Of a stretch of DNA of 37,174 nt, positions 1 to 37,174 are shown one piece after another. The stretch comes from a virus. The stretch is taken from positions 1-37,174 of IMG/VR virus record IMGVR_UViG_3300042294_002487. One strand, written 5' to 3'. The position numbers and the translations under genes are program-made. Each line of letters starts with the position of its first letter. Position 1 is the stretch's first letter. A model generated the notes under the pieces. That model had not been told where the DNA came from, did not search any database, and was given only the letters and a program-made list of their open reading frames with translations.

Positions 1-1682
1 TTTTTATTTGCTTTTAATCCATCAATCCACCCCCATAAAACAGCATTTAATTTAGTTTTACCAGCACTTTCTTTAGCTGATTGTGGTGCTAGTTCTTCTT
101 TTTCTTTAGCTGCTTCTACGGCACGTTCAAGTTCTCTAAACTTTTTTTCTGCTGCTTCTTTTTCTTGATCTAATTTATTTCTATTAGTTTCTAATTCAGC
201 ATCCTTTTTTTCTTGTTGGGCTTGTTGTTCTACAACTTTAACATATTGAGTAGCAATAATTATCATTTGATTATATATAGTTGCTGCTGATGGTGTTAAA
301 TTAAGATATTCTACGTTTTCATTATTAGTAGATTCATTATTAATAACTGTTTTATATGGTAACTCACCTTCACTAAAAACATCAAGTTGTATTCCATCAA
401 CCGTTCGAGGTGTGTTAAAAAACTTATTAGGATCTTCTTCAGCAAGAGTTTTATCAATATAAACTTGAAATGTTTTCTTTAATTTTGCAAGTTGAGATTG
501 GTCTTGAGGAATAGAATCAAAAAATACTAAACGTGTTGTATTAACATTATCTACTAAATCATCATATTGTTTTTGTAATGCCTCTTGTTTTGCGGCTATT
601 GATTCTGATTCTTTAGCTGAGTTATCTGTTTTAGAATTTAATTCTTTGTCTTTGGCTTCAAAAGCTGCTTCTGATGCTCTTTGTTGAGCGGCAATTGATC
701 TTCCTCTAGAAGCAATATCTTGACTAGGAGATGAAGGAGCACCAGGAATAGAGATTGCTTGATTTATTTTTAAAGATTCAATAACATCCCCCATACCAAT
801 TAAGTTTAAGGTAATATCATAAGAACCATCACTATTAAATTTCCAACTAAAGTTTGTTAACTTACCAAGCATAGCATCGTAATTATATGCTGATTTTTCT
901 CTTTCATCTTTAATGGATTGAATTATTTTATTTTGTTTAGATTCTTGAGTGTATGTTTTTTGATTAGGATAGTCAAAAAATAAATTAAAAGGATCAGTAA
1001 AATAATTTGTTCGATTTTGAAGATTTCCGTTGTTATCTATATAAACTACATGACCCCACTCTAGTAACATCGTATAACCAATTCTAAAATATAATAAATC
1101 AAATACTTGAAGTTGTTCAATTGTAAATACTTTAGTATTTACTGTTACTTTTTGTAATGCTCCTCTATTATAATAAGAAACATCAGCTCCTATAATACCA
1201 GGCATTGGTCTATAACCTTGAGATTTTATTCCACCCCAACCATAAGCGGCTGTAAATATAGAATTAGGATTAGTATCACCATATAAACCTTGTGGAAAAT
1301 AAGGAGATGGAATCCCATTAAGTTCATTTATACCATTTACACCAGCAAATAAAATAGAGGACTTAGCCAATTTGTCTCCTGTTAAAGATTGAGGTAAATC
1401 TCTTTCTTTTAAAATATCTTCGGCATATAATGTATCAATGTTTCCTGGATTTTGTAATGCGTATTGACGTGCTTCATTAAGACTTGTAAACTTATTTCCA
1501 TTAACCGAATATTCATTTTCTATATTTACAGAAGAGGCTAATCTTAAAAAAGCAGTTTTATTATTCTGCCATATAATATGTTTATCTTGTTTAGGATTTT
1601 CTCCTAAAAACTCTTGTCTTTTATTAATTTGTTTTGTAACCTCTGGTAGAAAAGGAGTACCTGTAATATTACCTTTTGCCAT
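1..1682 (-). CDS. Baseplate/tail structural protein, 3' end cut by window edge
   Basis: An open frame runs without a stop from an ATG at 1682 to the left edge, giving at least 560 residues (it starts MAKGNITGTPF); the C-terminus lies outside the window. I do not recognise a named family. The first 300 or so residues look globular and beta-rich, with Gly/Tyr/Asn-rich segments such as YGWGGIKSQGYRPMPGI and a hydrophobic, Tyr-rich stretch around LLYFRIGYTMLLEWGH. After about residue 340 the chain becomes rich in Ala, Glu, Lys and Gln and probably forms a long coiled coil, broken by a short globular section. It is the last gene of a run made up of tape measure, 67-residue protein, 435-residue protein and gp53-like LysM protein, starting four bases after the LysM gene ends. 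Position argues for a baseplate component; the specific role is unknown. Confidence 0.75.
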   Translation of the reverse strand, partial: MAKGNITGTPFLPEVTKQINKRQEFLGENPKQDKHIIWQNNKTAFLRLASSVNIENEYSVNGNKFTSLNEARQYALQNPGNIDTLYAEDILKERDLPQSLTGDKLAKSSILFAGVNGINELNGIPSPYFPQGLYGDTNPNSIFTAAYGWGGIKSQGYRPMPGIIGADVSYYNRGALQKVTVNTKVFTIEQLQVFDLLYFRIGYTMLLEWGHVVYIDNNGNLQNRTNYFTDPFNLFFDYPNQKTYTQESKQNKIIQSIKDEREKSAYNYDAMLGKLTNFSWKFNSDGSYDITLNLIGMGDVIESLKINQAISIPGAPSSPSQDIASRGRSIAAQQRASEAAFEAKDKELNSKTDNSAKESESIAAKQEALQKQYDDLVDNVNTTRLVFFDSIPQDQSQLAKLKKTFQVYIDKTLAEEDPNKFFNTPRTVDGIQLDVFSEGELPYKTVINNESTNNENVEYLNLTPSAATIYNQMIIIATQYVKVVEQQAQQEKKDAELETNRNKLDQEKEAAEKKFRELERAVEAAKEKEELAPQSAKESAGKTKLNAVLWGWIDGLKANK

Positions 1683-1685
1683 AAT

Positions 1686-2012
1686 TTATTTGTTATTTAA
1701 GGTAGAATATGAATTTAATATTGCTGATAAATTTACTGGGATTCTAATTTCTGTACCTTCTGCTATAAATAATGAACCTAAGTTTATTTTATCTGGATTG
1801 GCACAAGATATAATCCAGTATAAACTAGAGTCACCATAAAATTGTTGAGCTAATAAATCTAATCTGTCACCATCAGTTGTTATAGCATATATATCTGTTG
1901 TTTCTAATGGTATTTCAGGATATTTTGTTGTAGTATAATATGGGAAAGTTGCAGTTCCTATTATATCAATAGAACCGGTGATTTGAGTATTTATGTACCT
2001 ATTAGTAGCCAT
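1686..2012 (-). CDS. gp53-like baseplate wedge protein with LysM-like domain
   Basis: 108 residues. The central part, with GDRLDLLAQQFYGDSSLYWI at about residues 47-66 followed by ANPDKIN and a terminal IRIPVN strand, matches the LysM-like fold shared by T4 gp53 and the P2 gpX type of tail proteins: a D-x-L-x-x-(I/L)-A-x-x-(F/H)-Y-G core, a Trp, then a short strand ending the domain. Gp53-type proteins are baseplate wedge components that help join wedges around the hub. The gene begins one base before the end of the 435-residue gene upstream and is followed after three bases by the partial left-edge gene, so all three are probably co-transcribed. The fold assignment is fairly secure; the exact T4 equivalence is inference. 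Confidence 0.7.
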   Translation of the reverse strand: MATNRYINTQITGSIDIIGTATFPYYTTTKYPEIPLETTDIYAITTDGDRLDLLAQQFYGDSSLYWIISCANPDKINLGSLFIAEGTEIRIPVNLSAILNSYSTLNNK

Positions 2013-2013
2013 A

Positions 2014-3321
2014 TTATTGTGTTCCTAAACTGCGATATCCATATCCACCTGTAGTTTGTGGTTGTAATGGATTTTTACCAAAATTAATAAACGGTGCATC
2101 AACATACGTACCATTTCCTGTAGTAACAAATTCAGGGTTAACTGTTTTTGGAATAAAGTCATGAATAGGAGTAAATGAAAATCCACTAACTTCAATCATT
2201 TTAGGCATTATCCACCCACCAGTATCTGTTGCATTAAAATCAGCTGAACCTGAACGTGTTAAAACACCATCTGAGTTTCTTGCTATATCCCAACCTGCCT
2301 CATCATTTTGTGTGTATGTTATGCCTTGTATAATACCAGGAACATTTATTAAATAATCTCCAAGTGTTATTCTAACCAAATTGCCTCTCATAAATCCTTG
2401 ATTAGCACCACCTGTAGTAACATAATCTGGAGCCATTAGGGATGCTAAATAATTTAATTTACTATAAACAGATTGTTGTTCGTATTTTGATAAAACAGGG
2501 ACAATAAATTTAAAACTAATATCTCGTGAAAAACCATTATAATAATAAAAATTTTCACCTCTACCCATGTATTTATGAGAACCCCATTCTGCTTTAAAAT
2601 TATCTGTTAATCCACTTACAAAAGATCTAAAATGAATATGAACATTTTTTGTTGAATCTCCATCATTACTTATTTTTGTAATATAGAAAGGAACAGTATC
2701 TTGTAATACAGCATTAGCTCCTCCTTCTATATTTAAAGGATTAGAATCAGCAAATAAAGGTTGATAATTTATAGCATCTACTAAAACTTTAGGTGATGCT
2801 GTTTTTCTAACACTATTTTTCTGGTAGGTATTACCTTGGTTATATAAAGTTTCTCTAACTAATCTTTCACTTGGTTTTTTACCAAGCTTATAATTAGGAT
2901 TATAAATTACATTTGGAAAATGTTCGTTAGCAGCACTTCCTATTACGTTTTGTAATAACGAAGCTGGATTATATAGTGTTGGCCAGTTTTTATTATCTGG
3001 GCCATATAATTGGATATTTTGAGCTTGGTATAATCCTGTTTGTTTAGCTAAAAATGTTATACCTTGTTGGGTTTTTAAAAATTTAGCTATTCGTTCCGTA
3101 TCATAAACAATACGTTCAGGAATTAAAGAACCTCCTCTAATTAATTGGTCTACTCCCCCAGTTTGTCCTATTAAATCTTCTCTACCAAATTTTTCTACAG
3201 GTAAAGCATCACCATCAGGTGTTCTAAATTTAACAAAAGGTTGTCCACTAGATCCACCATCGAATCTATCCTTGCCGTATCTTAACGACTTAAGATCTGT
3301 GGTTTGTGAAAGTAAACCCAT
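2014..3321 (-). CDS. Baseplate hub / tube-initiator-like structural protein
   Basis: 435 residues, starting MGLLSQTTDLKSL. I recognise no named family with certainty. The middle portion (about residues 205-330) reads like a tail-tube-type domain: PFYITKI, then HIHFRSFVSGLTDNFKAEW, GRGENFYYYNGFSRDISFKF, LNYLASLMAPDY, and a strand ending GDYLINVPGIIQGITY. Such domains are found in tail tube proteins and in the baseplate proteins that start the tube (T4 gp48/gp54 type). In T4 the tube-initiator genes 48 and 54 directly follow the tape measure gene; here this gene follows it after only the 67-residue gene, which supports that reading. Start and stop abut both neighbours within a few bases, so it is translated from the same message. 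Confidence 0.6.
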   Translation of the reverse strand: MGLLSQTTDLKSLRYGKDRFDGGSSGQPFVKFRTPDGDALPVEKFGREDLIGQTGGVDQLIRGGSLIPERIVYDTERIAKFLKTQQGITFLAKQTGLYQAQNIQLYGPDNKNWPTLYNPASLLQNVIGSAANEHFPNVIYNPNYKLGKKPSERLVRETLYNQGNTYQKNSVRKTASPKVLVDAINYQPLFADSNPLNIEGGANAVLQDTVPFYITKISNDGDSTKNVHIHFRSFVSGLTDNFKAEWGSHKYMGRGENFYYYNGFSRDISFKFIVPVLSKYEQQSVYSKLNYLASLMAPDYVTTGGANQGFMRGNLVRITLGDYLINVPGIIQGITYTQNDEAGWDIARNSDGVLTRSGSADFNATDTGGWIMPKMIEVSGFSFTPIHDFIPKTVNPEFVTTGNGTYVDAPFINFGKNPLQPQTTGGYGYRSLGTQ

Positions 3322-3324
3322 TTA

Positions 3325-3528
3325 TTAAATTCGTCCACCTTGGTTTTCTGGGGCTGTATTTTTATAGGCTGTCTTTGGGGTTTTACCGTCTAAATCTAAA
3401 CTAGATTTGCTTAACAAATTAGTTAATCTGGTGTTAGTACGCTGATCTTGGTAGATAGCTTTAGGAGTTTTTCCATCTAAACTAGAGTAAGATGATCCTT
3501 GGTTTAATAATTTATCTATTAGTGCCAT
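3325..3528 (-). CDS. Small virion-region protein with duplicated DGKTPK motif
   Basis: 67 residues. The sequence holds two copies of one short unit, SSLDGKTPKAIYQD and LDLDGKTPKTAYKN, separated by about 20 residues rich in Thr, Asn and Ser. No signal peptide or membrane segment is visible. It lies between the tape measure gene and the 435-residue baseplate-like gene; its stop is three bases from the next start. The ATATTTATA element sits 13 bases upstream of its ATG. The conserved duplicated motif and the tight spacing argue that it is a real gene. Function unknown; a small structural or assembly protein is the simplest guess. Confidence 0.6.
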   Translation of the reverse strand: MALIDKLLNQGSSYSSLDGKTPKAIYQDQRTNTRLTNLLSKSSLDLDGKTPKTAYKNTAPENQGGRI

Positions 3529-3541
3529 AATTGTATTTTAT

Positions 3542-3551
3542 TATAAATATT
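3542..3551 (-). promoter_or_regulatory. ATATTTATA element upstream of the 67-residue gene
   Basis: Minus-strand AATATTTATA lies 13 bases before the ATG of the 67-residue gene, in the short gap after the tape measure stop. It is one of about nine near-identical elements, all in gaps before starts. Candidate phage promoter or transcript-start element; function inferred from position only. Confidence 0.45.
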
Positions 3552-3556
3552 ATGAA

Positions 3557-6500
3557 TTATTGAGTTTTGTAACTTGCTAATGCTAAAGTTGAACCTACTT
3601 TATTACCATCGATGAATACACCACCTTCTTTAGAAAGAATAGCTTGTAATACATTTTTTATAGCTTGCATTTCAGCTACTAAAGCTGAATTATCATTAGA
3701 TGAAGTTGTTGATGCTGATGATTTACGTTTTCCAAATAAATCAGTTCCTGCAATTACTGTATCTTTATCATTAAGACGAATAGCACCTTCAGGTCCAAAC
3801 AAAGTACGTTTACCATAACCTCCTTCAGACATTACGTCATCACCTGGTTGGGATTTAAATTTATTATAAAGCATCATACCACCAGCAATTGCAGAAGCAA
3901 TAGCGGCTGCTGCTAAAACAGGTCCTACAAATGGAATACCAGCTACTGCTTTACCCGCAGTAACAGCCATTGAAAAAATTCTTCCCATTAAATCTTTTAA
4001 AACACCTAAAATTCCTTTTTGTTGAAGAGCATTAAGACCTTTTTGTATGCCCATACCTATTCTTTTAATTGCATTTCCTGCCATAGTTACCATATTTGAT
4101 AATTTTTGAGTAGCTACATTTTTGAACAATAATTTTTTAGTTCCGTCTAATAGTTTATTACCAAATTTTTTAATTGCATTTCCTGCCTTTTCTAATGTGT
4201 TACTTTTTCTTTGTAACATAACATTAGCTATACGCTGTCCTCTTTCTCCAATCAACAGTTTAATAGTTCCACCAATTAATTTTTGGGCACCTTTCATTAA
4301 GGTTTGGCCTATTTTTTGAAGAGCATTCCCAGTAGTTAATTCTTTATTAAATAACTTCATTACTTTAACAGCAGCATATAATCCAAGAACTAATCCACCT
4401 ATTAAAGCTTTTGTTTTATCTATTTGTTGGTTACCTCCTTGAAATAATTTGAAAAAATTACTAACAGAACTTACTAAAAATAAAACTACTTTACCTACAC
4501 CTTTAAATATATTTAATAAAATAGGACCAACAACTGTAGCTATATTTTTTAAACCGGTAAAAAATTCCTTTAAAGGTTCTTTCATGTCATTAAGTGTTTG
4601 TTTTATTGATGCAAAGAAACCTTTAATTTTTTCTACTGGTTTAGCCATGTTTATCATACCATCAGCCCCCTTTTCAAGTTTTCCAAATAAAGGTTCTACA
4701 ATTTTAAAAATTTCATCAAATACTGTTTCTAATATAGGACCAAAAATCATAGCCATTTTATGCATAAATTCATTCATTTTTTCCATATTGGCTGCTGATT
4801 TAGCTTTCATTGCTGCTTCTTTTTCTTCACGTGCATTTATTTTTTCTTGTAAAGAAACCATAGAAGCCATAGCTGCTACTCCTTGTTTTTGAGTATCTAA
4901 TAATTGTTGGTTTTCTGATTTGTTTGCTTTAGAACCTGCTAATACATTAGCTAATTCATCCGAAGTCATACCTATTGCTTTAGCTGCTGCTTCTTGTTGA
5001 ATTACGTTCATTTTTTGGAACTCAGCTACTGAACCATAGTTTTTAGCTATTTCTTCCATTAATGTATCAGCATCATGGTTTAAAGCTGCTTCTCTTGCTT
5101 TTTCAAGATTTAAATCTTTACCAGTAAGTAATTCAGCTTCCATTTCTGCGGCTATTGAATCTTCAATATTCAATAAACTTTGAGATATACCTTTTACTTT
5201 TTCTAATTCAAAACCTAATGATTTAGCTTTAACAAAAGATTTAGTTAAAGCTTCTGCTGAACCTCCAAAGTTTAACTTCATTTCATTAGATAACTTTGAA
5301 ACACCTATCATAACTTCTTTTTGACTTATATTTACTTTGTAAGCCATTATAGATGATTTTGCTGAATCGGCCATTTTATTAGCCATTACACCAGCATCTT
5401 GTCCAGTTAATTTAGCCATTCTATGCATTTCATTTAATGTATCTGCACTCATTCCTGCAAATACATTTAATTTCATGAATGTTTTTAATGTACCATCACT
5501 AACTTTTTCTACACCACTCATAGCACCATATATAGCTGATGCTGATCCCATAGCCATATCTGTAGTCATACCCATAGCACCACCAATAGCTCTAGCAGAT
5601 GCTGCTACTCCATTAGCTTTTTCTTGAGATATACCTAAACTACGAGATAAATCAACTGATTGTTGACTTACTTTCTTTAAATATTCTAATCCTTCAGCAG
5701 CATTTTCTTTGAATTTTCTCATACCTGAGGATATTAAAGATATAGCTCCTGTTAATAAAGCTATAGGACCTAAAGCTGATTTTAAAGCTACACCAAAAGA
5801 TGCGACTGCTACTTTCATTTTTCCAAAAAATCCTAATGATTTTTTTCCACCATCAGTTAAAGCATAAGTCATTTCTTCTGCTTTCTTTTTGGCATCTTCT
5901 AATCCTATTTTTTTAGCTAAATTTCCAAAACCTAATTTATTTAAAGCATTAGTTGTTCCCCCAATAAGTGAAGTAAATAAACTTTGAGATTTTGCTAAAT
6001 TATCTTGTCGTCGAGCTTGTTCAGATAAATACTCATTATTTTTTTCTAATAATTCATTTGTATCTTCTAAAAACATAACTTGTTGAGCTTCAGGAGTTAG
6101 AATTTCTTTAGCTATATTAAGTTGTTCTTGTTTTTTTACAATGGTTTGTTGGGCTTGTTGATATGCTTCTTCATCTATTTTTTTACCCAATCTTTTATCG
6201 CTTTCCATTTTAGCTATTTTGCTTTGGGCTTTAGCTAAACTTTCTTCTTTTATATTGAGCATTTTAAGCTCATCCTTTAATGATTGCCCTCCTTGATTAT
6301 TTAATGCTTGGATTTGTCTTTTTATATCTGTTTGAGCTTTTTCATTTTTCTGTATATCTTTAGCAACATCATTTAAAGATTTATATTCAGAAGAAAGAGA
6401 TTTAGTTAAAGAAAGTGCTTGTTTTGTAAGATCTAAGGATTGTTTATCTAATGTACCTTTTTCCTTAAAAATTTTAAGAACAAAAGACATTTCATCTGTT

Positions 6501-6586
6501 AACTTTGCTGATAAATTAATAGATTCAGCTAATGCTTCATTAGATTCTTCAAGATTCTTTTTTCTTATTTCTTCTGGTGTTGCCAT
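3557..6586 (-). CDS. Tape measure protein
   Basis: 1009 residues from the ATG at 6586 (MATPEEIRKKNLEESN). The frame is also open upstream to a TTG at 6601, but the ATG start is preferred because the TTG would sit inside the upstream regulatory element. The first 240 residues are heptad-like and charged (coiled coil). Then come three hydrophobic, Gly/Ala-rich segments: near residue 265-290 (VALKSALGPIALLTGA), near 690-720, and near 880-910 (GIPFVGPVLAAAAIASAI). The long Ala/Met/Lys-rich middle and short C-terminal coiled coil are typical of tail-length rulers, which are the scaffold for tube polymerisation and are ejected with DNA. At about 0.15 nm per helical residue it predicts a tail near 150 nm. 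It follows the gp26-family/chaperone-like pair, the usual position. Confidence 0.88.
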   Translation of the reverse strand: MATPEEIRKKNLEESNEALAESINLSAKLTDEMSFVLKIFKEKGTLDKQSLDLTKQALSLTKSLSSEYKSLNDVAKDIQKNEKAQTDIKRQIQALNNQGGQSLKDELKMLNIKEESLAKAQSKIAKMESDKRLGKKIDEEAYQQAQQTIVKKQEQLNIAKEILTPEAQQVMFLEDTNELLEKNNEYLSEQARRQDNLAKSQSLFTSLIGGTTNALNKLGFGNLAKKIGLEDAKKKAEEMTYALTDGGKKSLGFFGKMKVAVASFGVALKSALGPIALLTGAISLISSGMRKFKENAAEGLEYLKKVSQQSVDLSRSLGISQEKANGVAASARAIGGAMGMTTDMAMGSASAIYGAMSGVEKVSDGTLKTFMKLNVFAGMSADTLNEMHRMAKLTGQDAGVMANKMADSAKSSIMAYKVNISQKEVMIGVSKLSNEMKLNFGGSAEALTKSFVKAKSLGFELEKVKGISQSLLNIEDSIAAEMEAELLTGKDLNLEKAREAALNHDADTLMEEIAKNYGSVAEFQKMNVIQQEAAAKAIGMTSDELANVLAGSKANKSENQQLLDTQKQGVAAMASMVSLQEKINAREEKEAAMKAKSAANMEKMNEFMHKMAMIFGPILETVFDEIFKIVEPLFGKLEKGADGMINMAKPVEKIKGFFASIKQTLNDMKEPLKEFFTGLKNIATVVGPILLNIFKGVGKVVLFLVSSVSNFFKLFQGGNQQIDKTKALIGGLVLGLYAAVKVMKLFNKELTTGNALQKIGQTLMKGAQKLIGGTIKLLIGERGQRIANVMLQRKSNTLEKAGNAIKKFGNKLLDGTKKLLFKNVATQKLSNMVTMAGNAIKRIGMGIQKGLNALQQKGILGVLKDLMGRIFSMAVTAGKAVAGIPFVGPVLAAAAIASAIAGGMMLYNKFKSQPGDDVMSEGGYGKRTLFGPEGAIRLNDKDTVIAGTDLFGKRKSSASTTSSNDNSALVAEMQAIKNVLQAILSKEGGVFIDGNKVGSTLALASYKTQ

Positions 6587-6602
6587 AAAAAGGAGTTTCA
6601 AT

Positions 6603-6612
6603 TATAAATATT
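6603..6612 (-). promoter_or_regulatory. ATATTTATA element upstream of the tape measure gene
   Basis: Minus-strand AATATTTATA, 16 bases before the tape measure ATG. It is flanked by a short inverted repeat (TTCAAT before, ATTGAA after), so the element could sit in the loop of a small hairpin. Same family as the other ATATTTATA elements in the window. Confidence 0.45.
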
Positions 6613-6615
6613 GAA

Positions 6616-6637
6616 GGGCATCATTTTTTTGATGCCC
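6616..6637 (-). terminator. Hairpin overlapping the stop codon before the tape measure gene
   Basis: Minus-strand stem GGGCATCA / TGATGCCC, eight perfect base pairs around a six-A loop, overlapping the TGA stop of the upstream frame. It is not followed by a T run, only by TTCAATATTTATAA, so it is at best a weak terminator. It could instead act as a processing or attenuation hairpin separating the chaperone-like genes from the tape measure gene. Confidence 0.4.
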
Positions 6638-6872
6638 CTACATAATGGGATGGTAATGTTACTTTTGCTTGGTCTGGGTTAGAAAAATCTATTCTATTCG
6701 ATGTTGAATCTTGATTGGCTTCATCGTTTGCTTTATTTTCTCGTTCAATAGAATCAGCTATAAGATTATAAGTAACTTTTCTTAACCATACAGGCATGTT
6801 ATAAACTGTTTCGTAGTCATAACCGCCTCTTCCATAAAATACTATTTCATGTATCTGTTTAAATAGATACAT
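6621..6872 (-). CDS. Small tail-assembly protein, candidate frameshift extension of the gp26-family gene
   Basis: 83 residues from an ATG at 6872 (MYLFKQIHEIVFYGRGGYDY), eight bases beyond the stop of the gp26-family gene. The frame is also open further upstream (to 6971), overlapping that gene by about 90 bases. The protein has a short aromatic N-terminal helix, the phrase PVWLRKVTYNLIADSIERE, then an Asn/Asp/Ser-rich tail. It lies immediately before the tape measure gene, where other tailed phages encode a G/GT-type tail-assembly chaperone pair made by ribosomal frameshift. A T7 run at 6894-6900 lies in the overlap, and a +1 or -2 shift there would fuse the two frames. Whether it is made alone, as a fusion, or both cannot be told from sequence. 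I know no close family. Confidence 0.6.
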   Translation of the reverse strand: MYLFKQIHEIVFYGRGGYDYETVYNMPVWLRKVTYNLIADSIERENKANDEANQDSTSNRIDFSNPDQAKVTLPSHYVGASKK

Positions 6873-6879
6873 TCTATAC

Positions 6880-7620
6880 TCAAGCGTCAGGCCAAAAAAA
6901 CTGAACCTGTAGAGGTATGGAAACCTCCTCTTCTCCATTGTCGGTAACGTGATTAAACACCATTTTAACATCTGGATTGATAGTTTTTAAATGAGCTCTA
7001 AATGATGCTGAGTCACGTGCTAAGAAATAATTATCTACAAAATCACGAATTACTTTTTTATTATCATCACCTTCTACAGATAAAATTTGGTGTTTTAAAC
7101 GAGTAGATAAATCAGGTGAGCCATTTTTGTTTAATTTTTTAAGACCTTTTACTTCATCTTCAATAGCTTTTTCATCTCTGCCACTTAAAAGTTTAAAAGT
7201 AATTTTAGTACCTGAATGAGGTAAGGTATAATTAAATGAATTTACTCCTTTTTCAATTGTACTTTCGTCTAATTCTACTGTTGCTAATTCTGATAGGTCA
7301 ACTGTAATTTCTTCACCTTCATATGTAAAAGAATAATCTTTACCATAACCTAATACACGAGCGGCAATCATTATAGCATTTTTATCACCAATTAGTAAAT
7401 CATCAAAATCAAATTTTGTAACGATTAACGATTGTAATAATTTATCAATTACAATACCTTGTTTGATGTAATTTTGGTTTGTTAAAATATCTTCTTCTCG
7501 AGCGGTCATATATTTCATCTCAATTTTACCTTTAGATAAAGGATGACCTTCGGGATACAACAAACCTTTTGATGGTAAGTCTACCATTTCGGTAGGAAAC
7601 TTAAATTTATTTTCTGTCAT
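6880..7620 (-). CDS. gp26-family baseplate hub / tail-assembly protein
   Basis: 246 residues. The N-terminal half carries the hallmark of the T4 base plate protein family that includes gp26: FPTEMVDLPSKGLLYPEGHP (residues 8-27), then an E-(M)-(K)-Y-M-T-A-R-E-E-D-I-L segment, a helix around LLQSLIVTKFDFDDLLIGDK, and ARVLGYG near residue 90. T4 gp26 acts in baseplate hub assembly. The last codons run through TTT TTT TGG, then stop at TGA 6880-6882; the downstream frame overlaps here. The gene starts a new unit: a strong terminator and an ATATTTATA-like element separate it from the tail tube gene. Family membership is quite secure; whether it works as a hub subunit or as a tape-measure chaperone is open. 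Confidence 0.8.
   Translation of the reverse strand: MTENKFKFPTEMVDLPSKGLLYPEGHPLSKGKIEMKYMTAREEDILTNQNYIKQGIVIDKLLQSLIVTKFDFDDLLIGDKNAIMIAARVLGYGKDYSFTYEGEEITVDLSELATVELDESTIEKGVNSFNYTLPHSGTKITFKLLSGRDEKAIEDEVKGLKKLNKNGSPDLSTRLKHQILSVEGDDNKKVIRDFVDNYFLARDSASFRAHLKTINPDVKMVFNHVTDNGEEEVSIPLQVQFFWPDA
6894..6900 (-). other. T7 run, candidate ribosomal frameshift site
   Basis: Minus strand reads CAG TTT TTT TGG in the gp26-family frame. Seven consecutive T residues allow tRNA-Phe to re-pair after a +1 (or -2) slip and enter the downstream frame at GGC; a -1 slip instead meets a TGA four codons later. The site lies five codons before the upstream stop, just ahead of the tape measure gene. No downstream pseudoknot was sought. 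Confidence 0.4.
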
Positions 7621-7650
7621 AATCTATTTTTTAATAACTTTATTGTCATA

Positions 7651-7660
7651 TATAAATATA
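7651..7660 (-). promoter_or_regulatory. ATATTTATA element upstream of the gp26-family gene
   Basis: Minus-strand TATATTTATA, 30 bases before the ATG, within the near-palindrome CATATATTTATATATG. It lies directly downstream of the terminator that closes the tail tube unit, the expected place for a new promoter. Confidence 0.45.
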
Positions 7661-7696
7661 TGAAAAAAAAAGAAGCTCGCAAAAAATGCGAGCTTT
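7661..7696 (-). terminator. Rho-independent terminator after the tail tube gene
   Basis: Minus-strand stem AAGCTCGCA / TGCGAGCTT, nine perfect base pairs with a five-T loop, followed directly by C and nine T residues. This is a textbook intrinsic terminator on the gene strand, 24 bases beyond the tail tube stop. It ends the very highly expressed tube (and possibly sheath) message. Confidence 0.9.
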
Positions 7697-7719
7697 CTTT
7701 GATTTATTTTTATTTTTAA

Positions 7720-8208
7720 TTAGAAATTCAATACACAGTAATCCATAGCAAGAGTTAATGTTAAGCTAACAGCTTGGTTTTCAGAATCCCAGTCATAATC
7801 ACCGAAGTTACCACCTGTAATAAATGCACCTTTAATTACCCACTCAGAAACGATATCACCTACAGGACCTAATACGTCAATGGTTAAATCTTTTTTATAC
7901 ATATCAGAATAACCATCACGGCCTGTTACTGATTCGTGATGTAAACGAACCCATTCCATTACTGCTTGAGCGCCTGAAGGAGTGATTGGATCAAATAAAG
8001 TCATTGTTAAATTACTCCATTTGGTTTTACCTTTTACTTTAGTATAAACGTTTATATGGTTTAATACTACTTCACCTTGTTCGAACGTCACAGCCGATAT
8101 TTTTTTAATAATATACGACGGAATACCGTCTACATACATGATAAACCTGTTCTGCTGTTTAGGTTCGAAGGCTGTGAAAAATATTTCGTTTGGATTTAAA
8201 ATTGCCAT
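7720..8208 (-). CDS. gp19: Tail tube protein (gp19-like)
   Basis: 162 residues, the size of T4 gp19 (about 163). The sequence follows the tube pattern: an N-terminal NRFIMYVDGIPSYIIKKI strand pair, EVVLNHINVYTKVKGKTKW in the middle (the conserved region in which the chain crosses to the neighbouring subunit), DPITPSGAQAVMEWVRLHH helix, then GPVGDIVSEWVIKGAFITG and a final beta strand ending LTLAMDYCVLNF. Stacked hexamers of this protein form the inner tail tube through which DNA passes. It directly follows the sheath gene, the T4 18-19 order, and is followed by a strong terminator. Its own ATATTTATA element and an A-rich leader suggest separate strong expression, as expected for a protein needed in many copies per virion. 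Confidence 0.92.
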   Translation of the reverse strand: MAILNPNEIFFTAFEPKQQNRFIMYVDGIPSYIIKKISAVTFEQGEVVLNHINVYTKVKGKTKWSNLTMTLFDPITPSGAQAVMEWVRLHHESVTGRDGYSDMYKKDLTIDVLGPVGDIVSEWVIKGAFITGGNFGDYDWDSENQAVSLTLTLAMDYCVLNF

Positions 8209-8229
8209 TTTTTATTTATTTTATTTTGT

Positions 8230-8239
8230 TATAAATATT
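8230..8239 (-). promoter_or_regulatory. ATATTTATA element upstream of the tail tube gene
   Basis: Minus-strand AATATTTATA, 21 bases before the tube ATG, followed by an A-rich leader (ACAAAATAAAATAAATAAA). The element and leader closely resemble those before the sheath gene. Confidence 0.5.
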
Positions 8240-8253
8240 CCGTTTTTAAAAAA

Positions 8254-9993
8254 TTATCCTGGGAAAGTAGCTCCTGTTGGTAAAATGTTGAAATCCAAGT
8301 AAATAAATTCTGCAGTTTTAGTAGGTTGAAGATAAATCTGACCAACTAATTGATTTCTATCAATTGTTTCTGCATTGTTATTTGAATCGTCCATAATTAC
8401 TTTAAAAGCATACAAACCTTGTTGTTGTTGTACTGATGCTAAGTATGGGTTAACTTGTGAAATAAAGCTTGTACGAGTAGCAATAGTATTTTGTTCGAAA
8501 GTTAATGTGTTAGCAATTTCACTAATTTTAGTTTTTAAAGCAATCAACAAACGACGAACATTTACACGATCTAAAGCACTTGCTTTTGTTTGTAATGTTT
8601 TCTGACCATATACTACAACTCCAGTTCCTGGGAATGTTGCTAATGGGTTTACTTTGTTTTGGTATAAAGTATCTCTGTTAGAATTTGTTAATTTTCTTTC
8701 GGCTCTAACAGCATTCAAAATACCACCTCTGTTTAAACCGGCAGGAGCAAACCAAGGAGCAGCAATATTATCGTTATTAACATAAACTGCTGGGATCATA
8801 GCTGAAGCTGGTACCCAAGTGAATTCACCTGTAATAGGATCTACTGTTTGTAACCAAGGCCAGTAAGTAGAAGCATATGATGTATCAAGTGTATTTGCAG
8901 TTCCAGTAACTGTGTTAATATCTTGACCATATCTTACCATATCAACTACTGCAATAGCATCACCTCTGTTTTGAGTATTGTTAATTAAAGTAGCTAATTG
9001 TGTTTTACTTGTAGCATTATCTTGATATGCTAAACCAGGAGCAACAATTACGTTATAAGCGTATTCGTCTTGGTTAGACATCAAACTAATTGCTGTATTA
9101 TAATCACTTGAATTTAAACCTTGAATATTAGCTGCAGAACAACTTTGATAGTAATTATTTATATTACCAATAAACAATGAACCTGAAGCGCCTCCAAATG
9201 ATCCACTAACGTTTGCAGGTAATGAAGCAGTGTATTGAGGTTTAAAGTTACCATTGTTATCAAAATAGTTTGGAGTTTTAAAGTTTACTGATTTAACAGT
9301 AATATAATTACTCTTATTAGGATAGTTACCGCTTGCTGTTACGAAAGTATTTGTACTATCACCTACTCCAAAAATTTGGTTACCAATTACTTTTTCAATA
9401 TAGTTTGGTTGAGTTGGGTCTAATGATAAGTTAGTCCAAGTTTCTAATACAATAGGAACGTTAGTATTATCATCTCCTCTTCTTACTAACAAGTTAAATG
9501 TACCAGAGGCAGTATTTGAGTTAACAATTTGCCATCTTAAGTTATTAGCTGAACCAGATTGTAAAGCACCTTGTGAATCTAATGAACTAGTACTGTTCAT
9601 GTTATCACCCCAGCTAAGAGTCTGTAATGTAAATGGAGATACTCCACTTGTAGGACCTGTTGCTGAACCTGTAATAATATAAGATGAGGTTGCAGGTAAG
9701 AAATCTGCTGAACCTGTTACTACTCTAGTTACCCATAAACTTGTACCACCGTTTTGGAAATAATTATAAGCGGCAGTTGAGGTAAAATATGTGTATTGAG
9801 TAGAACCACTAATAAAAGCACCACCAAAATAAGTTAAATATTGGTTAAAGCTAGTTATTAATCTAGGAACATTTGGTTGACCTTTTACAGTTGGACCAAT
9901 AAGAGCCGCACCAATAGGAGCAGGAGTATTGGTAATTTGTGAGGTATCGTTTTCTCTTGCTAATACGCCAGGAGATAAAAGTGTTTCTGCCAT
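8254..9993 (-). CDS. gp18: Contractile tail sheath protein (gp18-like)
   Basis: 579 residues, within the range of T4-like sheaths (T4 gp18 is about 659). The N-terminus LLSPGVLARENDTSQI, followed by a segment like GAALIGPTVKGQPNVPRLIT and a Phe-rich YLTYFGG, is the conserved start of phage sheath proteins. The C-terminal domain has VNRLLIALKT-type helices (near residue 475), FKVIMDDSNNNAETIDRNQ and a final QIYLQPTKTAEFIYLDFNI strand that forms the inter-subunit handshake. The insertion between them is Ser/Thr/Asn-rich and beta-like. Sheath subunits polymerise around the tube and contract to drive it through the host envelope. Next gene is the tail tube. Two ATATTTATA-like elements lie upstream. 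Confidence 0.93.
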   Translation of the reverse strand: MAETLLSPGVLARENDTSQITNTPAPIGAALIGPTVKGQPNVPRLITSFNQYLTYFGGAFISGSTQYTYFTSTAAYNYFQNGGTSLWVTRVVTGSADFLPATSSYIITGSATGPTSGVSPFTLQTLSWGDNMNSTSSLDSQGALQSGSANNLRWQIVNSNTASGTFNLLVRRGDDNTNVPIVLETWTNLSLDPTQPNYIEKVIGNQIFGVGDSTNTFVTASGNYPNKSNYITVKSVNFKTPNYFDNNGNFKPQYTASLPANVSGSFGGASGSLFIGNINNYYQSCSAANIQGLNSSDYNTAISLMSNQDEYAYNVIVAPGLAYQDNATSKTQLATLINNTQNRGDAIAVVDMVRYGQDINTVTGTANTLDTSYASTYWPWLQTVDPITGEFTWVPASAMIPAVYVNNDNIAAPWFAPAGLNRGGILNAVRAERKLTNSNRDTLYQNKVNPLATFPGTGVVVYGQKTLQTKASALDRVNVRRLLIALKTKISEIANTLTFEQNTIATRTSFISQVNPYLASVQQQQGLYAFKVIMDDSNNNAETIDRNQLVGQIYLQPTKTAEFIYLDFNILPTGATFPG

Positions 9994-10015
9994 TTTCTAA
10001 TTTATTTTATTTGTT

Positions 10016-10024
10016 TATAAATAT
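10016..10024 (-). promoter_or_regulatory. ATATTTATA element upstream of the sheath gene
   Basis: Minus-strand ACATATTTATA, 22 bases before the sheath ATG, followed by AACAAATAAAATAAATTAG, almost the same leader as before the tail tube gene. The duplicate arrangement in the two most abundant tail proteins supports a functional element. Confidence 0.5.
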
Positions 10025-10080
10025 GTTAAAAATATTCAAAAGTCTATTATTTAAAACAATTAAGCAAAAACCTTTACAGT

Positions 10081-10090
10081 AATAAATATA
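10081..10090 (-). promoter_or_regulatory. Second ATATTTAT-like element in the gap before the sheath gene
   Basis: Minus-strand TATATTTATT about 90 bases before the sheath ATG, in the 116-base gap between sheath and the 203-residue gene. It differs from the consensus at the last base. Possible tandem start element; weak. Confidence 0.25.
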
Positions 10091-10109
10091 TTAAAAAATG
10101 TTAAAATTA

Positions 10110-10721
10110 TTATTTATACACAATAACAAAATTAACATCATCATTTGATGCTTTTCCAACTTCATTAATTTGAAAACTACCTAATCCAGGAGAAGAAACA
10201 TACAAAAAAGAAACGGGAGCTGAAGGTACTGTTGAACCAGATGCTTTAGTTGCTGTTACCCAAAATTCTGTTTGGAATTGTTTTCCAGTTAAAGTAGAAG
10301 GATTCATAACAGGTGAAGTACCAGCATTTAAAGTAACACTACCTGCTAATAATCCTAAATTACCATTAATAAAATTACCATTACTTCCACTAAGAGCAAC
10401 ATCTGGTTGGTTGTTATTATTTATTAAAGTAGCATAAGTTGCATTAGTAGCATTTAATGCTGTATTTGAATTATCAGAAAATGATGAACTTAAAGCATAT
10501 GATGAACTTATAGCGGCTGATGAACTTACTGCTCTAGAAGAACTTATTGAATTTTGAAACCATCCACTACCTGTAGTAGCTCCTGAAAATGTAAATGAGC
10601 CAGAAATAGTTATTGCATAACCTTCTGCACCTGTAAAAGCGTCGACTGATTGGGTTACTTGTCCTGGTAGAATAGGGCTACCATTTGCTATACCTGAATT
10701 GGATAATGTTTTTAATGCCAT
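10110..10721 (-). CDS. Virion-associated fibre-like protein with Ser-Ser-Ser repeats
   Basis: 203 residues. After a short N-terminus (MALKTLSNSGIANGSPI) comes a beta-rich part with GSFTFSGATTGSGWFQN, then four tandem degenerate units of about 7-9 residues centred on SSS: SISSSRAV, SSSAAI, SSSYAL, SSSFSD (about residues 58-85). Ser-Ser-Ser-x-Ala/Tyr-Ala-Leu repeats of this kind occur in tail fibre and other appendage proteins of many uncultured marine tailed phages. The C-terminal 100 residues look like a compact beta domain. It lies between the glycosyltransferase cassette and the sheath gene. It is probably a fibre or decoration component; no precise role can be assigned. The Ser-rich repeats could also be glycosylation targets. 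Confidence 0.65.
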   Translation of the reverse strand: MALKTLSNSGIANGSPILPGQVTQSVDAFTGAEGYAITISGSFTFSGATTGSGWFQNSISSSRAVSSSAAISSSYALSSSFSDNSNTALNATNATYATLINNNNQPDVALSGSNGNFINGNLGLLAGSVTLNAGTSPVMNPSTLTGKQFQTEFWVTATKASGSTVPSAPVSFLYVSSPGLGSFQINEVGKASNDDVNFVIVYK

Positions 10722-10725
10722 TTAT

Positions 10726-10735
10726 AATAAATATT
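10726..10735 (-). promoter_or_regulatory. ATATTTAT-like element upstream of the 203-residue gene
   Basis: Minus-strand CAAATATTTATT, only four bases before the ATG. It matches the other elements except at the last base, but the spacing is unusually short, so it may not be equivalent. Confidence 0.3.
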
Positions 10736-10742
10736 TGAAAAT

Positions 10743-11636
10743 TTATTTTCTTATCCATTTTTTTACTTCATTAAACACATGTTCTGGGGTTATTGAAGTA
10801 TGGCATTCAAATTGTCTATTAGTGTCTTTATGTTTAGGACACCAATACCAATCACTAACATCAAAATTATATTCTTTATCAATTAAATTCCAACACCCAT
10901 GACATACTGATTTATTTGTTATTCTAATATAATCAGGTAGTGATAAATCAAATTCATTCCAATCTTCAGTAAAATTAGCAATCATAGCTACTGGTTTTCC
11001 CATAGCATGAGCGATCCAAGACATACCTGAGGATAATCCGATATAAAACTCTGAATGGTAAATTAGGTTCATTGATTCTAAAAATGATTGTCCAAATTTT
11101 TTATTGGATTTACTTGGTAAACCATTTCGATAAGGAGCCCAACCAAACATTTCATTTTGTTCTACAACTACGGGTGTATAACCTTCTTTACGAAGCATTC
11201 CACACAATTCATTCCAATAAGGAGCTTCAGGTTGAATTCTTTTACCTTTAGGATGATTCCAATACTTTAATTGTGAAGTAGAATGAACGCCTATAGTAAT
11301 ATATTTATTTTTTATAGGACGTTCCATATTAGGAATTAATATATTAGGTCTAATATAAGGAGCATTTATAAATCCTAATTGTTCAGCATAACCTTGTTGA
11401 ATAGGTTTATTAAAATTATATTTTAAATCAATAATCTTATCAAAAATATAACCTGTGTTTTTTCCTATAAATTTTAAATTAGGATAAACAGTAGAAAAAT
11501 AAGGAATCATCCAATCATTAATACTAACAGAAATATCATCTGATGGATTAACTTCTTGAAATTTATTAACATAAGGAATAGATGCTACTGTATCTCCTAT
11601 TGAAAATGATTCTATAAAAACTAATACTTTTCTCAT
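10743..11636 (-). CDS. BAHT (TibC)-like O-glycosyltransferase
   Basis: 297 residues. The chain has a GT9/heptosyltransferase-type layout: an N-terminal FSIGDTVASIPYVNKF segment (residues 11-26), and a C-terminal nucleotide-sugar region with FYIGLSSGMSWIAHAMGKP (197-215). Directly after it is a four-cysteine finger, C245-x2-C248-x17-C266-x11-C278, with WYWCP and SITPEHV. This combination is the signature of bacterial autotransporter heptosyltransferases such as TibC, which bind iron through the finger and transfer heptose to serines of repetitive autotransporters. The N-terminal substrate domain of full-length BAHT enzymes is missing or reduced, and the chain is shorter than TibC. Its start overlaps the stop of the 762-residue gene by four bases, so the two are probably translated together and may act as a pair. 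Sugar donor and target are not visible. Confidence 0.72.
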   Translation of the reverse strand: MRKVLVFIESFSIGDTVASIPYVNKFQEVNPSDDISVSINDWMIPYFSTVYPNLKFIGKNTGYIFDKIIDLKYNFNKPIQQGYAEQLGFINAPYIRPNILIPNMERPIKNKYITIGVHSTSQLKYWNHPKGKRIQPEAPYWNELCGMLRKEGYTPVVVEQNEMFGWAPYRNGLPSKSNKKFGQSFLESMNLIYHSEFYIGLSSGMSWIAHAMGKPVAMIANFTEDWNEFDLSLPDYIRITNKSVCHGCWNLIDKEYNFDVSDWYWCPKHKDTNRQFECHTSITPEHVFNEVKKWIRK

Positions 11637-13921
11637 AATTTTAATTTACCAAATACCTGTAGCGGAGTTATTGATTTTTGACAAATATGTTGTTTTGGTG
11701 TTCCTTTATATACAGGACACCAATCCCAGTCTCCAGCATCAAAAGCAAACACTTCATCATTCCAACAAGATATACAAACATTTTCATTGTAGATTTTAGT
11801 TATATTAGAAGTAAATTCATGGTTTGGTTTTGAAAATCCATTAATCATATATGTGTGTTTACCTAAAGCCCAATTAAACCAAGATAAACCTGAACCCAAT
11901 CCAATAAATGCTTCAGCATGATATAAATAGTTTGCTACTATTCCTAAAGATTCACCCCATATGTTTTTTGTTCCTTCTATATGATAAGGAGTTTTTGTTA
12001 ATATTACAATATCATATCCTATCTTTTTTATTAATTTAGATAATTCTATCCAATGATTATAGTCCCACTCTTTACATCCTGATGTTGCTGTAGGAGCAAA
12101 AACTATATATTTGTTATCTGTAGGTTGTTTAAGTTTAGAAAATGTTAATCCATGATTTAATTCTTTAAATTCTAAACCTAAAATATCAGTTGCGGTTTGT
12201 TGTAATGGAATTAAATTTATTTGATTAGGATACATATCAAATTTATCCCATTTGCCTGATTCACCTCTAAACCACCCTATTCTATATACTACATAACAAT
12301 CAGTAATTAATCCTGGTTCGATAAATTCTATATCTTTGTATATTTCTAATCCATTAAACCATCCATTATAAAAAGTACTTAAAACAACTTTACAATTATG
12401 TTTTTTAGCAAATTCTACAGCATATGAAGCCCAAGCAATAGTATCACCAATTGCTTTTGATTCTAAACAAATTAATACACGTTTATTATCTAAATTTAAA
12501 GTATCAACAATAACTCCATTAATTCTAATTTTCCATTTAGTATAATACTTTCTAGAACATGAAGTCCACATATTATTACTAATGGTATCACTATAAATTA
12601 CTTTACCTTTTTCATCTAAAAATTCTACAAAATATTTTTGAATTTTTCCTCCAATAATTTCTACTTTTGGTCCCTCTGTGTAACTTATTTTAATTTCATT
12701 TTCAGGGAGTTGTTTTTTGTATTCATTAGAATTCATTTTTTTATAAAAATTTATTATTGTTTCATATCCAATAGCTCCAACTTTTTCCCAACTAAAATTA
12801 TTACGAATTTCTTTTGATTCTTCTAATGCTTTAATTTTAATTTGTTCATAAAATTCGTAAGTAAATCTCATTTTTTTACCTAAATCTTTAAAATCAGGCT
12901 CATAATAATTTCCATCATATCCATTAAAATGATTATATGATGAATCATTTGCTGATTTTTCGCCAATAATATTTACAGGAATACCTCTACCCTCAGCAAA
13001 TTCTAATTGGCCTGAGCAGTTTGAATAAATTGATGGCGTTCCACAAGCCATTGCCTCGATTAAAGGTAAATTCCAACCTTCTGATCTGGCACAAGATAAA
13101 AATACATTACTAGATCTTAGTAATTTAATATAATCTTCTCTATTTGGAAAATGAACTACTTTAATTCGTTCATCTTCTAATCCATAATGTTTTAATCTAT
13201 TTTCTGTTGTTTCTAAATTATCACCTGAAAATGGGTTATCAATAGAGACAATTAAATCAACTGGTTCATTTTTATCAAAAGTTTTAAGGAATGTTTCAAT
13301 AATTTCTTTAGTTGATTTTCTATAATCCCATCTACCTGCTAAAAAGAATTTAAATCTACCATCAGACGTTAATTCATGAATTTCTTCTTTAGGATAAAAG
13401 GTATGAACATCAACACCTTCAGGAACAACTTTAATTTTATCTTTAGGATAACCTTGAGCAATAGTACAATCACGTTGCCATTTTGATGGAACCCATAATT
13501 CATCAAATTCTTTTAATTTGTTAAAAAAGTCTTTTGGTTGGTGGGTTGTTTCCCAAACATTATATGCTATTTTAGGTCCATTATAACCATCATAAAATAA
13601 ATGATGATTAGTTTCACATAAAACTATATTTAAGTCTGGTGTGAATTCTTTGGATGGTGATGAATATATTTTATAGTTGTCTCTCTTATTTTCACTATTC
13701 CAAAGTATTTGTTCATATAAAATATTTTTATCAATCTCATTAATATAAGATTCTTTATCATGAGGAGTTTCATTATATCCATCCCATGTTTTACCTACTG
13801 TAAAATTTCTAATTTTTAATTGTAAATGTTTTGATAATTCCCTAAAAAAATCTCTAGTATGTTGATTATAACCAGTATTTCCTATATAAGAACCATGAAC
13901 ATATATTTTTGGTTTATTCAT
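11633..13921 (-). CDS. Two-domain glycosyltransferase: GT4 fused to BAHT/TibC-like O-glycosyltransferase
   Basis: 762 residues, two enzymes in one chain. Residues 1-400 are a GT4 glycosyltransferase: SYIGNTGYNQHTRDFF near the start, FFLAGRWDYRKS at 202-213, and the donor-site motif E281-x7-E289 in SEGWNLPLIEAMACGTPSI. Residues 415-475 form a beta-rich linker domain (VEFLDEKGKVIYSDTI, then NNMW). Residues 480-762 are GT9/BAHT-like: SKAIGDTIAWASYAVEF, FIGLGSGLSWFNWALGK (672-688), and a cysteine finger C716-x2-C719-x15-C735-x11-C747 followed by SITPLQVF. The BAHT half should put the first sugar on Ser/Thr, and the GT4 half could extend it; that division of labour is inference. Start overlaps the preceding gene by eight bases. 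The linker domain resembles the N-terminal domain of two methyltransferases in this cassette. Confidence 0.75.
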   Translation of the reverse strand: MNKPKIYVHGSYIGNTGYNQHTRDFFRELSKHLQLKIRNFTVGKTWDGYNETPHDKESYINEIDKNILYEQILWNSENKRDNYKIYSSPSKEFTPDLNIVLCETNHHLFYDGYNGPKIAYNVWETTHQPKDFFNKLKEFDELWVPSKWQRDCTIAQGYPKDKIKVVPEGVDVHTFYPKEEIHELTSDGRFKFFLAGRWDYRKSTKEIIETFLKTFDKNEPVDLIVSIDNPFSGDNLETTENRLKHYGLEDERIKVVHFPNREDYIKLLRSSNVFLSCARSEGWNLPLIEAMACGTPSIYSNCSGQLEFAEGRGIPVNIIGEKSANDSSYNHFNGYDGNYYEPDFKDLGKKMRFTYEFYEQIKIKALEESKEIRNNFSWEKVGAIGYETIINFYKKMNSNEYKKQLPENEIKISYTEGPKVEIIGGKIQKYFVEFLDEKGKVIYSDTISNNMWTSCSRKYYTKWKIRINGVIVDTLNLDNKRVLICLESKAIGDTIAWASYAVEFAKKHNCKVVLSTFYNGWFNGLEIYKDIEFIEPGLITDCYVVYRIGWFRGESGKWDKFDMYPNQINLIPLQQTATDILGLEFKELNHGLTFSKLKQPTDNKYIVFAPTATSGCKEWDYNHWIELSKLIKKIGYDIVILTKTPYHIEGTKNIWGESLGIVANYLYHAEAFIGLGSGLSWFNWALGKHTYMINGFSKPNHEFTSNITKIYNENVCISCWNDEVFAFDAGDWDWCPVYKGTPKQHICQKSITPLQVFGKLKL

Positions 13922-14861
13922 ATTGTAATTTATTTTTTAAAATATATTCTTTTTTATTAATAATATTAAAATCGTAATCTTTTATAATTTTATCATTTAA
14001 TATAAGTTTTATATTGTTAATATTTTCTATTTTTCCTAAAGACTTAGTTATATATGTTTCTTTTTGTTTATTAAACATATTTTCAATGTGAGAATTATTA
14101 ACAATAGCATAAATATTATTATCATTCCCTGTTTTATTATAATTAAAAAGTATAAATTCGTTATTTATGTCATCATAAACTACTACAACCCAATCAGATT
14201 CATCTGCTGAATATCGGGAAACATTAATTTTTTCTTGAAGAGATAAAAGACTTTTTTCAAAAGTATTATTTTCTTGTTTTATTAAAGAATAATTAAAATA
14301 TTCATAAGTTTTTATTTCAGAAGTATTTAAAAAAGAATAAAAAGATTTATTAGAAGTATCAAACCAATCTTGATTTATTTTATCTAAATTAAATGACATT
14401 CCTGAAAATGATATTAAATCCGGATGTCTATACCAAATAATAGAATGTGAATCTAATAATATTGAATTTTCAATAAGTTCACTATCATCTGAAAATATTG
14501 TGTCATAATCAAACCAATGAACTTTAGTATAACCAAAATTTTTAGCTGATGATAATCCATTAATAGTAAGAGAACCAGCAGCAATCATATGATTGTAGTC
14601 TTTATATTCAGTAGTATAAATTTTAAAAGCATTACATGAAAACCAAAATGATAACTTATATTTAGGATCAAATAATAAAGTATTATTTTTATCATAAATA
14701 AAATAATTACAATATTCTAAAGCTTCTTCAGGTATAGAACTATGAGAAGAAACCATAATATCAAATTTATTCTTATCTATAGACTTTAATGCGTCTAATA
14801 AGATATTTTTTCTTTTTAAATCAGGAGTATAGGTTGTAAGTAAAATTAAATCTTTTTTCAT
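13914..14861 (-). CDS. Putative GT-A glycosyltransferase, paralogue 2
   Basis: 315 residues, rich in Asn, Ile and Lys. It is a paralogue of the 333-residue gene of this cassette: both begin with a basic MK followed by a hydrophobic strand and a (Y)-x-P-D-x-(K/E)-R-K segment, then share (D)-(I)-(M/L)-(V/I)-S-S-H, a YF-x-YDK-(N/D) phrase, TINGL-x-x-AKN-(F/L)-GY, and HW-(F/I)-DYD (H115-D120 here). The early Rossmann-like strand and a DYD triad at about residue 118-120 fit a GT-A fold with a metal-binding DxD. I know no named family for it, and no activity should be assumed. It ends eight bases inside the next start and begins one base from the end of the GT9-like gene, inside the glycosylation cassette. 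Confidence 0.6.
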   Translation of the reverse strand: MKKDLILLTTYTPDLKRKNILLDALKSIDKNKFDIMVSSHSSIPEEALEYCNYFIYDKNNTLLFDPKYKLSFWFSCNAFKIYTTEYKDYNHMIAAGSLTINGLSSAKNFGYTKVHWFDYDTIFSDDSELIENSILLDSHSIIWYRHPDLISFSGMSFNLDKINQDWFDTSNKSFYSFLNTSEIKTYEYFNYSLIKQENNTFEKSLLSLQEKINVSRYSADESDWVVVVYDDINNEFILFNYNKTGNDNNIYAIVNNSHIENMFNKQKETYITKSLGKIENINNIKLILNDKIIKDYDFNIINKKEYILKNKLQYE

Positions 14862-14862
14862 A

Positions 14863-15696
14863 TTAATATTGAATATTTAAATAATTTTCTTTCCAATAAG
14901 GATAAATTTTACCTTTAAAAGCATCTAATAAAGTTTGAAATGAAAACTCAGGTATTAATTCTGTTTGTCCATTTCTATTTAAATGAGTGTTTTGTGGGTA
15001 TAACCATTCTGAATTAGGTAATTCGCATTCTTTTATTTTAGGTAAATAAATTAATTGGTTTGGATCATTTATAATAATAATAGACTTTAAGTCTAAAGCA
15101 GCTGCTATATGCATAGGGCCACTATCTATACCTAAAAAATATTCACAAGTTTCCATCACCTCTATTATTTCATTTATTGTTAAATCATTATTATAGTAAT
15201 ACGGAATAAAATTTGTATTAGAAAGAAAAAAATCTTGTATTATTTGTATTTGTTCTGTATCTAAACTATTAGGTATAACACGTTTCCAATCTGTATTGTT
15301 TTGTAAATTTATAAAAACTTTATTTTTAATTTTTAAAGCAGGATTATAATTAATTTTTCCTTTTGGTTTAATTTCTATTGGTAATCCTAATGATTTTTGA
15401 AATCTTTGAATAGCATGACCTCCACCCCAATCATTTTGAGCAATTTCTGTTATACAAAAATCAATATCATTAGTTAAATTTTCTTTATTAATGTATTTTT
15501 CACTTATTTCATTTAACAATGTATTATTTACTTTTAAATAAGGAAAAAGTGAAGTTAATATAATAGCATCACCTAATCCCTCAGCATTATTATATACTGA
15601 GGGGGGTGGTGTTAAAATATTAGTTGTAATTTTGTAAGTAGTATGGTTCTGATAAAATTCTTTTAAAATAGATTCTATTTCATTAAATTCTTTCAT
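14863..15696 (-). CDS. GT9-like (heptosyltransferase-superfamily) protein
   Basis: 277 residues. An N-terminal GLGDAIILTSLFPYL (residues 40-54) matches the glycine-rich loop of the GT9 heptosyltransferase superfamily (G-x-G/D-x-(I/V)-x-x-(T/S)). A C-terminal CEYFLGIDSGPMHIAAAL matches the family's G-x-D-(S/T)-G-(P)-x-H-(I/L)-A-A donor-site motif. No cysteine finger is present, so it differs from the two BAHT-like proteins and is closer to ordinary LPS heptosyltransferases or to sugar-polymer GT-B enzymes. It begins within the last 14 bases of the preceding methyltransferase gene. A plausible role is extending a glycan begun by the BAHT-like enzymes; donor and acceptor unknown. Confidence 0.65.
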   Translation of the reverse strand: MKEFNEIESILKEFYQNHTTYKITTNILTPPPSVYNNAEGLGDAIILTSLFPYLKVNNTLLNEISEKYINKENLTNDIDFCITEIAQNDWGGGHAIQRFQKSLGLPIEIKPKGKINYNPALKIKNKVFINLQNNTDWKRVIPNSLDTEQIQIIQDFFLSNTNFIPYYYNNDLTINEIIEVMETCEYFLGIDSGPMHIAAALDLKSIIIINDPNQLIYLPKIKECELPNSEWLYPQNTHLNRNGQTELIPEFSFQTLLDAFKGKIYPYWKENYLNIQY

Positions 15697-16399
15697 AACC
15701 TAAAATATAACTATGATGATGTCCTAAATTTAATAACTCATCATTGCGTTTCCAACCACTACAAAGTAAAAAACAATCAATTAATGTACCTTTACCTAAA
15801 ACACGGTGTGGTCCTACATCATATCTTGTTTTATCTATAACATCTCCATTATTATCTATAGTCCACCATTCAATCCATCCTCCTGGTAAAAAGTTATCAT
15901 CAACAGCTAAGTATACATTTTGACTTAAACGATTATAAACAGCATCTAATTCTCTATAATGATGTAATTGACTTGGAATTGGATCTGGTACTGAAAGATC
16001 ATAAGAATCAAAATAAATAAAATCTATTTTTTGAACTTCTTCATCACTTAATGATTTAAGATAAGTAACAGAGTCTGAAATTACATATTCAATAGCATCA
16101 GAAAATTCTTTAGTAGATTCTTTACAGCTATTTATATTTTTTTCTGAGATATCTATAGTAATAAGTTTTCCACCTGTGTGATTTTTAATTAAATCTCCAA
16201 AAACATAAGTAAAAGCTCCCATATTTCCTTCTAAACTAGACCACATAGTTCCAGTTTCAACTACAGTAATAGGACGATTCAAATTAACTAATTTTTCAAT
16301 TACATACTTGTAATAGTTTAGTCTAGCAGGGCCTGATTTTTCTAAAAATTCTTTGTATGGGGCAAAAAATTCTTCTAAATTAAATGGTTTATTGTTCAT
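15683..16399 (-). CDS. Class I SAM-dependent methyltransferase
   Basis: 238 residues. SAM-binding motif I is visible as TVVETGTMWSS (residues 45-55; an E/T variant of the usual E-x-G-x-G), and the ribose-binding acidic strand as LITIDISEKNI (79-89). The motif IDFIYFDSYDLS further on fits the post-strand-4 region of small class I enzymes. The later VYLAVDDNFLPGGW, with Asp-Asp, resembles the metal/product site of Methyltransf_24-type sugar methyltransferases. It sits in the middle of the glycosyltransferase cassette and overlaps both neighbours (4 and 14 bases). It probably methylates a sugar hydroxyl on the glycan made by the cassette; the target is inferred only from context. Confidence 0.7.
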   Translation of the reverse strand: MNNKPFNLEEFFAPYKEFLEKSGPARLNYYKYVIEKLVNLNRPITVVETGTMWSSLEGNMGAFTYVFGDLIKNHTGGKLITIDISEKNINSCKESTKEFSDAIEYVISDSVTYLKSLSDEEVQKIDFIYFDSYDLSVPDPIPSQLHHYRELDAVYNRLSQNVYLAVDDNFLPGGWIEWWTIDNNGDVIDKTRYDVGPHRVLGKGTLIDCFLLCSGWKRNDELLNLGHHHSYILGYERI

Positions 16400-17343
16400 A
16401 TTTTGTTCTGTTTATAAGCATATATTATTCCTAATTCATCGTTAATTTGATAATCTCCGTATTCAAAATTAACTACAAAATTACATTTTTTTAATTTATC
16501 TAAAATAGTATTTATTTTACCATCTTTATTGAAGTGATATTCTAAACATATTTTATCAATATTATTAGTTAAATATTGTTCATTTAAACTTTCAATAATT
16601 TCATATTCGGCACCCTCACAATCTATTTTAAGATAATCAATTTTATTTATATTATTTATTTTTATATAGTTGTTAATATTAATAGACTTACAAGTAATAG
16701 TTTGACTGTTTTTATTACTATTAAACATAGAAGAATTAATTGAACTTTCAGGATCAATGTTAAAGGTTACTTCACCATCTTTAGCTCCTACTGCTGCTTC
16801 TTCAACTGTTAAATTAGAAATATTAAAATTTTCAATTATACAATTATAACATTGAGGTGAAGGTTCAAAACAATAAACATGTTTAGCTCCTTTACATATT
16901 GAGTAATATGAAAACAGGCCTAAATTTCCTCCAATATCTACTACAACATCTCCTTCATTTACTTCAAAAAACTTATCATATATTTTTGTAACAAATATTT
17001 CATATAGTGAAAGAGCAGGATCTTTATCTTGAGGATTATTGTATTTATAATCTTTTAACACATTGTATTTATCTAGACTTTTTATATTTACCGATTCACC
17101 TAAAACAGAATCTATTTTTAAATACATTGTTTTTAACGTATTATCCCATATTTCAAATCTTCTGTGGTATACTTCTACAGGATGAAAAAAGTAATAAATA
17201 ATATTAGGTTCAACATACATTTTTTCTTGATAAGAACAAAGTCCTGTATATCCATCTATTATTTTAATAATAATATTTTGAGGTTCTAAAGAACTAAATT
17301 GAATTCCTTTTTGATTTTCTATAAATTCTTTAAATATTATCAT
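16396..17343 (-). CDS. FkbM-family methyltransferase with N-terminal beta domain
   Basis: 315 residues. The C-terminal two thirds is an FkbM-type SAM methyltransferase: GDVVVDIGGNLGLFS (residues 131-145, motif I), VYCFEPSPQCYNCI (acidic end of strand 2), EAAVGAKDGEVTF, and DYLKIDCEGAEYEII (the FkbM signature DxEG). FkbM enzymes O-methylate sugars and other small hydroxyls. The first 80 residues are separate: VKIIDG-like strands with TGLCSYQEKM and YHRRFEIWD, which I read as a small beta-sandwich-like domain related to the linker of the 762-residue protein and the N-terminus of the 278-residue protein. Four-base overlaps on both sides. Confidence 0.78.
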   Translation of the reverse strand: MIIFKEFIENQKGIQFSSLEPQNIIIKIIDGYTGLCSYQEKMYVEPNIIYYFFHPVEVYHRRFEIWDNTLKTMYLKIDSVLGESVNIKSLDKYNVLKDYKYNNPQDKDPALSLYEIFVTKIYDKFFEVNEGDVVVDIGGNLGLFSYYSICKGAKHVYCFEPSPQCYNCIIENFNISNLTVEEAAVGAKDGEVTFNIDPESSINSSMFNSNKNSQTITCKSININNYIKINNINKIDYLKIDCEGAEYEIIESLNEQYLTNNIDKICLEYHFNKDGKINTILDKLKKCNFVVNFEYGDYQINDELGIIYAYKQNKI

Positions 17344-18341
17344 TTATATTGAGTTTGGTTATTACGTTTAAATTTTTCTTTTAATTCTGGAGTTGAAATG
17401 TTAATGTGTTGTTTTAATTTATTATTTACTATAGTTAATATTTCATTAATATTATTTATATCATCCCCATCAGCCATTTTCCATTCAAATTTATTTACAT
17501 TATTTATTGTAACTAATCTGTTTTGATTTATTATAAAACTAACATTAATAGGATCATCTTTTTTAGAATTCCAAGCAATAAAATTTATTTTACCTGTTTT
17601 AGTATCATAAAAAGGAACAGTCCAATCATCTAAATCATGCATTTGTGTGAAACCAGATAAATTAAATATATTTCCTTTTTCTTGAATTTCATCAAAATTT
17701 TTATAATAAATTTTTTCACCATCTAATTCATATATTATATTATTTATAGCTTCATTAGTTTTATGTGAACTTTCTTTTAATATTTTTAATAATTCTTCTC
17801 TATTATATTTAATAAATAAATTATTAATTTTATCTAAATTATAACCTTGAAAAACTCCTTGTCCCCATTGTAAATTAGATTCAAAAAGTCTATTAGGTTT
17901 TATATATTGAACATTAACATATTCATTTAACAATTTATCATTTTCATAAAAATCACTGTAATCAACAAAAAAAGAATCATAATCTATCCAATGAGCGGTT
18001 TTATATCCTAAATTTTTAGCACAACCTAATCCATTAATTGTTGTTTTATAGGCAGCTAAATAAACACTATAGTTAGAAATTAAAGAAGAAACTATATTTA
18101 AATTTTCATAAGGTGAAAACCAAGGAGTATTCATTAAATCCCAATCAGTTATAAGTTCATTATCCTTATCATAAAAATAATAATCAACTTTATCTATAAT
18201 ATATTCAGGAACATGAACATGACTTGAAATTAAAATATCAAAATCTTTTCGAATTGGTTGTAAAGAATTAACACAATTTTCTAAAAGTTGTTTTCTTTCA
18301 GTATCTGGACAATATGCTCCTATAACAATTATTGATTTCAT
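17340..18341 (-). CDS. Putative GT-A glycosyltransferase, paralogue 1
   Basis: 333 residues, a paralogue of the 315-residue gene at 13914. Shared landmarks are the N-terminal IIVIGAYCPDTERKQLL strand and helix, FDILISSHVHVPE, VDYYFYDKDN, TINGLGCAKNLGY and HWIDYDSFF, with the triad D120-Y121-D122. The layout (strand-helix first half, DYD about residue 120, mixed alpha/beta then a beta tail) is that expected of a GT-A glycosyltransferase, but I know no exact family. The C-terminal 100 residues carry KFEWKMADGDDINNI and differ from the paralogue. It leads the tight part of the cassette: an ATATTTATA element lies 13 bases upstream, and its stop overlaps the FkbM start. Confidence 0.6.
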   Translation of the reverse strand: MKSIIVIGAYCPDTERKQLLENCVNSLQPIRKDFDILISSHVHVPEYIIDKVDYYFYDKDNELITDWDLMNTPWFSPYENLNIVSSLISNYSVYLAAYKTTINGLGCAKNLGYKTAHWIDYDSFFVDYSDFYENDKLLNEYVNVQYIKPNRLFESNLQWGQGVFQGYNLDKINNLFIKYNREELLKILKESSHKTNEAINNIIYELDGEKIYYKNFDEIQEKGNIFNLSGFTQMHDLDDWTVPFYDTKTGKINFIAWNSKKDDPINVSFIINQNRLVTINNVNKFEWKMADGDDINNINEILTIVNNKLKQHINISTPELKEKFKRNNQTQYK

Positions 18342-18354
18342 AACTAATGTTTGA

Positions 18355-18363
18355 TATAAATAT
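18355..18363 (-). promoter_or_regulatory. ATATTTATA element upstream of the glycosylation cassette
   Basis: Minus-strand ACATATTTATA, 13 bases before the ATG of the 333-residue gene, in the gap following the 278-residue gene's stop. It would drive the downstream seven-gene overlapping run. Confidence 0.45.
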
Positions 18364-18364
18364 G

Positions 18365-19201
18365 TTAATTTTTTATAGCAATAGTATTTCCGTTACATTC
18401 TATTGTTTCGTAAAAATTTTCTATAAACCATAAATTAAGTTTAGCATTCATAATCTGATCTAAATTCATACTTTCATAAATAATAACATTAGGTTTATGT
18501 TCTAGTGCTAAAATTAAATCACCATCAATACCTTCAACATCTAAATGTAACCAATCATAATTTTTATCTTTCATTAAATCATTAATTGATATACTTTTTC
18601 TATAACTTTTTACAATTTCTGAAGAGTCTAACCAACTACTTATAACTGAGGGGACAATAGTATCTGTATAACCTTCTCCTCCTTGATACCATTCAACATC
18701 AGAACCATCTGTAGTTACAATAGTATTTAATGTTCCTACATTATAATTGTTTTTGTAATTTTCAATTAAATCAATAAATTGTTTATCACTACCGTCTACT
18801 AAAGTAGCATCTGTTAAATTATGTTTTACCGGATAAATCCAATGTCCGTTTCTTCCATCATGTGAACCAATTACTAATCCATTAGATTTTAATCCTTGAA
18901 TTTTTCTAGATTTAAGGTAAAACCATAACATTTTTTCAATTTCATCACCATGAATTGTTACATCCCATTTATATTCGTACAATAAAGTTCCCTTTGATGA
19001 ATAAAATAAAACATCAGTAATTAATTCAGAACCACACCATTCAGCCCAATAATAATCATTTAATTCGGCTTCATAATGAATTTCATTAGTAATAATGTTT
19101 TTAAATTGTACTTTTAAAGGTAAATGTTCTTTAACAACATCAAGTTTACTTACTTCAACTTTAGTTTTATTTTGATTTCGATCGTAAATTATATTTATCA
19201 T
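18365..19201 (-). CDS. FkbM-like methyltransferase with N-terminal beta domain
   Basis: 278 residues. Residues about 28-80 form an N-terminal beta-rich domain (KVQFKNIITNEIHYEAEL, then YWAEWC and LFYSSKGTLLYEYKWD). It is followed by a SAM methyltransferase: NGLVIGSHDGRNGHW (107-121), ATLVDGSDKQ and DWLHLDVEGIDGDLI, the FkbM-type DxEG motif. The N-terminal domain resembles residues 415-475 of the 762-residue protein (VEF-x-DEKGKVIYSDTI and NNMW). The gene is separated by 23 bases from the next. No strong ATATTTATA element precedes it. A sugar O-methyltransferase working on the fibre glycan is the likely role, by context. Confidence 0.7.
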   Translation of the reverse strand: MINIIYDRNQNKTKVEVSKLDVVKEHLPLKVQFKNIITNEIHYEAELNDYYWAEWCGSELITDVLFYSSKGTLLYEYKWDVTIHGDEIEKMLWFYLKSRKIQGLKSNGLVIGSHDGRNGHWIYPVKHNLTDATLVDGSDKQFIDLIENYKNNYNVGTLNTIVTTDGSDVEWYQGGEGYTDTIVPSVISSWLDSSEIVKSYRKSISINDLMKDKNYDWLHLDVEGIDGDLILALEHKPNVIIYESMNLDQIMNAKLNLWFIENFYETIECNGNTIAIKN

Positions 19202-19245
19202 ATAGATTAAATCGAATATAATAACCTTTTTTTAAATATCCAAGT

Positions 19246-19464
19246 TTATTGTGGATTTCCTACTCTATCTTGAAAATATTGTTGTAAAAAAGATAAAGGA
19301 TAATAATACATTTTTTTATTATAAGGAATAGGAGCAGTAGGACTAGTAGGATTACCTATTTTATAAGCAACTCTAACTTCTTTAGCTTTATTATATATTT
19401 CTTGTTCTAAAGTATCACTTGCTTGATAACCTAAAAAATTATATGTTAATTTCCAATCAATCAT
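19246..19464 (-). CDS. Small protein between fibre genes and glycosylation cassette
   Basis: 72 residues, start MIDWKLTYNFLGY. The sequence is rich in Tyr and Gln, has PTSPTAPIPYNKK in the middle and ends QQYFQDRVGNPQ. No motif or membrane segment is visible. It follows the 237-residue protein after three bases, so it is likely expressed with the fibre genes. The sequence resembles the small appendage-accessory proteins that often sit next to phage fibres, but no family can be named. Confidence 0.5.
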   Translation of the reverse strand: MIDWKLTYNFLGYQASDTLEQEIYNKAKEVRVAYKIGNPTSPTAPIPYNKKMYYYPLSFLQQYFQDRVGNPQ

Positions 19465-19467
19465 TTA

Positions 19468-20181
19468 TCAATAAATAGTTAAATCAAAATAAAAGCCAGC
19501 TACAGTTCCTCCATAACTAGCAGCCATTACTACTGAACCCCAAGTATTAAAATCAAATGAAGTTGAAGCAGGACCAGCATTTACTGCTTGACCCGTAAAT
19601 ATAGAAGTACCATTAACTGTTAAATCTGCAGTAGCGCCTGGGAAGTTTAGGTTTGCTCCTATAGTAATTGTCCAATATGCTGTACGAATTAAAGGGGATG
19701 ATGGAGAACTAGCATCTATAGAAACGGGAGAACCTCCATCACCTGCAGATATAACAGCTCCCGTACCTGCAACAATATAAGAATATGTGTTAGAACTATC
19801 TCTTAGTGTTAAGTTAACATCTTGAACAGTATTATCAATTGGAGGAGGAGGAAAAAATGTACTTGGTCCTAAGTTATTATTAACATTTAATATACATGCA
19901 TAACTACTCTGATCATAAAAATAAACTTTACTAGCAAAGTTATTAAATGAATAATTAGAAGAAATAGCATTCAAATTATATATTCTATTAGCACCACTTG
20001 TATTTCCGTTTTGACCCCATCCATTATAAGAATTAGTAGAATTTCCATTAGGACCTTCAAAATAACTATCTCCAGCTACAGTTTCAAAGGGAATAGAGTA
20101 ACCAGGATTACCACTACCCCCTCCAAACTGAGCTTCCCAATATATATTACTTAATCCTATATTTGTACTTGGAACAGCCAT
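19468..20181 (-). CDS. Fibre-associated virion protein
   Basis: 237 residues, start MAVPSTNIGLSNIYWEAQFG. N-termini of this kind (a PS-x-x-(I/L)-x-(L/M)-S-(D/N)-I pattern followed by Gly/Asn-rich and Tyr-rich sequence) are frequent in phage appendage proteins of uncultured marine phages. The middle has YNGWGQNGN, then PPPPI near residue 115, and a C-terminal beta-rich, Ala/Ser/Gly-rich part ending FYFDLTIY that could be a receptor-binding or jelly-roll domain. The start overlaps the stop of the giant fibre gene by one base (TAATG), so they are translationally coupled. Likely part of the same appendage or its tip; not proven. Confidence 0.6.
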   Translation of the reverse strand: MAVPSTNIGLSNIYWEAQFGGGSGNPGYSIPFETVAGDSYFEGPNGNSTNSYNGWGQNGNTSGANRIYNLNAISSNYSFNNFASKVYFYDQSSYACILNVNNNLGPSTFFPPPPIDNTVQDVNLTLRDSSNTYSYIVAGTGAVISAGDGGSPVSIDASSPSSPLIRTAYWTITIGANLNFPGATADLTVNGTSIFTGQAVNAGPASTSFDFNTWGSVVMAASYGGTVAGFYFDLTIY

Positions 20182-23100
20182 TATTTATTTTTAAGATAAT
20201 TTATTTGGTTTTGTAAATCTTCTACTTTTGTTGTTAATTCTTTAACGGCCTCGATTAATATAGCTGTCAATTTCTCGTATTTAACCGCCTTATATCCATT
20301 ATCACGAGTTGTTACTAATTCTGGGAATATCTGTTCAACTTGTTGAGCTATGACGCCTATATCATGTCCTTCATTTTCATGAATTCCAACCATTGGTATC
20401 CAATCAAACTCATATCCACCTAATTGGTTTACTTTATATAAAGCTCCTTCAATTAATACTTTATTAGCTTTTAATCTTTCGTCTGAAGAATAGAATGCTA
20501 TTACGTCATTAGTTGCTCTGATTAAACCAGTAGTTGTTGGTGTATTTGTACCTACACCTAAGGCACCATTTACATATAATGTTGTACCATCAAATTGTAA
20601 ATTAGCTTCACCGTTGATTGTACCAGCATTACCTGTAGCTGTTAATACGTAATTGTTTGTATTATTATTAATAGTAGCTGTACCTGAAGTACCTGATGAA
20701 CCACTAGTTCCAGATGAACCATTAGCACCAGCTGCTCCTGAAGTACCAGATGAACCTGAACTACCGCTTGTTCCGCTTGAACCTGGAGCACCAGCAGCAC
20801 CAGAAGTACCACTTGAACCTGAAGTTCCTGATGAACCTGGAGCACCGGCTGCGCCGCTAGTTCCAGATGAACCATTAGCACCTGCGGCACCTGAAGTTCC
20901 TGATGAACCTGAAGTACCATTTACACCTGATATACCTGAAGTTCCTGATGAACCTGGAGCACCAGCAGCACCTGAAGTACCAGATGAACCACTTGTTCCG
21001 CTTGAACCAGATGTACCAGAACTTCCGCTTGAACCTGATGTACCAGATGAACCAGATGTACCAGATGAACCTGGAGCACCAGCAGCACCTGAAGTACCTG
21101 ATGAACCAGATGTACCACTTGAACCTGAAGTACCTGATGAACCTGAACTACCACTAGTTCCTGATGAACCTGGAGCACCGGCAGCACCTGATGTACCACT
21201 TGATCCACTAGTTCCTGATGAACCTGATGTTCCAGATGAACCACTTGATCCACTAGTTCCTGAAGAACCTGGAGCACCTGCTGCACCAGAAGTACCTGAT
21301 GAACCTGAAGTTCCTGAACTACCAGAAGTACCAGAACTACCAGATGAACCGCTTGTTCCTGAACTTCCTGAAGTACCGTTAACACCACTTATACCTGAAG
21401 TTCCGCTTGAACCACTAGTACCACTTGAACCTGATGTTCCAGATGAACCACTTGAACCTGATGTTCCTGAAGAACCACTAGTTCCGCTTGAACCTGAAGA
21501 GCCACTAGTTCCTGATGAACCTGAAGTACCGCTTGAACCTGATGTTCCTGAAGAACCTGGAGCACCGGATACACCAGAAGTACCTGATGAACCTGAAGTT
21601 CCTGAAGAACCTGAACTACCACTTGTTCCGCTTGAACCAGATGTTCCTGAACTACCACTTGTTCCGCTTGTACCTGATGAACCTGATGAACCTGAGGTTC
21701 CACTTGAACCTGAAGAACCGCTAGTTCCGCTTGAACCAGATGTTCCTGAAGTACCTGAAGCTCCACTAGCACCTGAAGTACCAGAACTACCACTAGTTCC
21801 TGAAGATCCACTTGAACCAGATGTTCCTGATGAACCTGAAGAACCACTAGTACCAGAAGAACCTGAAGTTCCTGAAGTACCACTTGAACCTGAAGTACCT
21901 GAAGATCCGCTTGAACCTGATGTTCCGCTTGAACCTGGAGCACCTGCTACACCTGATGTACCAGATGAACCTGATGTTCCTGATGAACCTGAAGTTCCAC
22001 TTGAGCCAGATGAACCACTTGTTCCACTTGAACCACTTGAACCTGAAGTACCGCTTGAACCTGAAGTACCATTTACACCTGAAATACCACTTGTTCCGCT
22101 TGAACCAGATGTTCCTGATGAACCTGATGTTCCTGAACTACCTGAAGAACCTGATGTTCCTGAACTACCTGAAGTTCCTGAAGAACCTGATGTTCCTGAT
22201 GAACCTGAAGTTCCACTTGAGCCAGATGAACCACTTGTTCCTGAACTTCCAGATGAACCAGAAGTACCACTTGAACCACTTGTTCCGCTTGTACCTGATG
22301 AACCTGAAGTTCCGCTTGAACCACTAGTACCACTTGAACCTGAAGAACCGCTTGTTCCACTTGAACCTGAAGAACCGCTAGTTCCTGAAGAACCGCTAGT
22401 TCCTGATGAACCTGAAGTTCCACTAGTACCGCTTGAACCTGAGCTACCTGATGTTCCTGAAGAACCCGAACTACCACTAGTTCCTGAAGAACCAGATGTA
22501 CCAGAACTACCAGATGAACCTGAAGTTCCTGAACTACCTGAACTACCGCTAGTACCAGATGAACCTGATGTTCCACTTGAACCAGAAGTACCTGATGTAC
22601 CGCTGCTTCCTGAAGAACCAGAAGTACCAGATGAACCACTTGAACCTGATGTACCAGAAGAACCACTAGTTCCAGATGTACCTGAAGAACCAGATGTACC
22701 TGAAGAACCAGATGTACCTGAAGAACCTGAGGAACCACTTGTTCCTGAAGAACCACTTGTTCCTGATGAACCTGAAGTTCCTGAAGAACCTGAACTACCT
22801 GAAGTACCAGATGAACCTGAACTACCACTAGTTCCTGATGAACCTGAGGTTCCATTAACACCACTTATACCTGAAGTACCTGATGAACCTGAAGATCCGC
22901 TTGAACCTGAAGTACCACTTGAACCAGAAGTACCTGATGAACCACTTGTTCCTGAAGAACCGCTAGTGCCTGAAGATCCAGATGAACCTGAAGTTCCACT
23001 TGAACCAGAGCTGCCTGATGTTCCTGATGAACCAGATGTACCAGAGCTACCGCTTGAACCTGAAGTACCAGATGAACCTGATGAACCTGAAGTACCACTA

Positions 23101-26100
23101 GTACCTGAAGCTCCACTAAATCCACTTGTTCCACTTGAACCTGATGTTCCTGATGAACCTGAAGAACCTGATGTTCCTGATGAACCTGAAGATCCGCTAG
23201 TTCCGGAACTACCACTAGTTCCTGATGAACCGCTAGTTCCACTTGAACCTGAAGAACCACTAGTACCTGATGAACCTGAAGATCCTGAGGTACCAGATGA
23301 ACCGCTTGTTCCGCTTGAACCGGATGAACCGCTAGTTCCTGAAGAACCACTTGAACCTGAAGTTCCACTTGAACCTGAAGTTCCACTTGAACCGCTTGTT
23401 CCTGAAGAACCTGAACTACCTGAAGTACCAGATGAGCCAGATGAACCTGAAGTTCCGCTTGATCCAGATGTACCATTTACACCTGATATACCACTAGTTC
23501 CTGATGAACCAGATGAACCTGAAGTGCCTGAACTACCACTTGAACCACTAGTTCCGCTTGAACCTGAAGTTCCACTTGAACCAGATGTTCCTGAAGAACC
23601 ACTTGATCCAGATGTTCCTGAAGAACCACTAGAACCACTAGTTCCAGATGAACCAGAAGTACCTGAAGAACCTGAGCTTCCGCTTGTTCCTGATGAACCA
23701 GAACTTCCACTAGAACCAGATGTTCCTGAACTACCAGATGAACCAGATGTTCCACTTGAACCAGAAGTACCTGATGAACCACTAGAACCTGAAGTTCCGC
23801 TTGAACCTGAAGAACCACTTGTTCCAGAAGAACCGCTTGTACCTGATGAACCACTTGTTCCACTTGAACCTGAACTACCTGATGTTCCTGAAGAACCACT
23901 TGAACCAGATGAACCTGATGTGCCTGAAGAACCTGAGGTTCCGTTAACACCACTTATACCTGAAGTACCTGAGCTGCCACTTGAACCGCTAGTACCTGAT
24001 GAACCTGATGAACCACTAGTACCTGATGAACCGCTAGTACCTGAACTTCCACTAGTACCACTTGATCCAGATGAACCAGAAGTACCTGATGAACCAGAAC
24101 TTCCTGATGTTCCAGATGAACCAGAAGTACCTGATGAACCTGATGAACCTGAAGTACCTGAAGAACCGCTTGAACCACTTGTACCTGATGAACCACTTGA
24201 ACCTGATGTTCCTGATGAACCTGAGCTTCCGCTTGTTCCGCTTGAACCCGAAGTACCTGAACTACCAGATGTTCCTGATGAACCAGAGGTACCACTTGAA
24301 CCTGATGAACCAGATGTGCCTGAAGAACCAGAAGAACCTGAACTACCGCTTGTACCTGAGCTGCCACTAGAACCACTTGTTCCTGACGAACCACTAGTAC
24401 CAGAAGAACCTGATGAACCAGAGGTACCGCTTGAACCTGATGAACCTGATGTTCCAGATGAACCTGAAGTTCCTGAGTTACCAGATGTTCCTGATGAACC
24501 AGATGAACCACTAGTTCCTGAAGAACCTGAGCTTCCACTAGTTCCTGAAGAACCAGAAGTACCATTTACTCCGCTTATACCTGATGTGCCACTTGATCCA
24601 GATGAACCAGAAGTACCTGATGAACCTGAAGAGCCACTAGTACCTGAGCTGCCAGATGTTCCTGATGAACCTGAGCTACCTGAGGTACCAGATGAACCTG
24701 ATGAACCTGAAGTTCCTGAGCTACCAGATGTTCCTGATGAACCACTAGTACCAGAAGAACCTGAACTACCGCTTGTACCTGAACTACCTGAGCTGCCGCT
24801 AGTTCCGCTTGAACCACTAGTACCTGATGAACCTGAAGAGCCACTTGAACCCGATGTTCCTGAAGAACCTGAAGAACCACTAGTTCCACTTGAACCGCTA
24901 GTACCAGATGAACCTGAAGTACCAGATGAACCACTTGTTCCTGATGAACCTGAAGAACCACTAGTACCAGATGAACCAGATGAACCACTTGTTCCTGATG
25001 AACCACTTGAACCTGAAGTACCGGAACTACCAGATGTACCATTTACACCTGAAATACCAGATGTACCTGAAGAGCCTGAACTACCACTAGTACCAGATGA
25101 TCCTGAACTACCTGAAGTTCCACTTGAACCTGATGTACCACTACTACCAGATGTTCCTGATGAACCTGAGCTTCCGCTTGTTCCTGAAGAGCCTGAACTA
25201 CCACTAGTACCAGATGAACCTGAGGTACCACTAGAACCACTAGTACCAGAAGAACCACTTGTTCCTGAACTACCAGATGAACCTGAAGTTCCTGATGAAC
25301 CTGAAGAACCTGATGTTCCAGATGAACCTGAAGTTCCTGATGAACCTGAACTACCACTAGTTCCGCTTGAACCACTTGATCCTGAAGTACCAGAAGATCC
25401 GCTAGTTCCTGATGAACCTGATGTACCAGAACTACCAGATGAACCAGAAGTACCTGAACTACCTGATGAACCAGAAGTACCAGAAGAACCAGATGTACCG
25501 CTTGAACCACTAGTTCCAGAAGAACCACTAGTACCAGATGAACCTGAACTTCCACTTGTGCCTGAGCTTCCGCTTGAACCTGATGTTCCACTTGAACCTG
25601 ATGTTCCTGAAGAACCTGAACTACCGCTAGTTCCTGATGAACCGCTTGAGCCAGATGTGCCATTAACACCACTTATACCTGAAGTACCTGAGCTGCCACT
25701 TGAACCACTAGTACCTGAACTACCGCTTGAACCTGAAGTTCCGCTTGAACCTGAGGTACCTGAGCTACCAGATGAACCAGATGTACCTGAAGAGCCACTA
25801 GAACCTGAAGTACCAGATGAACCACTAGTTCCAGATGAACCTGAGCTACCGCTAGTTCCGCTTGAACCTGAGCTACCGCTAGTTCCGCTTGAACCACTAG
25901 TACCAGATGAACCTGAGGTTCCGCTTGAACCAGAAGAACCTGAAGTTCCGCTTGAACCTGATGAACCAGAAGTACCTGAAGAACCACTAGTTCCACTTGA
26001 ACCAGAGGTTCCAGAACTACCTGATGAGCCAGAAGTACCAGATGAACCTGATAATCCACTTGTTCCTGAGCTACCACTTGTACCTGAAGAACCACTTGAA

Positions 26101-29100
26101 CCCGATGTGCCTGAAGAACCTGAGGTTCCATTAACACCGCTTATACCTGATGTTCCTGAAGAACCACTAGATCCACTAGTTCCAGAAGAACCTGATGAAC
26201 CTGATGTGCCTGAAGAACCTGATGTACCTGAAGAGCCAGAACTACCTGAAGTTCCGCTTGAACCTGATGAACCAGAAGTACCACTAGATCCACTAGTTCC
26301 TGATGAACCACTTGAACCAGAAGTTCCTGATGAACCACTTGAACCAGAAGTACCAGATGAACCAGATGTACCTGAAGAGCCACTAAAACCTGAAGTACCT
26401 GAACTTCCTGAACTACCTGATGTTCCTGATGAACCTGAAGTACCAGATGAACCTGAACTTCCGCTTGTACCACTAGATCCTGATGAACCAGAGGTTCCAG
26501 ATGAACCTGATGTTCCTGAACTACCTGAGCTACCACTAGTTCCTGATGAACCACTTGAGCCAGATGAACCTGAAGTACCACTTGAACCTGAAGAACCTGA
26601 AGTTCCTGATGAACCACTTGTTCCTGAAGAACCACTAGTACCTGAAGAACCAGATGAACCACTAGTTCCAGATGAACCTGATGAACCTGAGGTTCCACTA
26701 GAACCTGATGAACCTGATGAACCTGAAGTACCACTAGATCCTGAAGTTCCATTAACACCGCTTATACCTGATGTTCCTGAAGAACCACTAGATCCACTAG
26801 TTCCTGAAGAACCTGATGAACCACTTGTTCCACTAGATCCAGATGAACCTGATGTACCTGAACTACCTGATGTTCCTGAACTACCGCTTGAACCTGAAGT
26901 TCCTGAAGAACCAGAACTACCTGATGTTCCACTAGAACCTGAAGTACCGCTTGAACCTGAAGTACCAGATGAGCCACTTGTTCCTGATGAACCACTTGAA
27001 CCTGATGTACCACTAGATCCGCTTGAACCTGATGTACCACTAGTTCCTGAACTACCTGATGTTCCACTAGATCCACTTGTTCCAGATGAACCAGATGTTC
27101 CTGAACTACCGCTTGAACCTGATGTTCCAGATGAACCTGAAGAGCCTGAAGTACCAGATGAACCACTAGTTCCAGAAGAACCAGAACTTCCACTTGTTCC
27201 TGATGAACCTGATGTTCCATTTACTCCAGAAATACCACTTGTTCCGCTAGATCCGCTTGAACCTGAAGTTCCTGATGAACCTGAACTTCCTGATGTACCT
27301 GAAGAACCGCTTAAACCTGATGTTCCTGAGCTACCGCTTGTTCCTGATGATCCTGAACTACCTGATGTACCTGAAGATCCTGATGAACCGCTAGTTCCTG
27401 ATGAACCACTTGTTCCACTTGAACCTGATGTTCCAGATGAACCTGAAGAACCGCTTGTTCCAGATGAACCACTTGAACCTGATGTTCCTGAAGAACCACT
27501 ACTACCTGATGTTCCACTGCTTCCTGATGTTCCTGAAGAACCAGATGAGCCTGATGTTCCTGAAGAACCACTTGTTCCTGATGAACCTGATGTACCACTT
27601 GAACCTGATGAACCACTTGTTCCATTTGAACCTGAGCTACCGCTTGTTCCAGAAGAACCTGATGTACCATTAACACCGCTTATACCTGATGTACCTGAGC
27701 TGCCGCTTGAGCCGCTTGTACCTGATGAACCACTACTACCTGATGTACCTGAAGAACCACTTAATCCAGATGTACCACTTGAACCAGAAGTTCCACTAGA
27801 TCCTGAAGTTCCTGAAGAACCTGAGGTTCCAGAACTGCCTGATGAACCACTAGTTCCACTAGATCCACTACTTCCTGAAGTTCCAGATGATCCAGATGTA
27901 CCTGAGCTTCCGCTGGTGCCTGATGAACCACTTGAACCTGATGTTCCAGATGAACCGCTTGAACCAGATGTACCTGAGCTGCCTGATGTACCACTTGAAC
28001 CACTTGTTCCTGATGAACCAGATGAACCACTAGTACCAGAAGAACCGCTTGAACCACTAGTTCCTGACGAGCCTGAGCTGCCTGATGTTCCACTTGAACC
28101 ACTTGATCCAGATGTTCCTGAAGAACCAGATGAACCACTAGTTCCTGATGAACCGCTTGTTCCTGAGCTGCCTGATGTTCCACTACTACCACTAGTTCCT
28201 GATGAACCACTTGAACCACTAGTTCCGCTAGATCCAGATGAACCTGAAGAACCACTTGAACCTGATGAACCAGAAGTTCCGCTTGAACCGCTAGTTCCAT
28301 TAACTCCGCTTATACCTGATGTACCTGAAGATCCTGAAGATCCTGATGTACCTGAACTACCTGATGAACCAGAGGTACCTGATGAACCACTAGTTCCAGA
28401 GCTACCTGAATTACCTGATGTTCCTGATGAACCACTTGAACCGGATGTACCAGAAGAACCTGATGAACCTGATGTTCCACTACTTCCAGAAGTACCAGAT
28501 GAACCTGATGTTCCACTAGAACCACTTGAACCTGAAGTTCCTGAAGATCCTGAAGAACCACTAGTTCCTGATGAACCAGAAGTACCACTACTTCCCGAAG
28601 AGCCAGAAGTACCAGAACTACCAGAACTACCAGATGTTCCTGATGAACCTGAAGTTCCTGATGAACCTGATGTTCCTGATGAACCACTAGTTCCACTTGA
28701 ACCACTTGAACCAGAAGTACCGGATGAACCTGATGTACCACTACTTCCTGAAGATCCTGATGTACCTGATGAACCTGATGAACCTGAAGTTCCGCTTGAA
28801 CCTGAAGTTCCTGATGAACCACTTAAACCAGATGTTCCAGAAGATCCGCTTGAACCTGATGAACCACTAGTTCCAGATGAACCTGAAGAACCGCTAGTTC
28901 CTGATGAACCCGATGTACCATTAACACCGCTTATACCACTAGTACCACTTGAACCTGATGATCCTGAAGTACCAGATGAACCTGAAGAACCACTAGTTCC
29001 TGATGAACCAGAAGTACCAGATGAACCACTTGAACCACTAGTTCCTGAAGAACCTGAACTTCCGCTTGTTCCTGATGAACCAGAAGTACCTGATGAACCA

Positions 29101-32100
29101 GAAGATCCTGAAGTACCAGATGAACCTGAACTTCCGCTTGTACCAGAAGATCCGCTAGTGCCTGATGAACCTGAAGTACCAGATGAACCTGAACTACCAC
29201 TTGTTCCACTAGATCCTGATGAACCTGAAGTACCACTAGATCCACTAGTTCCACTTGAACCAGAGGTACCTGATGAACCTGAGCTACCTGAGGTACCAGA
29301 TGAACCTGAAGAACCTGATAAACCGGAAGTTCCTGAAGAACCACTAGATCCTGAAGTTCCACTAGAACCGCTTGTTCCTGATGAACCAGATGAACCGGAT
29401 GTTCCTGAACTACCAGATGAACCACTAGTTCCAGATGAACCACTAGTTCCAGAAGAACCAGATGTGCCTGAACTTCCAGATACACCTGATGTACCACTTG
29501 AACCACTTGAGCCAGATGTACCACTAGAACCTGAAGTTCCATTTACACCTGATATACCTGAAGTACCTGAGCTACCAGAGCTGCCTGAAGTACCTGATGA
29601 ACCACTTGAACCTGAAGTACCACTTGAACCGCTAGTTCCTGAAGAACCAGAAGATCCTGAAGTACCAGATGAACCACTAGAACCACTTGTTCCGCTTGAA
29701 CCAGAAGTACCTGATGAACCAGAAGATCCTGAAGTACCAGATGAACCGCTTGAACCACTTGTTCCGCTTGAACCAGAAGTACCTGAACTTCCGCTTGAAC
29801 CGCTAGTTCCACTAGAACCTGATAAACCTGATGTACCAGATGAACCACTAGTTCCAGATGAACCAGATGAACCAGATGTTCCTGAAGAACCACTTGAACC
29901 ACTAGTACCTGAGCTACCTGAAGTACCAGATGAACCTGAACTTCCGCTTGTTCCACTAGAACCTGAAACACCAGAAGTACCTGATGAACCGCTTGTTCCA
30001 CTTGAACCTGAGCTACCAGAAGTACCAGATGAACCTGAATTACCTGAGGTGCCTGATGAACCTGATGTTCCTGAAGAACCACTAGAACCACTAGTTCCTG
30101 AAGAACCAGATGAACCACTTGTTCCTGATGAACCTGAAGTTCCATTAACACCGCTTATACCTGATGTACCGGATGAACCTGAAGATCCGCTTGTTCCACT
30201 TGAACCACTAGATCCTGAAGTTCCGCTTGAACCACTTGTTCCACTAGAACCTGAGGAACCACTAGTTCCAGAAGAACCACTTGAACCACTTGTTCCACTT
30301 GAACCTGAAGTACCACTTGAACCACTTGAGCCCGATGTACCTGAACTACCTGATGAACCGCTAGTTCCTGAAGAACCGCTTGTTCCACTTGAACCTGAAG
30401 AACCGCTAGTTCCTGATGAACCAGAAGAACCGCTTGTTCCACTTGAACCAGATGTACCAGAAGATCCAGATGAACCACTAGTTCCACTAGAACCTGATGA
30501 ACCTGAAGTACCTGAACTACCACTAGTTCCAGAAGAACCAGATGTACCAGATGAACCAGAAGAACCACTTGTTCCTGATGAACCACTAGAACCTGATGTT
30601 CCTGAAGAACCAGATGTGCCTGATGAACCACTAGTTCCAGAGCTACCTGAACTACCTGAACTACCACTAGTTCCAGATGAACCTGAATTTCCACTTGTGC
30701 CTGAAGAACCTGATGTTCCTGAAGAACCACTTAAGCCAGACGTACCACTAGAACCACTAGTTCCGTTTACGCCTGATATACCTGAAGTACCTGAAGATCC
30801 TGATGAACCTGAAGTACCTGATGAACCATCTATACCTGAAGTACCACTAGAACCACTTGAGCCAGAAGTTCCGCTTGAACCTGAAGTGCCACTTGAACCA
30901 GATGAACCTGATGTTCCTGAACTACCACTTGAGCCAGAAGTACCAGATGAACCAGAATTACCTGAGGTTCCGCTTGAACCTGAAGTTCCTGATGATCCTG
31001 AGTTTCCACTTGTACCTGATGAACCTGAAGAGCCTGATGTTCCTGAAGAACCACTTGTTCCATTCACACCAGAAATTCCACTTGTTCCACTAGAACCTGA
31101 AGAACCTGAAGTGCCACTTGAACCAGATGAACCAGAAGTACCAGATGAACCTGATGTTCCTGAAGAACCACTTGAGCCAGAAGTACCCGAAGAACCTGAA
31201 TTACCGCTTGTTCCTGATGAACCATTTAAACCTGAAGTACCAGAAGAACCACTAGAACCACTTGTACCAGAAGAACCACTAGAACCGCTAGTTCCAGATG
31301 AACCACTTTCACCTGATGTGCCTGAAGAACCTGATGTTCCATTAACACCACTTATACCTGATGTTCCTGAAGTACCTGAGCTACCTGAGCTACCTGAGCT
31401 TCCTGATGTGCCTGAAGAACCTGAGGAACCACTAGTACCACTGCTTCCAGAAGTACCTGATGAACCTGAGCTTCCACTTGTACCAGATGAACCTGATGTT
31501 CCTGAAGAACCTGAACTACCGCTAGTTCCTGAAGAGCCACTTGAACCAGACGTTCCTGAAGAACCTGATATTCCTGAAGAACCTGAAGAACCGCTTGTTC
31601 CAGATGAACCATCTAAACCGCTTGTTCCACTTGAGCCCGATGTACCATTCACACCGGATATACCTGAAGTACCTGAGCTGCCACTTGAGCCGCTTGTACC
31701 TGAACTGCCACTTGAACCTGATGTTCCTGAGCTACCTGAAGTACCTGATGAACCTGAGTTTCCACTTGTACCAGATGAACCTGAAGAACCACTTGTTCCT
31801 GATGAACCTGAAGTACCTGAAGAACCGCTTGAACCACTTGTACCAGAAGAACCACTAGAACCACTAGTTCCAGATGAACCACTTGTACCTGAAGATCCTG
31901 AAGAACCGCTAGTTCCACTTGAACCTGAAGAACCACTAGTACCATTGCTTCCAGAAGTACCAGATGAACCTGAAGTACCTGAATCACCACTAGTACCACT
32001 AGTTCCTGAAGAACCACTTGAACCACTTGTTCCTGATGAACCTGAGTTACCACTAGTTCCAGATGAACCACTTAAACCGCTTGTTCCTGAAGAACCTGAG

Positions 32101-33704
32101 GAACCACTAGTTCCGCTTGAACCTGAAGTACCTGAACTACCGCTAGTTCCTGATGAACCTGATGAACCTGAAGAACCAGATGTGCCTGAATTACCGCTAG
32201 TACCTGATGAACCTGAAGTACCTGATGAACCATCTATACCTGAAGTACCACTAGTACCAGATGAACCACTAGAACCGCTTGTTCCTGAAGAACCAGATGT
32301 ACCTGATGAACCACTTGTTCCATTTGAACCTGAACTACCACTTGTACCAGATGAACCTGAAGTACCTGAATCACCACTAGTACCACTAGATCCTGATGAA
32401 CCTGATGTACCTGATGAACCTGAAGTACCAGAAGTACCTGAACTACCAGATGAGCCACTTGTTCCACTGGAACCTGAAGATCCACTAGTTCCTGAAGAAC
32501 CAGAATTACCTGAAGTTCCAGATGAACCATTTATACCTGAGGTACCACTACTTCCACTAGTTCCTGAAGAACCACTAGAGCCACTTGTACCTGAACTACC
32601 ACTTAAACCACTAGTACCAGATGAACCTGAGATTCCAGAAGTTCCTGATGAACCACTTGAACCTGAAGTACCACTATTACCACTTGTACCTGATGAACCT
32701 GAGGTACCACTATTTCCTGAAGTACCAGAACTACCACTAGAACCACTTGTTCCTGAAGATCCGTCTGTACCAGAAGTACCAGATGTACCACTTGAACCCG
32801 AGTTACCACTAGTTCCACTTGTGCCTGAACTACCACTTGTGCCTGAAGAACCTGAAGTTCCACTTGAACCTGAATTACCACTTGTACCTGAAGATCCTGA
32901 AGAGCCACTTGTGCCTGAACTTCCGCTTGTTCCTGAGCTGCCGCTAGTTCCTGATGAACCTGAATCACCACTTGTTCCTGATGAACCACTAGAACCACTT
33001 GTTCCTGAAGAACCGGATAAACCACTTGTTCCAGAAGAGCCAGAATTACCACTTGTACCTGAAGATCCTGAAGAGCCACTTGTACCTGAAGAACCTGAGG
33101 TTCCTGAAGAACCATCTATACCACTAGTACCAGATGAGCCGGAGGTTCCTGATGAACCTGAAATTCCAGAGGTACCAGATGAACCTGAATTACCACTAGT
33201 ACCAGAAGAACCACTTGAACCACTTGTTCCTGATGTACCACTTGAACCTGATGTTCCTGATGAACCTGAATTACCTGATGTACCAGAAGTACCTGAAGAG
33301 CCAGAATTACCAGAAGTACCAGAAGTACCTGATAAACTACCTGTTGAAGCATATCCTAATAATCCATTAATTGGATTATAAGTTACATAATATCCTGTTA
33401 AATTTGAAGGAAGATTATATACAACAAAAGGATTAGGATCAGAACCGGAAATTACTAACGAACCAGTAATAACTGCTGATCCTGAAAAAGGAAATCCAAC
33501 ACCTGCTCCTGAACCTGAAATGTATATAGTAACACCAGTATCTAAGAATTGGTATAATTCAGCGGAACCACTAATATTAATAGCGGGAACACTAGCGCTT
33601 ACTAATACACCATTTTGATATATATTAATTGTACCTCCTCCACCATCGTTTTGGGATTGGAAAACACCTATTGGTACCTGATCTAGGAATCTAACTCTTG
33701 CCAT
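20181..33704 (-). CDS. Giant Gly-Ser-Thr fibre protein with peptidase S74 chaperone domain
   Basis: 4507 residues in one unbroken frame. Residues 1-125 are non-repetitive (starts MARVRFLDQVPIGVFQ; later GSAVITGSLVISGSDP, beta-rich), probably the virion attachment domain. Residues 126-4341 are Gly-X-Y triplets, nearly all GSS or GTS. GNS, GDS, GLS, GID and GIN triplets are concentrated near the N-terminus; Pro-containing GAAGAPG and GVAGAPG triplets are confined to the last 400 or so residues. Residues 4342-4400 are a beta-rich neck (GTTLYVNGALGVGTNTPTTT), and 4400-4507 an S74 intramolecular chaperone: YSSDERLK with Ser4407 and Lys4412 as the predicted dyad (spacing of five, as in endosialidase), GVIAQQVEQIFPELV, and a terminal coiled coil. 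S74 domains trimerise fibres and then cut themselves off. Collagen-like shafts are known in phage fibres, but this length is extreme. The next gene overlaps the stop by one base. Confidence 0.93.
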   Translation of the reverse strand: MARVRFLDQVPIGVFQSQNDGGGGTINIYQNGVLVSASVPAINISGSAELYQFLDTGVTIYISGSGAGVGFPFSGSAVITGSLVISGSDPNPFVVYNLPSNLTGYYVTYNPINGLLGYASTGSLSGTSGTSGNSGSSGTSGTSGNSGSSGTSGSSGTSGTSGSSGSSGTSGNSGSSGTSGISGSSGTSGSSGTSGIDGSSGTSGSSGTSGSSGSSGTSGNSGSSGTSGLSGSSGTSGSSGSSGTSGDSGSSGTSGSSGTSGSSGTSGSSGSSGTSGNSGSSGTSGSSGTSGSSGTSGTSGNSGSSGTSGTSGTDGSSGTSGSSGSSGTSGNSGTSGSSGTSGNSGTSGSSGSSGTSGISGSSGTSGLSGSSGTSGSSGSSGTSGSSGTSGINGSSGTSGNSGSSGTSGSSGSSGTSGSSGSSGTSGTSGSSGTSGSSGSSGTSGDSGTSGSSGTSGSSGSNGTSGSSGTSGSSGTSGSSGSSGTSGTSGIDGSSGTSGSSGTSGNSGTSGSSGSSGSSGTSGSSGTSGSSGTSGSSGSSGTSGLSGSSGTSGNSGSSGTSGSSGSSGTSGTSGDSGTSGSSGTSGSNGTSGSSGSSGTSGSSGSSGTSGSSGTSGSSGSSGTSGSSGSSGTSGSSGTSGSSGSSGTSGNSGSSGTSGSSGTSGSSGSSGTSGSSGSSGTSGISGVNGTSGSSGTSGLDGSSGTSGSSGSSGISGSSGTSGSSGSSGTSGSSGSSGTSGSSGTSGSSGSSGTSGSSGTSGSSGSSGTSGSSGSSGSSGTSGTSGISGVNGTSGSSGTSGESGSSGTSGSSGSSGTSGSSGSSGTSGLNGSSGTSGNSGSSGTSGSSGSSGTSGSSGTSGSSGSSGTSGSSGSSGTSGISGVNGTSGSSGTSGSSGSSGTSGNSGSSGTSGSSGTSGNSGSSGTSGSSGSSGTSGSSGSSGTSGSSGTSGSSGSSGTSGIDGSSGTSGSSGSSGTSGISGVNGTSGSSGTSGLSGSSGTSGSSGTSGNSGSSGTSGSSGSSGSSGTSGSSGTSGSSGTSGSSGSSGTSGSSGSSGTSGSSGTSGSSGTSGSSGSSGTSGSSGSSGTSGSSGTSGSSGSSGTSGSSGSSGTSGSSGTSGSSGSSGTSGSSGSSGTSGSSGTSGSSGSSGTSGSSGSSGTSGSSGTSGSSGSSGTSGSSGSSGTSGISGVNGTSGSSGTSGSSGSSGTSGSSGSSGTSGSSGTSGNSGSSGTSGSSGSSGTSGSSGTSGVSGSSGTSGSSGSSGTSGSSGTSGSSGSSGTSGSSGSSGTSGSSGTSGLSGSSGTSGSSGSSGTSGSSGTSGSSGSSGTSGSSGSSGTSGSSGTSGSSGSSGTSGSSGSSGTSGSSGTSGSSGSSGTSGSSGSSGTSGISGVNGTSGSSGTSGSSGSSGTSGVSGSSGTSGSSGTSGSSGTSGSSGSSGTSGSSGSSGTSGSSGTSGSSGSSGTSGLSGSSGSSGTSGSSGSSGTSGSSGTSGSSGTSGSSGSSGTSGSSGSSGTSGSSGTSGSSGTSGSSGSSGTSGSSGSSGTSGSSGTSGSSGSSGTSGSSGSSGTSGSSGTSGSSGSSGTSGSSGSSGTSGISGVNGTSGSSGTSGSSGSSGTSGSSGSSGSSGTSGLSGSSGTSGSSGTSGSSGSSGTSGSSGSSGTSGSSGTSGSSGSSGTSGSSGTSGSSGTSGSSGTSGSSGSSGTSGSSGSSGTSGSSGTSGSSGSSGTSGSSGSSGTSGSSGTSGSSGTSGSSGSSGTSGSSGSSGTSGNSGSSGTSGSSGTSGSSGSSGTSGSSGSSGTSGISGVNGTSGSSGTSGSSGSSGSSGSSGSSGTSGSSGSSGTSGSSGTSGSSGTSGSSGTSGSSGSSGTSGSSGSSGTSGSSGSSGTSGSSGSSGTSGSSGSSGTSGSSGTSGSSGTSGSSGSSGTSGSSGSSGTSGSSGTSGSSGTSGSSGSSGTSGSSGSSGTSGSSGTSGSSGTSGSSGTSGLSGSSGTSGSSGSSGTSGSSGSSGTSGISGVNGTSGSSGTSGSSGSNGTSGSSGSSGTSGSSGTSGSSGTSGSSGSSGTSGSSGTSGSSGSSGTSGSSGSSGTSGSSGSSGTSGSSGTSGSSGTSGSSGSSGTSGSSGSSGTSGSSGTSGLSGSSGTSGSSGSSGTSGSSGSSGTSGISGVNGTSGSSGTSGSSGSSGTSGSSGTSGSSGSSGTSGSSGSSGTSGSSGTSGSSGTSGSSGTSGTSGSSGSSGTSGSSGSSGTSGSSGTSGSSGTSGSSGTSGSSGSSGTSGSSGSSGTSGSSGTSGSSGSSGTSGSSGSSGTSGSSGSSGTSGISGVNGTSGSSGTSGSSGSSGSSGTSGSSGSSGTSGSSGSSGTSGSSGTSGSSGTSGSSGSSGTSGSSGSSGSSGTSGSSGSSGTSGSSGTSGSSGSSGTSGSSGSSGTSGSSGTSGSSGSSGTSGFSGSSGTSGSSGTSGSSGSSGTSGSSGSSGTSGSSGTSGSSGSSGTSGSSGSSGTSGSSGTSGSSGSSGTSGSSGSSGTSGISGVNGTSGSSGTSGSSGSSGTSGSSGTSGLSGSSGTSGSSGSSGTSGSSGTSGSSGTSGSSGSSGTSGSSGSSGTSGSSGTSGSSGTSGSSGSSGTSGSSGSSGTSGSSGTSGSSGSSGTSGSSGSSGTSGSSGTSGSSGSSGTSGSSGSSGTSGISGVNGTSGSSGSSGTSGSSGSSGTSGSSGTSGSSGSSGTSGSSGSSGTSGSSGTSGSSGTSGSSGTSGSSGSSGTSGSSGSSGTSGSSGTSGSSGTSGSSGSSGTSGSSGSSGTSGSSGTSGSSGSSGTSGSSGSSGTSGSSGTSGSSGTSGSSGTSGSSGSSGTSGSSGSSGTSGSSGTSGSSGTSGSSGSSGTSGSSGSSGTSGISGVNGTSGSSGTSGSSGSSGTSGSSGSSGTSGSSGSSGTSGSSGTSGSSGTSGSSGTSGSSGSSGTSGSSGSSGSSGTSGSSGTSGSSGSSGTSGSSGSSGTSGSSGTSGSSGTSGSSGSSGTSGSSGSSGTSGSSGTSGSSGSSGTSGSSGSSGTSGISGVNGTSGSSGTSGSSGSSGTSGSSGSSGTSGNSGTSGSSGTSGSSGSSGTSGSSGSSGTSGSSGTSGSSGSSGTSGSSGSSGSSGTSGSSGSSGTSGSSGTSGSSGTSGSSGTSGSSGSSGTSGSSGSSGTSGSSGSSGTSGSSGSSGTSGSSGTSGSSGSSGTSGSSGSSGTSGSSGTSGSSGTSGSSGSSGTSGSSGSSGTSGISGVNGTSGSSGTSGSSGSSGSSGTSGSSGSSGTSGSSGTSGSSGTSGSSGSSGTSGSSGSSGTSGSSGTSGSSGSSGTSGSSGSSGSSGTSGSSGSSGTSGSSGTSGSSGSSGTSGSSGSSGTSGSSGTSGSSGTSGSSGSSGTSGSSGSSGTSGISGVNGTSGSSGTSGSSGSSGTSGSSGSSGTSGSSGTSGSSGTSGSSGSSGTSGSSGSSGTSGSSGTSGSSGSSGTSGSSGSSGTSGSSGTSGSSGTSGSSGSSGTSGSSGSSGTSGSSGTSGFSGASGTSGTSGSSGSSGTSGSSGSSGTSGSSGTSGSSGSSGTSGSSGSSGTSGSSGTSGSSGTSGSSGTSGSSGSSGSSGTSGISGVNGTSGSSGTSGSSGSSGTSGSSGSSGTSGSSGTSGSSGTSGSSGSSGTSGSSGTSGSSGTSGTSGSSGTSGSSGSSGTSGSSGSSGTSGTSGSSGTSGSSGTSGSSGSSGTSGSSGSSGTSGSSGTSGSSGSSGTSGSSGSSGTSGTSGSSGTSGSSGTSGSSGSSGTSGSSGSSGTSGSSGTSGSSGTSGTSGSSGTSGSSGSSGTSGSSGSSGTSGSSGTSGSSGTSGSSGTSGSSGSSGTSGSSGTSGSSGTSGISGVNGTSGSSGTSGSSGSSGTSGSSGSSGTSGSSGTSGSSGTSGVAGAPGSSGTSGSSGSSGTSGSSGTSGTSGSSGTSGSSGSSGTSGSSGSSGTSGSSGTSGASGASGTSGTSGSSGTSGSSGSSGTSGSSGSSGTSGTSGSSGTSGSSGTSGSSGSSGTSGSSGTSGVSGAPGSSGTSGSSGTSGSSGTSGSSGSSGTSGSSGTSGSSGSSGTSGSSGTSGSSGTSGISGVNGTSGSSGTSGSSGSSGTSGSSGTSGSSGTSGAAGAPGSSGTSGSSGSSGTSGSSGTSGSSGTSGAAGAPGSSGTSGSSGSSGTSGSSGTSGSSGTSGAAGAPGSSGTSGSSGTSGSSGSSGTSGSSGTSGSSGTSGAAGAPGSSGTSGISGVNGTSGSSGTSGAAGANGSSGTSGAAGAPGSSGTSGSSGTSGAAGAPGSSGTSGSSGSSGTSGAAGANGSSGTSGSSGTSGTATINNNTNNYVLTATGNAGTINGEANLQFDGTTLYVNGALGVGTNTPTTTGLIRATNDVIAFYSSDERLKANKVLIEGALYKVNQLGGYEFDWIPMVGIHENEGHDIGVIAQQVEQIFPELVTTRDNGYKAVKYEKLTAILIEAVKELTTKVEDLQNQINYLKNK
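20184..20507 (-). other. S74 self-cleaving chaperone domain of the giant fibre
   Basis: Codons for residues about 4400-4507. The Ser-Lys dyad of the S74 family is S4407 (codon at 20484-20486) and K4412. Family knowledge predicts cleavage just before the serine after trimer folding, releasing about 101 residues. The terminal LTTKVEDLQNQINYLK is a short coiled coil. Confidence 0.8.
20682..33329 (-). repeat. 12.6-kb Gly-X-Y codon array with higher-order repeats
   Basis: About 1405 tandem nine-base units encoding GSS, GTS and rare variants. The marker GISGVNG occurs 21 times; its Asn codon starts (plus coordinates) at 20919, 21378, 22071, 22854, 23475, 23943, 24564, 25041, 25662, 26130, 26751, 27219, 27669, 28299, 28920, 29541, 30144, 30765, 31062, 31341 and 31647. 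Seven intervals are exactly 621 bases and three exactly 468, and 621 and about 468 alternate from 22854 to 27219. The N-terminal end (beyond 31647) lacks the marker. Codons vary between copies: Ser is TCA, TCT, AGC or AGT, Thr is ACT or ACA, and Gly mainly GGT or GGA. Confidence 0.92.
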
Positions 33705-33711
33705 TATCTAA

Positions 33712-33721
33712 TATAAATATT
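33712..33721 (-). promoter_or_regulatory. ATATTTATA element upstream of the giant fibre gene
   Basis: Minus-strand CAATATTTATA, seven bases before the fibre ATG and just after the stop of the gp15-like gene. Same element as before the tube, sheath and tape measure genes. Confidence 0.45.
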
Positions 33722-33725
33722 GGCC

Positions 33726-34661
33726 TTAGCCGATTGAGGTTGTTTTGTTTTGAGCTTCTTTTATTCTTGGATCTGTTGTTACAATTCTACCACTTTCTTG
33801 ATTACCGGTAAATATACCGTCGTTGTTTGTTGCTTCTATTGAGAAAATAATTTTTGATTTGCTTGAAAATTTCTTAATTGCGTTCATATCTTTTTGTATT
33901 ACATTAGGAATAATGTATCCGTTTAATTTTAAGTCAAAAGTACTACGTACTATTCTTTCTGATTTTTCAGCTAGTTCTGTTTGGAAACCAAAAGAGTTAA
34001 TCATAGCTTTAAATTGATATCTTTCAGGATTACCCCAATAAGCATCAGAAGCATATTCAATTGCTTCTACTATTCGGTTCAACTGCTCAACATAATATGT
34101 AAATACAACGAATTGATACGTTATAGTTAAATAATCCGGCATTATCACGGCATAATATGTTTCAGTTGGGATTCTATTGTTTAATACGTGGAAATTATCG
34201 TATGCACTAGAAGGACTATATTTTTTAGTAAAAACCCCAAAATTATTAGGGTTATTAGCATCTAATTTATTAGCAATTTGTCTGTTTTTTTCTATAGAAT
34301 TACGTTTAAAAATAATTAAAGGAGCCATTAATGAACCCTTTAAATCTCTTAAAAATCCCATTTTTTGATAGTTCTGCCATTTTTCAGGATCACCATACAA
34401 TACAGGAACAGGTATTCTTTCTCCGTTTTGAACAGTAAAAGGTTTAATTACGTTTTGAAAATAATAAAAAACAGCTTCATCTATATCTTGAATACCAACA
34501 CTAAAAGGTTTAGTAGTATCATCAGTAAAAGATGTTTGTAATGCTCTATTTTTAGGATCGGCTGATAGATTAGGATTACCCTCTTGAGGGTAAGTAGGGA
34601 CATGTTGTTTTAAACTAAGTTCCCTTTGTGTTGGTGGTGTTGGTTTTCTAACGTTAGCCAT
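33726..34661 (-). CDS. gp15-like proximal tail sheath stabilisation / tail completion protein
   Basis: 311 residues. After a Pro/Gln-rich N-terminal arm comes a run that matches the T4 gp15 pattern: VFYYFQNVIKPF, then IPVPVLYGDPEKWQNYQ (residues about 101-117), MAPLIIFKRNSIEKN, DYLTITYQFVVFTYYVEQLNRIVEAI and EYASDAYWGNPERYQFK, ending with a SERIVRSTFDLKLNGYIIP strand. Gp15 caps the finished tail and joins it to the head. It follows a gp14-like and a gp13-like gene, the T4 order 13-14-15, with one-base TAATG overlap to the preceding gene. The T4 neighbour would be the terminase gene 16; here the giant fibre gene follows instead. Confidence 0.62.
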   Translation of the reverse strand: MANVRKPTPPTQRELSLKQHVPTYPQEGNPNLSADPKNRALQTSFTDDTTKPFSVGIQDIDEAVFYYFQNVIKPFTVQNGERIPVPVLYGDPEKWQNYQKMGFLRDLKGSLMAPLIIFKRNSIEKNRQIANKLDANNPNNFGVFTKKYSPSSAYDNFHVLNNRIPTETYYAVIMPDYLTITYQFVVFTYYVEQLNRIVEAIEYASDAYWGNPERYQFKAMINSFGFQTELAEKSERIVRSTFDLKLNGYIIPNVIQKDMNAIKKFSSKSKIIFSIEATNNDGIFTGNQESGRIVTTDPRIKEAQNKTTSIG

Positions 34662-35182
34662 TACAATCTTTGATTAATTATATTTACACGATCTGCTGGA
34701 ACATAATGAGTTTCGCATATTACAGATACATTATATCCAAATTGACCTAAATCTGTTTCATAGGGGTTATTTCCATTATCATCTAAATAATTATAATCTG
34801 GGTCTTTACCTACAAAATATTGAGCTTCTACTTGATTATCTATTTCCCAATATCCATCTTGCCACATTATAAAATCTCCAATTTGAGGAACTAAATTAGC
34901 ATCAACTAAATCATCCCTTAAAAATTTAAAAGTAACAGGCCATTCAAATCCTACTAAATTATTTTGAATAGGAGCTGTTTGATCATTAACTTCTATTAAA
35001 GCAAATAAATTTATAGGTTCATTAAAAACCCTTCCGGTAGATGCTTCTCCATACATATTACTTTTAGTTTCAATAATATTACATTTATAAAAAACTACTT
35101 GTTGAGAAATAATTTTCCACATTAATTCACGGTTAATGAATCTAAACATAGAAATATCTCTCATTTGTCCGTATAGTGCCAT
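34661..35182 (-). CDS. gp14-like neck protein
   Basis: 173 residues. The sequence is beta-rich, with TGRVFNEPINLFALIEVND, VGFEWPVTFKFLRDDLVD, and a GDFIMWQDGYWEIDNQVEAQYFVGKDPDYNY segment leading to FGYNVSVICETHYVPADRVNI at the C-terminus. A D/G-x-Y-x-E-(I/L)-(D/T)-(N) strand followed by a hydroxyl/Asn-rich loop and a C-terminal S-x-I-C-x-T-H-x-x-x-x-x-R-x-N strand is what I associate with gp14-type neck proteins of T4-like phages. It is shorter than T4 gp14 (256). The assignment rests on that pattern and on its place between the gp13-like and gp15-like genes. The start is one base after the 410-residue gene's stop. Neck proteins seal the portal and connect head to tail. Confidence 0.55.
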   Translation of the reverse strand: MALYGQMRDISMFRFINRELMWKIISQQVVFYKCNIIETKSNMYGEASTGRVFNEPINLFALIEVNDQTAPIQNNLVGFEWPVTFKFLRDDLVDANLVPQIGDFIMWQDGYWEIDNQVEAQYFVGKDPDYNYLDDNGNNPYETDLGQFGYNVSVICETHYVPADRVNIINQRL

Positions 35183-35183
35183 A

Positions 35184-36416
35184 TTATCCTATAAAAATTG
35201 TCATTGGAACTTGATTAATTTCAGCAACACGAGCTACTGATTCTGCTTGTCTTCTTTCAAGTAATGCTTGACGAGATGTTTGATCAAAATATTCTCTTAA
35301 TCTTGTAATTAAAGCTTCTTTTTCAGCAGTAGCTGCAGATAATAAATCTTGTTGATTTAATGTTACTTCAGCTCCTGGAATTGGTACTGTAGCGTATTTA
35401 CCTCTTACATATCCTAATACTTCTTTAGCTTTTGCTAAAGTATATTCAAAAATCCAACTTCTACCTACTGAATTAATATTAGAATAAATTGGATTTACAT
35501 AAGGAACGTTAGATGTATTAACTATTTTATTAGTACCATCTGCAAAAGCAGCATCTAATCTATCTTGGATTTTAATAAAATCAAATACTAAATAATGTCC
35601 ATACCATAAATCTTCACCTCCATCAAAATCACCACCAGCAAATCCAGTACCAGGTACAGGAAATACAGAAATTATATTATTTATAATATTAAATGTATAA
35701 TTTGAAAGTGTTACTGTGTTTTGCATTTCAATTGCTTGAATGTTTTGCATAGTAAAACTTGTAGGCATCATAAGATAGTTTGCATATCCATATCCAAAAC
35801 CGTATAAACCCGCAGGAGGAACACCTCCTAATCCACCCTGACCAGTCATGAGAGCAGTTGAATATAACTGATTAATTGCTGGTGGTGGTTGGTACCAAAC
35901 ATTTTTAATTTCAATTCCACCAACAATACCTTCTTCTTCAGCCCATTTTGCTAAATCATAAGTTTGAACTCCAGGTTGTAAAGTAAGTCTTCCTTTAAAC
36001 CAAGTTACATTACCACCAGCACCTGCTTCTTCACCATATTGTTGAGATAATCTAACAATAGTAGCCATTGTTGGAGTAAATACAGCATTATTTACATCAA
36101 TTCTATCTGAAGCTCCTTCTAAAGACAAATAATTATCTCTTGTTTGAAAAGCATATAATTCATTACCATAAATTGTTACTGCTTCTTCAAATCCAGCCCA
36201 GAAATTAATATCTTGTAATTCGACGTTTTCAATAGGATAGCCTAAACGTAAAGCACAAAAGTTAGCTACTTTATTAGCATCTGTCTGAAACTGAGAATCA
36301 GTATCATAAAATCCAAATGGTGTTGGAGGAGGCCAAGAACCTGTCACATAATATGAAGATGATACTTGTGCAAATGAGGATGAACCAGGCCAAATTGGAA
36401 TTACTGTAGATGACAT
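35184..36416 (-). CDS. gp13-like neck (head completion) protein
   Basis: 410 residues, longer than T4 gp13 (309). An N-terminal Ser/Pro-rich arm precedes KVANFCALRLGYPIENVELQ and a helix-rich first half. The C-terminal region RSWIFEYTLAKAKEVLGYVRGKY, then GAEVTLNQQDLLSAATAEKEAL and a helix ending RLREYFDQTSRQALLERRQA, follows the conserved layout of T4-like gp13 neck proteins: a Trp/Phe-Tyr helix carrying a Lys, a Gly-x-x-(V/L)-x-(L/M)-(N/D)-G/Q loop, then a long amphipathic helix. A Tyr/Gly/Pro-rich insert (residues 195-260) is not usual. It follows the 140-residue gene after six bases and precedes the gp14-like gene by one, consistent with a 13-14-15 block. Confidence 0.6.
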   Translation of the reverse strand: MSSTVIPIWPGSSSFAQVSSSYYVTGSWPPPTPFGFYDTDSQFQTDANKVANFCALRLGYPIENVELQDINFWAGFEEAVTIYGNELYAFQTRDNYLSLEGASDRIDVNNAVFTPTMATIVRLSQQYGEEAGAGGNVTWFKGRLTLQPGVQTYDLAKWAEEEGIVGGIEIKNVWYQPPPAINQLYSTALMTGQGGLGGVPPAGLYGFGYGYANYLMMPTSFTMQNIQAIEMQNTVTLSNYTFNIINNIISVFPVPGTGFAGGDFDGGEDLWYGHYLVFDFIKIQDRLDAAFADGTNKIVNTSNVPYVNPIYSNINSVGRSWIFEYTLAKAKEVLGYVRGKYATVPIPGAEVTLNQQDLLSAATAEKEALITRLREYFDQTSRQALLERRQAESVARVAEINQVPMTIFIG

Positions 36417-36422
36417 AATTTA

Positions 36423-36845
36423 TTAGGTTGTTGCTATATAATATTCTATACTTGCTGCTGCACCAGATGGTTCAACTTTTACTGATTTAATGTTATCAAA
36501 AGATAATCCACTAATACTTCCAGTCATTTTACTTGTAGACATCATATATGAACTACCAGTAGCAATTAAATAACTCATAGCTTCAGTTGATGAAGATACA
36601 ATTAATTTAACAGGAACTGTAGGTGAATTATTAGTTACTCTTACGTATTGTATACTGCTCGTTACAAATGTACCAGCACCAGGATTACCTTCTATGTTAA
36701 AAAGAGTAGTTACTGATCCTGAAGGGACACTTAAAATTCTATTATCAACATAATTAATACCAGTAATAGTTTGAGTAACAGAAGAACCTACATTATCTCC
36801 GTTTAGTGTTAAAATTTCGTATATTTGGGAAGTAAAAGTTGCCAT
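36423..36845 (-). CDS. Putative virion protein upstream of the neck genes
   Basis: 140 residues, start MATFTSQIYEILTLNGDNV. It is a beta-rich, Ser/Thr-rich chain: TQTITGINYVDNRILSV, FVTSSIQYVRVTNN, VPVKLIVSSSTEAMSYLI, then GSISGLSFDNIKSVKVEPSG. This looks like a small jelly-roll or Ig-like virion protein. I recognise no family. Together with the neck genes (gp13, gp14, gp15-like) it forms one run starting at an ATATTTATA element 10 bases upstream of the ATG. Probably a decoration or neck-associated protein; position is the only support for that. Confidence 0.55.
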   Translation of the reverse strand: MATFTSQIYEILTLNGDNVGSSVTQTITGINYVDNRILSVPSGSVTTLFNIEGNPGAGTFVTSSIQYVRVTNNSPTVPVKLIVSSSTEAMSYLIATGSSYMMSTSKMTGSISGLSFDNIKSVKVEPSGAAASIEYYIATT

Positions 36846-36855
36846 ACCTTTTTCG

Positions 36856-36865
36856 TATAAATATT
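36856..36865 (-). promoter_or_regulatory. ATATTTATA element upstream of the neck genes
   Basis: Minus-strand CAATATTTATA, 10 bases before the ATG of the 140-residue gene. It sits in the loop of a potential hairpin, CTTTTTC ... GAAAAAG, and just downstream of the PhoH-like gene. Confidence 0.5.
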
Positions 36866-36884
36866 GAAAAAGTATGGTTCTAAC

Positions 36885-37174
36885 TTATTTTTTAGAATTT
36901 CCTGATGTACCAGAAGATCCTAAAGTTACTCCTGCTTCATAAGCATCATTATACAGATTAATTAAATCTTCTACAATTGGGTCTCTATGGTTTTGTTTTA
37001 AAGTAATTGCTGATAGATTTTTAATTTTTTTAGCTGCGGCATATAAAAATTTAAATCCAGAATCACGTTTTTGTTTTAAATCTACTTGAGCATCATCACC
37101 ACAAATAATCATTTTAGATCCTTTACCAATACGAGTAACAATCATTTCCATTTGTTCGTGTGTTACGTTTTGAG
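36885..37174 (-). CDS. phoH: PhoH-like ATPase, C-terminal part (5' end cut by window edge)
   Basis: The frame is open to the right edge, so the N-terminal part with the Walker A motif is outside the window. The visible part begins with QNVTHEQMEMIVTRIGKGSK, then MIICGDDAQVDL, the conserved segment of PhoH proteins directly after the Walker B acidic pair (E. coli PhoH has a related AQN-x-T-x-x-Q-M-x-M-x-x-TRIG). It continues with Lys/Ala helices and ALTLKQN/HRDPIVEDLI-type sequence. PhoH-like proteins are predicted ATPases or RNA helicase-like enzymes, common in marine T4-like phages. The chain ends with an extra tail, LGSSGTSGNSKK, that resembles the repeat unit of the giant fibre downstream. 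Confidence 0.85.
   Translation of the reverse strand, partial: QNVTHEQMEMIVTRIGKGSKMIICGDDAQVDLKQKRDSGFKFLYAAAKKIKNLSAITLKQNHRDPIVEDLINLYNDAYEAGVTLGSSGTSGNSKK

Follow-up and report, generated by a model that had tools for sequence, protein, structure and literature searches.

A GT4-BAHT glycosyltransferase fusion encoded beside tail genes in environmental phages, with a serine-rich repeat fibre as candidate substrate

Introduction

BAHT enzymes have so far been known for their part in maturing the surface adhesins of bacteria, and characterized members O-heptosylate protein passenger domains (PMC4358343; PMC8498110). TibC and Aah (family TIGR04414; PDB 4rap and 4rb4) combine a β-barrel with a GT-B catalytic domain. 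Mutation of D110, K230, or W305 in TibC abolishes or largely diminishes activity, and the β-barrel is likewise required (PMC4358343). R286 of TibC hydrogen-bonds the adenine of ADP-heptose, P300 sets heptose stereoselectivity, and a β-hairpin thumb bearing F265-V266 is needed for the active dodecamer; without thumb contacts the enzyme is an inactive dimer.

Viruses provide precedents of a different kind. A bifunctional mimivirus enzyme modifies viral collagen (Luther 2011, cited in PMC8968730); as described in that citing account, it resembles the system considered here in being virus encoded, bifunctional, and directed at the virus's own collagen-like protein, but it combines lysyl hydroxylation with glycosylation, rather than Ser O-glycosylation by two glycosyltransferases, and belongs to a giant virus of eukaryotes. 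Glycans have also been described on mycobacteriophage virions (Freeman 2023, as summarised in PMC12619734) and linked to phage-encoded glycosyltransferases (PMC11256854). These are phages of bacteria with glycans on virion proteins, but the sites lie at capsid and tail-tube C-termini, and the accessible text of these sources contains neither a BAHT domain nor a fused starter and extender. For pelagimyophages, the glycosyltransferases of the host-recognition cluster were proposed to modify the host surface (PMC7029224).

Here we analyze a 37,174-nucleotide stretch of viral DNA (the window; IMG/VR record IMGVR_UViG_3300042294_002487) that encodes a BAHT-like domain fused to a GT4 glycosyltransferase. 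An earlier note on this DNA had proposed the fusion and knew of no described phage example. Our search of the open-access literature yielded no description of a phage BAHT or of a GT4 joined to one, but undescribed cases abound in metagenomes.

Results

One phage protein joins a GT4 domain to a BAHT-like domain

The fusion protein, P0001, is the product of one uninterrupted minus-strand gene of 762 codons. Its features are as follows:

11633..13921, minus strand: GT4-BAHT fusion enzyme (P0001), 762 aa, ATG start at 13921
12734..13921, minus strand: GT4 (GT-B fold) domain, residues 1-396; PF00534 6e-15, fold match 3oy2_A
13055..13081, minus strand: E281-x7-E289 motif of the GT4 domain, EGWNLPLIE; invariant in 82 sequences
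12497..12703, minus strand: TibC-type N-terminal β-barrel, residues 407-475; phmmer alignment to TibC starts at 407, strands seen in the model
11636..12487, minus strand: BAHT-like catalytic domain, residues 479-762; TIGR04414 206 bits, fold match 4rap_D
12443..12445, minus strand: D493, equivalent to the TibC catalytic base D110; invariant in 82
12071..12073, minus strand: K617, equivalent to TibC K230, a donor phosphate contact; invariant in 82
11681..11776, minus strand: four-cysteine finger C716, C719, C735, C747, equivalent to Cys339/342/358/370 of the TibC iron finger; invariant in 82

Family models place both halves. Residues 407-760 score 206.1 bits against NCBIfam TIGR04414 (hepto_Aah_TibC), above its cut-off of 200, and the best sequence match of this half is TibC (PDB 4rap, E 2e-36). 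GT4 models of Pfam recognise the N-terminal half (PF00534, 55.6 bits). The C-x2-C-x15-C-x11-C pattern at residues 716-747 appears in none of 20,000 shuffled versions of the protein. Structure prediction, which the earlier note had named as a check and, should the C-terminal half lack the BAHT fold, as a refutation, bears out this division: the AlphaFold2 model, for which 52 sequences were used, reaches a mean pLDDT of 90.2 and shows the BAHT fold in the C-terminal half, β-barrel included. In fold searches with whole models as queries, residues 407-762 align with TibC 4rap_D (21-387) at Z 34.0 (rmsd 2.4, 342 aligned), and the GT4 half aligns with 3oy2_A at Z 34.2 (rmsd 2.9, 350 aligned) and with MshA at Z 31.7. 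With a pTM of 0.63, the model does not reliably show how the two domains are placed relative to each other. Both motifs that the earlier note had read on one chain are exact.

The GT4 half shares the GT-B fold and E-x7-E motif with retaining GT4 enzymes (MshA, BshA, Chlorella virus 3oy2, and PglA), but it is only about 13-17% identical to its best-matching solved structures and is fused to a probable protein glycosyltransferase. We discarded a role as a GT4-conflict (defence) protein, PF20706 scoring only 29.4 bits versus 55.6 for PF00534 in a neighbourhood of tail genes. An assembly or frame artefact is ruled out by 82 homologous open frames.

Catalytic residues are invariant while TibC-specific features are replaced

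We aligned P0001 with its viral relatives (82 sequences including the window protein, about 52 once near-copies are removed). E281, E289, D493, T613, K617, W681, and the four cysteines of the finger do not vary; D493 aligns with TibC D110, and T613, K617, and W681 align with the TibC donor-site residues T226, K230, and W305. Because catalytic residues, finger cysteines, and GT4 glutamates are all retained, both halves look active from their sequences. TIGR04414 matches all 52 of 52 representative relatives at E <= 1e-5.

P0001 thus shares with TibC and Aah the β-barrel, the GT-B catalytic domain, the finger spacing, and the equivalents of four key residues. Unlike them it is fused to GT4, encoded by a phage, and without an autotransporter partner, and its thumb and donor-site residues differ. 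The position of TibC R286 is V662 in P0001 and V, T, I, L, or S across all 82 sequences; that of P300 is G or S in the same set; and the thumb region has 27 residues versus 37 in TibC, with no equivalent of F265-V266. Other phage BAHTs keep the Arg in some cases and a longer thumb in several, so these losses are specific to some clades. Although the family and fold matches are clear, P0001 lacks the two features associated with ADP specificity and with assembly of the dodecamer, and it is therefore a divergent BAHT homologue joined to GT4 and not a canonical BAHT. Judging from these residues, neither "heptose" nor "dodecamer" can be carried over from TibC, since the adenine-contacting Arg and the dodecamer thumb are absent, and any sugar assigned to P0001 would be provisional. 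The GT4 and BAHT assignments of the earlier interpretation hold, whereas TibC's properties do not transfer wholesale.

A phage-encoded ADP-heptose pathway is unsupported as well. Across 32 carrier contigs, TIGR02199 (rfaE domain II) and PF13580 (SIS_2, GmhA fold) gave one match over cut-off each, alongside weak nucleotidyltransferase matches, and heptose-pathway families are not consistently present. Separately, two BAHT domains (L214:1426-3750 and L085:997-3345) have the catalytic residues and lack the four finger cysteines.

BAHT-type domains co-occur with a serine-rich repeat fibre

The window also encodes a very long fibre:

20181..33704, minus strand: fibre, 4507 aa, proposed substrate; 1406 G-X-Y triplets and a C-terminal Peptidase_S74 chaperone

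In the triplet array, Ser or Thr occupies position X in 92% of cases and Ser occupies position Y in 96%; proline occurs 8 times, and Lys and Arg are absent. Folded as a collagen-type helix, the 1406 uninterrupted triplets would extend about 1.2 micrometres. Antisense to the fibre runs a 4242-aa open frame (20653-33381, plus strand), most likely a by-product of the repeat codon pattern.

We compared 50 contigs chosen by GSS/GTS repeat DNA alone, longer contigs being preferred, with 50 controls chosen by a random 14-mer. A BAHT-type domain occurs in 26 of the 50 repeat contigs and in none of the controls (p 2e-10; this and the other p-values given here are guides only, because every co-occurrence sample contains shared ancestry). 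As the repeat set was longer than the random set, we repeated the comparison among contigs of similar size, where the domain is present in 7/26 repeat and 0/35 random contigs (p 0.0015). The reverse test found the repeat in 20 of 50 fusion contigs versus 1 of 50 random ones; fusion contigs of at least 30 kb carry it in 10 of 13 cases, and the 30/50 that lack it are mostly short fragments.

On balance, we favor the reading that P0001 is a bifunctional enzyme that O-glycosylates the Ser/Thr-rich, collagen-like fibre of its own phage, the BAHT-like half acting first and the GT4 half extending. The C-terminal half would transfer a first sugar onto Ser (or Thr) hydroxyls of the GSS/GTS repeats, the N-terminal half would add a second, and products of neighbouring genes (GT-A, GT9, and methyltransferase) may add further groups or cap the glycan. 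Covalent fusion would keep both active sites on a single substrate that offers more than 2,600 potential sites. TibC and Aah, which act on protein (PMC4358343; PMC8498110), set a precedent for protein O-glycosylation, though the candidate substrate of P0001, itself Ser-rich, is much larger. That a starter might be fused to an extender on a long repetitive substrate, as the earlier note suggested, is plausible, and it gains indirect support from the finding that BAHT domains, mostly fused to GT4, co-occur with GSS/GTS fibres and adjoin the sheath gene. On the other side, co-occurrence is no proof of a substrate, the replacement of the adenine-contacting Arg counts against the reading, and, by analogy with the inactive dimer formed by TibC without its thumb contacts, the missing thumb of P0001 may tell against activity.

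The GT4-BAHT pairing recurs across phages

A scan of IMG/VR returned 158 viral-contig relatives, and in all 80 of the 80 loci kept GT4 and BAHT lie in a single open frame. A cultivated isolate, Microcystis phage Mel-JY01, encodes a longer version of the fusion with an inserted module, adjoining a (G-T/S-S)n protein. The seven matches on bacterial or archaeal genome contigs all come from metagenome-assembled genomes, and for none is a chromosomal location clear: Ser repeats lie near L084 and L088, and the neighbour of L087 is of the intein/LAGLIDADG kind.

The 26 BAHT carriers among the GSS/GTS-repeat contigs give a sample drawn on the repeat alone, and in 20 of them a GT4 lies directly N-terminal in the same frame. 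Two GT4 groups, one mostly without blastp-detectable similarity to the GT4 of the window, are interleaved on the BAHT tree, where well-supported branches force 3 and 6 label changes. The frequency of fusion and this interleaving together indicate that the pairing recurs.

Recurrence bears on the strongest alternative, in which two independent enzymes were fused merely for co-expression or localisation and each half starts its own glycan at different sites. Related phages do encode BAHT-type proteins without GT4, and in the window a second BAHT copy adjoins the fusion:

10743..11636, minus strand: standalone BAHT-type protein without β-barrel (P0003), 297 aa; TIGR04414 193.8 bits, just under the cut-off; aligns with TibC 97-385

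Its type forms a separate clade (100/100) on the BAHT tree and adjoins the fusion in several relatives; the gene is absent from the earlier note. Such an arrangement is what separately acting halves might look like, but the immediate N-terminal position of GT4 in those 20 of 26 cases, with two types of GT4, speaks against it, and we give independent action roughly one chance in four.

The fusion lies in a tail module beside other candidate glycan-modifying genes

At 80 of 91 fusion loci, the fusion is followed on its own strand by a tail-sheath gene, with a median gap of 316 bp; in 72 of these the sheath gene is no more than 3 kb away. The window follows this arrangement, with a Ser-rich gene between P0003 and the sheath:

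8254..9993, minus strand: tail sheath protein, virion-module marker; PF04984 and PF17482
10110-10721, between P0003 and sheath: Ser-rich protein (P0009), with Ser-rich stretches

The fusion, closest to the sheath, could have another tail or baseplate protein as its main target, for example the product of 10110-10721 with its Ser-rich stretches, in which case the link to the fibre would reflect no more than a shared host-recognition cluster. Some neighbouring fibres are in fact Pro-rich with little Ser: fibres with GPIGPxG collagen repeats adjoin the fusion in some contigs. These repeats show a weaker link (7/50 contigs from about three lineages). Ser repeats occur as well in the three lineages of this kind that were checked, so we set the Pro-rich repeats aside as the driver of the association. 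The Ser-repeat association, in contrast, persists within one sheath lineage: among relatives of the window's sheath, 8 of the 15 contigs with a BAHT domain carry the repeat, as against 0 of the 17 without one (p 0.0006, or 0.006 after rough collapse of near-copies). A main target other than the fibre therefore seems unlikely, at about one chance in six.

Upstream of the fusion lie further candidate modifying enzymes:

13914..14861, minus strand: putative GT-A glycosyltransferase (P0004), paralogue of P0006 (31% identity)
14863..15696, minus strand: GT9-like protein (P0005); PF01075 3e-7
15683..16399, minus strand: putative methyltransferase (P0010); weak PF13578, phrog_24975 1e-23 (family of unknown function)
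16396..17343, minus strand: FkbM-family methyltransferase (P0011); TIGR01444 7e-31
17340..18341, minus strand: GT-A fold glycosyltransferase (P0006); AlphaFold2 pLDDT 88.5, GT-A enzymes at Z about 14 over residues 1-235
18365..19201, minus strand: possible FkbM-like methyltransferase (P0007), by eye only, with no family match

The order of transcription is fibre, unknown protein, P0007, P0006, P0011, P0010, P0005, P0004, fusion, P0003, Ser-rich protein, and sheath, and the stop codon of P0004 overlaps the start codon of the fusion. In other phages, relatives of P0004 and P0006 form part of GT4-BAHT proteins, which ties these two to the same process as the fusion.

An enzyme set of this kind could instead remodel host lipopolysaccharide or exopolysaccharide during infection, for instance to block superinfection. 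Enzymes of the GT4 and GT9-like types typically serve the synthesis of surface glycans, and a gene cluster of this type was interpreted in this way in the pelagimyophages (PMC7029224). We consider this improbable, somewhat more so than another virion target: BAHT family enzymes act on protein, the fusion adjoins a late tail sheath gene, and scanning of the window proteins revealed no recognisable gene for a lipid carrier, flippase, or polymerase. Protection of the phage genome by DNA hypermodification is very improbable, for although phage glycosyltransferases often modify DNA, a point also made in PMC12619734, the fusion has a BAHT fold with TibC-type residues, lies in a tail module, and has no recognised base-modification gene among the scanned window proteins.

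Implications for the proposed fibre glycosylation and wider domain architectures

Because the pairing of fusion and fibre recurs across many environmental phages, tailed phages that carry the fusion and a Ser-rich fibre probably glycosylate their own fibres. That many phages carry a BAHT domain, usually fused to GT4, beside tail genes suggests that aquatic phages commonly add sugars to tail fibres of their own, and P0001 and its fibre form a concrete enzyme-substrate pair to test. If true, the glycosyltransferases of phage host-recognition clusters, so far explained as modifying lipopolysaccharide, would gain a second possible explanation. More speculatively, aquatic phages may possess a widespread system whose starter, derived from BAHT and in most cases fused to a swappable GT4 and sometimes to GT-A, methyltransferase, or deacetylase domains, glycosylates very long, nearly proline-free (G-S/T-S)n fibres, using a donor other than ADP-heptose, with the glycan stabilising a collagen-like helix free of hydroxyproline; we hold this broader proposal as tentative, with the odds clearly against it.

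Larger fusions are found in several phages:

L481:2910-6611: FkbM-GT4-BAHT, 1234 aa
L482:1199-5572: FkbM-GT32-GT4-BAHT, 1458 aa
L470:1575-6155: GT25-GT4-BAHT-FkbM, 1527 aa

In two others (L069:10001-13720 and L078:9992-13720; about 1240 aa), GT4-BAHT is followed by a GT-A-like stretch, identified by eye, and then a PIG-L deacetylase. In a further GT4-BAHT gene (L476:676-4812), an intein-like insert, also recognised by eye, splits the E-x7-E motif within the GT4 half.
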